DNA of 64,000 bases from Pseudarthrobacter oxydans. GTDB lineage: Bacteria > Actinomycetota > Actinomycetes > Actinomycetales > Micrococcaceae. Each line of letters opens with the position of its first letter. The first letter of the stretch is position 1. The notes under the pieces are model-generated. The model saw only the letters and a program-made list of their open reading frames with translations, was not told the origin of the DNA and ran no database searches. Positions 1 through 64,000 of the stretch are shown one piece after another. The stretch is from the NCBI RefSeq assembly GCF_030812335.1, contig NZ_JAUSSN010000001.1, positions 558,001 to 622,000 of the forward strand. The letters are read 5' to 3'. The position numbers were made by a program, and so were the translations under genes.

Positions 1-359
1 ATGTAGTCCGTCTGCAGCCTTTTCAGGCTCGCGTCCAGGGCACGGCGGATGCTCAGTGCCGAGAGCCTGGACTCGTTGGGCCGGTCCGTCATGGTGCCGT
101 AGAGCTTGGTGGCCAGCACTGTCCGCTCCCGGCGCTCGCCGCCCGTGGCGAACCAGCGGCCCAGGATTTCCTCGGTGCGGCCCCGGTGGCCGGCGCCACC
201 GTAGACGTTCGCGGTGTCGAAGAAATTGATGCCCGACTCCAGCGCCGAGTCCATGATGGAGCGGGCATCGGCTTCCTCGGTCTGCGGTCCGAAGTTCATG
301 GTTCCAAGGCAGAGCCGGGAGACTTTCAGACCGGAGCGGCCGAGCTGCGTGTACTGCAC
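1..359 (-). CDS. Aldo/keto reductase, N-terminal part (runs off window)
   Basis: Only the first 119 codons lie in the window; the rest is beyond base 1. The protein opens with QYTQLGRSGLKVSRLCLGTM and then has the NFFDTANVYGG motif carrying the catalytic-tetrad Asp and Tyr of NADPH-dependent aldo/keto reductases (yajO/tas-like branch). The start is GTG at 359-357, because homologues begin exactly at this QYTxLGRSGLxVS segment. It lies 18 bp downstream of the dodecin gene on the same strand and is probably co-transcribed with it. Substrate cannot be inferred. Confidence 0.9.
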   Translation of the reverse strand, partial: MQYTQLGRSGLKVSRLCLGTMNFGPQTEEADARSIMDSALESGINFFDTANVYGGAGHRGRTEEILGRWFATGGERRERTVLATKLYGTMTDRPNESRLSALSIRRALDASLKRLQTDY

Positions 360-377
360 GCGGTGGTCCTTTGCGGC

Positions 378-587
378 TTAGCGCTCCAGCCGGAACCCGA
401 GCTTGATGGTGACCTGCCAGTCGGCGATCGCGCCGTTTTCGAGGTGTCCGCGGATTTCCTTGACTTCAAACCAGTCGAGGTTGCGCAGGGTCTTGGCCGC
501 CTCGGCGATGCCGTTGCGGACGGCGGCGTCAACGCCTTCGTTCGACGTTCCGACAATTTCAGAAATGCTGTAAGTGTGATTAGACAA
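378..587 (-). CDS. Dodecin family flavin-binding protein
   Basis: The 69-residue protein matches the dodecin fold along its whole length. It has an N-terminal strand (HTYSISEIVGTS), one helix, the DWFEVKEIRGHLENG turn with the flavin-stacking Trp (W39), and the closing strand ADWQVTIKLGFRLE. Dodecins form hollow dodecamers that store or buffer flavins in the cytoplasm. It precedes the aldo/keto reductase by 18 bp on the same strand, so flavin buffering and the reductase may share a transcript. Confidence 0.93.
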   Translation of the reverse strand: MSNHTYSISEIVGTSNEGVDAAVRNGIAEAAKTLRNLDWFEVKEIRGHLENGAIADWQVTIKLGFRLER

Positions 588-683
588 CTTCGCTCCTCGT
601 GATCGCCATCGATACCCGGCGGTGGGCCGTTCCTGCAGATTAGCCGACAGATCGCAGCGGGACTAGGGGCCGGAGGCCATGCC

Positions 684-1565
684 TCAGGATCCGGACACCG
701 GCCCCGGCTCGGGACGCTTGGGCGCCATCGGCGGGCCGTCGGCGCGCTTCCGGACCCGCTTGACCATCCAGGGAAGCAGGTAGTTGGTGAACCAGACGAG
801 GTCTCCGGCCTTGCTTTCGCGCCAGCTTCCGGCCGGCATGGGCTTGGGCTCCAGCGGGCTCAGGCTGTGCGGGACGCTCAGGGATTCCAGCACCATCGCC
901 GCAATGGTGTGGTGCCCCATCGGCGAGAAGTGCAGGCGGTCCGGGTCCCACATCCGCGGGTCCGAGAGCTGCCGCAGGGCCCAGAGATCAGCGATCACCC
1001 CGTGATGGCGCATGGCGATGGTCCGGATGTTCTCGTTGTAGACGGCGACCCTCCCGCGGTTGTGTCCCAGCAGCGGCGTGTCGCGCCAGTCGGGGCCGGT
1101 GAACAGCACGATGGTGGCGCCGGTCGCACTGAGCCTGCCCACCGCGGCGTCGAGGGTGGCAGCGAGCCGGTCGGGATCGCTGCGGCGGAAGACAATGTCG
1201 TTGCCGCCGGCGGACAGCGTGACCAGGTCCGGCTGCAGCGCAATCGCGGGCCCGAGCTGCCGGTCCAGGATCTCGCGCAGGAGCAGTCCGCTGACGGCGA
1301 GGTTCGCGTACCGAAAATCCGGCCTTCCCTCGCTGAGTTCCTCGGCGATCCGGTCCGCCCAGCCCCTCATGCCGCCAGGGCTCAGGGGTTCCGGGTCCCC
1401 GATGCCCGAGGTGAAGGAATCTCCCATCGCGACATAGCGGCTCCACAGCCCCGCATTCCAGGACCCGGTGGAAGGGCCCACGTTCCGGTCCGGGCCCCGT
1501 CGCGGGGCGGGGCCCCCGGCGCCGGCCTGGCCGGCGCCGGAATCCAGGAAACCGGCGGCGTTCAC
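684..1565 (-). CDS. SGNH/GDSL-family hydrolase
   Basis: The catalytic blocks are all visible: block I AMGDSFTSG with nucleophile S50, block II Gly in NLAVSG, block III SAGGNDIV, and block V DPDRLHF carrying the Asp/His pair. This is the SGNH esterase/lipase fold, acting on unidentified esters. No clear signal peptide is seen. The first 40 residues are Gly/Ala/Pro-rich and poorly conserved-looking, and the GTG at 1565 has a poorly spaced Shine-Dalgarno, so the true start may be internal. It is divergent from the CstR-like gene. Confidence 0.85.
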   Translation of the reverse strand: MNAAGFLDSGAGQAGAGGPAPRRGPDRNVGPSTGSWNAGLWSRYVAMGDSFTSGIGDPEPLSPGGMRGWADRIAEELSEGRPDFRYANLAVSGLLLREILDRQLGPAIALQPDLVTLSAGGNDIVFRRSDPDRLAATLDAAVGRLSATGATIVLFTGPDWRDTPLLGHNRGRVAVYNENIRTIAMRHHGVIADLWALRQLSDPRMWDPDRLHFSPMGHHTIAAMVLESLSVPHSLSPLEPKPMPAGSWRESKAGDLVWFTNYLLPWMVKRVRKRADGPPMAPKRPEPGPVSGS

Positions 1566-1618
1566 ACTCCCAGAAATACGCCGAAATTGCAGGCTTCACT
1601 AGGTACTTAGGTCCCTAG

Positions 1619-1966
<348 letters not shown>

Positions 1967-2048
1967 GCCCCGCCTGCGCCGCGGCTACGCCTTCTGCCTG
2001 CCGCCTCGCGGGCCGGACTGAGTATCGGGCCGGACTCCGGCCGGTAGG

Positions 2049-2759
2049 TCAGGCCGGGCGCTCCGCCAGGACGTACGTCTGGAGGTCGTCCAGCGTCTGC
2101 TGCATGTGCGCGTCCATGGCGTCCCGGGCCTGGCGCGGATCCCGCGTGGCCAGCGCATCCGCGATCTTCTGGTGGTGGCCGATCGCGTGCGCCTGGATCT
2201 CGCGCACCTTGGAAGTCTCGGTCCGCCGCTTTTCCAGCACCCGGTGCAGCGGCGTGAACAGGACGGCCACAAAAACATTCTCCGAGGCGCGCAGGATGAG
2301 GTCGTGGAAGGCAAGGTCCGCCGTCACGAACGCGGCGACATCGTGCTTCTCGTGCGCCTCGCGCATCGATTCGAGCTCCCCGTAGAGGGTCTTGAGGTCT
2401 GCGTCGCTGATCCGGCCCGCGGCGAGCTCGCAGGCGCCCGACTCCAGCATCCGGCGCAGCTCGATCAGCTGGACGGCAGCCGCCGCGTCGTTCTTCCCCT
2501 CTGAGGCTGCCCGGAGGACGGCCTCCAGCGAAGCCCAGCGGCTCAACGGGTTCACGAACGTTCCGCGGCCGCGCTCGACGCTGAGGATCTGCTGGGCTTG
2601 CAGGGTCTTCATCGCCTCGCGGACCGTCATGCGGCTCACCTCGTGGCGGGCGCTCAGCTCCAGCTCGCCGGGGACGGATGCCCCGGGCGGGAATTCGCCG
2701 GCGATGATCCGGTCCAGCAGTTCGTCCGCCACGACGCCGACCAGCGATTTCCTAGCCAA
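2049..2759 (-). CDS. FadR-subfamily GntR transcriptional regulator
   Basis: An N-terminal winged helix (residues about 5-70, with LSARHEVSRMTVREAMKTL as the recognition region) precedes an all-helical FCD ligand domain. That domain contains DLAFHDLIL and a second His pair (GHH), which usually coordinate a metal that helps bind carboxylate ligands. The start is a TTG at 2759. The gene diverges from the four-carbon acid sugar operon with a 147-bp gap holding two palindromes, so it is the likely repressor of that operon, with an aldonate or its phosphate as inducer. Confidence 0.92.
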   Translation of the reverse strand: MARKSLVGVVADELLDRIIAGEFPPGASVPGELELSARHEVSRMTVREAMKTLQAQQILSVERGRGTFVNPLSRWASLEAVLRAASEGKNDAAAAVQLIELRRMLESGACELAAGRISDADLKTLYGELESMREAHEKHDVAAFVTADLAFHDLILRASENVFVAVLFTPLHRVLEKRRTETSKVREIQAHAIGHHQKIADALATRDPRQARDAMDAHMQQTLDDLQTYVLAERPA

Positions 2760-2833
2760 TTTTCCCCATTCGCTGTCTCCGACCTGCCTGATGGACCAGT
2801 CTACTTGCGCGTCTTTGTGCTGTGTGCCACACT

Positions 2834-2862
2834 AGCATTCAAATGCTAGATGTCAGACATCT
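2834..2862 (+). promoter_or_regulatory. Twin palindromes, probable FadR-type operators
   Basis: AGCATTcaAATGCT at 2834-2847 is followed directly by a perfect 15-bp palindrome, AGATGTC-A-GACATCT, at 2848-2862. The second has the GT-N3-AC core typical of FadR-subfamily sites. Position between the divergent regulator and the kinase operon supports an operator role. Confidence 0.6.
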
Positions 2863-2906
2863 TACAAATCCTTTCCCGCAGCAGAGTTCACCACAATGGA
2901 GTGCAC

Positions 2907-4454
2907 GTGCCTTTTGAATCAGAGCTTTTCGAAGCCGAAGTGCTGGCCGCCTTCCCGGCGGAGGTCCGGATCCCCGCCCGGACCGTCGCCGACGCCCTCG
3001 CAGCCTCGTCCGTGCCGTCCCCCCGCATCCTGGTGGTGCTCGACGACGACCCGACGGGCACACAATCCGTCGCGGACCTGCCGGTCCTCACCCGGTGGGA
3101 AGTCGCCGACTTCACCTGGGCCTTCAACCACCGCATCAACGGCCGCCGCCAGGACGCCGTCTATGTCCTGACCAACACGCGGAGCCTGGACCCCGCCGAG
3201 GCTGCCGCCCGCAACGAAGAGGTGGTCCGGAACGCCCTCGCGGCCGCCGCCCTCGAAACCGACGGTGCGGGTGGTGCCGGTTCCGGCGGGGCCAGTTCGA
3301 AGCTGCGCCTGGGGTTCGTGAGCCGCAGCGACTCCACCCTCCGCGGCCACTACCCGCTGGAGCCGGACACGATTGCGGCAACCATCGCCGCTGTCAGCGG
3401 CGAGCCGACGGACGGCGTCGTCATCGTCCCGGCGTTTCCCGACGCGGGCCGCGTGACGATCGGAGGCGTGCACTACATGCGCGGCACCGGCGACGACGCC
3501 GGCAAGCTCACCCCGGTGGCCGACACCGAATTCGCCCGGGACGCCAGCTTCGGCTTCGAGAACTCGGAACTGGCCAAGTACGTCGAAGAGAAGTCCAAGG
3601 GCCGCTTCCGGGCAGACTCGGTGATCGTGCTGACCCTGGACGTGATCCGCGCCGCGGGCCGGGACGGCGACCCCCAGATCTCCGCGAGGGCCATCGCGGA
3701 CGCCATCGACTCCGCCACGGACTCCACCCCGATCGTGGCCGACATCGTGACCGAAAACGATTTCCGGGCACTCGCCCTGGGCCTCGAGGAAGCCGAACGC
3801 CGCGGCAAGAAACTGCTCTACCGCGTGGGCCCGCCGTTCGTCCGGGGCCGCATCGGCCAGGAAATCCGTGCCGAACTCAGCGGCGAGGAGGCCTACGCGG
3901 GCAACACCCCCTCCGACGCCGGCGGCCTCATCGTGGTGGGCTCGCACGTCGGTGTCACGACCCGCCAGCTCAAGGCCCTCGTCGAACAGCACAGCGCCGC
4001 GCGTATCGTGGAAATCGACGTCGAAAAGCTGCTCGGCGGAGACTCCGAGGGCTACCTGGGCGACATCGTCCGGGACGTCGTGGAGTCCCTGCACAGCGCC
4101 GACGTCATCCTCCACACCAGCCGTCTGCTCATCAAGGCCGACGACGCCGCCGAGAGCCTCCGGATTGCCCGCGCCGTGTCCGCCGCCGTCGTCGCGGTGG
4201 TAAACCGGACCCTGAAGACGTTCCCGCCGCGTTTTGTCATCGCCAAGGGAGGCATCACCTCCTCGGACGTGGCCGCCCACGGCCTGGAAATCCGCCACGC
4301 GATCGTCCGCGGCCCCATGCTGCCGGGCATCGTCAGCCTGTGGGAGCCGGTGGATGGGCCCGCGAAGGGCATCCCGTACATCGTTTTCGCCGGCAACGTG
4401 GGCGATGACGAGTCCCTGGCCCAGGTCACCCGCAAGCTCAGCAACACCTTCTGA
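2907..4454 (+). CDS. Four-carbon acid sugar kinase (DUF1537 family)
   Basis: The protein carries the family signature VVLDDDPTGTQSVADLPV near the N-terminus, the SRSDSTLRGHYPLE substrate segment, and a C-terminal nucleotide-binding half (RFVIAKGGITSSDVAAHGLE). DUF1537 kinases phosphorylate threonate, erythronate or their 3-oxo forms with ATP. An ATG at 2850 would extend the frame but lies inside the 2848-2862 palindrome. GTG 2907, with GGAG at 2897-2900, gives the expected start SELFEAEVLAAFPAEV and is preferred. It is first in an operon with the dehydrogenase, GntP permease and aldolase. Confidence 0.9.
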   Translation: MPFESELFEAEVLAAFPAEVRIPARTVADALAASSVPSPRILVVLDDDPTGTQSVADLPVLTRWEVADFTWAFNHRINGRRQDAVYVLTNTRSLDPAEAAARNEEVVRNALAAAALETDGAGGAGSGGASSKLRLGFVSRSDSTLRGHYPLEPDTIAATIAAVSGEPTDGVVIVPAFPDAGRVTIGGVHYMRGTGDDAGKLTPVADTEFARDASFGFENSELAKYVEEKSKGRFRADSVIVLTLDVIRAAGRDGDPQISARAIADAIDSATDSTPIVADIVTENDFRALALGLEEAERRGKKLLYRVGPPFVRGRIGQEIRAELSGEEAYAGNTPSDAGGLIVVGSHVGVTTRQLKALVEQHSAARIVEIDVEKLLGGDSEGYLGDIVRDVVESLHSADVILHTSRLLIKADDAAESLRIARAVSAAVVAVVNRTLKTFPPRFVIAKGGITSSDVAAHGLEIRHAIVRGPMLPGIVSLWEPVDGPAKGIPYIVFAGNVGDDESLAQVTRKLSNTF

Positions 4455-4485
4455 CCCTCCCAACCACATTTCAATGGAGAAAACC

Positions 4486-5379
4486 ATGAACTACAAAGTC
4501 ACCGTCCTCGGCCTGGGCGCCATGGGACTGCCCATGGCCACCCGGCTGGCAACCCAGCTGACCGTCCACGGCTTCGACATCGCCGAGCCCCGCCTGGCGC
4601 TCGCCGAGGCCGCGGGCGTGCGCACGTTCGCCTCCGCCCGTGAAGCGGCCGAGGGCGCCGACGCGCTGCTGCTGGCCGTGCGCAACGGCGAGCAGCTGGA
4701 CGACGTCCTCTTCGGCGAGAACGGCGTCGCCTCCGTGCTGAAGCCGGGCGCCGTCGTGATCCTCGGCAGCACCGTGGGCACCGAAGCCATTCCCGCCACC
4801 GTTGCCCGGCTCGCGGAAATCGGCGTCGCCCTCGTGGACGCACCGCTCTCCGGCGGACCGAAGCGCGCCGGCGAGGGAGACCTGCTGATCGTCGTCGGCG
4901 CCGAACCGCAGGCGCTGGAGGCGGCCCGCCCGGTCCTGGAACTGCTGGCCTCCACCCTGACCGTCGTGGGGGACAAGCCCGGCGACGGACAGGCCCTCAA
5001 GACCGTCAACCAGCTGCTCTGCGGGATCCACATCGCCGCGGCAGCCGAGGCCATGGCCCTGGCGGACGCCCTCGGCCTGGACCAGGCCAAGACCCTCGCC
5101 GCCCTGGAAGCCGGCGCCGCCGGGTCCTTCATGCTGTCCAACCGCGGCCCCCGCATCCTCGAGGCCTACACGGAAAACGGCGCGGAAGTCCTCAGCCGCC
5201 TGGACATCTTCGTCAAGGACATGGGCATCGTCGGCAAGGCCACCCGCGCCGCCGGCCTCGCCGCGCCGGTGGCCGCCGCCGCCGAGCAGCTCTACCTCCT
5301 CGGCCAGGCCCAGGGCCTCGGCGCCGCCGACGATTCGGCCGTCATCAAGGTCGTCGCGCCCACCAAGCGCACGGCCTAA
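4486..5379 (+). CDS. NAD(P)-dependent 3-hydroxyacid dehydrogenase (threonate/tartronate semialdehyde type)
   Basis: This 297-residue beta-hydroxyacid dehydrogenase has Rossmann motif GLGAMGLPMA at residues 9-18, the substrate-binding SGGPKRAGEGDL segment, and the catalytic Lys in GQALKTVNQLL. Relatives oxidise L-threonate, D-erythronate or glycerate-type acids at C2. Next to a DUF1537 kinase it most likely makes the 2-oxo-tetronate that is isomerised or phosphorylated in C4 sugar-acid catabolism. ATG 4486 is chosen for the GGAGA just upstream; ATG 4474 is less well placed. Confidence 0.88.
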   Translation: MNYKVTVLGLGAMGLPMATRLATQLTVHGFDIAEPRLALAEAAGVRTFASAREAAEGADALLLAVRNGEQLDDVLFGENGVASVLKPGAVVILGSTVGTEAIPATVARLAEIGVALVDAPLSGGPKRAGEGDLLIVVGAEPQALEAARPVLELLASTLTVVGDKPGDGQALKTVNQLLCGIHIAAAAEAMALADALGLDQAKTLAALEAGAAGSFMLSNRGPRILEAYTENGAEVLSRLDIFVKDMGIVGKATRAAGLAAPVAAAAEQLYLLGQAQGLGAADDSAVIKVVAPTKRTA

Positions 5380-5410
5380 CAGACCACCGCATCCACAGAT
5401 TCGCCAAGCC

Positions 5411-5445
5411 CGACGACGGCGGATCCCCCCTTTCCGCCGTCGTCG
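5411..5445 (+). terminator. Strong hairpin inside the C4 acid sugar operon
   Basis: A perfect 13-bp stem, CGACGACGGCGGA paired with TCCGCCGTCGTCG around a 9-nt C-rich loop, separates the dehydrogenase from the permease gene. No T-tract follows, so it may attenuate or stabilise mRNA segments rather than fully terminate. Confidence 0.5.
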
Positions 5446-5495
5446 TACCAACCGTCCGGCCCTTCCAAGGACCGGTCCGTTAAAGGAGACACCCG

Positions 5496-6911
5496 ATGAG
5501 CGCTCTCGCTCTCCTGGCCATAGCCGCAGCAGGCGTCGCCCTGCTGCTCGTGGCCGTCATCAAATTCAAGATCCCGGCCTTCCTGGCACTGCTGGTTGTC
5601 AGCGTCGCCGTGGCCCTGGTCGCGGGCATCCCGCTGCCGGACATCGTTAAGACCGTCACCGAAGGCATGGGCGGCACGCTGGGCTCCGTCGCCATCCTCG
5701 TCGGCCTCGGCGCCATGCTCGGAAAGATGATTGAAGTTTCCGGCGGCGCCCAGTCGCTGGCCGGCAAGTTCACCGAGCTGCTCGGACCACGGCGCGTCAT
5801 CGCCGCCCTGACGTCCGCGGCCTTCCTGCTGGCCATCCCCGTCTTCTTCGACGTCGGATTCATCATCCTGATCCCCATCATCTACGGCTTCTCCAAGGCC
5901 GCCGGGGTCAATCCGGTCAAGATCGGACTGCCGGTCGGCGCGATCATGCTGGCCATCCACGTGGTTGTTCCGCCGCACCCCGGCGTTGTTGGCGGTGCCG
6001 GCATCCTCAATGCGGACATCGGCTGGACCACCATCATCGGGCTCCTGATCTGCATCCCTGTCGGTGTGCTCGGCTACTTCGTTGCCAAGCGGCTCAACCG
6101 CCGCGACTACGCCATGCTCCCCGGCACCGCGGAGCAATTCCGCCTCTTCGGCACCGGCAAATCAGAGGTCGAGCAGGACGCGCCCCCGTCCGGCGGCGTA
6201 GCCGTCAAGACCGCCGTCAAGACCGCCCCCAGCCCTGCCATGATCATCACCCTGATTGTCCTGCCGATCCTGATGATCATGGTCGGAACCGTCGGCGCCG
6301 TCCTGCTGCCCAAGGGCAGCCCGGCCGCCGACATCGCAGCCTTCGTCGGTTCACCCCTCATGGCCCTCCTGACCGCTCTCGGCATGGCCTACTACTTCCT
6401 CGGGATCCGCCGCGGCTGGTCCTCGCAGCACACCGGTGAGGTCATGGATTCCGCCCTCGCACCCACCGCCATCGTGATCCTGGTGACCGGCGCCGGCGGC
6501 GTCTTCGGAAAAGTCCTCACCGTCTCGGGCATCGGCAAGGCACTCGCCGAGGGGCTGCAGAGCGTGGGGCTCCCGCTGATCCTGATGGCGTTCGTGCTGG
6601 CCGCAGTGCTCCGGGCCTCCCAGGGTTCGGCCACCGTGGCCATCATCACCACCGCGGGCCTGCTGGCGACCTCCGTTGCCGACGGCGGATACTCGCCGGT
6701 GCAGACGGCCCTGATCCTGGTGGCCACCGGCTTTGGCGCGTTCGGCCTCAGCCACATCAACGACTCCGGCTTCTGGATCGTCACCCGGTACCTGGGACTG
6801 TCGGTTGCCGACGGGCTGCGCACCTGGACGGTCCTCACAACCATCCTGGGTGTGGCCGGCTTCGCCCTGACCTTCGTGGCCTGGATCCTGGTGGGAGGCC
6901 TGAGCGCCTGA
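5496..6911 (+). CDS. GntP-family sugar-acid:H+ symporter
   Basis: A 471-residue, very hydrophobic polytopic protein with roughly 12-14 membrane spans. It shows the GntP-type blocks LGAMLGKMIEVSGGAQSLA, HPGVVGGAGILNADIGWT and the C-terminal GFGAFGLSHINDSGFWIV. The family imports gluconate and other aldonates with protons. A good ribosome site (AAAGGAG) precedes ATG 5496. Its place between C4 sugar-acid enzymes makes threonate/erythronate-like acids its probable cargo. Confidence 0.93.
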   Translation: MSALALLAIAAAGVALLLVAVIKFKIPAFLALLVVSVAVALVAGIPLPDIVKTVTEGMGGTLGSVAILVGLGAMLGKMIEVSGGAQSLAGKFTELLGPRRVIAALTSAAFLLAIPVFFDVGFIILIPIIYGFSKAAGVNPVKIGLPVGAIMLAIHVVVPPHPGVVGGAGILNADIGWTTIIGLLICIPVGVLGYFVAKRLNRRDYAMLPGTAEQFRLFGTGKSEVEQDAPPSGGVAVKTAVKTAPSPAMIITLIVLPILMIMVGTVGAVLLPKGSPAADIAAFVGSPLMALLTALGMAYYFLGIRRGWSSQHTGEVMDSALAPTAIVILVTGAGGVFGKVLTVSGIGKALAEGLQSVGLPLILMAFVLAAVLRASQGSATVAIITTAGLLATSVADGGYSPVQTALILVATGFGAFGLSHINDSGFWIVTRYLGLSVADGLRTWTVLTTILGVAGFALTFVAWILVGGLSA

Positions 6912-7804
6912 TGCGTGTCCGTCTCGACGACTTAGTGGTTTCAGCCCTCCAGCAGGGATCGGCCGTCCCGGCCTTCACCTGCTATGACTTCACCACGGCG
7001 CTCGCCGTGGTGGGGGCGGCGGAGGAGGCAGGCCGCGGCGCTATCCTGCTCGTCTCGCCCAGCACGGCGGCCACTGCTAACGGCCTCCGGCTGATCGCGG
7101 CGCTGCGCGGCCTGGCCGACGGGGCCGGGGTTCCGGTCGCCGTGCAGCTCGACCACGCCTCGGACCTCCGGGTGATTGCCGACGCCGTGGCCGCCGGGGC
7201 GGACTCCGTCCTGGTGGACGGATCGTCGCTGGACTACGAGGACAACATTGCCCTGGTCCGGTCGGCACGCGCCGCCCTGGACGTACTGGCGTCTGATGGC
7301 GCGGGCACCGGCCCGGAGATCGTGATCGAGGCCGAACTCGGCGGCCTGGCCGGCGACGAGGACCGGGCGTTCGGATCCGACGCCGCAGGCAACGCCCCGG
7401 CGGCCGGCACGGCCGGGCTCACCGACTCCGCCCAGGTGGAGGACTTCGTGGCACGGACCGGCGCCCAGCTGCTGGCCGTGGCCGTCGGCAACGTCCACGG
7501 CAAGTACAAGGGCGAGCCGGAGCTGCGCTGGGACGTGCTGCAGGACATCGCAGTGCGGACCCGCGTTCCCCTGGTGCTGCACGGGGCCTCCGGAATCCCC
7601 TCCGCCGAGCTCGTGAAGGCGGCGGCCATGAATGTGGGCAAGGTCAATTTCAACACCGAGTTGCGTACCGGCGTCCTTGAGACCCTGGAGTCACGCACCG
7701 CGGCGCACCGGACCGACGGCGAGAACCTCCAGGGGCTGCTGGCCGACTGGGACGCCGCGGCCGGGACGTTTGCGGCCACGGCGCTGGCGACGCTCTCGCG
7801 CTGA
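6911..7804 (+). CDS. Class II (metal-dependent) fructose-bisphosphate-type aldolase
   Basis: The TIM-barrel class II aldolase motifs are present: QLDHASD with the first Zn-ligand His, EAELGGLAGDED, VGNVHGKYKG with a second His, and VLHGASGIP with the third. The start overlaps the permease stop by one base (TGATG), so translation is coupled. Known C4 acid pathways end with an AraD-type decarboxylase (OtnC/LtnC); here an FBA-type aldolase holds that position. Its substrate is therefore uncertain: a phosphorylated oxo-acid or a ketose phosphate. Confidence 0.9.
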   Translation: MRVRLDDLVVSALQQGSAVPAFTCYDFTTALAVVGAAEEAGRGAILLVSPSTAATANGLRLIAALRGLADGAGVPVAVQLDHASDLRVIADAVAAGADSVLVDGSSLDYEDNIALVRSARAALDVLASDGAGTGPEIVIEAELGGLAGDEDRAFGSDAAGNAPAAGTAGLTDSAQVEDFVARTGAQLLAVAVGNVHGKYKGEPELRWDVLQDIAVRTRVPLVLHGASGIPSAELVKAAAMNVGKVNFNTELRTGVLETLESRTAAHRTDGENLQGLLADWDAAAGTFAATALATLSR

Positions 7805-7827
7805 CCGCCGTCGGGCCGGCAGCCGGA

Positions 7828-7860
7828 CGTCGGTCCCGGCATCAGCGTCCGGGACCGACG
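7828..7860 (+). terminator. Hairpin after the C4 acid sugar operon
   Basis: A perfect 12-bp stem CGTCGGTCCCGG/CCGGGACCGACG with a 9-nt loop lies 24 bp after the aldolase stop. There is no T-run, as is common for high-GC actinobacterial terminators. Confidence 0.6.
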
Positions 7861-7963
7861 GCACTGGCCGTCGGCCCGGACAAGGCCGACAATGGGGGCA
7901 AACACAGCGGCGTCGACGCTCAAACAGCCAGACGGGCGCGTCGGCAGGTCCCGAGGGGGCTCC

Positions 7964-9301
7964 ATGGTTCGAGGGCAGCATGCAGCGCGCAACCCAACCC
8001 TGAAGCCGGACCGCGACCTGGTGATTGATCTCGCCAGATTCTTCTGCCTTGCGCTCGTGGTGGTGGCGCACACCATGATGGTCAGCCCGGTGCTGCACCC
8101 GGACGGCACAGTGACCTCCTACAACACGCTCGGCAACGAGAAGTGGTTCGAACCCGTGGTCTGGGTCCTGCAGGTCATGCCGCTCTTTTTCGTCGCAGGG
8201 GGCATGACCGGGCTGCAGTCCTGGCGCCGCCTGCGCGCCCGGGGCGGCAATACTTTCGACTTCATGCAGGCGCGGATGCTGCGGCTCCTGCGTCCTGCCG
8301 CCGTCCTGCTCGCGATCATGTTCACCGGTCTCTGGGCGGCTCGGCTGGGCGGGGTGGACCCCCAGGTCGTCGAGCTGCTGGTATCCGGAGCGGGCATGCC
8401 GCTGTGGTTCCTGGCCGCCTATCTTGCGGCGCAGCTGAATCTTCCGCTGCTCGCTCGCCTGCACGCCCGGGCGCCCTGGCTGACCCTGGCGGGCCTTACG
8501 TCGCTGGTGGTGGCGGTGGACTGCCTGCGCGGGGCGATGCCGGCGCTGGCGTACCTGAACATGGTCTTCCTGTGGTGCGCCGTGCAGCAGCTGGGCTTCT
8601 TCCTCGCCGACGGCGGACCGCTGGCACTCGGGCGCCCCGTGCTGGTGGCCATCATCGTGGGCAGCAACCTGGTCCTGGGCCTGCTCGTCTGGCTGGGACT
8701 GTACTCCGGGAACATGCTGGTGAACCTCAATCCGCCCAACCTGACCCTGTTCCTCCTGGGGGTCTCGCAGGCCGCCACCCTGCAACTCCTCCGGCCCGTA
8801 CTGTCCAGACTCGCTTCCCGGCGGCGCGTGCGGCAGTTCATTGGCGTCGCCGGACGACGGTCGATGACCGTCTACCTGTGGCATCTGCCCCTGCTCGCCG
8901 CGCTGTCCGGGCTCCTGCTGCTGACCGACTTTCCGAAGCCTGCGGGCGGAACCGCCGCCTGGTGGTGGGGGCGGCCGCTCGTGCTGCTGGCGTTGATCGG
9001 ACTGCTGCTGCCCGTGCTGGCGCTCTTCGGCCGGCTCGAGGAACGCCCGACGGCGCCCGCGTCTGCCCGGTCCCGCCCGGCGGCCGCCGTGCTGATGGCC
9101 GCCGTCGTCGTCTATGTTCCGGTAGCCGACGCCGCACTGAACGGATTGACGCTGGGACTGCTCGGCGGGGGCGCGGCCTGCTTCGCGCTCGCCGTCCTGC
9201 TGCTGGGGCGGATCCCGGCCCGGTTCCTGGCCGATCCGGGCTCCGACGGATCGGGCCCGCCATTGCCACGCCCGCCATTAAGTGCCAATGTCGAACCATG
9301 A
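7964..9301 (+). CDS. Acyltransferase 3 family membrane protein
   Basis: About ten hydrophobic spans start with the family signature RDLVIDLARFFCLALVVVAH, which carries the Arg and His associated with acyl transfer, followed by VMPLFFVAGGMTG and VYLWHLPLL near the C-terminus. Members O-acylate surface polysaccharides, lipids or antibiotics. ATG 7964 is chosen for the GAGGGGG ribosome site; an upstream ATG in the same frame lacks one. The stop overlaps the start of the GNAT gene by 4 bp. Confidence 0.88.
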   Translation: MVRGQHAARNPTLKPDRDLVIDLARFFCLALVVVAHTMMVSPVLHPDGTVTSYNTLGNEKWFEPVVWVLQVMPLFFVAGGMTGLQSWRRLRARGGNTFDFMQARMLRLLRPAAVLLAIMFTGLWAARLGGVDPQVVELLVSGAGMPLWFLAAYLAAQLNLPLLARLHARAPWLTLAGLTSLVVAVDCLRGAMPALAYLNMVFLWCAVQQLGFFLADGGPLALGRPVLVAIIVGSNLVLGLLVWLGLYSGNMLVNLNPPNLTLFLLGVSQAATLQLLRPVLSRLASRRRVRQFIGVAGRRSMTVYLWHLPLLAALSGLLLLTDFPKPAGGTAAWWWGRPLVLLALIGLLLPVLALFGRLEERPTAPASARSRPAAAVLMAAVVVYVPVADAALNGLTLGLLGGGAACFALAVLLLGRIPARFLADPGSDGSGPPLPRPPLSANVEP

Positions 9302-9642
9302 CGGAGAACTCGGCAGCCACTGAAGACACGTTCAGCCCGAACGTATCCACCACGCGGAATGATGAGCTGCACCGCTACGAGCTCCACGTCGGCGAGAAAC
9401 TGGCCGTCCAGATCCGCTTCATCGACGAGCCCGGCCATATCGACTTCATCCACACCGATACGGCGGAACAGTTCCAGGGCCAGGGGCTCGCCAAGGTGCT
9501 GGCCCACTTCGCGCTCGACGACGTGGTGGCGTCCGGCAAGAGGATCATCCCGAACTGCCCCTTTATGTACCGTTACCTGCGCCGGCACGACTCCTATACC
9601 CAGTACATCGACTGGCCGGAGCAACCCCCGGCCGGGGCCTGA
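9298..9642 (+). CDS. Small GNAT-like N-acetyltransferase (COG2388/YidJ type)
   Basis: The 114-residue single-domain protein contains the GNAT acetyl-CoA loop FQGQGLAKVLAHFALDD and the ending IIPNCPFMYRYLRRH, both characteristic of the minimal COG2388 acetyltransferases. The ATGA overlap with the acyltransferase gene implies co-translation. The acceptor is unknown. Confidence 0.85.
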   Translation: MTENSAATEDTFSPNVSTTRNDELHRYELHVGEKLAVQIRFIDEPGHIDFIHTDTAEQFQGQGLAKVLAHFALDDVVASGKRIIPNCPFMYRYLRRHDSYTQYIDWPEQPPAGA

Positions 9643-9759
9643 AACGCGGACCGGCAGCGGGCCCGGTCGCCGGGACCGCTTGTGACCGGGGCGACAACCT
9701 CGTAAAGTTTTAGCAGAGTTATGCAGTTGGCTCTTGGACGTGTCCCTTTGGAGAACCCC

Positions 9760-10407
9760 GTGAACCATAAACTGCGTGTGCTTGTCCGTGTGGATGTCGA
9801 TCCCGGACTCGTGACCCTCGAAGTCACCGGCTGCCTGACCCAATCCGATTTTCCCTCCTTGCTGCACATCATGCGGCGGGCCGGACGTCTCGGCGCAGGA
9901 ACCGACGTCCTCGTCGACCTTCACGGTTCGTCCCATCTGGACCCGGAAATCCTCCTGCAGCTGCGGTCCATTGCCGACACCGGCGTGTCCGCCGGGCCCG
10001 GCGGAGTGGCCCGGGGCGTGACTGCTGCCGAAGAACAGCCCTTCCGCGTCACGCTGGCGGAACCCGCGGACCTGCCGATCTGCCTGCTGCACGTGGGCCC
10101 GGAGGGCGAAGTCCTCGCCGGGCTGGAGAAGGCCAGCAGCCCGATTCCCGCCGAGCTCAACACCATCGACGGCCTGGAGCTCGCCGAATACTTCGAGGGA
10201 ACCCTGGACCCTGCCGCCACCGTCCGGGCACTGTCCGACACGGCCCTGTGCCAGCTGGCCGATGCCCTGTACCGGCACCTCGACACGAGCAGCCCGTCCT
10301 TCGGCGCGCACACCTGGTATGAGCTGGCCACCGAAGAACTGCAGAACCGCCACCTGGGCGGCGCGGCCGATTCCGCGGAAGATGAACTGGCCGCGGGCCT
10401 GGCCTGA
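9760..10407 (+). CDS. Uncharacterised protein with STAS-like N-terminal region
   Basis: The first 100 residues alternate strands and helices in the way of a STAS/anti-anti-sigma fold (VDPGLVTLEVTGCLTQSDFP, then a helix, then TDVLVDLHGSSHLDPEI). The rest is helical with no recognised domain. No phosphorylatable Ser/Thr can be assigned. GTG 9760 is preferred to ATG 9721 because TGGAG precedes it at good spacing and homology-like structure begins there. It is followed by an SDR gene 29 bp downstream. Confidence 0.65.
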   Translation: MNHKLRVLVRVDVDPGLVTLEVTGCLTQSDFPSLLHIMRRAGRLGAGTDVLVDLHGSSHLDPEILLQLRSIADTGVSAGPGGVARGVTAAEEQPFRVTLAEPADLPICLLHVGPEGEVLAGLEKASSPIPAELNTIDGLELAEYFEGTLDPAATVRALSDTALCQLADALYRHLDTSSPSFGAHTWYELATEELQNRHLGGAADSAEDELAAGLA

Positions 10408-10436
10408 CGAGGGGGGAGCGGGGCTAAGCTGGCGCC

Positions 10437-11219
10437 ATGACTGAACAAGCCGCGACGCCGGCTGCCACCACGGCCCTGATCACTGGAGCGAGCGCCGGGA
10501 TCGGTGCGGAATTCGCCCGCCAGCTCGCCGAACAGGGCCACGACGTGGTCCTTGTGGCCCGCGACGCCGCCCGGCTGCAGGCCACGGCCCGGGAACTGGA
10601 GAACCGGTACAGCGTGCGCGCCGAAGCCCTCTCTGCCGATCTCGCGGACGACGCCGGAGTGGCGGCCGTCGTCGCCCGGCTTACGGATCCGGCCCGTCCG
10701 GTGGACATCCTCGTCAACAACGCCGGGATGGGCCTGCTGCACTCCTTCGAGGAGAACGACATGGCGGAGGAAACGCGGCACCTGAAGCTGCACGTCGAGA
10801 CAGCCATGGAGTTGACCCATGCCGCCCTGCAGGGCATGCTCAGGCGGCGCTCCGGCAGGATCATCAATGTCGCCAGCGTGGCTGCGTTCCTTCCCCGGGG
10901 GAGCTACTCCGCGGCGAAGGCGTGGCTGGTCAGCTTCTCCCGCTGGGCCAACCTTGCCTATTCCAAACAGGGCGTGAAAGTGACTGCGGTCTGCCCGGGA
11001 TTCACCCACACCGAATTCCACGACCGGATGGGCATGGACAAGACGGTGACCCCGCGCTGGCTGTGGCTCCAGGCCGAGCGGGTGGTGCGTGAAGGCCTCG
11101 CTGACAACGCAAAGGGCAGGGCCGTCTCCATCCCGACCAAACGCTACAAGGTGCTGACCGCGGCCGCCCGCGTCCTCCCCGACCGGCTTGTGACAGGGCC
11201 GGCCCGCCGCGCGAAATAG
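10437..11219 (+). CDS. Short-chain dehydrogenase/reductase
   Basis: A classical SDR of 260 residues: nucleotide motif TGASAGIG (16-23), NNAG (94-97), catalytic S147, Y157 and K161 in YSAAK. The DltE/YqjQ-like ending (VSIPTKRYKVLTAAARVLP) suggests a general oxidoreductase of unknown substrate. It is convergent with the PucR-type regulator, with a 10-bp gap. Confidence 0.88.
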   Translation: MTEQAATPAATTALITGASAGIGAEFARQLAEQGHDVVLVARDAARLQATARELENRYSVRAEALSADLADDAGVAAVVARLTDPARPVDILVNNAGMGLLHSFEENDMAEETRHLKLHVETAMELTHAALQGMLRRRSGRIINVASVAAFLPRGSYSAAKAWLVSFSRWANLAYSKQGVKVTAVCPGFTHTEFHDRMGMDKTVTPRWLWLQAERVVREGLADNAKGRAVSIPTKRYKVLTAAARVLPDRLVTGPARRAK

Positions 11220-11229
11220 GCGCAGGGCA

Positions 11230-12720
11230 TCAAAGCGTATCCTCGGTGATCCGGACCGCCAGCATGCAGGTGGTCAGCCCGTCCAGGGTGTCGAGACGGA
11301 CGTTCAACAGCCGCGACATCAGGGCCAGCCGCTTGCTCAAAGTATTCCGGTGGATGTACAGCGCCTGGCAGACCCGGGACGGCTGGGCGTCATGCTCAAG
11401 GTAGGCCCGGAGCGTGGACAGCAGCTGGCCGTTGCTTGCCCGGTCGTAGTGGAGGAGCGGAGCGAGCAGGTTCTCCGCGGCGGCGTGGGCGCCGCTGCCC
11501 GCGGTCGCCACCACCAGGGATCCGATGCTCATCGGGGCCGCGATGGAGGGGCCCTGGACCTCCCGGACCAGGCGCTGGGCATGGGCCAGGCCAAGCCGCA
11601 CCTCATCCACGCTGCGCAGCGGCCCCTTGATCACCAGGGGAAGCCCGGGGACCATCCGCCCGAGCGAGTCCAGCAGCCGGTCCGGGATCACGTCCCAGTC
11701 CGCGGCGGTGTCGGTCCGGGCCTGGGCGAGGGCATAAAACGCGCCGCGATAGGTGAAGACGTAGGCGTTGTTCAGGTGCTCCTGTACTGCCAGCCGAATC
11801 CGCCAGGCGTGCGGCAGCTGGCTCTTGTCCGGCCCGGCCACCACCAGGAAGGTGGGTGCGTGCGGGTCCAGGCCCGTGGCCCGGAACGTCCGGGTCAGCT
11901 CCTTCAGGGCCACGCCCTGCCAGTCCTCCAGCTGGTGCATCAGCTGCTCAAGCTTGGCCTGGTGCGGGACGCTGGCCTTGAAGGCGCTGTTGAGCTGCAT
12001 GGCAAGAATGGACGACGCCGGCCCGATCAGGGTAGCGAGCGGCTCCCCGGTGGTCCCGCCCCGGACCACAAGCTGGAAGTGGTCCGTTCCGCCGGTGGGG
12101 AGCGCGAAGCTGGACCCGGCGGTGCCGCGCCCGTCGGTGCGGAGGTCCTCTGCCGTCCAGCGTGAACTCGCCGGCCAGCAGCTGATCAGCGCGCCGGTGG
12201 TGTCAAAGATTGCGCAGTGGCCTCCTGCCGCGGTGCCCACCTCCGCCAGCACGGCCTTGAGCGATCCGCCGGACCGCGCGGCCTTTGCGCACAGGTCGGC
12301 CAGCTCCCACGACTGCCGGGTGAGGGCAAAGCGCTCGGCCTCGAGGACGCTCGTGACGAAGCGCTGCAGCTGCAGGGCCGGAACCACGCTGGGAACCTCC
12401 AGCAGCGGAATCCCGTGGGCCTTGGCCGCCTCCACCAGCGGGGTGGGAATTAGCCGGTGAGCCACGCCCGTGACGAACGCGATGGCACAGACGGGGACGC
12501 TGGCCAGCCGTTCGACGTAGGCGTCCCAGGTCCGCTGGTCGAAGAAGTTGAAGCCGATTCCGTGGGTGATGAGCAGGCAGTTGGCGCCCAGGAAGGGCGT
12601 GGGGTCCAGGAACTCCGCCGGGGCGGTGTAGCTGATGGACGTGGCCAGGCTCTTCGCCGTGGACGGGGTGTGCAGCCTGAGCTGGAGCGAGTCCTCCGCC
12701 AACAGATCCTGGACTCTCAT
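11230..12720 (-). CDS. PucR-family transcriptional regulator of the pxp operon
   Basis: A 496-residue protein with an N-terminal PucR ligand-sensing domain (MRVQDLLAEDSLQLRLHTPS through residue ~130), a central GGDEF-like linker, and a C-terminal PucR-type helix-turn-helix (ALYIHRNTLSKRLALMSRLL). The family activates purine, allantoin or amide catabolism. ATG 12720 is preferred over 12774 because GGGAGG lies six bases upstream. It is divergent from pxpA across about 120 bp containing an inverted repeat, so it very likely controls that operon. Confidence 0.9.
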   Translation of the reverse strand: MRVQDLLAEDSLQLRLHTPSTAKSLATSISYTAPAEFLDPTPFLGANCLLITHGIGFNFFDQRTWDAYVERLASVPVCAIAFVTGVAHRLIPTPLVEAAKAHGIPLLEVPSVVPALQLQRFVTSVLEAERFALTRQSWELADLCAKAARSGGSLKAVLAEVGTAAGGHCAIFDTTGALISCWPASSRWTAEDLRTDGRGTAGSSFALPTGGTDHFQLVVRGGTTGEPLATLIGPASSILAMQLNSAFKASVPHQAKLEQLMHQLEDWQGVALKELTRTFRATGLDPHAPTFLVVAGPDKSQLPHAWRIRLAVQEHLNNAYVFTYRGAFYALAQARTDTAADWDVIPDRLLDSLGRMVPGLPLVIKGPLRSVDEVRLGLAHAQRLVREVQGPSIAAPMSIGSLVVATAGSGAHAAAENLLAPLLHYDRASNGQLLSTLRAYLEHDAQPSRVCQALYIHRNTLSKRLALMSRLLNVRLDTLDGLTTCMLAVRITEDTL

Positions 12721-12777
12721 GATGCCCTCCCGGTGCGTCGTCGACGTCGGAAAAACGGTGTGCAAACTGCCCACTTG

Positions 12778-12813
12778 CTTACAAAGTTAGTGGACATTTG
12801 CCCACTATGTAAG
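12778..12813 (+). promoter_or_regulatory. Nested inverted repeat between PucR regulator and pxpA
   Basis: CTTACA and TGTAAG form outer arms and AGTGG/CCACT inner arms around a short centre. TGCCCACT also recurs at about 12768. The placement in the divergent gap suggests the binding site of the PucR-type regulator. Confidence 0.5.
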
Positions 12814-12841
12814 GCGTGGGGCAATCCCTAATGTTGAGTGC

Positions 12842-13597
12842 ATGAAGAATGTTAATGTGGCGAATGTCACAGCCGAAATCGAGATTAATTCGGACATGGG
12901 TGAAGCGTTCGGGCTGCACAGCTTCGGCAACGATCTGGCGCTGATGGAAATCATTGATGTCGCCAACGTGGCCTGTGGTTTCCACGCCGGGGACCCGGAC
13001 ACCATGGAAGAAACCGTCGCGGCAGCCAAGGCGCACGGCGTGCGGATCGGTGCGCACCCGGGCCTGCCGGACCTGACCGGCTTCGGGCGCCGGGAAATGA
13101 AACTGACCCCGGCCGAGGTCGAGTCCATCATCCTGTACCAGACGGGTGCCCTCGTGGGTTTCCTGAAGAAGGCCGGACTGGAACTCAACCACATCAAACC
13201 CCACGGCTCCCTGTACGGGATGCTCTCGCGGGACCCCGAGCTGATGCGGGCCGCCGCGAACGTCGCGGCGCTCTATGGGGTCCCGATGTTCGGCCTCGCC
13301 GGAACAGCGCACGAAAGCGTCTGCGCGGAAATGGGCGTGCCGTTCGTCGGGGAACTCTACGTGGACCTGAACTACAACCCCGCCGGCCAGCTCATCATCC
13401 AACGCCGGCCCGAGGCCACGGATCCTGCCAAGGCCGCCGAGCGCGTGCGCCGGGTCCTCAAGGACGGACTCGTGGAAACCTCGGACGGCTCGACCGTAAG
13501 CATCGACTTCACCAGTATCTGCGTCCACTCCGATGCCCCCGGTTCGCCGGCCGTGGCGCAAGCCGTACGGGAAGCCCTGGACGCCGGCAGCCAATGA
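12842..13597 (+). CDS. pxpA: 5-oxoprolinase subunit PxpA (LamB/YcsF family)
   Basis: The 251-residue TIM-like LamB/YcsF protein shows EINSDMGEAFG, VACGFHAGDP, RIGAHPGLPDLTGFGRR and HIKPHGSLYG, with the conserved Asp/His residues of the family. PxpA combines with PxpB and PxpC to open 5-oxoproline to glutamate with ATP. It leads an operon in which biotin carboxylase and BCCP genes are inserted between pxpA and pxpBC. Related complexes may act on other lactams or amides. Confidence 0.92.
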   Translation: MKNVNVANVTAEIEINSDMGEAFGLHSFGNDLALMEIIDVANVACGFHAGDPDTMEETVAAAKAHGVRIGAHPGLPDLTGFGRREMKLTPAEVESIILYQTGALVGFLKKAGLELNHIKPHGSLYGMLSRDPELMRAAANVAALYGVPMFGLAGTAHESVCAEMGVPFVGELYVDLNYNPAGQLIIQRRPEATDPAKAAERVRRVLKDGLVETSDGSTVSIDFTSICVHSDAPGSPAVAQAVREALDAGSQ

Positions 13598-13640
13598 TCT
13601 CCCATGCACTGCCCCACCCACCGCAACTGAAAGGCACCCC

Positions 13641-13886
13641 ATGTCACACCAAGTCACCTCGCCGCTTCCCGGAGTGTTCTACCGCAAGCCCGGCCCGGAC
13701 AAGGATCCCTACGTGCAGGAAGGCGACCGCGTCGAGGCGGGCCAGACCATCGGCGTCGTCGAAATCATGAAGCAGTTCAGTGAAGTCAAGACGGAAGTGG
13801 CCGGGAACCTGGTCAAGTTCGAGGTGTCGGATTCAGGCACGGTCAACCCGGGTGACGTCATTGCAGTGATAGAGGAAAAACCATGA
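13641..13886 (+). CDS. Stand-alone biotin carboxyl carrier protein
   Basis: An 81-residue biotinyl domain with no Pro/Ala-rich linker. The carrier Lys is K44 in EIMKQFSEVK, where the usual EAMKM has become EIMKQ. The hammerhead strands VTSPLPGVFYRKP and VAGNLVKFEVSD complete the fold. It overlaps the biotin carboxylase gene by 4 bp (ATGA) and is almost certainly that enzyme's carrier. A good GAAAGG site precedes ATG 13641. Confidence 0.9.
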   Translation: MSHQVTSPLPGVFYRKPGPDKDPYVQEGDRVEAGQTIGVVEIMKQFSEVKTEVAGNLVKFEVSDSGTVNPGDVIAVIEEKP

Positions 13887-15238
13887 AGAAACTGCTTATC
13901 GCCAACCGCGGGGAGATCGCGGTACGGATTATCCGCACAGCCCGGGAACTGGGGATCCGCACGGTGGTGGTGGCCAGCGAACCCGACGTCGACGGGCTGG
14001 CGGCCCGGCTTGCGGACGAGCACGCGGTCATTGGCCCCGCCCCGGCCAGCCAGAGTTACCTGGACCATGCCGCAGTCCTGAAAGCGGCAGGGGATTTCGG
14101 CTGCGACGCGGTGCATCCCGGCTACGGGTTCCTGTCCGAGAACGCAGTCTTCGCCCGGGCGGTCATCGACGCGGGGCTCATCTGGGTGGGCCCGTCGCCG
14201 GAAGCCATCGAGCTGATGGGGGACAAGGCGCAGGCCCGGCAGGCGGCCGAGGCGGCGGGAGTCCCCACCCTGCGCGGAACCCACGGCGAGGCCCCCACCG
14301 GCGACGCGCTGCTCGAAATCGCGGCCGAGATCGGCTACCCCCTGGTGGTCAAGGCGGCCGCCGGCGGCGGCGGGCGCGGAATCCGGCTCGTGACACGGGC
14401 GGAGGACCTGGCCTCAACCGTCGAAGTGGCGCAGGCCGAAGCGGCCGCCGCGTTTGGCAGCGCCGCCGTCTACCTGGAGAAGTTCGTGGAACGCGCACGG
14501 CACGTTGAGGTCCAGGTTCTCGGCGACGGCACCAACGTGGTCCATCTCGGGGACCGGGACTGCTCCATGCAGCGGCGGCAGCAGAAGATCCTGGAGGAAG
14601 CACCCGCCCCGGACCTGCCGGACGCCGTCCGGCAGCACATGCTGGAGTCCTCCGTGGAACTCGCCCGGCAGTGCCACTACAAGGGGCTGGGCACGGTCGA
14701 ATTCCTATACGACCCGGTCAACCACGAGGTGTCCTTCATCGAGATGAACACCCGTCTGCAGGTGGAGCACCCGGTCACGGAAATGGTCACCGGCCTGGAC
14801 CTGGTCCGCGAACAGCTGCTGATTGCCGCCGGGGAGCCGCTGCGGATGCGGCAGGAAGACGTCGTCTTCCGCGGCCACGCCTTCGAATTCCGGCTCAACG
14901 CCGAAGACCCGTCCAAGGGCTTCATGCCTAGCCCCGGGCTGCTGGAGCGCCTCGACTGGCCGGGCGGGCCTGGTGTCCGCATCGATTCCGGCTTCGTCGC
15001 CGGATCCACGGTGATGCCTTTCTACGATTCGCTCCTGGCGAAGATCATCGTCTGGGACGAGACCCGGGACGAGGCCATCGGCCGGTCCATCCGCGCCCTG
15101 GATGAGATCGCGATCGAAGGCGTCTCCACCACGATTCCGCTGCTGAGCGCCGTGCTGCACCGGCCGGAACTGAAAACCGTGGAACACCACACCAAGTTCA
15201 TCGAAACCTGCCCGGAGATCCTGGGGGACCTGTCATGA
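13883..15238 (+). CDS. Biotin carboxylase subunit (AccC-like)
   Basis: A full-length 451-residue biotin carboxylase with KKLLIANRGEIAVRIIRTAR, the ATP-grasp glycine loop KAAAGGGGRGIR, the RDCSMQRRQQKILEEAPAP motif, and the catalytic EMNTRLQVEHPVTE. It carboxylates the biotin on BCCP using bicarbonate and ATP. No classical acyl-CoA carboxyltransferase is nearby; PxpB and PxpC, relatives of the urea-carboxylase CT domain, follow with a 4-bp overlap. That argues for a dedicated complex rather than fatty-acid synthesis. Confidence 0.93.
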   Translation: MKKLLIANRGEIAVRIIRTARELGIRTVVVASEPDVDGLAARLADEHAVIGPAPASQSYLDHAAVLKAAGDFGCDAVHPGYGFLSENAVFARAVIDAGLIWVGPSPEAIELMGDKAQARQAAEAAGVPTLRGTHGEAPTGDALLEIAAEIGYPLVVKAAAGGGGRGIRLVTRAEDLASTVEVAQAEAAAAFGSAAVYLEKFVERARHVEVQVLGDGTNVVHLGDRDCSMQRRQQKILEEAPAPDLPDAVRQHMLESSVELARQCHYKGLGTVEFLYDPVNHEVSFIEMNTRLQVEHPVTEMVTGLDLVREQLLIAAGEPLRMRQEDVVFRGHAFEFRLNAEDPSKGFMPSPGLLERLDWPGGPGVRIDSGFVAGSTVMPFYDSLLAKIIVWDETRDEAIGRSIRALDEIAIEGVSTTIPLLSAVLHRPELKTVEHHTKFIETCPEILGDLS

Positions 15239-16146
15239 GCGATACCCTGAGCGCCGACTCGCTGAAGGGCACGGCACGCTACACCTGGGGCGGGGACGAG
15301 TTCCTGTTCGTGGAAATCTCCGAGGCCATGAGCCTGGCCGCGAACTTCAAATCCAACTCGATGGCCACCCGGCTCGGCGGCCGGGCGCTGCCCGGCGTGA
15401 CCGAAATCTGCCCCGCCAACGCGTCCCTGCTGGTCCGCTTCGACCCCGACGTGCTGGGCGCCGCGGAACTGGAAGCTGCAACCCGGGAGATCGAAGTCGA
15501 AGTGGACAACACCACCCACCCGGTGCTGAACACCCGGCTGATCGAAGTGCGGGTCTGGTACGACGACCCGTACACGAGGGAAACCGCGGCACGCTTCCGC
15601 AGCGGCCACCAGCGGCCCGAGGGGACCGACCTGGATTTTGCGGCCGAGGTCAACAACCTCTCCGGTGCCGCGGAGTTCATCCGGCGCCATCACAGCAGCC
15701 CCTGGCTGGTTTCGATGGTCGGGTTTGTCGCCGGTCTGCCGTTTATGTTCCAGATGGTGCCCCGCGAGCAGCAGCTGGAGGTGCCGAAGTACCTCAGCCC
15801 GCGCACCGACACACCACCGCTCACCGTCGGCCACGGCGGGTGCTTCGCCTGCATCTACTCCGTCCGCGGCGCCGGCGGCTACCAGATGTTCGGCATCGCG
15901 GCGGCGCCGATTTTCGACCCGGCGCAGTCCCTGGCGGACTTCAAGGACTTTATGGTCTTCTTCAAACCCGGCGACATCGTCAAGTTCCGGCCCATCGATG
16001 AGGACGAATACAAGATCATCAAGGGTCAGGTGGAGGCGGGCACCTTCGTCTACAAGCAGGTGCCGGTTACGTTCGACCTGGCCGAGGCCCTCGGCGACCC
16101 CGAGAGCTACAACACCAAGCTATTGGAGAACCTCAATGACTCTTGA
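15235..16146 (+). CDS. pxpB: 5-oxoprolinase subunit PxpB (KipI family)
   Basis: A 303-residue carboxyltransferase-domain subdomain 1 (AHS1) protein: RYTWGGDEFLFVEISEAM, the conserved HHSSPWLVSMVGFVAGLP and the ending VGHGGCFACIYSVRGAGGY. It is longer than typical ~220-residue KipI/PxpB proteins, matching the forms found with biotin carboxylases and in urea carboxylase. It overlaps its neighbours on both sides, by 4 bp with the biotin carboxylase gene and 11 bp with pxpC. Confidence 0.9.
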   Translation: MSDTLSADSLKGTARYTWGGDEFLFVEISEAMSLAANFKSNSMATRLGGRALPGVTEICPANASLLVRFDPDVLGAAELEAATREIEVEVDNTTHPVLNTRLIEVRVWYDDPYTRETAARFRSGHQRPEGTDLDFAAEVNNLSGAAEFIRRHHSSPWLVSMVGFVAGLPFMFQMVPREQQLEVPKYLSPRTDTPPLTVGHGGCFACIYSVRGAGGYQMFGIAAAPIFDPAQSLADFKDFMVFFKPGDIVKFRPIDEDEYKIIKGQVEAGTFVYKQVPVTFDLAEALGDPESYNTKLLENLNDS

Positions 16147-17095
16147 GATCTTGGAACCCGGCCTGTCAACGACGGTCCAGGACCGTGGGCGATTCGGCCA
16201 CTACAACGTGGGAATCCCGCAGGGCGGCTCCATGGACCAGCTCTCCGCGGAGATCGTGAATGCCCTGGTGGGCAACAGCCTTGAGGAAGCGGTGCTGGAG
16301 TGCACCTACCTTGGCCCGAAGTTCCGCACCTCCGAACCCGCGGTCATCGCCGTGGGCGGGGCCCCGGTGGACGTGAAAGTCAACGGGGCCACCGCCCCGC
16401 AATGGGAAGCCATCGAACTCGCCGCCGACGACGAGGTGTCCTTCGGCTTCCTCCAGGGCGGCACCCGCTATTACGTGGCAGTCCGCGGCGGCATCGACGT
16501 GCCCCTGGTGCTCGGCAGCCGCTCGACGTACGCGCTTGGCGCCCTGGGCGGCTATCTGGGGCGCAAGCTCGCCGCCGGGGACGAGGTCCCGGTCGGTGAC
16601 ACGGCCTCCGGGGACGTCCTCACCGGCATCGCCCCGGAGCTGCGGCCGGCGTTTCCGGCCGAAACGGAGATCAGGGTCCTGTTGGGCCTCTACGACCACC
16701 GGCTGACCGCCTCAGGGCTCGCGACCCTGCTGGATTCGACCTGGACCCTCACCCCGGTGGCCGACCGGACCGGCCTGCGGTACAGCGGGCCGCAGATCGA
16801 ATGGAAGGCGCGGGAACAACCCTTCGGCGCCGGCTCCGATCCCTCCAACATCGTCGACGCCGGCTATGCGGTGGGTTCCATCCAGATCCCCGGCGGCAAC
16901 GAACCGATAGTCCTGCACCGCGACGCCGTGTCCGGGGGAGGCTACGCCATGGTCGCCACCGTCATCAGCGCCGACATGGACCAGCTCGCCCGCAGCGCCC
17001 CCGGCACCAAGACGCGGTTCGTCGCCGTGACCATGGAGGAAGCCGTCGCGGCCCGCGCGGAAGGCAAAGCCCTCCGCCGCTCCATCTGGGGATAA
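16136..17095 (+). CDS. pxpC: 5-oxoprolinase subunit PxpC (KipA family)
   Basis: The 319-residue AHS2/KipA protein begins LEILEPGLSTTVQDRGRFGH and contains GIPQGGSMDQLS, GSRSTYALGALGGYLGRKL, and GSIQIPGGNEPIVLHRDA. These are the hallmarks of the biotin-dependent carboxyltransferase-like subunit that partners KipI/PxpB. It is the last gene of the five-gene operon. Start ATG 16136 overlaps the end of pxpB. Confidence 0.92.
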   Translation: MTLEILEPGLSTTVQDRGRFGHYNVGIPQGGSMDQLSAEIVNALVGNSLEEAVLECTYLGPKFRTSEPAVIAVGGAPVDVKVNGATAPQWEAIELAADDEVSFGFLQGGTRYYVAVRGGIDVPLVLGSRSTYALGALGGYLGRKLAAGDEVPVGDTASGDVLTGIAPELRPAFPAETEIRVLLGLYDHRLTASGLATLLDSTWTLTPVADRTGLRYSGPQIEWKAREQPFGAGSDPSNIVDAGYAVGSIQIPGGNEPIVLHRDAVSGGGYAMVATVISADMDQLARSAPGTKTRFVAVTMEEAVAARAEGKALRRSIWG

Positions 17096-17214
17096 CCCCA
17101 GAGGCCTGTGTGGAGCCACTCGTTGTAAGAAGGCAATAGGCCCCACGATCTGCGCAAAGATCAGCACGAGATCGCAACGCCCGCGGTGCCGGTGCCCTGC
17201 CTTAGAATGCAGCC

Positions 17215-17985
17215 ATGACGCAAGAATCATGGCGAAGGCGCTCCGAGTGGCCGTTGGTAATCGCCGCTGTGCTGTTCCTCGCCGCCTATTCCGTCCAGGT
17301 CATTTCCAACACCGACTTCGCTGTTGTCGAATTCCTGATCTGGACGACGTGGCTAGCGTTCGCTGGCGACTACGTGATCAATCTAGTCCTAGCTCCGAAT
17401 CGTGGGGGCTGGTTCGTCCGAAATCTCCACGAATTGGCAATTGTCGCACTACCGGCGCTGCGGCCATTGCGGCTGCTGCGCCTGGTCAGTCTCCTGAGGG
17501 TCGTTCACCGCGTCGGCGGAAATGCCCTGCGCGGCAGGGTGCTGATCTTCGTACTGAGCTCAGCCGCGCTCTTGATCTACGCCGGTGCCCTAGCGGTCCT
17601 CGACGCCGGAAAAAATGCTCCCGGTTCGAATCTGACCCTCTTCGGAGATGCCGTTTGGTGGGCTATGGCCACCATAACGACCGTGGGGTACGGGGACCAT
17701 TACCCCGTGACGGCGCTCGGCCGGTGTGTTGCCGCCGGGCTCATGGTCGGCGGCGTCGCCGTCCTGTGTGTCGTCACGGCTCCCGTCGCGTCCTGGATGG
17801 TGCAGTCCGTCGCGGAAGAAACCGCAGCGGAGATCGACTCCGCAGAGGAACCGATCCGAGAGGAACTCCGCCGGCTCTCAGCACAGGTTGGACACCTGAC
17901 GACGCTCCTGCAGGCGCGCGCAACCAATCTTCCGTCTGGTACCTCAAAGGTGCCCGGGGTTGAACCAGCGGCGACCTTGAAGTAA
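17215..17985 (+). CDS. Voltage-gated potassium channel
   Basis: Membrane segments S1-S4 include an Arg-rich S4 (LPALRPLRLLRLVSLLRVVH, residues 79-98). They are followed by S5, a pore helix with selectivity filter TTVGYGD (residues 155-161), S6, and a short C-terminal coiled-coil-like tail (EEPIREELRRLSAQVGHLTT). It should assemble as a tetramer in the inner membrane. It is transcribed alone, 120 bp after pxpC, with no link to that operon visible. Confidence 0.92.
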   Translation: MTQESWRRRSEWPLVIAAVLFLAAYSVQVISNTDFAVVEFLIWTTWLAFAGDYVINLVLAPNRGGWFVRNLHELAIVALPALRPLRLLRLVSLLRVVHRVGGNALRGRVLIFVLSSAALLIYAGALAVLDAGKNAPGSNLTLFGDAVWWAMATITTVGYGDHYPVTALGRCVAAGLMVGGVAVLCVVTAPVASWMVQSVAEETAAEIDSAEEPIREELRRLSAQVGHLTTLLQARATNLPSGTSKVPGVEPAATLK

Positions 17986-18630
17986 ATGCTGCGTTCCGCG
18001 TAACCACCACCTCGGCCGGAGTTCGTTACGTATGGGCTGTTATCGGCGTTTCGGTTGTGCCCCCTTCGTGAAGGTCCCAAGGCGTACGGTCCCAGAGGGA
18101 AGCGGCCGCTAGGGGTGTTTGGATCCGGCTGAACCCCGGAAAGGACGCAAGAAGGGCAACATGATTGGCAATTCATTGCGGGACCTGGAACTCACCGACG
18201 AGGAGACTGGCCGACACCGTGATATTTGATCGCCATAACGACTGCGCTGGTATCGGCGTTCATTCCGGCCGTTACCCCCTCGATTCCTATTGCACGTTGG
18301 AGTTGTCGCCGCCGCGTTTGGGGGCGGCCAGGCCCGGCAGGAAAATCCAGCCGTAGTGAGCAAAGCCACGGCGCCGTTTTCGACGGCACCATGGCTTGGC
18401 CGGAATTGATGCTCGTGAAGCGGGTCCTCCCGGCTCCACGAGGCCCCTGATAGAAGTCGACCTTATTGAGACTGCCGTCCTCATACACACCAAGCGGGCG
18501 AGGGAACTAGATGGTTTCCAGATCGCAGGTCGACAGTGTCAGCGTAGTTTGTGGCGTCCAGTGAGGGCGTGGGCTGACGGCTGGCGACATCCCACGTCTA
18601 AGACGAGGGGCGGCCCAGCGATAGAGGGGG
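17986..18630 (+). other. 645-bp gap with no convincing gene; island edge
   Basis: Reading frames on both strands are short, overlapping and without family resemblance. One minus-strand frame ending at 18287 (HYGWIFLPGLAAPKRGGDN) has protein-like composition and could be the tail of a lost membrane protein, but this is weak. Base composition starts to drop toward the lower-GC operon that follows. Confidence 0.4.
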
Positions 18631-19545
18631 CTAGAACTCCCACTCGACACGAGGTTCAATTACGATGCAGTCGATGTGGACGCCGGCCGCCACCGTGCCC
18701 CCGAAAGTGTCATTTGAGCCAAACGCTATGTGAATGGTTTTGTAAGCTTTCTCATCCTCCAGAATGTTCCCAATCACCCGGGCCGCGTGATTGGTTCCGA
18801 TACCGAGTTCTGCAACGTTGCGGCCAGGACCATCTCCGAGCAGACCAAGGAGCTTGTTCCCGGTGTCACCCGTCGCATCGACAAGTCGACCCTCCGCGAT
18901 CGTGAGCAGCACTGGCTCTGTCACGAGCCCAAGGCCAGCAATGGAGCCATTAACTTCGAGCAGCCCCGAAGCCTTTCCCTCATCCGGTGCGATATATGCC
19001 TCCCCGCTGGGAAGATTCCCAGATGTTCCTCTCGTCCGGTAGACCCCGGTGCTGGCGATGCCATGGCGTTCAGCGACGGGCACTTCCAAGACCCGGTCCA
19101 CACCCGTGCGAATACGTACCAGAGAAGCGGCTGTTAGCCGGGCGGTCATTGCTAGAGTCTCTGCTTCCACCCGCGCGTAGTCTGCCGTCATCGCTCCCTC
19201 GGTCAACATGGTCGAGGTGATACCAGGCATGGTCACGAATGCGATGCCCTGTGCATTGGCTTGTTTGCGAGCAGATGTGTGCGTCAACGAGTGTTTGGTC
19301 ATGGCGAAGACCAGGTCTGCGGAACGGATCGCCTCGACTGCCTCTTTCGGAGGCTCTTCACCGGACTTACTCAGATCAATCATTTGGTGCACACTCGGCT
19401 CCACACCATGAGCGCGAAGTCCCGCGATAAATTCCTCCGCCACTGGCGCAGTTGTGTTATCGGTGAGCACCAGGACTCGTTCATATTCATGGACTGGAAC
19501 GTTCTGCGAGATAACGTTGGCCACTGTCGCAGCGATGTCAGACAC
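18631..19545 (-). CDS. M29 aminopeptidase/NicX-like metalloprotein
   Basis: The 304-residue protein resembles the thermophilic M29 aminopeptidase and 2,5-dihydroxypyridine dioxygenase (NicX) superfamily. It has an N-terminal Rossmann-like half (YERVLVLTDNTTAPVAEEF), then TSGNLPSGEAYIAPDEG with a likely metal-ligand Glu, ELGIGTNHAARVIGN, and IHIAFGSNDTFGG...GVHID carrying candidate His/Asp ligands. It is the last gene of the operon and overlaps the AroM gene by 8 bp. It could hydrolyse an amide/peptide bond or open a ring; which one cannot be decided from sequence. Confidence 0.78.
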   Translation of the reverse strand: MSDIAATVANVISQNVPVHEYERVLVLTDNTTAPVAEEFIAGLRAHGVEPSVHQMIDLSKSGEEPPKEAVEAIRSADLVFAMTKHSLTHTSARKQANAQGIAFVTMPGITSTMLTEGAMTADYARVEAETLAMTARLTAASLVRIRTGVDRVLEVPVAERHGIASTGVYRTRGTSGNLPSGEAYIAPDEGKASGLLEVNGSIAGLGLVTEPVLLTIAEGRLVDATGDTGNKLLGLLGDGPGRNVAELGIGTNHAARVIGNILEDEKAYKTIHIAFGSNDTFGGTVAAGVHIDCIVIEPRVEWEF

Positions 19546-20227
19546 GAGGATCGGAACCTTTCGCTTCAGGGCGGGAAAAGCACTCTTGCACCGTGGCGGC
19601 GATCAGCGACTGGGGTAGAACTACAGGAAGATCGGTAGCAGCTCTCACACGGTCACGGTGCCAGGGCGAGTAGCCCATGCAGTCGAGCACAATTAAGTCC
19701 GCTCCTTGATCTCTTAGTTTGATGGCTGCCTCCGTCGGATCGCTGCCATCATAGGGAGACGAGGAGGCCACAGAGATCCGGCCCGGGAAGTCCAGCCATT
19801 TCTCTCTCATGTGATGCATCTGTTCCGGTAGCGGAACGAGCAACCCTAGATGGGAAACAAAGGTCAACCCGCGGACCACACCGGATACGAGTTGGTCGGG
19901 GTATATCATCGGCGTGCGCGTGCTGAGCTCGGGAAAGCTACCAGTGCACGCCATGACGACGGCATCCACCTTATTGCCGAGCTGATCCAGCTTGTCAGCA
20001 AGCCGCGGCACGAGCGCTTCCTTGCTGATCCGGACCGGCGCACCTGTTCGCAACTTCGAGATATACACAACGTCGTCGGCTGAAGGTAGCAGTGCGGCCC
20101 ACTGGTCTTCACTCACGTCGTCGAGAGCTCCGGCTTCCAGAATGTCGATGTCGGGGAACCGGGCAAAAGGGGCGGCGATGTCTGACCTGGGCGACTGGCC
20201 GATGGTAAGTAAGCCAATCCTAGGCAT
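19538..20227 (-). CDS. AroM family protein
   Basis: The full-length AroM signature is visible: IGLLTIGQSPRSDI, ILEAGALDDVS, ACTGSFPELSTRTPMIYPDQ. Two cysteines, C94 (ACTGSF) and C183 (LDCMGY), sit about 90 residues apart at the positions that bear catalytic cysteines in the Asp/Glu/hydantoin racemase superfamily, so racemase- or isomerase-like chemistry is plausible. AroM has no established activity. Its stop region overlaps the next gene and its start overlaps the end of the DUF1177 gene, indicating coupled translation. Confidence 0.88.
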   Translation of the reverse strand: MPRIGLLTIGQSPRSDIAAPFARFPDIDILEAGALDDVSEDQWAALLPSADDVVYISKLRTGAPVRISKEALVPRLADKLDQLGNKVDAVVMACTGSFPELSTRTPMIYPDQLVSGVVRGLTFVSHLGLLVPLPEQMHHMREKWLDFPGRISVASSSPYDGSDPTEAAIKLRDQGADLIVLDCMGYSPWHRDRVRAATDLPVVLPQSLIAATVQECFSRPEAKGSDPRV

Positions 20228-21164
20228 TCACCCCACCCCCTACAGTCTGCAGGTGACTCAGATTCCCGTACAGTTCGGTCAGCCGCGAGTACTCGTCCGC
20301 GTCGTAGAACTGTGCCCGTTGGCCGGTGAATTCCTTGGCCGCTTCAATGCAGAACCTCGCCGCGGAGGCGACATCGGTCTCGTGGCTTGCTCCGGTGGCA
20401 CTGCCTGGGACTACGGAAGCGGACGTAATGGCCAAACCGACCACAGGAGCCGCGGTGGCGACCGCGGGCTGGAGAATACTGTTGATATGGAAGACACCGT
20501 TGCCGTAGGGGGTGATGTCCTGCGTGGTGACAGCGAAGGTGTGGGCCGCCTCGCCGGTCGTCATCTCCAGCAGCCTGACCAGGTCATCAGAGAACTTCAG
20601 AACGTAGCCGGACTTGACCGTAGGCGACAGCGCAATCCCTCGGTGGTTGAAGACCCGGTTTCCCTTCGTTGTGTCCACTGAGATGACCGCGTCCATGTCT
20701 GCTTTGACTTCATGACTGTTCATTGTGGAGATCTCCACGGGCGAGTCCATGAACTCCACGGGTTCATGGGGGAGCGTCGGTGCATCCTGGCATATGTGGG
20801 TTGCGATGATTACATCCCCGGGCAAACGGTCACCCCGAGTGCTCATCTCCGCGAGCTTGAGTGCCGCGGAGATCACGGCGATGGCTCCATCTCCGTCTGA
20901 CACCGATCCAATCCTGGTGGGCCGAGCGCCAATGCCACCGAGTCGGCCAATGAGTCCCAAAGTGGGGTTCGTGCCGCCCGCAGTCCGTCCGTTCACGCCG
21001 GCGATTGTGATGCAGATGAAATCCGTGCTTCCTTTGACACCGTGCACGGTCTGCACCGCCGCGGAGCAGTGTCGGTGATCAGTAAATAGGTCTGCGACGT
21101 TCTGGCCACCGACTTTGGGGTGATCGAGCATGTCGGTAATCTCGAGTACCTGTTTCAGCGTCAT
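20220..21164 (-). CDS. DUF1177 family protein
   Basis: The 314-residue protein matches DUF1177 through TLKQVLEITDMLDHPKVGG, the HICQDAPTLPHEPVEFM block and MNSHEVKADMDAVISVDTTK. The His, Asp and Glu residues in these blocks look like metal ligands, and the fold resembles the di-zinc M28/M20 amidohydrolase type; that is inference. No member has a known reaction. Overlaps of 8 bp with aroM and 4 bp with the DUF917 gene tie it to this operon. Confidence 0.82.
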   Translation of the reverse strand: MTLKQVLEITDMLDHPKVGGQNVADLFTDHRHCSAAVQTVHGVKGSTDFICITIAGVNGRTAGGTNPTLGLIGRLGGIGARPTRIGSVSDGDGAIAVISAALKLAEMSTRGDRLPGDVIIATHICQDAPTLPHEPVEFMDSPVEISTMNSHEVKADMDAVISVDTTKGNRVFNHRGIALSPTVKSGYVLKFSDDLVRLLEMTTGEAAHTFAVTTQDITPYGNGVFHINSILQPAVATAAPVVGLAITSASVVPGSATGASHETDVASAARFCIEAAKEFTGQRAQFYDADEYSRLTELYGNLSHLQTVGGGVNA

Positions 21165-22228
21165 CTCAGCACACCTTCGGCGTTGGCAAGGATAGGTTTA
21201 CCGATGACCGGCTCGATCGCTTTGAGCAGTTTCGGGTTGTTCATGGTGCTGCTTAGCAGAAGTTGATCCCGTGGCACGAGAATCGTCGTGACGGAGCGGC
21301 CTTCGCATAGCTCTGCGCTCACGATGGGCTCACCTGTGGCGGTATCCAGAGTCATAATTAGGTCGGGGAAAGTTCCTACCCGTTGACCAGCGATTTCGGC
21401 CGTCATGTACTCGTTCCAAATAGTCAGCTCAATGTCGCCGATGAGCACCTCGCCGACATCAAAGCCGCCTGACTCGACCATGCGAAAGCTGGTAACTGTT
21501 CCGGTCGAGAGCACGCTACCGCCGAGGAAATCGATGACGGCGCTAACTCGAGAAGCACCCGACGTACGCGCGTGGTAAACCTGGCCGAGCTTAATGGCCT
21601 GGGTGATGCCCCCTAAGGCAGCGTTCTGGGACAGATATTCAATCGATACCGGGTTGCGGCAGACGCTGACCATACCGCCTGCCTGGATAGAGACAGAGCG
21701 CACTGCGCTGGATGCCAAATCCAGGCTCGCTGAGACGGTTCCTGCTATTTGACGGGTTCCCTTGCCTCCAGCGAAGGCCTGGAAGGAAACGTAGTCCTCG
21801 AGCTCAGAAAGGTTAAGGGCTCCCATGGAACCTGTGGGGTGTGCCCGACCATTGGCTGGGCTGTCGAGCACCGGGAGCCCTAGAGCCGCTGCCTGCAGCC
21901 AGCCGTTGGTCGTCGTGGCGGCGCCATTTTCGTTTGTCATGATCGCGACAATCGGGACATCGTTCCTGACGCGGGCAACGCTGTCGATCATCTGGTCGGT
22001 GCTGAGATACATCTCTTTGGCGGATGGTGCGCCGACGAGCGCGACGCAGGGCACTACGGCATCTGAGTCGAATTCATCGATAGTAGCCAATTCCGGGGCG
22101 TGCCGGGGAAATATCTCAGCGGCTTTGCTCAAACCTTCAGCCAAGCGACCACCGCCGCCGCCGCCGAGAATGCACCCACCGTAGATCGCGTTGATTGCGT
22201 CATCGTGAGTCAGGGTTCGTCTAGTCAT
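21161..22228 (-). CDS. DUF917 (S-methyl-thiohydantoin desulfurase-like) protein
   Basis: The 355-residue DUF917 protein starts LTHDDAINAIYGGCILGGGG, typical of the family N-terminal domain with its Cys and Gly-rich loop. It continues with VGAPSAKEM and NENGAATTTNGWLQAA. Relatives act on hydantoin/thiohydantoin rings or lie in hydantoinase-like operons. The start is two bases beyond the OPT transporter stop. It suggests that the imported compound, or an intermediate, is a five-membered cyclic ureide or thioureide. Confidence 0.82.
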   Translation of the reverse strand: MTRRTLTHDDAINAIYGGCILGGGGGGRLAEGLSKAAEIFPRHAPELATIDEFDSDAVVPCVALVGAPSAKEMYLSTDQMIDSVARVRNDVPIVAIMTNENGAATTTNGWLQAAALGLPVLDSPANGRAHPTGSMGALNLSELEDYVSFQAFAGGKGTRQIAGTVSASLDLASSAVRSVSIQAGGMVSVCRNPVSIEYLSQNAALGGITQAIKLGQVYHARTSGASRVSAVIDFLGGSVLSTGTVTSFRMVESGGFDVGEVLIGDIELTIWNEYMTAEIAGQRVGTFPDLIMTLDTATGEPIVSAELCEGRSVTTILVPRDQLLLSSTMNNPKLLKAIEPVIGKPILANAEGVLR

Positions 22229-22230
22229 TT

Positions 22231-23895
22231 TTATTTCGCCTTCCAGAGCGAGGAGAAGAAGCTGTACAGGGCGTCGCCAGCGATGAATCCGGCGGCCATG
22301 GTGACCATCGTGTCTTCGGCTGCAGGGCCCTTGATCTTTATGACCAGGAATCGGATGATCACGCCGGCCGCTACTGCCCAGCCAGCCATGGGGTTGAGGA
22401 TGATCAGGCCACTGGCCAACATGATTCCGAGTTGCCGCTTAGGTCCGCCGATAAACTGGATCAGCGCGCCCGGGATAGCCCACAGGGCCAGCTGTAAACC
22501 AGCGCTGGAATCGAGGCCGGCCTTGATCGTCGCGGCGAACACGCGATCGACTGGTGGTATCAGGCCCTGTGCAAAGAAGGACTGGTGGGCGAAGGCAACC
22601 ACTATAACCGCGACGCCAAGACCGATCACCGAACTCTTGAGCTGCAGCCTGCGACCATAAAGTTCTTCGGCCACAGGCATGCCGGCGCGTAGCAGGGCAC
22701 CGGTCTTAAAGTCGAACCCCATGTCGGCGAAGGCCGGACCTGTGGCAGCTGTGTAACCGCAAAGAAGCGCCAGGGCGATGGGAGGGAATCCCATGAGCAT
22801 TCCCAGCACGAGAACGATCAACGTAACGGCAAACGCCGGGAACCAGCCCGAATGCATGGCTGCGATACCGACAATGATCTGGTGCATAAAGGACGCGAAC
22901 GCTGCGAAGACCACAAAAAGCAGCAGGTAGCCGAATGACAGCTCGGCGAAGAGGCCACCCATGATTGCAACCAGGACAGCGCCGAGAACAAAGAGAAGAC
23001 CTCCGACGGAGAAGGCGCGTCTGACATCACGGTCACTGCGGGTGACGGCGGGGACAGGTGGCTCGAAGACGGACGCGGCTGCACCGCCGTGGACGGCACG
23101 ATCCTTTGGAACGATATCTTTACTCCCGGCACGCCGGGCAACCAGGAGGAAAATGAACTGGGCCAAGGCAACTAATCCGGCGCCGATCATCATGCCGTGC
23201 GGGACGTACATGGCGTTCAAGTTGATGTTGAAGAGCTGTCCCGAGTAACCCCGCGAAAGCAGACCCAAACCGAACATTGAAAGGGCCCAGATATTGCCGA
23301 TGAATGCTACGCCAAATGCTGACATGGGGATGCCGAAATGTGCGCCAACAGCACCACCAAGGATTCCGAAGCCGAGGAGTTTGGCCTTGTTGCCGCCTTC
23401 ATCTCCGGCCCTGATAGTTTCAGCTGAGGCTACACCGGCCGGCCAGGTTTCGTGTGCCCCGAACAGTTTGGAATCGAAGACCCGGTAGAGGACAAAGACG
23501 TCCAGCGCCATTGCCATGGCCGCTCCGATAAGCATCGGTACGACCAGCTCGGGCATTCCAAGTGCCCACGGAATGCCGATCGGAATCAACAAACTGTTAG
23601 CCGCGCCGAAGGTGGCAGCCGAAACCGTTGTCTGAATGAGGTTCTGGTTGTGAATGTTCCGGAACTTCAAGAACATCTGCATCGGGATTCGCGAGATTAT
23701 CATGGCGAGAAGCACACCGATGATAGAGGTATTCGGGCTGATACCGAGGGTCGTGATTAGTTGCATGCCAATGATCGCGCCGAAGACTGCAATCAAGGCA
23801 GAGACCACGAAAAACGTTATGCCGAAGGGTTTCTTCGACATGACGTGCGTGTGGTCTCCACTCAAGACTTCCCTACTCATGATTTCACGACTCAC
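22231..23895 (-). CDS. OPT/YSL family transporter
   Basis: A polytopic protein of about 554 residues with roughly 14 hydrophobic spans (GITFFVVSALIAVFGAIIGM, GIPWALGMPELVVPMLIGAA, GFPPIALALLCGYTAATGPA and others). It matches the oligopeptide/yellow-stripe-like family, which imports peptides, peptide-like molecules or metal chelates with protons. The GTG at 23895 overlaps the racemase stop (GTGA) and has GGGAG upstream; the upstream extension to 24018 is rejected. It is the uptake step of this operon. Confidence 0.88.
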   Translation of the reverse strand: MSREIMSREVLSGDHTHVMSKKPFGITFFVVSALIAVFGAIIGMQLITTLGISPNTSIIGVLLAMIISRIPMQMFLKFRNIHNQNLIQTTVSAATFGAANSLLIPIGIPWALGMPELVVPMLIGAAMAMALDVFVLYRVFDSKLFGAHETWPAGVASAETIRAGDEGGNKAKLLGFGILGGAVGAHFGIPMSAFGVAFIGNIWALSMFGLGLLSRGYSGQLFNINLNAMYVPHGMMIGAGLVALAQFIFLLVARRAGSKDIVPKDRAVHGGAAASVFEPPVPAVTRSDRDVRRAFSVGGLLFVLGAVLVAIMGGLFAELSFGYLLLFVVFAAFASFMHQIIVGIAAMHSGWFPAFAVTLIVLVLGMLMGFPPIALALLCGYTAATGPAFADMGFDFKTGALLRAGMPVAEELYGRRLQLKSSVIGLGVAVIVVAFAHQSFFAQGLIPPVDRVFAATIKAGLDSSAGLQLALWAIPGALIQFIGGPKRQLGIMLASGLIILNPMAGWAVAAGVIIRFLVIKIKGPAAEDTMVTMAAGFIAGDALYSFFSSLWKAK

Positions 23896-24539
23896 GAAGC
23901 TCTCCCGGGGGTAATAAGGGTCAACGCAGTAGCTTGTGCTTCTACGAGATCGATAATGGGTATTGTGATCTGTTCGGCCAGGTAGGACTTGAGGTCGATG
24001 GTGGAAAATCCGGTGCACGCGAACAAGATAACGTCTGCGCCTTCCCGGCGGGCGTCCTCCGCAAGCCTGAGGAGTGCTGGTTTGGCGCTGTCTTCAAATA
24101 GGTCAGTGGCCTTGCGGTGCTCCGGTGAAAACCGGTAGGAGTGGAAAGCTTCTCCCAGAGCAGCGCGCATGCGAGGAAGTGCTTCGTCGAGTATGCCGAT
24201 AACAGCGATCTTTTCGCCCACCATCCGTGCAGCAAAGGCGCCTGCCTGACCGGCGCCGATGACTGGCAGGTCAGTGTGCTCCCGGACCAGGGTGAGCCCT
24301 GGATCCGCAGCACAACTGATCGCAAGAACCTGTACGCCGGGCTCTGCTTCTAGCTCCTTAGCCAGTGCGAGGATCTTTGGTTCTGCGACCAGTTCAGTGG
24401 CCTCGTCATGTATGCCATGCGGCTGATCCTGAATGCACCTGCTCAGCGTGGCTATTCCCGTCTGCGCTTCGATTCTTCTGCCGTGCTCCAACAGGACATT
24501 CTCATTCTCGGTAGTGAGAACGCGGATGATTCCAAGCAT
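23892..24539 (-). CDS. Asp/Glu/hydantoin racemase-like protein
   Basis: The 215-residue protein has the two catalytic cysteines expected of the superfamily: C76 in AISCAADPG and C175 in FACTGFST, each near the end of a strand, and the loop VIGAGQAG between the halves. The chemistry would be cofactor-independent proton transfer (racemisation or isomerisation) or C-N cleavage as in maleamate-type relatives. It is the first gene of the operon, 128 bp downstream of the regulator gene. Confidence 0.88.
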   Translation of the reverse strand: MLGIIRVLTTENENVLLEHGRRIEAQTGIATLSRCIQDQPHGIHDEATELVAEPKILALAKELEAEPGVQVLAISCAADPGLTLVREHTDLPVIGAGQAGAFAARMVGEKIAVIGILDEALPRMRAALGEAFHSYRFSPEHRKATDLFEDSAKPALLRLAEDARREGADVILFACTGFSTIDLKSYLAEQITIPIIDLVEAQATALTLITPGRAS

Positions 24540-24651
24540 TTTTCTGTTCCTCGCCGTCGTCGCGACAGTCAGTTGCTGTCACTCAGATCACACTAGGAGC
24601 GGATACAAGGCCGGAGATAGGCGCAAAGTGTGCACCCTTGGAGGATCTTAG

Positions 24652-24667
24652 TTTCCCATTTGGGAAA
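24652..24667 (+). promoter_or_regulatory. Palindrome TTTCCCA-TT-TGGGAAA upstream of the racemase operon
   Basis: A 7-bp-arm palindrome sits right after the regulator stop codon, in the 128-bp gap before the first catabolic gene. It may be the operator for the neighbouring CdaR/PucR-type regulator; a weak terminator for the regulator gene is the alternative. Confidence 0.4.
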
Positions 24668-25924
24668 TCAGAGCCGACCTTGAACCCGCAAACAGAAGTG
24701 CAGAAGGAAGACAGTCTCAGAGTTACCGAGGTCCATTCCGAGGGCTTTGCGGATTCGTTCCAATCGGTAGCTAACGCTTCTTCGAGTCAAGTACATGCGC
24801 TCTGCTGTGCGAACCACATTTGTGTTCTCTTGGAGGAACAAAGCCAGAGTGTCTATTAATTGCTTGTCCTGCTCCAGCGGAGCCAAGACTCGTCGGGCGT
24901 AATCCTGCACTTCCTGATCGGAGAATAGCGGCATCAACAGCTCATGTAGCCCTATCTCAACACTTGAGTAGACACGCACAAGCGGCAACCGCTGTTTGCC
25001 TAAATCAAGGACCCGAACGGCCTGGTCGAAATGCTGGGCAAGCTGTGACGATCGTTTGAACTCCGAGCTGACGGCCAGAGCGGTGCTTCGGAAGGCAGCG
25101 TTCTTGCCAAGCAGCGAGTCCAGCTGCCGCTGAACGCGCTCCCGGTCAGGAAAACCACTCTCGGGGTGCAGGGCAATGAGTATGCCCAGGCGATTACCGT
25201 GGATGAATACGCCATGACCGGGCAGATGCCGGATAGCCTCCGGGCGCCAATCCGTGGACTCTTCTATAGCCCGGATGACGAGACGTTTTCCCGCGCGTCT
25301 GCCTAGCGCCTGATAGTCCAATGGGAATGACCGAGACTGCAGGAGTGAATATCGTTGGAAATCTACGGCGAGGACGACGTATGTGGGCTCAGCTGTACGG
25401 AAGTGACCGCCACGAATATGGTTCTCTAGCTCGCCTACTAGGTCCTCCATTCGGAAGGAATGGGAAGCTGTGTCGTACAGTTCCCCAATCATGACCATGT
25501 AGATCTTGTCACCAATCTCCTTCAGGAATGAGTGCTCAAGGAGCAACGTATGAAGATCAAAGTTGGACCGCGAGGTCAAATGGACGAAGGCAAAAGGCTG
25601 TCCCCGAAAAGTGAGGGGAAGAATCACGTGGTGTTCCGTGCTCACCAACGGCAGTTGGGCGACGGAATACATGGGCAGTTCCTCTGCCCACGACTTCAGG
25701 TATGTGCCAGCCTCCGGGTTGCTTGGTGCCGAGAACATACTGAAGTCGGTTCGCCAATCGTCTGCCACAAGGCTCCTTGAGGCGAAGAGCAGGTTTCCGT
25801 TCGTGTCCTCGATATAGACGGTTGCTTCTAGCCGAGTAGAAATAAAGTTAAGGGTCGACTGGATATCGAGCTGCTTATAGCTCTCGAAAAAATAGCCGGG
25901 TGGTGTGGCATTGGAACTTGACAT
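24668..25924 (-). CDS. CdaR/PucR-type helix-turn-helix regulator
   Basis: A 418-residue protein. Residues about 20-130 look like a GAF/PAS-type sensor (VYIEDTNGNLLFASRSLVA, HHVILPLTFRGQPFAFVHLT), a GGDEF-like middle follows, and the C-terminus has the PucR HTH_30 motif YLTRRSVSYRLERIRKALGM. Start ATG 25924 is preferred because AGGA precedes it; the frame continues to 26002 without a ribosome site. It is co-oriented just upstream of the OPT/DUF917/DUF1177 operon and probably activates it in response to its substrate. Confidence 0.83.
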   Translation of the reverse strand: MSSSNATPPGYFFESYKQLDIQSTLNFISTRLEATVYIEDTNGNLLFASRSLVADDWRTDFSMFSAPSNPEAGTYLKSWAEELPMYSVAQLPLVSTEHHVILPLTFRGQPFAFVHLTSRSNFDLHTLLLEHSFLKEIGDKIYMVMIGELYDTASHSFRMEDLVGELENHIRGGHFRTAEPTYVVLAVDFQRYSLLQSRSFPLDYQALGRRAGKRLVIRAIEESTDWRPEAIRHLPGHGVFIHGNRLGILIALHPESGFPDRERVQRQLDSLLGKNAAFRSTALAVSSEFKRSSQLAQHFDQAVRVLDLGKQRLPLVRVYSSVEIGLHELLMPLFSDQEVQDYARRVLAPLEQDKQLIDTLALFLQENTNVVRTAERMYLTRRSVSYRLERIRKALGMDLGNSETVFLLHFCLRVQGRL

Positions 25925-26057
25925 ATTATCCTGTGATTCCCAACGCTTCGTGGATAAGTGGCGAACTGCGCTCCTCCAAGGAAGCCGGCGGCTACTCATC
26001 ATCGCCTCTGCGTTTTCAGGTTACCCTTTGAACGGCAGGCGACACTTGGTTCCGCTC

Positions 26058-26183
26058 CTATAATATCTGCATTACCCGGGAGACATGCGTCGCAACCACT
26101 GCGCCGATGCCCTGCGCGGCCCCTGTTACTACAACCACTTTGGCCAGAAACCGCCTCCGATTTGAGCCCAGTTCGTTGTCCAT
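26058..26183 (-). pseudogene. Truncated short-chain dehydrogenase (N-terminal stub)
   Basis: With AGGGGG before ATG 26183, the frame reads an SDR N-terminus containing VVVVTGAAQGIGAVVATHV, the cofactor-binding TGxxxGIG, and then leaves the family and stops after 41 codons. The remainder of an SDR is absent. The break lies immediately beside the low-GC regulator/operon, suggesting the gene was cut by insertion or deletion. Confidence 0.6.
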
Positions 26184-26720
26184 GTTCCCCCTGCGACGTA
26201 AACGAGCCCCGCGCTGGACGTGACAGGCGTCACTGGGCTGCCGCATCAACACTGCACCATTCTTTGGTCGTTGAGAAATACTAATTTCGGCCTGATTGAT
26301 ATCCCTAGGCACCTAATGGGTCGGGTCGGGGTCAACGCTGATGGGATCTTCCAAGAACGGAAAAAGATGGCGGGAAGAATAGACGCTGAAATTGCGCGTT
26401 GTGCTCTGACGGTGACGTTGGTTGGCAGTCTTGACGTCACGTCGCTCCATCACTGGAAATTTCATCCGCAGTCGGCGACGTCGAACCGGCCCGCAAAGAC
26501 ACTGAAGTCGCCCAGATCCAGCGTTACATCGAGGAGCACGACTGCACTGAAGGATGTCGACCTCAACGCCGATCCCGCTGCTGGACCAGCGGCGGGGAAA
26601 CCTGCTGAAGATTCACAAATCTCACTATCACGGACAGGTGCCCGTCAACCGAAACGGGGCGACGTTTCTCGTGTTCCGGGTAGCTTGGCGCTGTGCCTAT
26701 CGTGGTCTGGCGATATAGGA
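26184..26720 (+). other. 537-bp stretch without an intact gene
   Basis: Short frames switch reading phase. One segment (about 26475-26560) reads VEPARKDTEVAQIQRYIEEH and another (about 26570-26715) reads RRGNLLKIHKSHYHGQVP before a stop, both protein-like but unrecognised. The stretch looks like gene debris between the island and the broken permease. Confidence 0.35.
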
Positions 26721-26755
26721 AGCCAGCCCCGTCTCGTGGTGAGACGGGGCTGGCT
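26721..26755 (+). terminator. Very strong hairpin
   Basis: A perfect 15-bp stem, AGCCAGCCCCGTCTC with its complement GAGACGGGGCTGGCT and a 5-nt loop, lies in gene debris. No T-tract follows. Probably a surviving terminator of a lost gene. Confidence 0.6.
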
Positions 26756-26779
26756 GGGACGGTCCAGGGAAACGCCCGG

Positions 26780-27456
26780 TACCCTCACCTTCGGCTGGGT
26801 GTTTTACGCCTTCACGTTCGGGCTGAACGGCCTGGTCGGCATCCACATCATGAGCGCATGGGGCTGGAGGCGTCCGAGACGGGCGTGGTCACGTCGTTCA
26901 TTTCTTCGCTGGGCATCTGGGGTGTGCTGGTCATCTTCATCTCGCAGACCCGCATCAACACGGCCAACTACTTCCTCGCCTCGACGAATCTCTCGGCTTT
27001 CGCCCACCGCGCGTTCGGCCTCAACCTGCCGCGGTATGTCTGGGTGATCGTCTCCGGCGTGCTGGCCTACTGCTGATGCTCACGGACGTGCTGAGCTACC
27101 TGCTCAAGGCGCTCGCCTGGCAGGGAGTCTTTGTCACGGCCTGGGTGGCGATCGCGCTGACGTACATTGCCATCAACTGGAAAGAGGAGCGGTATCTCCC
27201 GGAAGTCCGGCCGGGTCGGCTGAAGCCTGTCACCGCCGGGGCCGTTGCCTGGCTGATCGCCTCCGCCACCGGCATCCTGCTGACCGAGCAGACGGCGCTG
27301 CCCGTGGTCTCGCAGCTCACGCCGGTGATCACCGTGGCACTGGCTGCCGGCCTGTACTACGCCGCGTACAAGCTGTCCCCGCCGCCAGTCATGGACGGGC
27401 GGAAGGACCTCACGCCGGCGGAACACGCCGAACTCCAGGCGGCAGAACCGCAGTAA
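26780..27456 (+). pseudogene. Broken NCS1-family (cytosine/purine/allantoin) permease
   Basis: Three consecutive frames together give the C-terminal half of an NCS1 permease: TLTFGWVFYAFTFGLNGLVG, then FISSLGIWGVLVIFISQTR and RINTANYFLASTNLSAFAHR, then MLTDVLSYLLKALAWQGVFV, ending in PVMDGRKDLTPAEHAELQA. Restoring one lost base near 27068 joins the last two frames (VLAY-LLMLTDVLSY). The 5' half is missing. NCS1 carriers import nucleobases, hydantoins or allantoin, which fits the themes nearby but this copy cannot work. Confidence 0.75.
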
Positions 27457-27484
27457 CCGGCGCCGCCGGCGCCGGACACGCCTA

Positions 27485-27534
27485 AGGCCTGCCCTGCGTG
27501 CTTCCCCCAACGGGTAATCACGCAAGGCAGGCCT
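27485..27534 (+). terminator. Bidirectional terminator hairpin
   Basis: AGGCCTGCCCTGCGTG and CACGCAAGGCAGGCCT pair over 16 positions with one mismatch, around an 18-nt loop. It lies between the broken permease and the convergent MHS transporter, so it could serve both strands. Confidence 0.65.
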
Positions 27535-27615
27535 CAATGGGCGGGACTTCGCTACAGAATCCGGATTAGCCGGCTGGGCTCAGGATGAACCAGGCCGGGC
27601 TGCCAGAGGGCAAGC

Positions 27616-29229
27616 TCAGGCTCCGGCGGGAACCTTTTCGGCGTCTCGGGCCGGCGTCGAACCGGCAACTGAATCCGCCGGCCCCGTGGTGAACGGCATG
27701 TCCATTTCCACCAGGTCAATCAGCGGGTTCTCGTCCTGGTTTGCGACGAGTTCCTTGGCCTCGGCCTGGGAGTCCACGCTGGGCATGGAGCCCGGCAGGG
27801 GTCGGTTGGCCGATTCCTTGAGGAAGTAAATCGCAACGGCACCGATCGCCGAGGTGGCCATCAGGTAGTAGGCCGGCATCATGTCATCTCCGGTGGCGCC
27901 GATGAGGGCGGCAACGATGAAGGGAGTGGTGCCGCCGAAAATGGCCACGGAGAAGTTGTACGCGATGCCCATGGCGCCGTAACGGCTCGCCGTCGGGAAC
28001 TGTGCCGGCAGGGCCGAGGCCAGGTTGGCCACGTAGAACGTGACCGGGAAGGCGACGAGGGCGAGACCCAAGAGGGTGGACCAGATTTCTCCGACGCCGA
28101 TCAGCATAAAGGCGGGGACGACCAGCACAATGGTGCTGCCGGCGCCGATCCACAGCACGGGGCGGCGGCCGATCCGGTCGGACAGCTTGCCGGTCAGCGG
28201 GATGCACAGGCTCATGATGACCAGCACGGGGATCGTCAGCAGGGTGCCGTGCACGGGATCGTAACCCTTGGACTCGGTGAGGTACGTCGGCATGTAGGAC
28301 GTCAGGGCGTAGCCGGCGGTGTTCGCGGCTGCGACCAGGATCATGGCGACGATGAGTGAACGCCAGTAGGCCTTGACGATGCCGACGGGGCCCTTGGAGG
28401 CGGTGACATCGGCGGACGTGGCGTCCTTCGCGTTCGCCTCCTGGGCGTCCAGGGTGGCCTGGAACTGCGGGGACTCCTCGATCTTGTTACGGAAGTAGAC
28501 CGCGATCAGGCCCAGCGGGCCGGCAATGAGGAACGGGATCCGCCAACCCCACTCCTCCATGGCGCTCTGGCCGAGAGTCAGCTGGAGAACGGAGACGAGG
28601 GCGGCGCCGAGGGCGAAGCCGAGGTAGCTGCCCATGTCCAGGAAGCTGGCGAAGAAGCCGCGGCGCTTGTCCGGGGAATATTCGCTCACAAACGTCGTGG
28701 CACCGGCGTACTCGCCGCCGGTGGAGAAGCCCTGGACGACCTTCAGCAGCACCAGCAGGGCAGCAGCCCACATGCCGATCTGCGCGTAGCCGGGCAGCAG
28801 GCCGACGGCGAACGTGCTCGCGGCCATCAGCATCAGGGTCCAGGCGAGGACCTTCTGGCGTCCCACCTTGTCGCCGAGCCAGCCGAAGATGACTCCGCCC
28901 AGCGGGCGGGCAATGAAGGTGGCGGCGAAGGTGCCCAGCAGGAACAGGGTCTGCACGGACTTGTCCGCTTCGGGCAGGAACACCGGTCCCATGGTGGTGA
29001 TCAGGTAGCCGAACACGCCGACGTCGTACCATTCCATGGTGTTACCCACGATGGTGCCGCCGAGGGCTTTTTTAAGCATCGGCTTGTTGACGACGTTGAC
29101 GTCGGACTCTTTGAGTCGACGGCGCGTCCGTAGCTTTGGTTTCTTCGCACCGGTGGGTGCGACTGGGTAGGTTCCGCTGGCGTTCATAACGCCTGCTGAA
29201 GAGTCGGTCGTGCTTCGGTCTTTGGGCAT
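27616..29229 (-). CDS. MFS transporter, metabolite:H+ symporter (MHS/ProP) family
   Basis: A 537-residue, 12-span MFS protein with MHS marks: GNTMEWYDVGVFGYLITTMG at span 1, the RPLGGVIFGWLGDKVGRQK loop motif, and VLLKVVQGFSTGGEYAGATT in span 4. The family takes up proline/betaine, citrate, alpha-ketoglutarate or shikimate with protons. It has a hydrophilic N-terminal tail of about 50 residues and a C-terminal tail of about 60. ATG 29229 is chosen because AGGAG lies eight bases upstream. Confidence 0.9.
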   Translation of the reverse strand: MPKDRSTTDSSAGVMNASGTYPVAPTGAKKPKLRTRRRLKESDVNVVNKPMLKKALGGTIVGNTMEWYDVGVFGYLITTMGPVFLPEADKSVQTLFLLGTFAATFIARPLGGVIFGWLGDKVGRQKVLAWTLMLMAASTFAVGLLPGYAQIGMWAAALLVLLKVVQGFSTGGEYAGATTFVSEYSPDKRRGFFASFLDMGSYLGFALGAALVSVLQLTLGQSAMEEWGWRIPFLIAGPLGLIAVYFRNKIEESPQFQATLDAQEANAKDATSADVTASKGPVGIVKAYWRSLIVAMILVAAANTAGYALTSYMPTYLTESKGYDPVHGTLLTIPVLVIMSLCIPLTGKLSDRIGRRPVLWIGAGSTIVLVVPAFMLIGVGEIWSTLLGLALVAFPVTFYVANLASALPAQFPTASRYGAMGIAYNFSVAIFGGTTPFIVAALIGATGDDMMPAYYLMATSAIGAVAIYFLKESANRPLPGSMPSVDSQAEAKELVANQDENPLIDLVEMDMPFTTGPADSVAGSTPARDAEKVPAGA

Positions 29230-29629
29230 TTGGGCCGCTCCTAGGGAGGTCATTTGCTTGCGACTTGTAGCTGCCCCGCTCTGGGCAGACCTTCAATTTT
29301 ACGCGATTTCCATGGTGTTTCCGAGTTTGGTGCCGTATGATCCGGTGTTTCGGCCCGGATCGGGGTCCCGTTGGCGGTTTTCTTTTCCGCGGTTTCACCG
29401 CGCCATTGCAGGGAAACCCCGGTCCGCGCCGGGTGTTGCGGAAACTTTTTCGCCGCGGGACCGCTTAGGGCCGGAAATCCGGGCCAAATGGCACTGTTGC
29501 GGCCCGCATGACCCGCCCTTCGGACGGCCCCGCCGGACGGCAAAAAAGGGGGTACCCAAGGGATCGGGAATGCGCTTAGGGTTGACAGCAGCGCAGTGCT
29601 GACCACGAGCCACCCAAGGAGAACAGTCC
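29230..29629 (+). other. 400-bp divergent intergenic region
   Basis: Upstream region shared by the MHS transporter (minus) and the small protein at 29630 (plus). AT-richer tracts near 29290-29340 and GGGTTGACAGC near 29578 may hold promoters for the two directions. No gene is recognised. Confidence 0.3.
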
Positions 29630-29857
29630 ATGACTGGCAAAGAGACCAAGAAGAGCGACAACAGCGGGGCCGAGGGCGACGAGAAGACCCAGGCCAAGCA
29701 AGGGAAAGGCATCAAGTCGCGCCTCACGGACGCCCAGCGGGAGATGCTCGAGAGCAAGTCCCGGGGCGGCGCCGCCTCACAGAGCGTGGGCCACAGCCAC
29801 AAGCCCACGCACGTCAGCGGCAAGCAGGGCCCGGCGGAGAAGAAAGTCCGCTGGTAG
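29630..29857 (+). CDS. Small charged protein of unknown function
   Basis: A 75-residue, Lys/Glu/Gly-rich, probably disordered protein with a helical middle (RLTDAQREMLESKS) and no recognised family. The ribosome site AAGGAGAA precedes the ATG. Codon use looks normal for the genome. Conserved small proteins of this kind are common in Arthrobacter; no role is proposed. Confidence 0.65.
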   Translation: MTGKETKKSDNSGAEGDEKTQAKQGKGIKSRLTDAQREMLESKSRGGAASQSVGHSHKPTHVSGKQGPAEKKVRW

Positions 29858-29966
29858 CCCTACAGACATCGCACACCGGCCGACCTACGATGGTTGGACA
29901 CTTCGTTTCACAGCTTATTTCGACGACGTAAGTCGGCAGCGTAAATCAAGAGCGGAAGGAAGAGCA

Positions 29967-30224
29967 ATGGCGGAACACCAGTTCGGCGACGACATCAATC
30001 CTGAGGTTGCCAGTCATTTGGCGGAGTCCATGGACGAGGCGCCCGGTCCGGAAACAAGACGCCCCGCCCCGCCCACCGCAGCCGACGGGCAACAGTGGCC
30101 GGACGGCAGCGGCAAACACCGCCATCCCAAGGAGCACGACGTCCAGCACGGCCGGCTGGGGCACGAGGCCGCGGTGAACGCGGTCCACCGGATCACCCCG
30201 CCGGACACCCCGCACTCCTCCTGA
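29967..30224 (+). CDS. Small hydrophilic protein of unknown function
   Basis: An 85-residue His/Pro-rich, probably disordered protein beginning AEHQFGDDINPEVASHLAES. GGAAGGAAGAGC precedes the ATG and a terminator with a T-run follows the stop, which together support a real gene. No domain is recognised. Confidence 0.65.
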   Translation: MAEHQFGDDINPEVASHLAESMDEAPGPETRRPAPPTAADGQQWPDGSGKHRHPKEHDVQHGRLGHEAAVNAVHRITPPDTPHSS

Positions 30225-30273
30225 ACCACTGTGTCCTGAATCAACAGCAGGGCGCCTTGCGCCGGCGGCTACG

Positions 30274-30309
30274 AGCCCGGGACGGCCTGCATCGGCCGCC
30301 CGGGCTTTT
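30274..30309 (+). terminator. Rho-independent terminator
   Basis: Outer arms AGCCCGGG/CCCGGGCT and inner GGCC/GGCC make a stem followed by TTTT on the plus strand. It terminates the small gene at 29967 and lies just beyond the convergent ligD stop. Confidence 0.7.
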
Positions 30310-30317
30310 CACTGCCA

Positions 30318-32891
30318 TCAGTCCGATTCCACCACCACGTCCGCCGGGCTCTTGTCCAGCCGCCAGCCGCGCCAGACCGGGTGCCGGAGCTTGCCGCTGC
30401 CGGTCCATTCCCCGTAGGTGACCTCCCCGACAAGCTTGGCGCTCACCCAGTGCGCGTCTGAGGCGTCGGCCGCCGGCACGTCGTCGAAGGGTGAGGTCTT
30501 CCGGGTCAGGGCATCGAGTTGCTGGCGCAGTTCCTTGAGCTCCCGGGAGCTGAAGCCGCTGCCGACGCGCCCGACGTAGCGCAGCTTGGATCCGGCCGGG
30601 ATCCCCAGCAGGAGTGAGCCGACGGATTGCCCCCGCTCGCCTTTGCCCGGCCTCCAGCCGCCGACCACGACCTCCTGGGTGCGTTCGAACTTGAGCTTGA
30701 GCCAGGACCTGCTGCGCTGTCCGACGTAGCGGCCGTCCGTGCGCTTGGCCATCACGCCCTCCAGCCCCAGTTCCTCGGCGCTTTCCAGGATGTGCCGGAC
30801 GTCGGCGTCGATCAGCGGGGACAGTTCCACCGGGCATCCGGACGTGGTGAAAAACGCTTCGAGCCGGGCCCGCCGCTTGCGGAGCGGAAACCGGCGCAGG
30901 TCGGTGCCGTTCTCGGACAGGAGGTCGAAGAGCATCAGCCGCACGGGCGTCGACGACTGCGCCTTCGCGACGTCGGCGGCCTTGGTGAGCTTCATCCGCC
31001 CCTGCAGCAGCCCGAAGTCGGGCCGACCGGAGGGGCCGACGGCGATGATCTCGCCGTCGGCCACGAATGGCCGGTCCGGCCAGCAGGAGCGGTCCGTCAG
31101 TTCCGGATAGGCAGCCGACATGTCGTTGCCGTTCCTGCTGATCAGGCGGATCCTCGCCGCGTCCCCGACGATCAGGGCCCGCACACCGTCCCATTTGAGT
31201 TCAAACTGCCAGTCCTTGTCCGGCAGGTCCGCGGCGGTGCCGGAGCTGGCGAGCATCGGCGTGAACCCCGCGGTGGCCGGGGCGGCCGGCGGTTCACTGT
31301 CCGGCGCTGCACCGGATTCCTGTGCCTGTTCTTGCGCCGGTGCCGACGCCGGTTCCGGCTCCGGCTCCTCCGCCGGCGGCCGGGGCGCCCGGCCCTTCTT
31401 CGCGCCCGGCGGGTCCATCAGGTGGATGAGCCACTGATCGTCGCCCCGGCCGGTGTGGATCAGCGCGAACCGGCGGGCGCCGCCCAGGCCGCCGTCGTCC
31501 TGGCCGGTGAGGGTGGCGATGACCTCTTTTCCGGCAATCCACTTCTCGCACTCGTAGTAGCCGCGGTCCCAGATGCTGATGGTCCCGGCGCCGTACTGGC
31601 CTTTGGGGATGGTGCCTTCGAAGTCCGCGTAGTCCATCGGGTGGTCCTCGGTCTGGACCGCCAGGTGGTTCTGTGTCTTGCTGGTGGGGACACCCTTGGG
31701 CAGCGCCCAGGACACCAGCACGCCGTCGCGCTCCAGCCGGAAGTCATAGTGCAGCCGGCTGGCGTGGTGTTCCTGGATGACGAACTTCTCCCGGAGGGTG
31801 CCGCCTGCTGTCTCCGCGCTTTCCGTCCCCGCAGTTTCTGTCCCCGCGCGGTGGCGTTCCGCCGTAAACGGCTCCGGCGTCGAGGCCGCGTCCCGCTTGG
31901 CCCGGTACTTCTCCAGCCGCGGGTCGGTGTCGCCGCCGTCGCCGCGCCCCTCCCCGGCCGTGCCGCCCGCAAGGGCGTCCGGCCGGGCCCTGCCGGAGAT
32001 GACGGCGAAAGGATCCTTGCCGGACTTCACCCGTTTCAGGACCTCCTCATAGTCGAGCTGGTGAAGGGACGGGGAGCTGAGCTCGCGCCAGGTCCGTGGC
32101 GCCGCCACAGTGGGCCGGAGCCGGCCGCGCAGGGAATAGGGGACGATGGTGGTTTTTGCAGCGCTGTTCTGGCTCCAGTCCACCAGGACCTTCCCGGTGC
32201 GCAGTGTTTTCTTCATGTCGCTCACGGCCAGCTCCGGGTGATCGGCTTCCAGCGCCCGGGCCAGTTCGTGGGCGAACTCGGAGATCTGCTCGGAGCTCTG
32301 CGTGCCGTCGAGCGCCGCGTACAGATGGATGCCCTTGCTGCCGCTGGTCACGGGCACCGGATCCAGGCCCACGTCCTGCAGGATGGTGCGGGCGAGCTTG
32401 GCGACCTCCACGCACTCGGCCAGCCCCGCCCCCTCGCCGGGATCCAGGTCCAGCACCAGCCGGTCCGGCGGCAGGGCGTTGCCGTGCGAGTCGACGCGCC
32501 ACTGCGGCACATGGATCTCCAGGGCCGCGATCTGCGCGAGCCAGGCCAGCGTGGCCGGGTCGTTTACCAGCGGGTACTGGATGGTGCGGTCCTTGTGCGT
32601 GATGGACGCCCGCGGCACCCACCCCGGCGTCGAATGGTCCAGGTTCTTCTGGAAGAACATCTCGCCAGGCGCATCGGCCGTCCCCACGCCGTGCACCCAG
32701 CGTTTCCGGGTGGCCGGGCGGTTCGCGGCGGCCGGGATCAGGACGGACGCCACCGCAGCGTAGTACGCCAGCACATCGGCCTTCGTGGTGCCGGTCTCCG
32801 GATACATCACCTTGTCCAGGCTGGTGACCACCAGTTCGCGGCCCCCGACGCGGACCCGTTCCCTCTTGCTGCCGGATGCCCTTTCAGCCAA
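30318..32891 (-). CDS. ligD: Multifunctional ATP-dependent DNA ligase LigD
   Basis: The 857-residue protein has the order polymerase - phosphoesterase - ligase. Residues ~1-300 are the primase-like PolDom (TSLDKVMYPETGTTKADVLAY, LVLDLDPGEG), ~365-500 the 3'-phosphoesterase (EHHASRLHYDFRLERDG), and ~555-857 the ligase with nucleotidyl Lys in FELKWDGVRALIVGD. With Ku it repairs double-strand breaks by non-homologous end joining. The start is TTG 32891 with GGAGG upstream. It is divergent from ku across 40 bp, so the pair shares one promoter region. Confidence 0.95.
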   Translation of the reverse strand: MAERASGSKRERVRVGGRELVVTSLDKVMYPETGTTKADVLAYYAAVASVLIPAAANRPATRKRWVHGVGTADAPGEMFFQKNLDHSTPGWVPRASITHKDRTIQYPLVNDPATLAWLAQIAALEIHVPQWRVDSHGNALPPDRLVLDLDPGEGAGLAECVEVAKLARTILQDVGLDPVPVTSGSKGIHLYAALDGTQSSEQISEFAHELARALEADHPELAVSDMKKTLRTGKVLVDWSQNSAAKTTIVPYSLRGRLRPTVAAPRTWRELSSPSLHQLDYEEVLKRVKSGKDPFAVISGRARPDALAGGTAGEGRGDGGDTDPRLEKYRAKRDAASTPEPFTAERHRAGTETAGTESAETAGGTLREKFVIQEHHASRLHYDFRLERDGVLVSWALPKGVPTSKTQNHLAVQTEDHPMDYADFEGTIPKGQYGAGTISIWDRGYYECEKWIAGKEVIATLTGQDDGGLGGARRFALIHTGRGDDQWLIHLMDPPGAKKGRAPRPPAEEPEPEPASAPAQEQAQESGAAPDSEPPAAPATAGFTPMLASSGTAADLPDKDWQFELKWDGVRALIVGDAARIRLISRNGNDMSAAYPELTDRSCWPDRPFVADGEIIAVGPSGRPDFGLLQGRMKLTKAADVAKAQSSTPVRLMLFDLLSENGTDLRRFPLRKRRARLEAFFTTSGCPVELSPLIDADVRHILESAEELGLEGVMAKRTDGRYVGQRSRSWLKLKFERTQEVVVGGWRPGKGERGQSVGSLLLGIPAGSKLRYVGRVGSGFSSRELKELRQQLDALTRKTSPFDDVPAADASDAHWVSAKLVGEVTYGEWTGSGKLRHPVWRGWRLDKSPADVVVESD

Positions 32892-32931
32892 GGGGCTTCA
32901 CCTCCACGCAACTGTGATGTTCACTTGATCC

Positions 32932-33936
32932 ATGAGAGCCATCTGGAAAGGCGCGATAGCGTTCGGGCTGGTCAACGTGCCCGTCAAGGTCTACAGCGCG
33001 ACCGAGGACCACGACATCAGCCTGCACCAGGTCCACAATGCCGACGGCGGACGGATCCGCTACCAGCGCCGCTGCGAGGTCTGCAGCAAGATCGTGGACT
33101 ACGAGGACATCGATAAGGCCTACGAGGACGACGGCCGCACCGTGGTCCTCAGCCGCGAGGAACTGAAGTCCATTCCGGCCGAGAACAGCCACGAGATCGA
33201 TGTCGTGCAGTTCGTGCCGGCCGAGCAGCTCGACCCCATGATGTTCGAGAAGAGCTACTACCTGGAACCGGACTCCAAGTCGCCCAAGGCCTATGTCCTG
33301 CTGCGCCGGGCGCTCGAGGACACCGACCGGGTGGCCATCGTCCAGTTCGCCCTCCGGGACAAGACCCGGCTGGGCGCCCTGCGGATCCGCGGTGACGTGC
33401 TGGTGCTGCAGTCCCTGTTGTGGGCCGACGAGGTGCGGGAGGCCAGCTTCCCCTCGCTCGAAACGACGATCCGGATCTCCGCGCAGGAGCGCGAGATGTC
33501 CGCCGCGCTGGTCGATTCGATGGCCGCGGACTTCGAACCGGACCAGTTCACCGACGACTACCAGCTCCAGCTCCGCCAGCTCATCGAGGCGAAGCTGGAG
33601 AAGGGCGAATCCTTGGACACCGAGGAAACCTTTGGTGTCCCGGCGGCCGAGGCCGGCAGCGGCGAGGTGATCGACCTGATGGAGGCACTCAAACGGAGCC
33701 TGGAGAAGAAGCGCGGCGGAGGAGCGTCTGCCGCGGACGAACCCGCCAAGCCCGCTGCCAAGTCGACGGCGGCCAAGGCCGCGCCCAGGACAGGTACGCG
33801 GACCGCCGCCAAGACGCCGGCCAAGACCGCTGGCAAGACGCCAGCCAAGACGCCGGCCAAGACCGCCGCCGCGAAGACTGCCGCTTCGAAGACGTCCGCC
33901 CCGACGTCCGCACGGAGCGCGCGGAAGGAGGCCTGA
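32932..33936 (+). CDS. ku: NHEJ DNA end-binding protein Ku
   Basis: The core Ku bridge-and-barrel domain (MRAIWKGAIAFGLVNVPVKV, residues 1-~255) binds DNA ends and recruits LigD. Residues ~265-334 form a Lys/Ala/Pro/Thr-rich, histone-H1-like tail with repeated KTPAKT units; such tails in actinobacterial Ku bind DNA nonspecifically and hold it on the duplex. At 334 residues it is longer than minimal bacterial Ku (~270-290) because of the tail. Confidence 0.95.
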   Translation: MRAIWKGAIAFGLVNVPVKVYSATEDHDISLHQVHNADGGRIRYQRRCEVCSKIVDYEDIDKAYEDDGRTVVLSREELKSIPAENSHEIDVVQFVPAEQLDPMMFEKSYYLEPDSKSPKAYVLLRRALEDTDRVAIVQFALRDKTRLGALRIRGDVLVLQSLLWADEVREASFPSLETTIRISAQEREMSAALVDSMAADFEPDQFTDDYQLQLRQLIEAKLEKGESLDTEETFGVPAAEAGSGEVIDLMEALKRSLEKKRGGGASAADEPAKPAAKSTAAKAAPRTGTRTAAKTPAKTAGKTPAKTPAKTAAAKTAASKTSAPTSARSARKEA

Positions 33937-33968
33937 GCGGGCGGTTGTCCGGCCCGTGGCCACCGGGA

Positions 33969-34256
33969 TCAGGAGTTCCGGAGCGCGGAAATGAGCTCGC
34001 TTTTCCTCTTGGCCGAGTAGCCCTTGAGTCCGATTTCCTTGGCGCGTTTCTTGAGCTGGGGGACAGTCCAGTCCTCGTAATCGCCGGCCTTCCCGCCCTT
34101 GCGGCCCACGGCTGACCGGCCGTTCCTGGCAGCGGCATTGGAGATGCGGGCGGCTTTCTGCTGCGACGCACCGTCCTCCAGCAGCTCTTCGTAGAGTTCC
34201 GGATCTTTGATGCTGGGGCTCTCGGAGCCCCGCGGGGCGTTCTTCTTCGTCGGCAT
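33969..34256 (-). CDS. Small Rho-N/SAP-like DNA-associated protein (DUF7218-type)
   Basis: The 95-residue protein has KDPELYEELLEDGASQQKAARISNAAA at the N-terminus and a C-terminal Rho-N/SAP-like helix pair, YEDWTVPQLKKRAKEIGLKG followed by YSAKRKSELISALRNS. The latter is a nucleic-acid-binding fold. It is convergent with ku and 33 bp away. Proteins of this type are common and unstudied in Actinobacteria. Confidence 0.75.
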   Translation of the reverse strand: MPTKKNAPRGSESPSIKDPELYEELLEDGASQQKAARISNAAARNGRSAVGRKGGKAGDYEDWTVPQLKKRAKEIGLKGYSAKRKSELISALRNS

Positions 34257-34394
34257 GGCTCCCTCGGCTGCTGGTGGTAAATCCTCCCGCGGCGCCGGTG
34301 AGTGGTGCCGCGGATTCCAAACTAACGGCGCCGCCGGGCCCTGACAAGGACTTACTAAGTTTGCTGAGGGGTATCCCGGGAAGCCAGGGACGAC

Positions 34395-34438
34395 AGAGGC
34401 CCGGCCGCACCCCCTGTTCGGGGTGCGGCCGGGCCTCT
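34395..34438 (-). terminator. Terminator of the fru-ptsH operon
   Basis: A perfect 19-bp stem (AGAGGCCCGGCCGCACCCC and its complement) with a 6-nt loop lies 32 bp past the ptsH stop. Confidence 0.75.
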
Positions 34439-34469
34439 GAAGCGGTGGCGGTACCGCCGGACGGTGACG

Positions 34470-34748
34470 CTATTCGGCGTCGTGGTCCGTTTCGAGGATC
34501 TGGACCAGGCGTTCCAGGGCGGCGTCGGCGCCGTCGCCCTCGGCGCGCAGGACCACAACTTCGCCGTGGGAGGCGCCCAGGCTCATAAGGGACAGGATGC
34601 TGGCGGCATCCATGGCCTCGTCGACGGGTTCGCCCAGGCGGGCAATGGTGATTTCGAGATCGAACTCGCCTGCAGCCTCGGCAAAGATGGCGGCCGGGCG
34701 GGCGTGCAGCCCGACACGGCTGGCAATGGTGGCGTTACGTTCGGTCAT
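34470..34748 (-). CDS. ptsH: Phosphocarrier protein HPr
   Basis: A 92-residue HPr with active-site H15 in SRVGLHARPAA and the regulatory-serine region AASILSLMSLGAS (S50 at the Ser46 position). It relays phosphate from enzyme I to the EIIA domains. It is the last gene of fruR-fruK-fruA-ptsH, 60 bp after fruA, with a strong ribosome site AAGGAGC. Confidence 0.95.
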   Translation of the reverse strand: MTERNATIASRVGLHARPAAIFAEAAGEFDLEITIARLGEPVDEAMDAASILSLMSLGASHGEVVVLRAEGDGADAALERLVQILETDHDAE

Positions 34749-34808
34749 TTTTGCTCCTTGGTTTCAGCTTGGGGAATATCAGCCGGGTGTTGGTGTTGGT
34801 GGAGTGGT

Positions 34809-36884
34809 TCAGGCGGCGACGGGAACAGTTTCCACCGTATCAACCGGCTTCTTGACTGCCCAGCGCTTCAGCGCGATCACGGCGAAGGCGCTGACGACGG
34901 TTCCGGCCGCGATGGCAATAACGAACCACAGGAAGGGATCGATCGCGAAGAAGACGAAGATGCCGCCGTGGGGGGCTTTGGACCCCACGCCTGCCGCCAT
35001 CGAGATGGCGCCGGTCACGGCACCGCCGAGCATGCTGGCGGGGATGACGCGCAGCGGGTCCGCAGCGGCGAAGGGAATGGCGCCTTCGGTGATGAAGGAG
35101 GCTCCCAGCAGCCAGGCGGCCTTGCCGTTTTCCTGTTCCGCCAGGCTGAAGAGCTTCTTGTTCAGCACGGTCGCAGCCAGTGCCATGGCCAGCGGCGGGA
35201 CCATGCCGGCGGCCATCACGGCTGCCATGATCTGCCACGGGGCCTGGTTGGTAATGGAGGCGGCTCCCAGGCCGGCGACGGCGAAGGAGTAGGCAACCTT
35301 GTTGACCGGACCGCCGAGGTCGAAGCACATCATCAGACCCAGGATGACACCCAGGGCGATGGCGCTGGCGCCCGTCAGGCCGGACAGGAAATTGTTGAGG
35401 CCGACGGTGATCTGCGCGATGTAGGCGCCCAGGAACACGAACAGCAGGCCCGACGCCGCGAGCGATGCCACGAGCGGGATGACGACCACCGGCATCAGGC
35501 CGCGCAGCCAGCGGGCCACTTGGAGCTTGCCGATCGCATGCGCCACGTAGCCGGCGATCAGGCCGCCCACGATGCCGCCGAGGAAGCCCGCGCCCATGAA
35601 GACGGCAACGGCGCCGGCAACGAAGCCCGGGGCGATGCCCGGCCGGTCCGCGATGGCGTAGGCGATGTATCCAGCCAGTGCGGGCACGAGGAAGCCCAGG
35701 GACAGTGCACCAATCTTGAACATCACGGCACCCAGGTACGCGCCCAGCGGGCCCCAGGCGAGTTCCGGATACACGGTGGGCAGGTTGAAGAGGCTGTTCT
35801 CCGCCAGGATCTTGTCCGCGAAGGCAGTGATGTCGTAGCCGCCCAGCAGGAAGCCGAGGGCGATCAGCAGACCGCCGCCCGCCACGAACGGGATCATGTA
35901 GCTGACACCCGTGAGGAGCGCCTTTTTCAGCTTCGTGCCGAAATGCTCGCCCTTTTCCTCGGCCTCCTGCTCGGCCTGGTCCTCACCAAAGTGCGGGACG
36001 CGGCGGGCATTCGGGTTGTCCGCGGCGGCGAGGGCTTCCTGGACCATCTTGCCGGGCTCGTCGATGCCGCGCTTGACGGGGGCGTTGATGACCGGCATGC
36101 CGGCGAAACGCTCCTTGCCGCGCACGTCCACGTCCACGGCGAAGATCACGGCGTCGGCGGCCGCGATCACGGCCGGGTCAAGGGCTTTGGCGCCGGAGGA
36201 ACCCTGCGTCTCCACCTGCAGGTCGATGCCGACCTCCTTGGCCGCGGCCACGAGCGAATCGGCGGCCATGTAGGTGTGGGCGATGCCGGTGGGGCAGGCG
36301 GTCACGGCGACGAGGCGCTTGGGGCGGGGTGCGCCGGCCGCTGCGGGCTCGGCGGCTGAGCCGGCTTCGGCTGAGCCTGCAGCGGTGGCAGCGGCTGTTC
36401 CCGCTGCCGGGGCTGCGGCGGCGGGCTTGTCCGCGAGGGCGCCCTCGACGAGCTCGACGACCTCGGCCTCCGAGCCGGCGGCGCGCAGGGAAGCGGTGAA
36501 GTCCTTTTTGATCAGGGAGCGGGCCAGGCGGGAGAGCAGCTTGAGGTGCTCCTGGTCCGCGCCTTCGGGGGCGGCGATGAAGAAGATCAGGTCCGCGGGT
36601 CCGTCCTTGGCGCCGAAGTCGACCGGCTGGGAGAGCCGGGCCATGACCAGCGTCGGTTCGGTGACCGCCGTCGAACGGCAGTGCGGGATGGCGATGCCGC
36701 CGGGGACGCCGGTGGCGGTCTTCTGTTCCCGGGCGAAGGCGTCGGCAAAGAGGCCCTCCACTTCGGTGGCGCGTCCGTTGGCTGCAACTTTGCCTGCCAT
36801 GTGCCGGATCACGTCCTCGGGCGTGCTGCCCAGGTTCTGGTCGAGCTCGACCAGTTCGGTCGTAATGAGCTGAGTCACTGTCAA
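34809..36884 (-). CDS. fruA: Fructose PTS transporter EIIABC
   Basis: The 691-residue fusion has domain order A-B-C: EIIA with phospho-site H68 (GIAIPHCRS), an Ala/Pro linker, EIIB with phospho-Cys C197 (VTACPTGIAHTYMA), and a polytopic EIIC from about residue 300. It imports fructose as fructose-1-phosphate. The start is TTG 36884, overlapping the fruK stop. Confidence 0.95.
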   Translation of the reverse strand: MTVTQLITTELVELDQNLGSTPEDVIRHMAGKVAANGRATEVEGLFADAFAREQKTATGVPGGIAIPHCRSTAVTEPTLVMARLSQPVDFGAKDGPADLIFFIAAPEGADQEHLKLLSRLARSLIKKDFTASLRAAGSEAEVVELVEGALADKPAAAAPAAGTAAATAAGSAEAGSAAEPAAAGAPRPKRLVAVTACPTGIAHTYMAADSLVAAAKEVGIDLQVETQGSSGAKALDPAVIAAADAVIFAVDVDVRGKERFAGMPVINAPVKRGIDEPGKMVQEALAAADNPNARRVPHFGEDQAEQEAEEKGEHFGTKLKKALLTGVSYMIPFVAGGGLLIALGFLLGGYDITAFADKILAENSLFNLPTVYPELAWGPLGAYLGAVMFKIGALSLGFLVPALAGYIAYAIADRPGIAPGFVAGAVAVFMGAGFLGGIVGGLIAGYVAHAIGKLQVARWLRGLMPVVVIPLVASLAASGLLFVFLGAYIAQITVGLNNFLSGLTGASAIALGVILGLMMCFDLGGPVNKVAYSFAVAGLGAASITNQAPWQIMAAVMAAGMVPPLAMALAATVLNKKLFSLAEQENGKAAWLLGASFITEGAIPFAAADPLRVIPASMLGGAVTGAISMAAGVGSKAPHGGIFVFFAIDPFLWFVIAIAAGTVVSAFAVIALKRWAVKKPVDTVETVPVAA

Positions 36885-37867
36885 TCCTTCCGGAGGGCCG
36901 TGATGGTTACGGCGTCAGGGGTGGTTTGGTGGACTGCCGGGACTGTGGAGCCCGGCAGCGAAGCGGCGGCGGCACCATGGGCCACAGCCTGACGGAGACA
37001 ATCGGCCGGGGCGGCGCCCTGGCTGGAGGCGAGCAGGTAGCCGGCCAGCGAGGAATCACCGGCGCCCACCGTGCTCACCGCGGTGACCGGCGGGTGCGTG
37101 GCCAGCCACGCGCCGTCGGCCGTCACAAGTACCGCACCCTTGGAACCGAGAGTTGCGAGCACGGCACCCACGCCGGAGCGCACGACGGCGGAGGCGGCCA
37201 CGGCGGCGGCCTCCGGATCCGCTTCGAGTTCCTCGGCGGACTTGTGCGTGGCGAACCCGGCTGCGGCAGCCAGCTCCACCAGTTCCTCGGCGTTGGGTTT
37301 CAGGAGATCCGGTTTCCCCAGCGCGTCGCCGGAGATCGCGGCGGCGAGCGGTTCGCCGGAGGAGTCGACGGCGATGAGGGGGGCCTCGTCGCCGTGATCC
37401 ATGGAACGCAGCCGCCGGGTGACGGTGGCGTAGAAGTCGGCCGGTACCCCGGGTGGGAGCGATCCGGCCAGCACCACCCAGCTGGCTCCGCGGGCGCGGT
37501 CCAGGAGCAGCCCGATCAGGGCCTCCTGCTGGTCCGCACTCAGCACCGGGCCGGGTTCGTTGATCTTTGTAGTGACGCCGCCCGGTTCGGTGAGCGCCAC
37601 GTTGCTGCGCAGCGGCTCGCCGATCGGGAGTGCGGCGAACGGGACGTCGGTCTCCCGGAGGCCGGCGAGGACGGGGTCCGCCTCGGCTCCGGGCAGCACC
37701 GCGACCGTCGTCAGGCCGGAGGCGACGAGGGCGCGGGAGACGTTGACTCCCTTGCCGCCGGATTCCTGCCGGACGGAGACGGCCCGCTGGACTTCGCCGC
37801 GGAGCAGGGGTCCCGGCAGCGCCACGGTGCGGTCCAGGCTCGGGTTGGCGGTCAGGGTGACAATCAC
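36881..37867 (-). CDS. fruK: 1-phosphofructokinase
   Basis: A 328-residue PfkB-family kinase: TLTANPSLDRTVALPGPLLR, the ESGGKGVNVSRAL motif with the Gly-Gly substrate loop, and the anion-hole/catalytic STVGAGDSSLAGYL. It converts fructose-1-P to fructose-1,6-bisphosphate. GTG start 37867 overlaps the fruR stop (GTGA) and its own stop overlaps fruA. Confidence 0.94.
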   Translation of the reverse strand: MIVTLTANPSLDRTVALPGPLLRGEVQRAVSVRQESGGKGVNVSRALVASGLTTVAVLPGAEADPVLAGLRETDVPFAALPIGEPLRSNVALTEPGGVTTKINEPGPVLSADQQEALIGLLLDRARGASWVVLAGSLPPGVPADFYATVTRRLRSMDHGDEAPLIAVDSSGEPLAAAISGDALGKPDLLKPNAEELVELAAAAGFATHKSAEELEADPEAAAVAASAVVRSGVGAVLATLGSKGAVLVTADGAWLATHPPVTAVSTVGAGDSSLAGYLLASSQGAAPADCLRQAVAHGAAAASLPGSTVPAVHQTTPDAVTITALRKD

Positions 37868-38667
37868 GCGACCACCACCTCCACTCCGGCGTCCGCGAGG
37901 GCGTCAGCCAGGTCCTGGCTGGGTTTCGTGTCAGTGATCAAGGTGTCCAGATCTTTCAACGAGGCGAACTGGACCAGGGTTTCGGTATCCAGCTTGGAGG
38001 CATCAGCCAGCACCACAATGCGGCGCGCTGATTGGACGAAGGCAGCCTTGACAGCGGCTTCTTCAGGATCGGGAGTGCTCAGCCCGAAGGCTGCGTGGAT
38101 GCCGTTGGTGCCGATGAAGGCGATGTCCGGGCGGAGCCGGCGGGCGGCTTCCACGGTGGACTGGCCAACGGCGGCCTGCGTGATTCCGCGGACCTTTCCG
38201 CCCAGCAGGTGCAGGGCGATGCCGGGTTCCCCGGACAATTTTGCCGCGACGGGCAGCGAGTGGGTGATGACCACGAGTTCCGCGGCGGGCTCCGAGATGG
38301 CAGTGGTTGCTGCCGTCCGGGCGGCCAGGAGTTCCGCGAGGGCCTCGGTGGTGGATCCGGCGTCGATCAGGATGCTGCCGGTGCGGTCCTGCGGGATGAG
38401 CGCCAGGGCGGCCTCGGCGATCCGGGTCTTTTCAGGCTGCCGCTGGTCGGTGCGGACCAGGATGCTTTCCTCGTTGGTGCTGAAGCGGTCCGGGGACACC
38501 GCGCCGCCGTGGACCCGGCGCACACTGCCGGCTGCTTCGAGGGCGGCAAGGTCGCGGCGGACGGTCTCGGTGGTGATGCTGAAGCGCTCGGCAAGGTCCG
38601 TGACGCTGGCGCGGCCGCTGGCAGTAATGAGCCCAACGATCAGCTGTTGGCGTTCTTCGGCGAACAC
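37864..38667 (-). CDS. fruR: DeoR-family repressor of the fructose operon
   Basis: The 267-residue protein has an N-terminal DeoR winged helix (ASVTDLAERFSITTETVRRD) and a C-terminal sugar-phosphate-sensing DeoRC domain (ILIDAGSTTEALAELL, DIAFIGTNGIHAAFG). It heads the fru operon and probably responds to fructose-1-phosphate. The GTG start has GGGAGAG upstream. Confidence 0.92.
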   Translation of the reverse strand: MFAEERQQLIVGLITASGRASVTDLAERFSITTETVRRDLAALEAAGSVRRVHGGAVSPDRFSTNEESILVRTDQRQPEKTRIAEAALALIPQDRTGSILIDAGSTTEALAELLAARTAATTAISEPAAELVVITHSLPVAAKLSGEPGIALHLLGGKVRGITQAAVGQSTVEAARRLRPDIAFIGTNGIHAAFGLSTPDPEEAAVKAAFVQSARRIVVLADASKLDTETLVQFASLKDLDTLITDTKPSQDLADALADAGVEVVVA

Positions 38668-38743
38668 TGGCTCTCCCTTGCGTCAGTACTGCGGGCCTTC
38701 CCGCCACTTCAGTGATAGCCATCACAGGTAGTGGAGTTGATTG

Positions 38744-38773
38744 ACTTTATCTTTGAATCTGTGGCTTTGTCAA
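38744..38773 (-). promoter_or_regulatory. Candidate promoter of the fru operon
   Basis: Reading the minus strand, TTGACA (38773-38768) is followed after 18 bp by TAAAGT (38749-38744), about 80 bp before the fruR start. The AT-rich context stands out from the flanks. Confidence 0.4.
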
Positions 38774-38816
38774 TGGAAAACAACATGAACGCAGAATTCT
38801 CACCCCGCCCCCCGGG

Positions 38817-39222
38817 GGGACATGCCCAGTTTTCGCGCCTCAGGGTGGGCATATGGGCACTATGTCCGCTGTTGGCCGCACAGGTCGGGCATGCGCGGTC
38901 CGGGGGTTGGTGAGCCGTGGGACATGTCCAGTCTTTGCGCCGGGGGAATGGTGAGCCGGGGGACGTGTCCAGTCTTTGCGCCGAGTGGTTGTGGGCCCGT
39001 GGGACATGTCCAGTGTTCGCGCCAGGACGTGGGCACGGTGGGACTATGTCCACCCGTGGCACCGCAGGCTGGGCATGCCCGAGCTGGGGGTTGGTGAGCC
39101 AGGGGAGCATCGGGCGCTGGAGGCGCTCGGGCCGCGGGACATGTCCAGTGTTCGCGCCAGGGCGTGGGCATAGTGGCACCCTGTCCACCGGTGGCACCGC
39201 AGGCTGGGCATGTCCCCCGGGG
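38817..39222 (+). repeat. Interspersed composite repeat array (GGGACATGTCC type)
   Basis: Five copies of a 23-bp unit, GGGACATGTCCAGTSTTYGC plus GCC, begin at 38817, 38919, 38960, 39001 and 39136. Three of them (38817, 39001, 39136) are followed by a ~55-bp second unit with GTGGGCA, TGTCC, GTGGCACCGCAGGCTGGGC and CATG; two of those second units, and the first unit at 38919, are flanked by GGGGGTTGGTGAGCC. Each first unit holds the palindrome GGACATGTCC, with variants. Long frames through it are repetitive and not protein-like. Function unknown. Confidence 0.8.
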
Positions 39223-39327
39223 CGGCGGGGGCGCCCGGAAATGCCGGACGCCGGGCCAGACCTGAGGTCCGGCCCGGCGTCCGGGTCGTTCATGGGGCGC
39301 ACCGTGGTGCACGGCAGCGCCCGGGGA

Positions 39328-39591
39328 CTAGATGCCGGCGTCGCGGCTCTCATTGCGGGTGATGGTCTCGCCGGTGTTGGGGTCGACGACGGAGCGGGTT
39401 TCGCTGACCCGGCGGGTGCGGCTGCGGCCCGGGGACGCCAGCACCAGGGAGGCGATCAGCCCGATGACACCCACCGCCATCAGGATGTAGCCGATCATGG
39501 TCTGGTCGACGTTGGGGATCAGTCCGGGGGTGATGGCCCAGGCCAGGATGGCGCCGAGGGCAATGAGGAAGATGGCGGAACCGATTCTCAT
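39328..39591 (-). CDS. DUF6458 family small membrane protein
   Basis: The 87-residue protein has two membrane spans (IGSAIFLIALGAILAWAI and MIGYILMAVGVIGLIASLVL) and a short polar tail RRVSETRSVVDPNTGETITR. This matches the actinobacterial DUF6458 layout. It is monocistronic, and its function is unknown. Confidence 0.85.
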   Translation of the reverse strand: MRIGSAIFLIALGAILAWAITPGLIPNVDQTMIGYILMAVGVIGLIASLVLASPGRSRTRRVSETRSVVDPNTGETITRNESRDAGI

Positions 39592-39968
39592 GACTTGCTC
39601 CTTGTGTCCGGTGGGACGGATAGGTACTGCTAAGCATGCTGTCCAGCGTCAGGCTACAGTCCGGTGAGTGCTGTTTCAACGAACCGCGCGGCGCCGCTCC
39701 GGCCAGTTTTCGCGCGGCATCGTGCCTGCCCCGGCGGCTCCGGACCGCGGCGGCTGGGCCAGTGTGCGGCCGGGCCGCGGTTGTCCGATTCCGTAACGGA
39801 CCGGCGGCTGGCGAAACCGGGGCGGCCCTGGACGGCGGATCGCACGTACTCTTAAAGGGTGCATCGCGGCATCCCCGTGCCTGCTGCCCCCGTTTGACCC
39901 TGCCTGACCCCGCTACGCCGCCCACCTGCCCCCGCACTGCCGCGGGTCCCATGGTGGGCCTCACAGAA
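39592..39968 (+). other. 377-bp gap before the ketosynthase gene
   Basis: The ketosynthase frame stays open through much of this region but shows no conserved protein sequence, so it is treated as upstream region. CTTAAAGGGTG near 39852 resembles an AT-containing promoter element in otherwise very GC-rich DNA. Nothing else is recognised. Confidence 0.3.
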
Positions 39969-41201
39969 ATGCCGGTACCCATGCCTGAAGCTTCCCCCAG
40001 AGTTGTTGTCACCGGACTGGGCGCCGTGACTCCCGTAGGCGGGACCGCCGCCGAGACCCGGGCCGCGCTGCTGGCCGGGCGCTCCGGAATCACGGCGCTT
40101 GAGGAGGACTGGGCACAAGCGCTGCCCGTCCGCATGGCCGGCCAGGTGAAGATCGACGTCGCCGCGCTGCTCACCAGGCCCGAATACAAGAGGATGGACC
40201 GGTGCGGGCACCTGGCGCTGATCGCCGCCCGGGAAGCCTGGGAGCAGGCCGGCCGCCCGGAGGCAGATCCGGAGCGCCTGGCTGTGGTGATAGGTTCCGG
40301 CTACGGCGGCCTGGACACCACACTGGAGCAGACCCGGACCCTGGATTCCAGCGGCCCGCGCAGGGTTTCCCCGCATACCCTCACCCGGATCATGACCAAC
40401 GCCCCCGCGGCGTGGGTCTCCATCGACGTCGGTGCCAAGGGAGGGGCGCGCACCCCGGTGAGCGCCTGTGCCTCCGGGGCGGAGGCCATCGCCCAGGCCG
40501 CCGACATGATCCGGGCCGGTGCGGCAGACGTGGTGATCGCCGGCGGCGTCGATGCCTGCATCAACGGCCTGATCATCAGCGGCTTCGCGCAAATCCGCGC
40601 CCTGTCCACCCGCAACGGGGACCCGCAGTCCGCATCCCGGCCCTTCGACCGGGACCGGGACGGATTCGTGATGGCCGAAGGCGCCGCGATCCTGGTCCTG
40701 GAACGCGAGGACCACGCCCGGGCCCGCGGGGCGGAGATCCTGGGTGTCGTGGCCGGAACCGCCGTCACGTCCGACGCCGTCGACATCGTTGCTGCCGATC
40801 CGGCCATGCAGCGCCGGGTGATGGAAAAGGCAATCGCGGCCGCCGGCCTTGGCGCCGGGGACATCGGCCTCGTCCACGCCCACGCGACGTCCACACCGGT
40901 CGGCGACCGCCTGGAAGCCGGGGCGATCAGGGCCGTGCTCGGAAACCAGGTTCCCGTCACCTCCACGAAATCCCTCACCGGTCACCTCCTCGGCGGGGCC
41001 GGCGCGCTCGGAGCCATCGTGATGATCCAGGCCTTGAAGACCGGGGAATTCCCCGGCACCGGCAACCTGGACCAGCCCGATGACGGGATCGACCTCCACC
41101 TCCTCCGCGAAACCGTTGCAGGCCAGCCGGCCAGGGCGGGCATCGCCAACGCATTCGGATTCGGCGGGCACAGCACCGCGCTGGTGATCACCGAAAGCTA
41201 G
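39969..41201 (+). CDS. FabF-like beta-ketoacyl-ACP synthase
   Basis: A KAS II-type thiolase-fold enzyme: RVVVTGLGAVTPVG at the N-terminus, active-site C167 in PVSACASGAEA, first His in HAHATSTPVGD, and KSLTGHLLGGAGALGA with the Lys and second His, ending AFGFGGHSTALV. It condenses acyl-ACP with malonyl-ACP. Its isolation from other fatty-acid genes suggests a specialised role. The start is uncertain (ATG 39951, 39969 or 39981), none with a clear ribosome site. Confidence 0.88.
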   Translation: MPVPMPEASPRVVVTGLGAVTPVGGTAAETRAALLAGRSGITALEEDWAQALPVRMAGQVKIDVAALLTRPEYKRMDRCGHLALIAAREAWEQAGRPEADPERLAVVIGSGYGGLDTTLEQTRTLDSSGPRRVSPHTLTRIMTNAPAAWVSIDVGAKGGARTPVSACASGAEAIAQAADMIRAGAADVVIAGGVDACINGLIISGFAQIRALSTRNGDPQSASRPFDRDRDGFVMAEGAAILVLEREDHARARGAEILGVVAGTAVTSDAVDIVAADPAMQRRVMEKAIAAAGLGAGDIGLVHAHATSTPVGDRLEAGAIRAVLGNQVPVTSTKSLTGHLLGGAGALGAIVMIQALKTGEFPGTGNLDQPDDGIDLHLLRETVAGQPARAGIANAFGFGGHSTALVITES

Positions 41202-41210
41202 GCTGTTCCG

Positions 41211-41855
41211 ATGGAGACAGTCGTCTGGTCCAGACCGGAACACGAACGCGCCGGCACGCCGCTGCTGGTGATGCTGCACGGCTACGGCCGGGACGAATCC
41301 CGGATGGTGAAGCTCTTTGGGAGCCTGCCGTCCGGGTTCACCTGCGCCGCGCTGCGCGGCCCCAAGGAGATCGGGGACGGCTACGGCTGGTTCCTGCTGG
41401 ACTACTTCCTGACCCATGACTTCGCCGACGTCATCTCCTCCACCAACGCCGTCTTCGGCTGGATCGAATCCGTCAAGGCCCAGCACAGCAGCATCAGCCT
41501 TTTCGGCTACTCGCAGGGCATGGCCATGGCCACCACCCTGTTGCGGCTGCGGCCCGAGCAGTTCCGGGCCGTCGTCGGGCTCTCCGGTTTTGTCCTGGAA
41601 AACGAGCTTCTGGCCATGAGCGAATCGTTCGACGCCCGCCCGCCCTTCTTCTGGGGCCGTGACCGGGACGACGTGGTGATAAACGACGCCGCCACGGAGC
41701 ACACGGAGGCATGGCTCCACGAGCACACGCAGCTCACGGCGCGGACGTACCCCGGAATGGGCCACTCGATTTCGGCGGCGGAACTCGTGGACGTCAGTGC
41801 GTTCCTCCGCCACTACGTGCTGCGCCCGGACGGCCCGGCGCAGGGCGCCGCCTAG
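41211..41855 (+). CDS. Alpha/beta-hydrolase, phospholipase/carboxylesterase type
   Basis: A 214-residue YpfH/carboxylesterase-like hydrolase with oxyanion motif MLHGYGRDES, nucleophile S101 in FGYSQGMAM, an Asp in GRDRDDVV and H185 in GMGHSIS. It lies 9 bp after the ketosynthase stop and is likely co-transcribed, so it may act on a lipid or acyl product of that enzyme. Confidence 0.85.
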   Translation: METVVWSRPEHERAGTPLLVMLHGYGRDESRMVKLFGSLPSGFTCAALRGPKEIGDGYGWFLLDYFLTHDFADVISSTNAVFGWIESVKAQHSSISLFGYSQGMAMATTLLRLRPEQFRAVVGLSGFVLENELLAMSESFDARPPFFWGRDRDDVVINDAATEHTEAWLHEHTQLTARTYPGMGHSISAAELVDVSAFLRHYVLRPDGPAQGAA

Positions 41856-41922
41856 GCCGCGGGGCGCCCGGCGCAACAGGGCTAAACGACCTTCATTCAT
41901 TTATCCACTTGCGCGCCAATTT

Positions 41923-41936
41923 TGTAAGCGTTTACA
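41923..41936 (+). promoter_or_regulatory. LacI-family operator TGTAAGCGTTTACA
   Basis: A near-perfect 14-bp palindrome with the central CG typical of LacI/GalR sites lies 60 bp upstream of the LacI-type regulator start. Autoregulation, and probably control of the downstream phosphorylase genes, is expected. Confidence 0.75.
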
Positions 41937-41995
41937 CTCGACGTTGGCCATGTTCACGGCCCACTTACTTCTGGGGGAAGAAAGGGCTGAGCCCC

Positions 41996-43030
41996 GTGCA
42001 GCAGGCCAAGACGCCGCGCGTCACCATCCAGGACGTCGCCGCCCTCTCGGGGCTGTCCATCTGCACCGTTTCCCGGGCCCTCCGGAATCTCCCCAACGTC
42101 TCCGTCCACGCCCGGGCCAAAGTCGACGACGCCGCCGCCAAGCTGGGATACAAGGCCTCACCGGCAGCCTCCCGGCTGGCGGGCGGAAGCACCGGTTCCG
42201 TGGCCATCATCGTCCCCACCGCCACCGCCTGGTTCTTCGCGCAGGCCGTCGAAGCGGCGGAGGAGATCTTTGCCGACAGCGGCTACGACACCGTCCTGAT
42301 CAGCCTCCGCAGCCGGCCCAGCGTGCAGCACCAGCTGTTCGCCGACCTCGCCGGGCTGTCCCAGCGTGTCGACGGCGTCCTGCTTCTCAATATCGCCCTC
42401 AGCGACGCCGAACTGGCAGCCCTCGCCGGCTCGGGACTGGCCGTGGCCAGCGTGGGCATGCACGACGTGCCCTGGGACAACGTCGGGATCGACAACGAGG
42501 CCGCGGCGCGCACCGCCACCGAACATTTGCTGGGCCTGGGCCACTGGGATCTGGCCATGCTTTCCGGCAGCGAGGCGGGCGAACCCTCCCTGGTGACCGC
42601 CAACGAGCGGCTGCGGGGATTCGAACACGCCCTCGGCGCCCATCATCTGACGGTCGATCCGGACCTGGTCCTTGCGGCGGGATACAGCATTGAAGGCGGT
42701 CGGCTGGCCATGATCGAGCTGATCGAAAACCGCCGGATGCCCTCCGCGATCCTGGCCGGCTGCGACGAAACAGCCTTCGGCGCCCTCATGGCCCTGAGGG
42801 ATCTCGGTTTGTCTGCACCGAAAAACGTGTCCATTATAGGAATAGACGATCACCAGATGAGCTGGTTCCTGGGGTTGAGCACTATCTCCCAGCCGGTAGC
42901 GGATCAGGGCGCGTTCGCGGCCAGCCTGCTGATTGACAGACTTCACCGCGCCGGGTTGCCGAACCCCCCGGCCAGCCACGTGCTGGAAACCAAACTGATA
43001 GCGCGCAAGAGCACCCGCCGCCGGCGCTGA
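41996..43030 (+). CDS. LacI-family transcriptional regulator
   Basis: The 344-residue protein has the N-terminal LacI HTH (RVTIQDVAALSGLSICTVSR, ALRNLPNVSVHARAKV) and a periplasmic-binding-protein-like sensor domain (SVAIIVPTATAWFFAQAVEA ... ILAGCDETAFGALMALRDLG). GTG 41996 starts directly before the conserved HTH, with AAAGG upstream. It precedes the HAD and GH65 genes and likely controls disaccharide use. Confidence 0.92.
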   Translation: MQQAKTPRVTIQDVAALSGLSICTVSRALRNLPNVSVHARAKVDDAAAKLGYKASPAASRLAGGSTGSVAIIVPTATAWFFAQAVEAAEEIFADSGYDTVLISLRSRPSVQHQLFADLAGLSQRVDGVLLLNIALSDAELAALAGSGLAVASVGMHDVPWDNVGIDNEAAARTATEHLLGLGHWDLAMLSGSEAGEPSLVTANERLRGFEHALGAHHLTVDPDLVLAAGYSIEGGRLAMIELIENRRMPSAILAGCDETAFGALMALRDLGLSAPKNVSIIGIDDHQMSWFLGLSTISQPVADQGAFAASLLIDRLHRAGLPNPPASHVLETKLIARKSTRRRR

Positions 43031-43165
43031 CCGGCGCTGAGCTCCGCGACTGGCTCCTCCAAGCGTTTGCCCTCCAAAGATTCCCGCCATGGCGCCGTGC
43101 CTGCCACCCGCCGAATGGCGTGCCCACCGATTTTGTTTACCGCCGTCTGAAAGGACAACCGATTC

Positions 43166-43903
43166 ATGACTGAGCTTTCCAACAGCACCCCTTCGAGCTG
43201 GACCGGGGCCTCCGCCATCCTCTTTGACCTCGACGGCGTCCTGACCCCCACGGCGATCGTGCACGAACGCGCTTGGCAGGAACTCTTCGACGGCTTCCTC
43301 AAGACCGTGCCCGAGGCGCCCGCCTACCGTGAAAGCGACTACTTCGACCACATCGACGGCAAGCCGCGCTTCGACGGCGTCCGCGACTTCCTGGCCTCCC
43401 GCAACATCGTCCTGCCCGAAGGCCCGCTGGATGACGACCCGGCGCACGACACCGTCCACGGGCTGGGCAACCGCAAGAACAAGGTCTTCAACGACATCGT
43501 CGAGGCCGGCGGCGTCAAGCCCTACGAAGGCTCGGTGCGCTTCATTGACGCAGCGCTGGCCCGCGGGCTCAAGGTCGCCGTCGTCTCCTCCTCCCGCAAC
43601 GCCCCGGCGGTGCTGAAGGCCGCCGGACTCTCGGACTACTTCCCGGTGGTGGTCGACGGCGTCGTCGCCGTTGCCGAAGGCCTGCCCGGCAAGCCCAGCC
43701 CGGCGACCTACGAGTACGCCGCCCGGCTGCTGGGCCTGCCCAGCGAGGAGTGCGTCGTCGTCGAGGACGCCGTCTCCGGGGTCCAGGCCGGAAGCGCCGG
43801 GAACTTCCACTCGGTGATCGGCGTGGACCGCGGTGCCGGCCGGCAGACCCTGCTGGCCGCCGGCGCCACCCTCGTGGTCAACGACCTCGACGAGCTCCTC
43901 TAG
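43166..43903 (+). CDS. HAD-family beta-phosphoglucomutase-like hydrolase
   Basis: The 245-residue HAD IA protein has nucleophile motif AILFDLDGVLTPT, VVSSSRNAPAVLKAAGL (motif II Ser), the Lys in PGKPSPATYEYAARLLG, and VVVEDAVSGVQAG. Its position directly before a GH65 phosphorylase fits beta-phosphoglucomutase, which turns the beta-glucose-1-phosphate released by inverting GH65 phosphorylases into glucose-6-phosphate. The insert is larger than in small PGMs, so a phosphatase is the alternative. Confidence 0.82.
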   Translation: MTELSNSTPSSWTGASAILFDLDGVLTPTAIVHERAWQELFDGFLKTVPEAPAYRESDYFDHIDGKPRFDGVRDFLASRNIVLPEGPLDDDPAHDTVHGLGNRKNKVFNDIVEAGGVKPYEGSVRFIDAALARGLKVAVVSSSRNAPAVLKAAGLSDYFPVVVDGVVAVAEGLPGKPSPATYEYAARLLGLPSEECVVVEDAVSGVQAGSAGNFHSVIGVDRGAGRQTLLAAGATLVVNDLDELL

Positions 43904-43941
43904 CCTCCGTTTCCGCCCTCCGTTTCCGCCCTCCGTTTCCA
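43904..43941 (+). repeat. Three tandem 12-13-bp repeats
   Basis: CCTCCGTTTCCGC is repeated three times head to tail between the HAD stop and the GH65 gene; the last copy differs at its 3' end. Likely replication slippage. Confidence 0.8.
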
Positions 43942-44000
43942 ACCGCAGGGTCCCGCACCGACTTTCGCCACCTGACTCTTTACCGCCTGAAGGAAAATCC

Positions 44001-46331
44001 ATGGCCCTCATCACTTCGGACCGCGCACGGTTCCCCAACGACCCCTGGCAGCTGGTGGAGACCGTCCACCTCCCTGGCAACGCCGGGACGCTGGAGACGC
44101 TCTTCAGCCTGGGCAACGGCCACCTCGGCATCCGCGGCGCCCACTGGTCAGCCCCGGACGCCGACCTGCCGGGCAGCTTCATCAACGGCTTCCACGAGAC
44201 CTGGGACATCAAGCACGCCGAGAACGCCTACGGCTTCGCCCGCACCGGCCAGCGGATCCTCTACATCCCGGACGCCAACAACTTCACCGTGGTCATCGAC
44301 GGCGAAACCCTGAGCCTGGAAGAAACCACCGTGCTGGACTACCGGCGCAGCGTCGACTTCGCCACCGGCGTCTACGACTGCCGGATCACCTGGCAGTGCC
44401 GCTCCGGCGCCACCGTGACCACCACCGAACGCCGCGCCGTTGGCTACGAATCCCGCGGCGCGCTCGGGATCTCGCTGGAACTGGCCGCGGACCGGGACAT
44501 CTCCGCGGACGTGACCTCCTCGGTGATCAACCGCCAGGACCAGCCGGTCGAGGACCACTCGTCCCATGACCCGCGCCGCGCCGGCCGGCACGCCGGCCGC
44601 GTGCTGCTTCCCGTGCGGCTCGACGGCGGCGACGGCTCGCTGCGCCTGTCCTGGGAGACCGCGGAATCCAAACAGCGCATCGGCCTGGCCGTGGACCACT
44701 GGACGAACGCGGGGGTGCAGCCGTTCGACACCCAGGTGCACGAGGACGACAGCAGCGTGCGTTACGTCCTGGCCGTCGGCGCCGACGAGCCGTTCGTGCT
44801 GGAAAAAAGCGTCAGCTACGCCGTCGGGCAGGCATCCGAGGACCTGGCCGACGACGCGGAGGCGGGCCTCAGGACGCTCGCGGAGATCTTCGCCGAGAGC
44901 GCCGCGCACTACCGCGAGTACTGGACCACCAGCGACATCATCCTCGCCGGCCAGACCGAACTCCAGCAGGCCGTCCGCTGGAACCTCTTCCAGCTGGCCC
45001 AGGCCACGGCCTGCGCCGACGTGGCGGGCATCCCGGCCAAGGGCGTCAGCGGGTCCGGCTACGAAGGCCACTACTTCTGGGACCAGGAGGTGTACCTGAT
45101 GCCGTACCTGACCTACACCAGCCCGGGCAACGCCCGCCAGGTCCTCGAGTTCCGCCACAACATGCTCCCGGAGGCCAAGATCCGCGCCAAGGAGCTCAGC
45201 GTCGACGGCGCCCTCTTCCCGTGGCGCACCATCAACGGGCTCGAGGCGAGCGCCTACTACGCCGCCGGCACGGCCCAGTTCCATATCGCCGCCGCCATCG
45301 CCTTCGCCACGAACCGCTACATCTGGGCCAGCGGCGACCAGGCGTTTGAGGAGACCCTCGGCTCGGAGCTGCTGATCGAGACCGCCCGGATGTGGGTCTC
45401 CCTGGGCTTCTTCGGCAAGGACGGGCTCTTCCACATCCACGGCGTCACCGGCCCGGACGAGTACACCGCCGTCGTCAATGACAACCTGTACACCAACGTC
45501 ATGGCCCGGTTTAACCTGCGCGCCGCTGCGGCGCTGGACCACGCGGAGATCGACGACGCCGAACGCCAGCTCTGGGAACAGGCCGCCAACCGGATGCAGC
45601 TGCCCTACGACGAGGACCTCCAGGTGCACTCGCAGGACAACGACTTCATGACCCTGGAGCCGTGGGACTGGTCCACGCCGCGGGACAAGTACCCGCTGCT
45701 GCTGCACTTCCACCCGCTGGTGATCTACCGCCACCAGGTCCTCAAGCAGGCGGACAGCGTGCTGGCGATGTTCCTGCAGTGGCAGGACTTCACCGCCGAG
45801 GAGAAGCGCCGCGCCTTCGACTTCTACGACCCGATCACCACAGGCGACTCCACCCTGTCCGCCTGCGTGCAGGGCATCATGGCGGCCGAGGTCGGCTACG
45901 CCGACGCGGCGCTCGAGCACTTCACGCACGCGCTGTTCATCGACCTGGACGACACTCACGGCAACACGATCGACGGGGTGCACATCGCCTCGACCGGCGG
46001 GGTTTGGAGCTCGCTGGTCAGCGGCTTCGCGGGCCTCCGCGACCAGGGCGACGTGCCGTACTTCGACCCGCGGCTGCCCGCCGAATGGGACGGGCTGTCC
46101 TTCCACCTGAAGCTCCAGGGCCGGCTGCTGCAGCTCGAACTGGCACAGGGCTCCATCAGCCTGACCGTGCGCGAGGGCGCACCGCTGGAGGTCGAGGTGC
46201 GCGGCGAGCGGCTCACCGTCGACGGCGACACGGTGCGGGTTCCGCTGGCCCCGGTCGCGGTTCCGGAACCCACGATCTTCCCGAGCGGACTTCCGACGGC
46301 GTCAATTCCGATCGTGCGCGCGGCGGTCTAG
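44001..46331 (+). CDS. Glycoside hydrolase family 65 disaccharide phosphorylase
   Basis: A 776-residue GH65 protein: N-terminal beta-sandwich (ETLFSLGNGHLGIRGAHWS), an (alpha/alpha)6 barrel with the phosphate/substrate segment GYEGHYFWDQEVYLMPYL, catalytic acid E487 in VTGPDEYTAVVNDN, and IDGVHIASTGGVWSSLVSGF. It phosphorolyses an alpha-glucobiose (maltose, trehalose, kojibiose or nigerose) to beta-glucose-1-P and glucose. AAGGAAAATCC precedes the ATG. Which disaccharide is used cannot be told from these motifs. The 3' end overlaps the convergent MFS gene by 30 bp. Confidence 0.92.
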   Translation: MALITSDRARFPNDPWQLVETVHLPGNAGTLETLFSLGNGHLGIRGAHWSAPDADLPGSFINGFHETWDIKHAENAYGFARTGQRILYIPDANNFTVVIDGETLSLEETTVLDYRRSVDFATGVYDCRITWQCRSGATVTTTERRAVGYESRGALGISLELAADRDISADVTSSVINRQDQPVEDHSSHDPRRAGRHAGRVLLPVRLDGGDGSLRLSWETAESKQRIGLAVDHWTNAGVQPFDTQVHEDDSSVRYVLAVGADEPFVLEKSVSYAVGQASEDLADDAEAGLRTLAEIFAESAAHYREYWTTSDIILAGQTELQQAVRWNLFQLAQATACADVAGIPAKGVSGSGYEGHYFWDQEVYLMPYLTYTSPGNARQVLEFRHNMLPEAKIRAKELSVDGALFPWRTINGLEASAYYAAGTAQFHIAAAIAFATNRYIWASGDQAFEETLGSELLIETARMWVSLGFFGKDGLFHIHGVTGPDEYTAVVNDNLYTNVMARFNLRAAAALDHAEIDDAERQLWEQAANRMQLPYDEDLQVHSQDNDFMTLEPWDWSTPRDKYPLLLHFHPLVIYRHQVLKQADSVLAMFLQWQDFTAEEKRRAFDFYDPITTGDSTLSACVQGIMAAEVGYADAALEHFTHALFIDLDDTHGNTIDGVHIASTGGVWSSLVSGFAGLRDQGDVPYFDPRLPAEWDGLSFHLKLQGRLLQLELAQGSISLTVREGAPLEVEVRGERLTVDGDTVRVPLAPVAVPEPTIFPSGLPTASIPIVRAAV

Positions 46332-47696
46332 GCCCGGTCCGGAGGCTTCGGCCCGGGCCGTGGCGTCGGCGAGGCCGTCCACCTCGAGGCCGTCCGGCTC
46401 GCGGCCGTCCAGCGGGTGGGCGAGTTCGTCGGCCGGCATCCGGGCGACGGCCATGGCGACGGCCGCCATCACCGGGCACACCGTCCCGGCGACCAGGAAG
46501 ATAAGCCAGATCGGCAGCACCTCCGCGGCGGGTCCGGCGAGGGCCATCGAGACCGGCATCAGGGCCAGCGAGACGAAGAAATCCAGGCTGGACACCCGGC
46601 CCAGCAGGTGCGGCGGCACCCGGCGCTGCAGCAGCGTCCCCCAGATGACCATGCCCATGCCGCCGGTGGCGCCGAAGATGAACACCGCGGCGGCCAGCGC
46701 CCAGAAACTGTCCAGGATGCCCACGGCTGCCAGCGGCAGGCTGCCCGCACCCCAGCCCACCATCATGACGGTGAGATAGCGGCGCGGCAGCGGGAACGAC
46801 GCCGTGGCCAGCGACGCTGCCGCGCCGCCGACGCCCGCGATCGCCAGCAGGAAGCCGAACATACGCGAGTCGCCGCCGAGCTGGTCGCGGACCACGAACG
46901 GCAGAAGCACCTCAATCGGTCCGATCAGGAACAACACGGAGATGCAGGCCCACAGCAGGGTCCACAGCAGCCAGGGCGTGCGGACCGTATAGCTGACCCC
47001 CTCGCGGAGGTCGTGCAGCACGGACGTCCGGGCGGGTTCGCCGGACCCCGACCCGGACCCGGCCTCGGCGCGCTCCGGCCCGGCCCCGCCCTCCGCCCCG
47101 GGCCGGGGCTGGCGGTGGAGCAGGTTGAGGATGGAAAAGGCCAGCAGGTGGCACACCGCCACCCCCGTCACGGCGTGCGCGGGGGACAGGGCGGCGACCA
47201 GGATGCCCGCGACGGCGGGACCGGCGGCCTGCTGCAGCATCGGCCGCATGGTCCCCTCCATGCCGTTGGCCGCGAGCAGGTCCTCCGGCGGAAGGATCCG
47301 GGGGAGGATGGCGGAGTAGGCGGGAAAGAAGAACGCCGCCCCGACACCCAGCACAAACCCGCCGAGCGCCAGATGCCAGAGCTGCAGCCAGCCCAGCAGG
47401 GCCAGCCCGCTGATGACGGCGATGACGGCAAGGTTGGCACCCTCCACCGCGATGATCAGGAGCCGCTGCGGGAACCGGTCCGCCGCGATGCCGCCCGCGA
47501 GGACAAACGCGACGAGTCCCACGCTGCCCGCCGCCGCCACGAGGGAGAGCTCCAGCGGGCCGCCGCCCAGATGGATCACCTCATAGACCATCGCCACCGC
47601 CCACATTCCGGAGCCGAAAATGGAGATGGCCAGGGCCGCAATCAGCACACGGTATTCCCGGTGCGCGAACGGGCGGAGGGCCCTCAGTGAACGCAT
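46302..47696 (-). CDS. MFS exporter (EntS-like)
   Basis: A 464-residue, 12-span MFS protein starting RPFAHREYRVLIAALAISIF, with GGIAADRFPQRLLII as loop 2-3 motif and a cytoplasmic central loop rich in Pro, Gly and Glu. It is closest to the EntS/macrolide-efflux branch, proteins that export siderophores or drugs. The C-terminal tail is acidic. It is monocistronic, convergent with and overlapping the GH65 gene. Confidence 0.88.
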   Translation of the reverse strand: MRSLRALRPFAHREYRVLIAALAISIFGSGMWAVAMVYEVIHLGGGPLELSLVAAAGSVGLVAFVLAGGIAADRFPQRLLIIAVEGANLAVIAVISGLALLGWLQLWHLALGGFVLGVGAAFFFPAYSAILPRILPPEDLLAANGMEGTMRPMLQQAAGPAVAGILVAALSPAHAVTGVAVCHLLAFSILNLLHRQPRPGAEGGAGPERAEAGSGSGSGEPARTSVLHDLREGVSYTVRTPWLLWTLLWACISVLFLIGPIEVLLPFVVRDQLGGDSRMFGFLLAIAGVGGAAASLATASFPLPRRYLTVMMVGWGAGSLPLAAVGILDSFWALAAAVFIFGATGGMGMVIWGTLLQRRVPPHLLGRVSSLDFFVSLALMPVSMALAGPAAEVLPIWLIFLVAGTVCPVMAAVAMAVARMPADELAHPLDGREPDGLEVDGLADATARAEASGPGLDRRAHDRN

Positions 47697-47799
47697 GGCT
47701 CCAGTCTAGAGGCCCGGTCCCGACCCCACCCAGCCCATCCGGGGACGCGTCGGCGGGGCGCGTCCGCGCCGCAGGGCTACCCCCGGCTAGGCTCCTGTC

Positions 47800-48399
47800 A
47801 TGAACACATCGGCCGGCTCGGCCACAACAACTTCGCGGCGCAGCCTGGCCCTCATCGGCGCCAACGCGGGACTCGCCCTGCACCCGGTGGACGCCGGTGG
47901 AACCCTGCTGCCGGGCGAGCCGGCGAGCTGCTTCGCGTCGTTCTGGATGGTCGACTGGTCCCGCTGGGGCGCCGGCCATGCCCTGCTGGTCGCCACCCTC
48001 CAGGGCTGGCGGAGCTACGGCACCAGCGAGTTCTTCGCCGCGACCCTGGCCACCGAACTGACCCGCCATTTCCCGGAGGCTGCCCGGTTTCCGCTGGACG
48101 CCATCACCCACACCGACGACGAGTTCGACGTCGGCCTCGACGCCGGGAGGGGACTCCGGGCCATCGGACGGAAGGCCGAGCTGGAGATCAGCGGGGTCCT
48201 GGACCGCCGGCAGTTCGCCGCTCCCAACTTTCAGCTCGGAGACTCCAGCGCCTCGCTCAGCAACGTGTACCTGCCGTGCGGCACCGGCCGGCTCGTGGAA
48301 TTCGGGGTGGAATGGCCCGGCGCCGCCAGTATGTACCCCGGTCCGCTGGGCCCGGCGTCGTCGGCGTTCGTGGCCGTCGCCGAATCGTGGGCGCTCTAG
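47800..48399 (+). CDS. Uncharacterised protein
   Basis: A 199-residue soluble-looking protein with no recognised domain. The middle has WMVDWSRWGAGHALLVATLQ and SYGTSEFFAATLATELTRHF; the C-terminus is strand-rich. GC-rich codon pattern and a clean ATG support a real gene. No close functional context: the MFS gene diverges from it, and an unrelated protein follows. Confidence 0.7.
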   Translation: MNTSAGSATTTSRRSLALIGANAGLALHPVDAGGTLLPGEPASCFASFWMVDWSRWGAGHALLVATLQGWRSYGTSEFFAATLATELTRHFPEAARFPLDAITHTDDEFDVGLDAGRGLRAIGRKAELEISGVLDRRQFAAPNFQLGDSSASLSNVYLPCGTGRLVEFGVEWPGAASMYPGPLGPASSAFVAVAESWAL

Positions 48400-48511
48400 C
48401 TGCCTCGCCCGGGCGGTGGCTGAGGCGGGCCGATGCGCGGTCGGCGCGGCCGTGGCCTAGTGTTAACACCAGACGAAACTCAGCACCCTTACAGTTCACG
48501 GAGAGGCGACG

Positions 48512-49363
48512 ATGGCCAAGCGCAGCAACCCGGCAATGAAGATTGCCCAGAAGTCAGCACACAGTGCGATGTTCGACGCCCAGGGCAAGCCCAAGCCGGG
48601 CGTCCACAACGTGCTCCTGCGGGCCGTGGAAGTCCAGCGCCCGCTGGTGCTGGCGAACATCCGCCGGCTCCAGCGGAGGAATCCCCAGGCCACGGCGGCG
48701 CAGCTCGCCGCGACCCTGGAACGGGACTACCTCATCGCCGTCACCGGCGGCGGCGCCCTGGTGGGCGGCGCGGCCGTCATTCCCGGCGTCGGGACCGCCG
48801 CCGCGCTGGGCCTCTCGGCCGCCGCGACCATCGGTTTCCTCGAAGCCACCGCACTGTTCTCCACCTCCCTCGCCGAACTCCACGGCGTCCGGCTGGTGGA
48901 CCCGGAGAAGGCCAGCACCCTGGTCATGGCCATCATGCTGGGAGAGGAAGGCACCGCACTGTTGAGCTCGCTGAGCGGGCAGGCCGCGGGACAGGGCAAG
49001 GGCCCCACCCAGGCCTGGGGTTCCCTCTTCTCCCGCCGGGTCCCGCTGTCCGGCTTCGGAACGGTGCGCGAACGGATCCAGACCATGTTCCTCCGCACCC
49101 TGCTCAAACAGCAGGGCACGGCCCTGCTGGGCCGGGCGTTGCCGTTCGGCATCGGCGCCGTCGTCGGCGGCGTGGGCAACCGGATGATGGGGCGCGCCGT
49201 CGTCGCGAACGCCAAGGAGGCGTTCGGCCCGATGCCGCTCATCATCCCCGGCGAACTGGGCGGCCCCGCGGCACCTGCCGGCCCGGCGGCAGACGCAGGC
49301 CCGGGGGCCGTGCCGGGCAGCAGGGACAAGGCGGCGCAGGAAGGCGGCACGTTTTGGATCTGA
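48512..49363 (+). CDS. Uncharacterised protein with Gly/Ala-rich hydrophobic segment
   Basis: The 283-residue protein has a basic N-terminus, a long hydrophobic Gly/Ala stretch (AVTGGGALVGGAAVIPGVGT, residues ~80-120) and a second near 205-225 (LPFGIGAVVGGVGNRMMGRA). It probably inserts in the membrane, in the style of EcsC-like proteins, but family membership is not certain. The ribosome site GGAGAGG precedes ATG. It overlaps the PxpA-like gene by 10 bp. Confidence 0.68.
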   Translation: MAKRSNPAMKIAQKSAHSAMFDAQGKPKPGVHNVLLRAVEVQRPLVLANIRRLQRRNPQATAAQLAATLERDYLIAVTGGGALVGGAAVIPGVGTAAALGLSAAATIGFLEATALFSTSLAELHGVRLVDPEKASTLVMAIMLGEEGTALLSSLSGQAAGQGKGPTQAWGSLFSRRVPLSGFGTVRERIQTMFLRTLLKQQGTALLGRALPFGIGAVVGGVGNRMMGRAVVANAKEAFGPMPLIIPGELGGPAAPAGPAADAGPGAVPGSRDKAAQEGGTFWI

Positions 49364-50103
49364 ACGCTGACCTGGGGGAGTCCTACGGGACCTGGACCAT
49401 GGGCGACGACGCCGCGATGTTCCCGCTGGTCACCAGCGCCAGCGTGGCCTGCGGCCTGCACGCCGGGGACCCGGTGACCATGCTGGACACCTGCCGGGCC
49501 GCGTACGAGCTCGACGTCCGGGTCGGCGCGCACCTCGGCTACCCGGACCTCGCCGGCTTCGGCCTCCGGTCCATGGACATCACCTTTGATGACCTCTTCG
49601 GCGCCGTGCTGTACCAGCTCGGCGCCCTGGACGGGGTGGCGCACGCCGTCGGCGCCTCAGTGGACTACGTCAAACTGCACGGGGCGCTCTACGACCGGAC
49701 AGTGCGCGACGCCGAGCAGGCCTCCGCCGTGGTCGCCGCGATCCAGGCCTACGATCCGGGACTTCCCGTCCTGGGCTTCCCGGGCTCCGCCCTGCTCGGC
49801 ATCGCCCGGGAAGCCGGCCATCCGGTCTTCGCCGAGGCCTTCGCCGACCGCGCCTACCTGCCGGACGGCACCCTCGTGCCGCGCGCGCAGGACGGGGCCA
49901 TGCTGGACGACGTCGACCGGATCACCGAACGGGCGGTGCGCCTCGCCACGAAGGGCGAGATCGAGGCCGTTGACGGCACCGTGCTCCGGATCGAACCGCA
50001 GTCGCTGTGCATCCACGGCGACACCCCCGGTTCCCTCGCCACGGCCGCCGCGATCCGCACGGCCCTGGAAAGCGCCGGCGTCGAACTGGAGAGTTTCGCC
50101 TGA
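49354..50103 (+). CDS. Second LamB/YcsF (PxpA-like) protein
   Basis: This 249-residue paralogue carries LDLNADLGESYGTWTMGDDA, ACGLHAGDPVTMLDTC, RVGAHLGYPDLAGFGLRSM and YVKLHGALYDRT, all family motifs. The only suitable start is TTG 49354, inside the end of the preceding gene, with GGAAGGCGG upstream, so translation is coupled. It differs from the pxpA at 12842 and has no pxpB/pxpC beside it. It may borrow those subunits or have another task. Confidence 0.88.
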   Translation: MDLNADLGESYGTWTMGDDAAMFPLVTSASVACGLHAGDPVTMLDTCRAAYELDVRVGAHLGYPDLAGFGLRSMDITFDDLFGAVLYQLGALDGVAHAVGASVDYVKLHGALYDRTVRDAEQASAVVAAIQAYDPGLPVLGFPGSALLGIAREAGHPVFAEAFADRAYLPDGTLVPRAQDGAMLDDVDRITERAVRLATKGEIEAVDGTVLRIEPQSLCIHGDTPGSLATAAAIRTALESAGVELESFA

Positions 50104-50615
50104 CCCGTGTCTGACGGATCCCCCCGCCCGGTTCCCGCGCCGCTAACCGGCGAGATCTGGCTTCCACGTACGCCATGAGTTGTTCCCGTTCGCGCGCACT
50201 CTCAGGATCGGTCAGTGACATCAACGCCTATGGCATGCCGGCGTATGTCTGGCATTTTCTTCCAAGCTGCGGGAGTCATCGCCCTGGGCGTCCGTCGGCC
50301 GAGGAGCGCCGGGTCTGGGAGCTGGCGCTTTGGGCGTCCGATTTCAGTTCTACGGGTGCCTGATCCGCCGGTACTTCAGAGTCGCTGCGGTCGGTCATCG
50401 TCCCTGCCTTTCCGAGACGAATCGTGCGTCTACTCCGGCGAGATTCAAGTCTGGTCAGAGCTAAGGCACCCCAACGAAGCCGCGTGTTTGGTTCCGTGGG
50501 AGATCGTGGCCTCCGTTCTTCCGCGTACGGGACACGCGCAGCGTCCAGGGAACGATGAACGCACCCACCGAAGGTCCAAATCGAGAGGACGAGGTATCCG
50601 CAGTTTTGTTTTCTG
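50104..50615 (+). other. 512-bp stretch with no recognised gene
   Basis: Frames on both strands are short and switch in composition. A minus-strand frame starting at 50221 (SLTDPESAREREQLMAYVEA) looks protein-like for 25 residues and then runs antisense into the PxpA-like gene, so it may be a gene stub. This marks the start of a degraded accessory stretch. Confidence 0.35.
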
Positions 50616-50862
50616 TTGTCCTCGGTTCCGGCTGCCGTCCATGAGGTCGCTGTGGGGCTGGCGCTGCTCTTCGGTGTGCTGACTTGCAGTGACTTGCTGG
50701 TCGGGCCTTCGTCGGCGTGCGTCGTTCGTGGGGGTGCCCTGATCGCCGCCCTGACCTTCGAGTTGTTTCAGGATGCCTTCGAGCACCGGGGAATCGGGCT
50801 CGCAGCGACCGGCCTGTTCATCGGTGCCCCCGGGTTCGTGCTCTCGTGTTCCCGCTACTCAT
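50616..50862 (+). pseudogene. Fragment of a ZIP-family metal permease
   Basis: One frame reads AVHEVAVGLALLFGVLTCSD, then GGALIAALTFELFQDAFEHR and LAATGLFIGAPGFVLS. This is the pattern of the first three spans of ZIP-like permeases, including the conserved ALxFEL-x3-AF helix. It then loses the family. No start with a ribosome site is seen and most of the protein is absent. A minus-strand small gene overlaps its end. Confidence 0.4.
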
Positions 50863-51031
50863 GCGATTGCGGCTCGACCGGGTCGGCGGCCGCTTCGGGA
50901 GTGCCCATATCCGGGTCGATCTTGTTTGCAGCATCACCAGCAAGGGAGTCTCGTGCGGACGCGTCCTCGGGTGGCACTTCGTCCCGTTCACCCTCCCGGG
51001 GTTTCCGGACGTTGTGGTCTTTGTTTCCCAT
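50855..51031 (-). CDS. Small acidic protein (58 aa)
   Basis: An excellent ribosome site (GGAGGAGCAC) precedes ATG 51031. The product is hydrophilic and acidic (KDHNVRKPREGERDEVPPED ... KIDPDMGTPEAAADPVEPQS), very likely disordered. It follows the other acidic gene at 51140-51574 on the same strand by 108 bp. No family is recognised; such proteins often belong to stress-regulated loci. Confidence 0.6.
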   Translation of the reverse strand: MGNKDHNVRKPREGERDEVPPEDASARDSLAGDAANKIDPDMGTPEAAADPVEPQSHE

Positions 51032-51139
51032 GTGCTCCTCCAGATTTGTGCAACTTGATCAGGGACGCGTGCCCGCTCAGCAGACCTATCCGCCACTGGA
51101 CAGCTGCCGGGTGTTAAGGGTCGAGGGCGGATGGCCCCC

Positions 51140-51574
51140 TCAGCCGCGGCCCATGGAGGCAGCCGGGTCCTCGTCCCCTTCCGAGGGGTCGGCGCGAAGG
51201 CCATCCGGGTCCGGCTCCGGCAGGCCGCCTGGTCCAGGGACCCCGCGCGGGGGACGCGCGACGCTTTCCTCCCCCGCTGCTGCTTCGCTGCCCAAAGCCC
51301 CGGAGCGATCATCGCCCTCACTGGGGACCGGAGTTCCGGCGCTCCCATGACCTCGCGCCTCCACGGTACCGTCGGTCCGGTTCGCTGCGTCGGCCAACGT
51401 CTCTGCCCCCGCTTCACCGGCATTGGATCCTTCACTGATGGATGAGTGGACCTTGATTTCTTCATCGGGGTCGCCGGGTTCCGGCACATGAGCGTCGTCA
51501 TTCGGCTCTGACAGCCCGGCGAGATCCTTAAGAGCGTTCTCGGCCGCTCCACGCACGTTGTCTTCGATTCCCAT
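51140..51574 (-). CDS. Acidic, largely disordered protein with CsbD-like start
   Basis: The 144-residue product begins GIEDNVRGAAENALKDLAGL, reminiscent of CsbD-type stress proteins, and continues as a Glu/Asp/Gly/Pro-rich disordered chain. ATG 51574 has AGGAG at seven bases. The frame extends upstream to 51760 with a hydrophobic segment (VLIGYGLLVSMLLFLVLSS), so a membrane-anchored 206-residue version starting at a GTG is possible but lacks a ribosome site. Confidence 0.55.
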   Translation of the reverse strand: MGIEDNVRGAAENALKDLAGLSEPNDDAHVPEPGDPDEEIKVHSSISEGSNAGEAGAETLADAANRTDGTVEARGHGSAGTPVPSEGDDRSGALGSEAAAGEESVARPPRGVPGPGGLPEPDPDGLRADPSEGDEDPAASMGRG

Positions 51575-52112
51575 CACACGCTCCTTCGCTGTCGTCGCAT
51601 TGCTCTCGTGCGGACTTGACAGCACCAGAAATAGCAGCATGCTTACCAATAGTCCATAGCCAATGAGCACGGAAGGCTGCAGTCGATGAGAGCCCAACAT
51701 TCTGGCGGCGGACCGGACAATCCGGACCGGGCCCTCGACGGCAGCCCCGATCGGCAGCACGGATGAGGCGGAAGACCCCGACGGTACAGCCGGGGATCGG
51801 CGTCGTCCTCGAAATCGGATCCGCTGGAGGGGAACGTTACCGGCCGGAGCCGGGAGGGGGAATGGCCCCTGGGGAAACCCCGCCCGCGGAGGACCAGATG
51901 AGCAGGGATCAGGGTCACGAAGAGTGACTGCCGACGCCCCGGGAGCGGAGGACCACGACAGAGGGGTCCTGCGCCTGTCAAAACAGCAGCCCTACAGTCA
52001 GGACAACGCCGCGCCGCGCTGCCCGCTCGTACATTCCTAATCTCTGAGCCGTGTATCTTTCGGCCCTGCATCACGGTCTTTACGAGCCCGAACCGGGTAG
52101 TCCTCGAGTAAT
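51575..52112 (-). other. 538-bp upstream/degenerate stretch
   Basis: It contains the possible N-terminal extension of the acidic protein (to 51760) and otherwise no recognised coding sequence. It precedes the sigma-factor remnant on the opposite strand. Confidence 0.3.
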
Positions 52113-52780
52113 TTGGATCTGGCCGAGTCGCTGGCATGGCGATTCGGCCAGCAGGAGCCGCAAACGGGAGGATCTGGTCCAGGTGGCGTACTTGGGCCTC
52201 GTCAAAGCGGCGCGGGCGTTCGACGAATCCAAGGGCACCAGCTTTGCGAGCTTTGCCGCCCCCTCTATCAAAGGGAGCTCAAGCGCCACCTGCGAGACCG
52301 GTGCTGGGTCGTCCTCCCCCCGCGGGGCGTTCAGAACCTTCGCATTGAACTCCTGCGTGCAGAACCGGAACTGGCCCAGGCCCTGGGCCGGAATCCAGGT
52401 CCGGCGGAACTGGCCGGGGCGTTGGGTGCTCCAGTCCGGGCCGTGCAGGTGGCAGCGGCGGCCGCATCCAGTATGCGTCCGGATCACTCGATGCCGCCGA
52501 TCCACACTCCGATGCTCCGTCGAGGACAGAGGGGCTGGCGGTACAGGATCCCACAGTTGAGCGGCTCGATGAGCTCATCTGGCTGACCCAGGCCATTGAA
52601 GAACTCTCAGGTCCAGAACGGGATCTGTTGTACCGTCGCTTCTTCTGTGAGGAAAGCCAGGCCGAATTGGGCAGGCGGTTCGGGGTGTCGCAGATCCAGA
52701 TCTCACGGCGGCTGGCGCGGGTGCTCATGTGTCTGCAACAGCGGCTCTTGGAGGCGGAGGGTCATAAGAGCCGGAGCTCG
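52113..52780 (+). pseudogene. SigB/SigF-type alternative sigma factor, multiply frameshifted
   Basis: Pieces of one sigma factor appear in order in three frames. LAESLAWRFG is in the first. REDLVQVAYLGLVKAARAFD with SKGTSFASFA (region 2) follows in a second. RELKRHLRDRCWVVLPPRGV and ALGRNPGPAELAGALG (region 3) are back in the first. SLDAADPHSDAPSRTEG, then PERDLLYRRFFCEESQAELG and RRFGVSQIQISRRLARVLMC (region 4) are in a third. At least three indels separate them. SigB/SigF factors drive general stress genes; this copy cannot be translated whole. Confidence 0.8.
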
Positions 52781-53035
52781 CGGATGGGGCTTCCAGCCGT
52801 CCAGAGCAGAGACGGCCAGCAGCGCAGGATCCGGGTCGGAGGCAATGGCGTCGCCCCGGCGCAGCCGGCCTTTGTCAGTACGATATGCGGACCCGGCGGT
52901 CTGACGCCCATCAGCCTGGACTTCAACCATTCCCACCGAACGGAAGAACCACGAGCGGTTACCGTCCGGAGAACGATTCTTCGAATCCTGATAAAAAGTT
53001 AGGTGGCGGGGACGGGACCACGCCTGGCCGCAGCA

Positions 53036-53185
53036 ATGCAACGCAGGCCAAGGATCCCGCGGCCAGCCAACCCCGATCCTTTGAAAGGCAACATAACCAA
53101 GGTCGGGCCCGAGGCGGGGGTGGCGCCGGGGGAGACGCCTACCGCCGAGGACTCAAAGAGCGGGGATCAACGTCAGGAGGAATGA
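53036..53185 (+). CDS. DUF6480-like small protein, probably truncated
   Basis: The frame reads PANPDPLKGNITKVGPEAGV then APGETPTAEDS, the short N-terminal signature of DUF6480 proteins. Those normally continue into a C-terminal membrane span; here the frame stops after GDQRQEE, so the span is missing. An upstream GTG at 53003 is an alternative start. It is likely a remnant. Confidence 0.4.
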   Translation: MQRRPRIPRPANPDPLKGNITKVGPEAGVAPGETPTAEDSKSGDQRQEE

Positions 53186-53443
53186 GCTGAGTCGGCTCTA
53201 AGGCCTCCGCCATGCGGATGTTCCGGCTCTCCAGGGTGGTCGTCACGATGGCGACCCGCCGGATCTGTTGGCGGAAGTCGGGAGGATCCCGCCCTGGTGT
53301 CGCCACGCAGGTCTGGGACCGGTCTTCCAAGCGGCCAATACAGAGGAAGTGGACGTTGCGGTTTCTGGCCATGCGACTGCACCGGATCATCCCCATGGTG
53401 TCCGACACCAAAATGGGGCCGGTGACTTCCCAGGGCGTGACCG

Positions 53444-54479
53444 TTATCGGGGAGTGAGCGGGGGCGAGGACTGCCGTCCCCGGCCTGCGCCCAGGCCATC
53501 CAGCATTTCAGTCAAAGCCTCGAGTGACGACCATCGGGGCGTCCACCCCAAGAGCTCGCGTGCCCGCGCCGTTTCCATGATAGGTGCCCCGGCCGCCATG
53601 TCGATCCATCCGCCGTCGGTTGCCTGCAGCCGCAAGCGCCAACTAACGTCGACCACGGCGCGCAGTACAGGAAGCGGCAACGGCAACAGCCGTCGGGTGC
53701 CGAACACCCAACCCAGCGCATTGGGATCGAGAATAGGTTCTGCTGCGATGTTAAATGCGCCTTCGGCCCGCCTCTCCAGCACGCGCCAATAGGCGTCCGC
53801 GACGTCGGCGGCGTTCACTGCCTGGAATACCAGCTCCTTCGGAATCGGCAGCAGGGGCAACCAGAGTTTTGCGCGGGATGAGACGCGCCAGGACCCTGCC
53901 AAGGAAATAGCGGCCGACCTCGCTGCCGGCCTCGGCACTGAACGTCAATCCGGGTCGAAGCCGTGCCACGACGACGTCGGGGTTCTCCTTGGCAAAACCG
54001 TCCAAAAGCCTTTCCTGCGCGGCCTTGTCCACACTGTAATGGGACCCCTTGATGCCGCCTGCCGGCCAGCTCTCTTTGGTCCGCTGGTTTTTGGGAGCAG
54101 GCGAGTAGGCGCCCACTGACGAAGCGCACACGACGTGCCGGACCCCGGCCGTCCGGGCCGCAGCGAGAACGTGGGCCGTGCCGGCCACGTTCGTCCGGCG
54201 GAGGAGCTCCCGGTCATGGTTGGGCTGGATCAGCCAGGCCAGGTGCACCACCGCGTCGGCCCCGGTGAAGGCCTTCGCCAATGCCGCTTGGTCCCTCGGG
54301 TCTCCGATGTCCAGGCCATGCCACTCCACGTCGCGATACGGGGGGGCATCCTGGTCTGGGTCACGGCGGGCTATACCCACGAGTTGAAGGTCGGCGCCCT
54401 CCTCCGAGTGGGCTGCCTGAAGCCGCTTCAAAAGTGCCGAGCCAACGTGGCCGGTGGCTCCGGTGATGACAATGCGCAT
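53444..54479 (-). pseudogene. NAD-dependent epimerase/dehydratase, split by a frameshift
   Basis: Starting at ATG 54479 (GAGGAGAAG upstream), the frame reads RIVITGATGHVGSALLKRLQ, the YSVDK catalytic Tyr/Lys (GGIKGSHYSVDKAAQERLL) and ARLRPGLTFSAEAGSEVGRY. Near 53865 the sequence continues in another frame: PIPKELVFQAVNAADVADAY, GAFNIAAEPILDPNALGW and ARELLGWTPRWSSLEAL. Joined they give one ordinary extended SDR of about 345 residues. A single indel, real or a sequencing error, separates the parts. Confidence 0.8.
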
Positions 54480-54687
54480 GGGCTTCTCCTCAGCGTGGTT
54501 TGGCGGCTGTGGTTCAGGTTGTGCTTGGCAGTGCGGGTACTTGCCGATGCTCAGTGATCGTCGCCTGCGTTGCCGCGTCACTGCTTTCACGATCGAGGAG
54601 AACCTCTACGCCAAGCAGAATTGTCACCCGGCAACAGGGCGTCAGCGATGCCTCGACACTAGCTGGTGCCCAGCCTACATTGAGGCT

Positions 54688-54864
54688 ATGAGCGAAGAAC
54701 CTAACCAACCGGCCACAGTACCTGTCGGCGCCGGGAACGAAGGCAGCACCCCAGGCACAGGCGACTTCACCACTGGTGTCGATCCCAGTTTTATCCCTGA
54801 TGAAAGCGACGAAACCCCGGAGGAAAAGCGCGCCCGGATACACCCTGAAGCGACCGGAAGCTAG
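54688..54864 (+). CDS. Small acidic protein (58 aa)
   Basis: The frame MSEEPNQPATVPVGAGNEG continues to VDPSFIPDESDETPEEKRAR. This short acidic C-terminal pattern is typical of actinobacterial small conserved proteins. The surrounding frame extends upstream but without protein-like sequence. A strong hairpin lies 83 bp downstream. Confidence 0.55.
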   Translation: MSEEPNQPATVPVGAGNEGSTPGTGDFTTGVDPSFIPDESDETPEEKRARIHPEATGS

Positions 54865-55453
54865 CACTCCCGACTACCTTAACCCTGCACGACGGTGGGC
54901 CACCCGCTGCGTCCGACCGTCAACTCCCGTTTCAGCGAGTGAAATGCGTCCGGCCAAACACGTTTGGCCGGACGAATCTGGAGGAATGCCTGCACATCGC
55001 ATGGGCCCGTACACACGCAATTTCACGATTTGCCGCAGCACTCCTCCGCAACGGCCGCGTCATGGCGCATCTCCTTTCCGCAGCAACACCGCCCCGACGG
55101 TTCTAATGACAACCTCGCTCTTGGACCAGGCCGGCCTGAAGCCGCTGTGTGTGCATCGGCTACGGGAGGCGGGTGCTCATTCCCTTGACGTTTCCCCACA
55201 AGACCCCTGGACCTGGAATCTTTGACTAGCACCGCTGGATGGTCACCACCGGGTGAAAGAACGAGGGACGCGCTTGTGCATTTTGCTGCCCCGGACCACA
55301 TGACCGGAGCAGGGCCGACTTATAGCTGTCCATTGCTGGGTCAATTTGGGTTATCCACGGCTGGAAACCGGAAGCCCTTGGGGGAGCTTCCTCGGCAGCA
55401 GGTGCGGGGATAACTCAGGCTACAGCCCGGGCTCCGTTCAAAGGACCAATGTC
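54865..55453 (+). other. 589-bp gap with no recognised gene
   Basis: Apart from the hairpin at 54947-54974, frames are short and unlike proteins. AT content is higher than in neighbouring genes. Confidence 0.35.
54947..54974 (+). terminator. Perfect hairpin after the small acidic gene
   Basis: CGTCCGGCCAAAC and GTTTGGCCGGACG form a 13-bp stem with a 2-nt centre. Either a terminator hairpin or a protein-binding palindrome. Confidence 0.5.
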
Positions 55454-55624
55454 ATGGGTGTACGTGTCGATGATCTCGTCAACGACGTTGCCCTTGATGT
55501 AGCCCGCGTCCTCATGGACAACGAAGGCCCCTTCAAGAGATGCGCCCACGACGGACACAAGACCCGAACATCGGAGAAGGCAGCACTGCCCCACGTCGTG
55601 CCTGAGGCCGGCATCTTCGACTGA
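55454..55624 (+). CDS. Possible small protein (56 aa)
   Basis: The frame starts MGVRVDDLVNDVALDVARVL with AAAGGA eight bases upstream and reads a plausible amphipathic helix followed by a basic tail. No family is recognised. The isolated position in degraded DNA leaves doubt. Confidence 0.35.
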   Translation: MGVRVDDLVNDVALDVARVLMDNEGPFKRCAHDGHKTRTSEKAALPHVVPEAGIFD

Positions 55625-56093
55625 GGCCGGGGCCTACCGCCACCGCGATAACACCTGCGTCCGAACTTTGTGCCCCGGGCCGCACCGCAAGCCACTCCGA
55701 ACGCCCGGCACCTCTTCTGAGCCGGCGTAATGACGTTTCCTCAACCTGCCTGTTTGGTCAGCGAACATGCAGGAGCCACACGGCAGAGTCCCACGAAGCT
55801 CCCAGCTTTAGGGATTAACCTAATTTAGCCCGCGCAGTCCACTCCGCGCAGAACCATGGCCGTGAAATTTGCCGTAGCAGCCAAATGGCTCCTGATGAAC
55901 GCTGGCGCAGGCCTTCTTCTTGACATGCTCACTTTGAAGTTCCGTGTCGCAGGTCGAACCCGCGCCACTTGAGGAAGGGACCACTCCTTCGATACTTCAA
56001 CATTTAACTAAATGGTGGACATGCTGTCAGCTGCCCGGGCAGAGGCGCCCCTGAAAGCCCCAAGCAATCGCCGCACAAGAAAGCCAGATCCAT
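55625..56093 (+). other. 469-bp gap
   Basis: No convincing gene. A 39-codon frame at 55856 (AVKFAVAAKWLLMNAGAGLL) lacks a clear ribosome site and is not called. Confidence 0.3.
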
Positions 56094-56309
56094 ATGAAAA
56101 CAACTATTGAGCTCCCGAAGACCGTCACCGCAACCGACCGCGCAAGCATGGAACGCCAGCTCGACGAAGCCGTGGACGCCGCCTTATCACAGGCAATGCA
56201 TGAAGGGCGTCAGGGAATCCTGGTCACCCAACATGACCCCGTCTCCTTCACGGTCGATCTCAGCGATGCCGTCCCGTTCGGACTGACCCGCGAACATCGG
56301 GACTGGTAG
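56094..56309 (+). CDS. Small protein of unknown function (71 aa)
   Basis: KTTIELPKTVTATDRASMER opens a protein with a helical middle (LDEAVDAALSQAMHEGRQGI) and a strand-rich end (LVTQHDPVSFTVDLSDAVPF). It looks like a compact soluble fold and codon use is coding-like, but no family is recognised and the ribosome site is weak. Confidence 0.5.
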   Translation: MKTTIELPKTVTATDRASMERQLDEAVDAALSQAMHEGRQGILVTQHDPVSFTVDLSDAVPFGLTREHRDW

Positions 56310-56831
56310 ACCACCCCTGGCTGGGCTGATACCGGAAACGCCGGCAGCTGACTGACAACCGTCCGCGCACCGCATCCGGCCAGCGGGGTCCAGGGCTCTG
56401 CGCACCGCCCAGGCAGGCCGCGGTTAGCTGTATGCCATTGTCCCCGACATGGCGGGCAATGCGGATGACCTGGTGTCACTGCGGACGGCCACCGTGGCTC
56501 GATCGGGAGGCGGTTTATGCGCTGTGAAGCAGCTCTTACCGGGCTAATTCCGGAACGCCGATATTGGACCTTTTGTGAGGCTGGCGTTCCGGGTCGAACG
56601 CAGCTGAACACTGTCGGCGCCAGGACCTCGAAGACGGCCAAGCCGGACGGTGGGTAAGACGCTGGGACGCGGGGGGCTGGAAGAATTAAGAGATTGGCCA
56701 CGCATTCGAGGGTCAACTTTTGGCGCTTCGGACGAGGACTGCAGGCCGGGGGCGATCAGGGAATATCGGGGCTATGGTGTACGTTGCAGCTCCGTCAGAC
56801 ACAGAACACCCGAAAAGAGATACACAACCAA
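56310..56831 (+). other. 522-bp gap
   Basis: No gene recognised. Two similar segments, GGGCTGATACCGGAAACGCC near 56324 and GGGCTAATTCCGGAACGCC near 56541, may be degenerate repeats. Confidence 0.3.
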
Positions 56832-57134
56832 GTGGCAACCGATTACGACGAAGTACGTTCCGACGTTAAGGAATCACAGGACCGCTCCCTTGAGGCGCTG
56901 CAGTCCGCCAACGCTCCTGATGCCCGAAGCGTCGTCCGCGAGCTGGACGAATCCGATGCTCTGGACGAGGCCATGACCCCGGGCGGGGAATTTGTCTCCG
57001 AGGAACTCATTGTTCAGGTCATTCCCCAGGCCGAGGATGAGTTCACCTGCTACTCCTGTTTCCTGGTCCGGCACCGGTCCCAGCTCGCGCATGAAAGGGG
57101 CGGCCACTCGTACTGCATCGAGTGCGAGGGTTAG
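56832..57134 (+). CDS. DUF4193 family zinc-ribbon-like protein
   Basis: The 100-residue protein begins (GTG) ATDYDEVRSDVKESQDRSLE and ends FTCYSCFLVRHRSQLAHERG then HSYCIECEG. The paired CxxC motifs are the putative zinc ribbon of DUF4193, a family widespread in Actinobacteria with no known function. A partial duplicate of its central segment lies at 59382-59509. Confidence 0.85.
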   Translation: MATDYDEVRSDVKESQDRSLEALQSANAPDARSVVRELDESDALDEAMTPGGEFVSEELIVQVIPQAEDEFTCYSCFLVRHRSQLAHERGGHSYCIECEG

Positions 57135-57227
57135 GAAGCTCGCGCACCCGATGCCCGGCCGTCGGCCATGCTCCATGCTTCCTGTTGGTTGCCGTCCTGG
57201 TCCAGACAGACTCGGAAAGAAGAGGCG

Positions 57228-57917
57228 ATGAACACCCCTCCCTACGTGCGCTGGGACGTATCCGGCCAGCAGCAGCTCCTTGCCCGGGCTGAAGCGCTGC
57301 TCCTGCGGCGCGGACGGTGCCTGCTCGGAATAGCCGGGGCGCCCGGTGCCGGAAAATCCACGATTTCCGAATGGCTGCTGGAGCACCTGCTCACCGACTA
57401 TCCCGGGCAGGTCGCGCTGGTTCCCATGGACGGATTTCATCTGGCCCAGTCGCTGCTCGAGTCCCGCGGGCTTGAGCACCGCAAGGGCGCTCCGGACACC
57501 TTCGACAGTGCCGGCTACGTCGCCTTGCTCCGCCGGCTGCGCTCGGAGACCTGGCGGGAGATCTTCGCCCCGATGTTCCGCCGCGAAGTCAACGACGCCA
57601 TTGCCGGGGCCATCGCCGTCCCGCCGGAAACACGCCTGATCATCACCGAGGGCAACTACCTTCTCTTCGACGACGCCCCATGGAACGAGGTCGCATCTCT
57701 CCTGGATGAAACCTGGTTCGTGGAACTCGAACAGGACGAACGCCTGCGCCGGCTCACCGCCCGGCACCTGAGGTTCAACAACGACGCCGCTATCGCCGAA
57801 TGGCGCGCAACCGGCAATGACGAACGCAATGCCCGCCTGGTCGCAGCAGGAAGCGAGCGCAGCACACTCGTAATCGAGCACCCACCCGCGACCTTCTCGG
57901 CGCCCGGCCGCGAGTAA
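57228..57917 (+). CDS. P-loop nucleoside/nucleotide kinase family protein
   Basis: The 229-residue kinase has Walker A GAPGAGKST (residues 37-45), the substrate motif LVPMDGFHLAQSLLESRG and Walker B-like LIITEGNYLLFDDAPW. This is the uridine kinase/pantothenate-kinase-like (YFH7, fructose transport FrcK-like) group, which phosphorylates nucleosides or small sugars. Substrate not determinable here. AAGAAGAGG precedes ATG 57228. Confidence 0.86.
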   Translation: MNTPPYVRWDVSGQQQLLARAEALLLRRGRCLLGIAGAPGAGKSTISEWLLEHLLTDYPGQVALVPMDGFHLAQSLLESRGLEHRKGAPDTFDSAGYVALLRRLRSETWREIFAPMFRREVNDAIAGAIAVPPETRLIITEGNYLLFDDAPWNEVASLLDETWFVELEQDERLRRLTARHLRFNNDAAIAEWRATGNDERNARLVAAGSERSTLVIEHPPATFSAPGRE

Positions 57918-58411
57918 GCGGCTGGAAACCGGGCCGCCGGCATCATATGGGCGGCGCCGTTGCTCACTGCCTGCGACATATAGTGCCCTCGAGGCTCATC
58001 GATAGTACTCACATAGCGAGCAGCAACTTGTCAGCAGTGGGCCTGCGGGCAGCGACTCACCGACTCCCGTAGTGACAGACTTCCGAGTCTCATGCTTCAA
58101 GGTCAACCCGCGGGCTAATCAACGACCGCAACAGATTCGATTACCAGGCTGCCCGAGTGCCATTTGATGGCCTGAGCCACGTCGTCAGACCAGATGATCC
58201 ATACGGCGCAGGACGAAATTGAGGCCAGCGAAGCCGCATAGTGTTCGGCAGTCATTCCTGCGTCCCATTCGGACTCCGGCCAGAGTCGGTTGCCTCCGCG
58301 CGCCCGTGCCGGACCGGTGCGTTTGTGAGGTTTCCTCACGGCTTTCCCGGTGAGACACTCATCTTGTTGATTGGATGCGGCCGATCCGGGCGGTTCCGGA
58401 AGGGGGACCTG
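57918..58411 (+). other. 494-bp gap before the polyphosphate kinase
   Basis: No gene recognised. The PPK2 frame stays open to 58241 but the added residues are not conserved. The segment is AT-richer than the genes on either side and should hold the ppk2 promoter. Confidence 0.3.
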
Positions 58412-59347
58412 ATGGCGCAGGGGGACGGGCCTTGGAAGCCCCAGGAACAATGGTGGGTGAGGGACAACCTGCGGGAGGCCATCGATAACTTGGTGGAAAT
58501 GGGCTATACGGTCAGCGGTGGCCAGGCCGAGGACCCGGAGCTTATCGATCCCCAAGGCTCCGCGGTGCAGACGTGGCGGGATGACTACCCGTACGAGCAA
58601 CGGATGTCCCGGGAGGAGTACGAGCTCGAAAAATACCGCCTCCAGATCGAACTGCTGAAGTTCCAATATTGGGGACAGGATCACGGCCTCAAAGTCGTTA
58701 TCGTTTTCGAGGGCCGCGATGCCGCAGGCAAGGGCGGAACAATCAAGCGCTTTACCGAACACCTCGATCCTCGCTCGGCCCGGACTGTGGCCTTGAGCAA
58801 ACCCTCGGAACGTGAGCATGGTCAGTGGTATTTCCAGCGTTACATTCAGCACCTTCCCACCGCCGGGGAAATCGTCATGTTCGATCGCTCCTGGTACAAC
58901 CGGGCAAACGTCGAGCGGGTCATGGGCTTCTGCACGGAACAGGAGTACAACACCTTCATGGTTCAAGCGCCGCTTTTCGAGAAGATGCTCGTGGCCTCCG
59001 GAATCCACTTGACCAAGTTCTGGTTCTCCGTCACCCGCCGCGAGCAGCGCACCCGTTTCGCGATCCGCCAGATCGACCCCGTCCGCCGCTGGAAGCTATC
59101 CCCTGTGGATCTTGCCTCCTTGGACCGGTGGGAGGAGTACACGGCCGCCAAGGAAGAGACCTTCCTGCGCACAGACACGGATCATGCGCCATGGATCACC
59201 GTCAAGTCCAACGACAAGAAGCGCGGCCGGATCAACGCCATGCGCTTCTTCCTCAATCAGTTCGACTACGACGAGAAGGACACCTCGATCGTTTATGACC
59301 CTGACCCGCTCATCGTGCGCCGCGGCCGTGAAGCCGTCGGCGACTAG
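58412..59347 (+). CDS. ppk2: Polyphosphate kinase 2 (PPK2)
   Basis: A 311-residue class I PPK2: Walker A GRDAAGKGG (101-109), TIKRFTEHLDPRSARTVALS, Walker B and lid EIVMFDRSWYNRANVERVMG, and the ending RINAMRFFLNQFDYDEKD. It transfers phosphate between polyphosphate and nucleotides, usually making GTP/ATP from GDP/ADP. GGAAGGGGG before ATG 58412 sets the start. Confidence 0.95.
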   Translation: MAQGDGPWKPQEQWWVRDNLREAIDNLVEMGYTVSGGQAEDPELIDPQGSAVQTWRDDYPYEQRMSREEYELEKYRLQIELLKFQYWGQDHGLKVVIVFEGRDAAGKGGTIKRFTEHLDPRSARTVALSKPSEREHGQWYFQRYIQHLPTAGEIVMFDRSWYNRANVERVMGFCTEQEYNTFMVQAPLFEKMLVASGIHLTKFWFSVTRREQRTRFAIRQIDPVRRWKLSPVDLASLDRWEEYTAAKEETFLRTDTDHAPWITVKSNDKKRGRINAMRFFLNQFDYDEKDTSIVYDPDPLIVRRGREAVGD

Positions 59348-59381
59348 CCCCGCTGATTGCCCCAGGGCACCGAGTACTAAG

Positions 59382-59509
59382 CGTGCAGTTCGACGCCGGC
59401 GGATGCCAGAAGCGTCGTCCGCGACCTGGACGAGGCCGACGCGCTGGATAACGCGATGACCCCGGGCGGAGAGTTCGTCGCCGAGGAACTTATCGTCCAG
59501 GTGGTTCCA
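59382..59509 (+). pseudogene. Partial duplicate of the DUF4193 gene
   Basis: The reading DARSVVRDLDEADALDNAMT followed by PGGEFVAEELIVQVVP matches residues ~34-69 of the intact DUF4193 protein (DARSVVRELDESDALDEAMT...). The start and the zinc-ribbon half are missing. The first bases show small indels relative to the intact copy. Confidence 0.75.
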
Positions 59510-59519
59510 GGCACTGGCT

Positions 59520-59815
59520 CAGCGGGCGTAAGGGGAGACCTGCCCTTCTTCGTTGAAAGGGTTTCTCGATCTGGTCCAGGAGGCACCGGACGGCGAGCTC
59601 CTGGCACCGCAACTGGGAGAGGTCCAGCCGCTGGTGAGTTTCGTGGTCATGTCAGCGGCCACCACGAGGAATCGCTGTGCGAAGAGTCCGTTGTACTTTA
59701 CGGCGTACTGCTGTGGCAGGCCGGAGAGAATCCAGGTTTCATCGATGTCCTCCCGCGTGTTGGACTCTTTTCCATGCAGCGTGTGGATGTCCTGGAAGAC
59801 CGGCGCGCCGCGGTG
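59520..59815 (-). pseudogene. Possible degraded gene 3' of DUF445
   Basis: On the minus strand, frames read PVFQDIHTLHGKESNTREDI, ILSGLPQQYAVKYNGLFAQR and FLVVAADMTTKLTSG, then after a shift LDLSQLRCQELAVRCLLDQI. The composition is protein-like and the pieces are in order, but no start or family is recognised. Confidence 0.35.
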
Positions 59816-61153
59816 TCAGCCGAAGGCCAGATGCGCCACCGTGAAGATCGCGAGCCCGGCGAGGGCGCCCACCACGGTGCCGTTGATCCGGATGAACTGC
59901 AGGTCCTTGCCGATCTGGAGTTCGATCTTCTGCGAGGTCTCCTCCGCATCCCAGCGGGCCACGGTATCGGTGATCACGCCCGCGATGTCGGAGCGGTACG
60001 TCTTCACGAGGTACCCTGCGGCGTCCCCGATCCACTTGTTCACCTTGCCGGCCAGTTCGGGGTCAACGACCAGCCGGGTGCCGAAGTCGTGCACGGCGGC
60101 TTTGAACCGCACGGTCAGCTCGCTGTGCGGATCGTCGACGGCGGAGAGCAGCGCGGCCTTGATGGTCCCCCAGGTGCGGGAGGCGAGTTCCCGGATCTCG
60201 GGATCACCCAGGACCTGGGCCTTGATGCCTTCGGCCCGGGCAATCATCACCGGATCATGCTGGAGGTCCTGGGCGAGGTCCTTGAGGTACTTATCGATCG
60301 ACAGGCGGACCTGGTGCTGCGGGTCGGACTGCACGGCGCGGGTGAACTTCAGGATCTCCACGTAGACCTTGTCGCCCACGAGTCCGTCCACGAACGAGGG
60401 CACCCACGTCGGGGAACGGTCGGTGACCAGCCGGTTGACGGTTTCCTGGTTGTCCCGCACCCAGTCCACGGTGCGGTCCACAAGCACGTCCACCAGCGCG
60501 TGGTGGTGGCCGTCCTCGAAGATCCGCTGGGCGACGCGGCCCACCGGCGGACCCCACGGCGGGGCGAGCAGATGCCGGCGGACCATGCCCTCGATCACGG
60601 CCTGGACGTCGTCGTCGTTGAGCACGGTAAAGGCTCCGCGGATGACGGCGGCGCCTTCCTTGGCGACGCGTTCGGCGCCGCCGGGCCCGGAGAGCCAGAC
60701 CCCGGCCTTCCGGGCGATGTCGACGGAGGCCAGTTTTTCCTGGACCACCTGCTCGGAGAGGAAGTTGGTCTCCACGAACTCGCCCAGCGAGGCGCCGATC
60801 TGGTCCTTGCGCTGCGGAATGATGGCCGTGTGCGGGATTTTGAGGCCCATCGGGTACTTGAACAGCGCCGTCACCGCGAACCAGTCCGCGAGGGCGCCGA
60901 CCATACCGCCTTCGGCCGCGGCCCGGACGTATTCGAGCCAGGGGTACTGCTTCTGCAGGGCGAAGGCGACCACAAAGATGACCGCCATCAGGACCAGCAG
61001 CGAGAGCGCCAGCAGCTTCATCTTCCGCAGCGCGGAGGCCTTCTCGGCGTCGCTGGCGGACATGGTGTGGCGGCGGGCGGCACCGCCGGCGGCGGCAGCT
61101 CCGGCGTCGCCGTGTCCGTCCGGACGGGTACTTGGCTCAGTATTCACCTGCAT
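59816..61153 (-). CDS. DUF445 family membrane protein
   Basis: The 445-residue protein has an N-terminal span (LLALSLLVLMAVIFVVAFAL), the family block GGMVGALADWFAVTALFKYP followed by IPHTAIIPQRKDQIGASLGE, long helical repeats and a closing C-terminal span (INGTVVGALAGLAIFTVAHL). Function is unknown. It may start at the second Met (MSASDAEK). It diverges from the glycerophosphodiesterase gene with 50 bp between. Confidence 0.9.
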   Translation of the reverse strand: MQVNTEPSTRPDGHGDAGAAAAGGAARRHTMSASDAEKASALRKMKLLALSLLVLMAVIFVVAFALQKQYPWLEYVRAAAEGGMVGALADWFAVTALFKYPMGLKIPHTAIIPQRKDQIGASLGEFVETNFLSEQVVQEKLASVDIARKAGVWLSGPGGAERVAKEGAAVIRGAFTVLNDDDVQAVIEGMVRRHLLAPPWGPPVGRVAQRIFEDGHHHALVDVLVDRTVDWVRDNQETVNRLVTDRSPTWVPSFVDGLVGDKVYVEILKFTRAVQSDPQHQVRLSIDKYLKDLAQDLQHDPVMIARAEGIKAQVLGDPEIRELASRTWGTIKAALLSAVDDPHSELTVRFKAAVHDFGTRLVVDPELAGKVNKWIGDAAGYLVKTYRSDIAGVITDTVARWDAEETSQKIELQIGKDLQFIRINGTVVGALAGLAIFTVAHLAFG

Positions 61154-61203
61154 GTGCCCAGCCTAGCCCGGCTCGGGCGGCGGCTGTCCGCTAACGTGGC
61201 AGC

Positions 61204-62103
61204 ATGACGACTGACGAGACCGCCGCAGCCCGTCCGCTGGTCTACGCCCACCGCGGTTCAAGCGGCGTGTTCGCCGAGCACACCCGGGCCGCCTACCTGC
61301 AGGCCATCGCCGACGGCGCCGACGGCGTGGAGTGCGACATCCACCTCACCCGGGACCAGCACGCGGTGCTCCTGCACGACGCCAACCTGGACCGCACCTC
61401 CGACGGCACCGGACCGGTGGCGGACCGGACCCTCAACGAGCTCCGGCAGCTGGACTTTTCCTCCTGGAAGGGCGTCAGGATCCCGGACGAATACGGTGCC
61501 CGGTCCACCCAGCTGCTGACGCTTCCGGAGCTGCTGGTCCTGCTGGAGGCTGCCGGCCGGGAGATCGGCCTCGCGATTGAGCTCAAACACCCCAGCCCCT
61601 TCCAGCTCAAGCTGGAGGACCGGGTCCTGGAGGTCCTGCGGTCCCAGGGCTGGGACCCGGCGACCTCACGGCTCGGCAACATCACGGTGTCCTTTATGAG
61701 CTTCAGCCCGGATTCGGTGAAGCACCTGCTGAAATCAGTCCCGGCCGCCGCCGTGTGCCAGCTCGTGGACGACGTCAACGTCCTGGAGATCCGGGAGGAG
61801 CTTGGCCTCGGGGCGATCACCGGCGGGGCGCTCGCGAACCTGATGAAGGCAGCGCAAACCGAAGCCGAGCGGATCCTGGACGACTGCGAGACCGGGCTCG
61901 CCGGACCCGGAATCGACTACGTCCGCGGGCACTCCCGGACCATCCGGCGCTGGCTGAACTCCGGCCGCCGCTTCCGGGTGTGGACCGTGGACTCGGAAAA
62001 CGACGTCGCGCTCTGCCAGGAGCTGGGGATCCACGAGATCACCACGAACCGGCCCGCGCAGGTCCTCGCCCAGCTGTCGGCCGGCACCCAAAGCCGCCGC
62101 TAA
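61204..62103 (+). CDS. Glycerophosphodiester phosphodiesterase
   Basis: A 299-residue cytoplasmic GDPD (UgpQ-like): YAHRGSSG with catalytic H16, GVECDIHLTRD with metal-ligand Glu/Asp, and LLHDANLDRTSDGTG with the second His, ending in VWTVDSENDVALCQELGI. It splits glycerophosphodiesters to glycerol-3-phosphate and an alcohol. No signal peptide is seen. Confidence 0.92.
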   Translation: MTTDETAAARPLVYAHRGSSGVFAEHTRAAYLQAIADGADGVECDIHLTRDQHAVLLHDANLDRTSDGTGPVADRTLNELRQLDFSSWKGVRIPDEYGARSTQLLTLPELLVLLEAAGREIGLAIELKHPSPFQLKLEDRVLEVLRSQGWDPATSRLGNITVSFMSFSPDSVKHLLKSVPAAAVCQLVDDVNVLEIREELGLGAITGGALANLMKAAQTEAERILDDCETGLAGPGIDYVRGHSRTIRRWLNSGRRFRVWTVDSENDVALCQELGIHEITTNRPAQVLAQLSAGTQSRR

Positions 62104-62169
62104 GATCCCCGTTTCTGGGGGAGGCGGCCGCGGTTAGCGGGCGCCCCGTGGCTGTGATTGAGTTGTTCC

Positions 62170-62613
62170 ATGCCTTCTCGCTGGTCCGGCCGGGACACCC
62201 AGATGCTTTCCGCCGCGGCGCTGAGCGCCCTGCTGCTGGCCAGCGCCGCGAAGCACTTCGACGATCCCGGTTTCTTCGCCCCGGTGGTCCCTGACTTCCT
62301 CTGCCGCGACGACACCGGTGAACGCCTCAACAGCCCCCTGGCCGTGCTGTCCAGGGAGGAGTGGGTGGCACTCAGCGGACTGCTCGAGGCGGGCGCCGCC
62401 GTCGGGCTCCTGATCCCGGCGACCCGCCGTGCCGCAGCCGGCTGCGTCGCGGCCATGTTCACCGCCTTCCTCGCCGGACACCTCGACGCCCTGCGCAAGG
62501 CGTACCGCCCGGACGGGTCGCCCGGCCAGCGCCGCGCGCACACCCTGCGGCTCCCGCTGCAGGCGCCGCTGATCGCCTGGGCCTGGAGTCTGCGCAACCC
62601 GGTCCGGCGGTGA
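62170..62613 (+). CDS. DoxX-like small membrane protein
   Basis: A 147-residue protein with four probable spans (MLSAAALSALLLASAAKHF, ALSGLLEAGAAVGLLIPAT, AAAGCVAAMFTAFLAGHLDA, LPLQAPLIAWAWSL), the arrangement of DoxX-like proteins. ATG 62170 is taken, with TTG 62158 possible. Its stop overlaps the start of the AzlC gene by 4 bp, so it may be part of that operon. Confidence 0.7.
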   Translation: MPSRWSGRDTQMLSAAALSALLLASAAKHFDDPGFFAPVVPDFLCRDDTGERLNSPLAVLSREEWVALSGLLEAGAAVGLLIPATRRAAAGCVAAMFTAFLAGHLDALRKAYRPDGSPGQRRAHTLRLPLQAPLIAWAWSLRNPVRR

Positions 62614-63356
62614 GGCTCCTGCAGTCCCCGGCCGTCCGGGTCGGGCTGTCCATCAGCATCGCCACCGGTCTCTATGGCGTGTCCTTTGGCGCGCTGTCCG
62701 TCACCTCCGGGCTCGACTTCTGGCAGACCATGGCGTTGAGCCTGCTGCTGTTCAGCGGCGGCTCGCAGTTCGCCTTCATCGGGGTGGTGGCCGGGGGCGG
62801 CTCCGGCGTCGCCGCGATGGGCGCGGCCACCCTGCTGGGCATGCGCAACGGGATCTACGGCATGCAGATCAACGCGCTGCTGCGGCCCCGCGGCTGGCTG
62901 CGGTTCGCCGCCGCCCACGTCACTATCGACGAGTCCACCGCCACGAGCACGGGCCAGACCGACCCGCTCGAGCAGAAGCGCGGCTTCTGGACCGCGGGCC
63001 TGGGCATCTTCGTCCTCTGGAACCTGTTCACCGCCGTGGGCGCGCTGGCCGGAGCGTCGCTGGGGGATCCCAAGCAGTGGGGCCTGGACGGAGCCGCCGT
63101 CGCGGCGTTCCTTGGCCTGCTCTGGCCGCGGCTCAAGGGCCGGGAGCCGGTGGCGATCGCCGTCGTCTGCGCCCTGGCCACCGTGCTGGCTGTACCGTTT
63201 GTGCCCGCCGGGGTGCCGATCCTGGTGGCCGCGGTGGTGGCCGCAGCCATCGGCTGGTTCAGCCACGGCCGCAGCGACGAAGGACTGGAACCGGACATGG
63301 ACCCCTACGCCGATCACCCGCACCCGCACGGGCGCCCCTCCGGGGATGCCGCATGA
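62610..63356 (+). CDS. azlC: AzlC family branched-chain amino acid export subunit
   Basis: A 248-residue AzlC protein: GLYGVSFGALSVTSGLDFWQ, FSGGSQFAFIGVVAGGGSGV and LLGMRNGIYGMQINALLRPR are family signatures. It forms a two-component exporter with AzlD for branched-chain amino acids and analogues. The start is GTG 62610. The C-terminal His/Asp-rich tail (MDPYADHPHPHGRPSGDAA) is unusual. It overlaps azlD by 4 bp. Confidence 0.9.
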   Translation: MRLLQSPAVRVGLSISIATGLYGVSFGALSVTSGLDFWQTMALSLLLFSGGSQFAFIGVVAGGGSGVAAMGAATLLGMRNGIYGMQINALLRPRGWLRFAAAHVTIDESTATSTGQTDPLEQKRGFWTAGLGIFVLWNLFTAVGALAGASLGDPKQWGLDGAAVAAFLGLLWPRLKGREPVAIAVVCALATVLAVPFVPAGVPILVAAVVAAAIGWFSHGRSDEGLEPDMDPYADHPHPHGRPSGDAA

Positions 63357-63664
63357 GCCTGTGGATGTGGCTGCTGCTCTCCTGCCTGCTGGCCTACGCC
63401 TGGAAGCTGCTGGGCTATCTCGTCCCGGCCAGCGTGCTGCGCGACCCCCGGATGTCCCGGATCGCCGGGACCATGACCATCGGGCTGCTGGCATCCCTGA
63501 CGATCGTGAACACCGTGGCCTCCGGCCAGACCCTGGCGCTTGACGCCCGCCTCGGGGCGCTGGCCGCGGCCGGCATCGCACTGCTGCTCCGGGCGCCGTT
63601 CCTGGTCGTCGTCCTCGCCGGGGCCGGCGCGGCAGCCGGACTCAGGCTGCTGGGCTGGGGCTAG
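63353..63664 (+). CDS. azlD: AzlD family export subunit
   Basis: A 103-residue, four-span AzlD protein (LWMWLLLSCLLAYAWKLLGY, MTIGLLASLTIVNTVASGQT, GALAAAGIALLLRAPFLVVV). It is the small partner of AzlC. ATG 63353 overlaps the azlC stop (ATGA). Confidence 0.9.
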   Translation: MSLWMWLLLSCLLAYAWKLLGYLVPASVLRDPRMSRIAGTMTIGLLASLTIVNTVASGQTLALDARLGALAAAGIALLLRAPFLVVVLAGAGAAAGLRLLGWG

Positions 63665-63747
63665 CGGCTGAGCTACCTCCTGCCGCACCGTTCCGTAACG
63701 GTCTTTAGTCCCTACTTGCCGCCAAGGCCCCGTGGGAGCATTCGGAT

Positions 63748-63939
63748 ATGAGCGACAACGAGGATCCGGATACCCCTGCGCCCGGCAAGGGCCAGCATTC
63801 GAAGCCCCACGAGCCGTTCGTTCCGCCGGGAGCCGAGTCCACCCGGGAACTGCGGGAGATGGCCCGGCGCCGGCGGGAGGCTGAGGAGAAGCTGCAGCAG
63901 CACCTGCAGGAGGCCAAAGAGAAGCCGGCGGAGGACTGA
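63748..63939 (+). CDS. Small charged coiled-coil protein (63 aa)
   Basis: After a Pro/Gly-rich start, residues 30-60 form a highly charged helix (STRELREMARRRREAEEKLQ) that could make a coiled coil. No family is recognised. The stop shares a base with the next start (TGATG), so the two genes are co-translated. Confidence 0.6.
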   Translation: MSDNEDPDTPAPGKGQHSKPHEPFVPPGAESTRELREMARRRREAEEKLQQHLQEAKEKPAED

Positions 63940-64000
63940 TGCTCCGAGCCCGGCTCTCCGAGCGGCTGCAGGACCTCCTGCTCGACAACGAGGCGCTGGA
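63939..64000 (+). CDS. Partial gene at window edge
   Basis: ATG 63939 overlaps the preceding stop and the first 20 codons read LRARLSERLQDLLLDNEALE, an amphipathic helix. Too little is present to identify it. Confidence 0.5.
   Translation, partial: MLRARLSERLQDLLLDNEAL

Follow-up and report, generated by a model that had tools for sequence, protein, structure and literature searches.

Six consecutive open reading frames, all on the minus strand, occupy positions 18631–24539 of the window, the whole 64,000-nucleotide stretch of Pseudarthrobacter oxydans DNA that was analysed, and a regulator gene lies upstream of them on the same strand:

24668..25921, minus strand: PucR/CdaR-family regulator (HTH_30), probable regulator of the operon (Pfam HTH_30, 9.1e-15; ORF open to 26002)
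23892..24539, minus strand: Asp/Glu/hydantoin-racemase family protein (PF01177, 2e-25)
22231..23880, minus strand: OPT-family oligopeptide transporter (OPT, PF03169, 2.4e-34)
21161..22228, minus strand: DUF917/S-Me-THD-like protein (S-Me-THD N and C: PF06032, 1.2e-19; PF20906, 1.6e-25)
20220..21164, minus strand: DUF1177, predicted zinc-exopeptidase-fold hydrolase (PF06675, 6.6e-128)
19538..20227, minus strand: AroM, by sequence a distant racemase homologue (PF07302, 8.2e-63)
18631..19545, minus strand: short M29-family metallohydrolase of 304 aa, probable amino/dipeptidase (Peptidase_M29, PF02073, 1.1e-10)

All six frames, and the cysteine pairs C76/C175 in the racemase and C94/C183 in AroM, are in place as the original prediction had described them. 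Its statement that the genes are joined by overlaps or 2-bp gaps fits four of the five junctions (a 2-bp gap at OPT/DUF917, a 4-bp overlap at DUF917/DUF1177, and 8-bp overlaps at both DUF1177/AroM and AroM/M29) and fails at racemase/OPT, where the gap is 11 bp if OPT starts at ATG 23880 or 50 bp if it starts at ATG 23841. The upstream regulator also has a GGDEF_2 match below that model's cut-off.

A scan for DUF1177 returned at least 574 relatives, and the locus counts that follow concern the best 80 loci, the closest relatives of the query. Neighbours were counted if they lay on the strand of DUF1177 and no more than 8 kb away (less than 8 kb was present on a side in 15 of the 80 loci), and the relatedness of the loci was ignored. 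On this count AroM lies near DUF1177 in 71 loci, 66 loci have a peptide importer, either OPT or an Opp/Dpp ABC system, and 56 have a peptidase of the M29, PepE/S51 or M20 type. The full order racemase-OPT-DUF917-DUF1177-AroM-M29, among the tracked families, recurs in 15 of the 80 loci, with a PucR gene directly ahead in 13 of the 15. This recurrence places the arrangement well beyond chance, and the expected co-occurrence of the OPT, DUF917, DUF1177 and AroM families is borne out. The operon is real and widespread among bacteria rather than a one-off; loci named by record titles or taxonomy lines belong to Bacillota, Actinomycetota, Pseudomonadota, Chloroflexota and one haloarchaeon. The earlier suggestion of an import-and-degradation operon agrees with a transporter and hydrolase-type proteins that are conserved across phyla.

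The pairing of DUF1177 with AroM is particularly close. Among 149 genomes of one order, DUF1177 scored over its cut-off in 31 and AroM was found in the same 31, one of which is the centre genome picked for having the operon; a 32nd genome held a weak, sub-cut-off DUF1177 match. Within the window's own phylum, Actinomycetota, four of five DUF1177 genomes had no strong AroM match, and AroM is therefore not universal. At the other extreme, 13 of the 80 loci contain, of the tracked families, just an IclR regulator, OPT, DUF1177 and AroM, so that the last two look like the enzymatic minimum. We infer that DUF1177 is one of two core enzymes and AroM the second. The searched literature gave neither an assigned reaction for DUF1177 or AroM nor a precedent for DUF917 other than the thiohydantoin one, as had been supposed, and no measured activity was found there for any of the gene products.

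The predicted model of DUF1177 (pLDDT 85.5, pTM 0.89) gave 254 Foldseek matches in the PDB at E <= 0.001, the best at 2.9e-9, with VIA Z scores of 16.2–17.3 among the 50 matches shown and an rmsd of 3.4 Å over 227 residues. These matches include zinc exopeptidases of families M28, M20, M42 and M17 (Z 16–17) as well as a non-enzyme relative, the transferrin receptor 3kas. DUF1177 is thus predicted to have a zinc-exopeptidase (clan MH) fold, an assignment that is new here. Its ligand residues are apparently altered relative to those families, and hhalign comparison with the M20, M28 and M42 profiles gave no significant match. Residues D90, H123 and D164 are present in 47 of 47 aligned rows and H261 in 45, being missing in two; placed by secondary structure only, D90, D164 and H261 would fall at ligand positions, H123 would take the expected Glu position, and the first ligand position showed no recognisable His. 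With the canonical set apparently incomplete, the protein may bind a single metal or lack activity.

Two further proteins retain a two-cysteine, racemase-type layout, in keeping with the earlier proposal of two isomerase-type proteins in the operon. C76 and C175 of the PF01177 racemase recur without exception across the 17 racemases aligned; in AroM, C94 is found in 26 of 26 rows and C183 in 25, the sole exception being a row that ends short there (L042). AroM reaches 96.4% against the operon racemase family in hhalign, and its profile matches 2eq5 at 4.5e-4; its scores fall below the cut-offs for both PF01177 (22.1 bits against 31) and the E. coli AroM-type equivalog PRK10481 (180.2 against 198). 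These profile comparisons make AroM a remote relative of the racemase in the operon, and each of the two proteins keeps two cysteines.

The closest solved structure to the racemase is 2eq5, a hypothetical hydantoin racemase (3.4e-39), and hydantoin racemases (2eq5, 3qvj), which belong to the same family by sequence, are the PDB entries most similar to it. Together with the PucR-type regulator and the 7 loci out of 80 that have a HyuA-type gene within 8 kb, this resemblance could point to hydantoin utilisation by racemase, hydantoinase and N-carbamoylase. Such a pathway is nevertheless improbable, as the window operon lacks a hydantoinase or carbamoylase partner: no N-carbamoylase-type protein occurs among its genes, and no HyuA-type ORF was found in window positions 8001–36000 or near DUF1177 in 73 of the 80 loci. 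Likewise, three M20 proteins sampled from the neighbourhoods are of DapE/ArgE or TIGR01891 amidohydrolase type, with carbamoylase scores below cut-off. A third point against it is an enterobacterial operon, carried for example on a Klebsiella plasmid (NZ_CP057460.1), known from annotation only and ordered IclR-OPT-DUF1177-AroM-PepE-racemase. It shares OPT, DUF1177, AroM, the racemase and one dedicated peptidase with the window operon, has PepE in place of M29 and IclR in place of PucR, and has neither HyuA nor DUF917 annotated alongside.

DUF917 raises a related alternative, a thiohydantoin- or ergothioneine-type pathway in which this protein strips sulfur from a thiohydantoin and the racemase and hydrolases complete the degradation. 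The protein does belong to the DUF917/S-Me-THD family, and its best NCBIfam models are the thiohydantoin and S-methyl thiohydantoin desulfurases. It reaches only about half the required score, however (230.6 bits against 440 for NF058529, and 226.6 against 450 for NF058532), and DUF917 is missing from 51 of the 80 DUF1177 neighbourhoods, leaving this pathway a slim chance. An orthologous desulfurase was rejected on the same scores. The earlier expectation of thiohydantoin or hydantoin chemistry consequently finds no backing in DUF917, its distribution or the sampled M20 proteins. The DUF917 model (pLDDT 88.9) has a sole significant PDB fold match, 2o3i.

The last gene had been compared with both M29 peptidases and NicX. 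Its product scores 41.4 bits against a Pfam gathering cut-off of 27, and E250, E316 and H345 of AmpT align with its E182, E246 and H272, residues kept in 21 of 22 rows of the M29-like family (the exception is a second copy in L076); H290 and D292 are kept in all 22. We take the M29 metal ligands to be Glu, Glu, His, His and Asp, and all five are present in the window protein, as in the aminopeptidases AmpT (2ayi), PepS (4icq) and AmpS (1zjc). Those enzymes have about 410 residues, and the best single-sequence PDB E-value is 0.0011, marking the shorter window protein as divergent. Cleavage of a pyridine or other ring by a NicX-type dioxygenase draws on the fact that the NicX-type enzyme 7cn3 is the family's top PDB profile match (3.9e-15). 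The Fe ligands of NicX are presumably H265, H318 and D320; the window protein has Glu (E246) at the first of these positions, followed by His and Asp at the second and third. Where the M29 family keeps E182, E246 and H272, 7cn3 carries Phe, His265 and Leu, and the last gene is swapped for S51/PepE in other operons. Ring cleavage of this kind is accordingly hardly credible. With all five M29 ligands kept, the protein appears hydrolase-like rather than NicX-like, contrary to the role first suggested, and is probably an amino/dipeptidase.

The transport and peptidase genes vary in a largely mutually exclusive fashion. M29 (32 loci) and S51 (18 loci) share none of the 80 loci, and OPT (48 loci) and the family-5 peptide-binding protein SBP5 (15 loci) share one; OPT with SBP5, and M29 with S51, thus swap as functional replacements between loci. 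DUF917 accompanies M29 and never occurs with S51/PepE in the 80 loci. The one S51 protein examined, from L055, scores as PepE with the NCBIfam equivalog model (326.5 bits, cut-off 156), and the single SBP5 tested has the dipeptide-binding protein DppA as its best model, at 221.7 bits, far under the cut-off of 1005. PepE hydrolyses Asp-X dipeptides, according to PMC11078827.

Taken as a whole, the families, the predicted DUF1177 fold, the M29 ligands, the cysteine pairs and the M29/S51 exclusivity support import of a peptide-derived amide followed by epimerisation, hydrolysis and peptidase clean-up. The OPT carrier would, from its family, bring the compound in. AroM and the PF01177 racemase may then epimerise a ring or amide-activated residue by removing its alpha proton, as family and conserved cysteines suggest, and DUF1177, given its predicted fold, could hydrolyse the amide bond, perhaps opening a ring. 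The M29 protein, or elsewhere PepE or M20, would split the resulting dipeptide into amino acids, a role suggested by its metal ligands and its exclusive replacement by other peptidases. DUF917 may add a step for one substrate class that goes with M29, and PucR presumably controls the operon. That the operon takes up and degrades a small amide derived from peptides, with a cyclic or stereo-altered dipeptide as the likeliest candidate, is in our judgement about evenly balanced between right and wrong, and the modified or cyclic dipeptide proposed at the outset is a plausible substrate.

Ordinary scavenging of linear peptides, for example dipeptides that are acidic, beta-linked or contain D-residues, followed by hydrolysis and racemase conversion of D- into L-amino acids, would also account for the OPT/Opp importers and the M29, PepE and M20 peptidases, and PF01177 does include amino-acid racemases. 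For plain peptides, however, two proteins of racemase type alongside a dedicated DUF1177 seem more than is needed, and a CDOB-type gene stands beside nitroreductases in 5 of the 80 loci, so that we consider scavenging unlikely. The CDOB-type gene of these five loci belongs to the cyclodipeptide-oxidase B family, which makes cyclic dipeptides our favoured guess for the substrate class. PF19585 was tested for the L024 member, and a family-derived HMM identified the other four. Both nitroreductases of L024 match models for nitroreductases in general with scores under the cut-offs, and their identity as CDOA therefore rests on the adjoining CDOB. No CDOB-type gene was found in the remaining 75 loci. 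A 2024 Nature Communications paper lists PF01177, DUF917, AroM, OPT/ABC di/oligopeptide transporters and peptidases as enriched around cyclodipeptide oxidases (PMC11055893), and this accessory set of the non-CDPS clusters is also that of the window operon. The gene set is thus already described in part; DUF1177 is not mentioned in the main text of the paper, which leaves the function of the clusters open. The published clusters need CDOA (a nitroreductase) and CDOB (PF19585), whereas HMMs built from the loci found neither family in window positions 8001–36000.

Cyclic dipeptides are widespread and resist peptidases, and PMC3852281 describes the enzymes responsible for their ring opening as unknown. 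The same paper reports that Paenibacillus chibensis DSM 329, with enzymes likewise unknown, hydrolyses both cyclo(Asp-Phe) and cyclo(Asp-Asp). That just 2 of 11 cyclic dipeptides tested were cleaved, and without induction, counts against the reading. A Paenibacillus chibensis genome (L049) has the same gene order as the window operon. The predicted exopeptidase fold of DUF1177 and the swapping of importers and peptidases converge on one testable substrate class. In a bolder version, which is tentative and probably goes too far, a widespread pathway for consuming cyclic dipeptides, passed on horizontally, would have DUF1177 and AroM at its core: AroM, alone or together with another racemase, would epimerise the ring, DUF1177 would act as a metal-dependent cyclic-dipeptide hydrolase built on the zinc-exopeptidase fold, and swappable importers (OPT/Opp) and dipeptidases (M29, PepE, M20) would set the amino-acid range, the PepE form serving aspartate-containing rings. 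If true, this would name genes for cyclic-dipeptide opening and offer a possible role for the many cyclodipeptide-oxidase clusters found without a synthase. The Klebsiella plasmid is conjugative, and its six-gene version lies between transposase genes. In Pseudarthrobacter oxydans, the operon looks horizontally acquired, since its GC content is 58% against 66% and DUF1177 is present in only 2 of 81 genomes of the genus.

The six minus-strand genes of the original prediction were confirmed at window positions 18631-24539, and a gene for a PucR-type regulator lies upstream on the same strand. In transcription order, the operon comprises the following:

23892-24539, minus strand: PF01177 racemase, first
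22231-23880 or 22231-23841 (two possible starts), minus strand: OPT, second
21161-22228, minus strand: DUF917, third
20220-21164, minus strand: DUF1177, fourth
19538-20227, minus strand: AroM, fifth
18631-19545, minus strand: M29-like protein, sixth and last

Four of the five junctions show the overlap or 2-bp gap that had been described for all of them, whereas the first, between racemase and OPT, has a gap of 11 bp with the OPT start at 23880 or 50 bp with that at 23841. The cysteine pairs given for the racemase and AroM proteins are correct and are conserved in their relatives.

As anticipated, the operon families co-occur in other genomes, in the neighborhoods of DUF1177. Genome contigs were scanned with a five-sequence DUF1177 alignment, yielding at least 574 confirmed relatives, the best 80 loci of which were retained, and locus ORFs were scored with HMMs made from clusters of the loci's own proteins. 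In these 80 best loci, which are biased toward close relatives of the query, the families found on the DUF1177 strand no more than 8 kb away were AroM (71/80), OPT (48), racemase (35), M29 peptidase (32), DUF917 (29), S51 peptidase (18), the family-5 peptide-binding protein SBP5 (15), M20 peptidase (10), nitroreductase (7), HyuA (7), and the B component of cyclodipeptide oxidase (CDO), CDOB (5), all of these counts being lower bounds because 15 of the loci have less than 8 kb on one side. OPT-type or Opp-type (ABC) peptide importers were present in 66/80 loci, and peptidases (M29, S51, or M20) in 56/80. The order racemase-OPT-DUF917-DUF1177-AroM-M29 recurs in 15/80 loci when tracked families are considered (other genes may intervene), with PucR immediately before it in 13 of the 15, and such loci are found in the Bacillota and in the actinomycete Leucobacter. 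In Leucobacter chinensis (locus L080, 1-12784), two DUF1177 units adjoin each other, one with Opp ABC and M20 genes and the other with the full order. In four Bacillota loci (L008, L010, L037, and L060), a different operon type, with DUF917, HyuA, and a cytosine permease, adjoins the DUF1177 operon, and in L008, the one locus tested for it, this neighbor also includes a nitrilase-family protein.

Genome-wide samples were also surveyed. In the order that includes Paenibacillus chibensis, 149 genomes were sampled around a center genome picked for having the operon; DUF1177 and AroM each exceed their cut-offs in 31 of them, the two lists being identical, and one extra genome has a weak, sub-cut-off DUF1177 match. 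Among 246 genomes of the window's own phylum, DUF1177 occurs in only five, four of them without strong AroM. Four loci from one other family of that phylum (L002, L004, L005, and L006), in genomes without strong AroM, have M29-like and/or DUF917-like ORFs, recognized by eye, adjoining DUF1177, and may represent a further flavor of the operon.

Several parts of the gene set appear to be exchangeable. Within the 80 best loci, M29 and S51 share no locus, and OPT and SBP5 share one; chance estimates, which ignore kinship, are 2e-5 for the M29/S51 exclusion and 3.5e-6 for the OPT/SBP5 exclusion. Likewise, DUF917 occurs together with M29 in 20 of its 29 loci and with S51 in none of the latter's 18. 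The single S51 protein tested is PepE by NCBIfam equivalog (326.5 bits vs. a cut-off of 156), an enzyme that hydrolyzes Asp-X dipeptides (PMC11078827). Finally, 13/80 loci have OPT, DUF1177, and AroM within 8 kb, with racemase, M29, S51, M20, DUF917, HyuA, nitroreductase, CDOB, SBP5, and Opp permease all absent. Because of these exchangeable parts and minimal loci, we infer that DUF1177 and AroM provide the core chemistry, which the remaining genes adapt.

For the core protein DUF1177, an AlphaFold2 model (46-sequence alignment; pLDDT 85.5, pTM 0.89) gave 254 Foldseek matches in the PDB at E <= 0.001; M17 and M28 aminopeptidases ranked highest, and TM-scores were about 0.5. Among the 50 VIA-align matches listed, Z was 16.2-17.3 and rmsd 3.2-4.3 Å over 219-263 residues, and the matches included M28, M20, M42, and M17 enzymes as well as the transferrin receptor, a non-enzyme relative; a common fold does not indicate function. 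Kinship with exopeptidases rests on this predicted fold, since hhalign of the DUF1177 profile against the M20, M28, and M42 families gave nothing significant; a single-sequence PDB search returned two weak matches only, to unrelated proteins (0.064 and 0.35). In the DUF1177 alignment, D90, H123, and D164 are present in 47/47 rows and H261 in 45/47. Placed by the model's secondary structure, D90 stands at a helix start, D164 and H261 would lie near the strand and helix at M28 ligand sites, and H123 would occupy a position where Glu is expected. The natural reading of the model is that DUF1177 would be a metal-dependent amide hydrolase; it may also be a metal-free or inactive relative.

AroM and the operon racemase are likely both isomerase-type proteins, as originally proposed. 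In hhalign, their profiles align along 135 columns with a probability of 96.4%, the cysteine motifs of the two coinciding; the AroM profile matches the hydantoin-racemase-type PDB entry 2eq5 at 4.5e-4, and predicted AroM structures have been found to resemble hydantoin and Glu/Asp racemases (PMC11055893). A single-sequence PDB search with AroM had no match up to E 0.1.

The last protein had been considered NicX-like, and the NicX-type enzyme 7cn3 is indeed the best PDB match of its family profile (3.9e-15), followed by PepS, AmpT, and AmpS. However, at the first three M29 ligand positions NicX has Phe, His265, and Leu, whereas the window protein has E182, E246, and H272, aligned with E250, E316, and H345 of the M29 aminopeptidase AmpT; H290 and D292 align with the conserved His and Asp of M29 enzymes. 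We take all of these M29 residues to be metal ligands. The NicX-like role was therefore rejected, and the M29 ligand residues, together with the exclusive exchange with S51/PepE, make the protein a candidate peptidase or amidase. A second M29-like copy in locus L076 (2860-3843), adjoining a normal copy, has Gln, His, and Val at the first three positions and may, judging by these residues, be a NicX-type enzyme.

DUF917 had suggested thiohydantoin chemistry, and its scores fall far below thiohydantoin desulfurase cut-offs. When hydantoinase relatives were sought by fold search with the DUF917 model (pLDDT 88.9), the one significant match was 2o3i, which comes from structural genomics and was deposited as a hypothetical protein, the next E-value being 0.15; this outcome speaks neither for nor against such kinship. 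Thiohydantoin and hydantoin utilization were both rejected as the main explanation on the basis of low equivalog scores and missing partners.

Cyclic dipeptides are the favored substrate, on circumstantial grounds: CDOB-type genes, published CDO neighborhoods, and hydrolysis by P. chibensis. In 5/80 loci, the CDOB-type gene lies beside nitroreductases, downstream of M29; two nitroreductases of one locus (L024) match general nitroreductase models only, below cut-offs, and a CDOB search of five genomes or records, with no positive among them, had no match in any. The surroundings of CDOs are already described in print as containing PF01177, DUF917, AroM, OPT, peptidases, and ABC transporters, and these families are enriched in clusters that lack a cyclodipeptide synthase (PMC11055893). 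DUF1177 is absent from that paper's main text. P. chibensis DSM 329 hydrolyzes cyclo(Asp-Phe) and cyclo(Asp-Asp) (PMC3852281), and a genome of this species, not necessarily of this strain, has the operon (L049). Counting against the cyclic-dipeptide reading, nine other cyclic dipeptides were left uncleaved by DSM 329, hydrolysis was not increased by growth with cyclic dipeptides, and the responsible enzyme is not known (PMC3852281). For such rings, the literature offers a further candidate in HyuA/B-type ATP-dependent enzymes (PMC6061476), and 7/80 loci have a HyuA-type gene no more than 8 kb from DUF1177. In the literature searched, which left out most subscription papers, no paper describing the pathway and substrate was found, and DUF1177 is mentioned only in a fungal DUF1996 study. 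DUF917 appears in PMC12915319 and PMC9503626 only as table entries, and PMC11760959, on a cyclodipeptide oxidase, mentions no operon family under the terms tried.

The operon in the window's genome was likely acquired horizontally. Its GC content is 58.3% (vs. 66.1% for the window), and the eight lowest-GC windows of 5.9 kb, taken in 500-base steps, all overlap it. DUF1177 occurs in only 2/81 genomes of the genus, this one included, and the second, from another species, is of the S51/PepE flavor with IclR and a different order (L156, 6287-11591: S51, IclR, AroM, DUF1177, and OPT), so two flavors exist within one genus.

Other versions of the gene set lie on plasmids. A conjugative Klebsiella plasmid (L154, 4559-9966) bears a complete IclR-OPT-DUF1177-AroM-PepE-racemase set with transposase genes on either side; a Sodalis plasmid, the only other plasmid matching at megablast sensitivity, has the same set, and E. 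coli genomes were not matched at that sensitivity. A haloarchaeal plasmid has the order Opp ABC-DUF917-DUF1177-AroM-M29-nitroreductase-like-racemase.

Elsewhere in the window, positions 11230-17095 hold plus-strand genes for a biotin carboxylase and two carboxyltransferase-type (PxpB/PxpC-like) proteins, and a minus-strand gene for a further PucR-type regulator; they may form an additional catabolic cluster, of cyclic-amide or urea type, that converges on the operon. Finally, positions 2850-7804, with an SBD_N/NBD_C kinase-type protein, a GntP permease, and a class II aldolase, look like an ordinary sugar-acid catabolic cluster.
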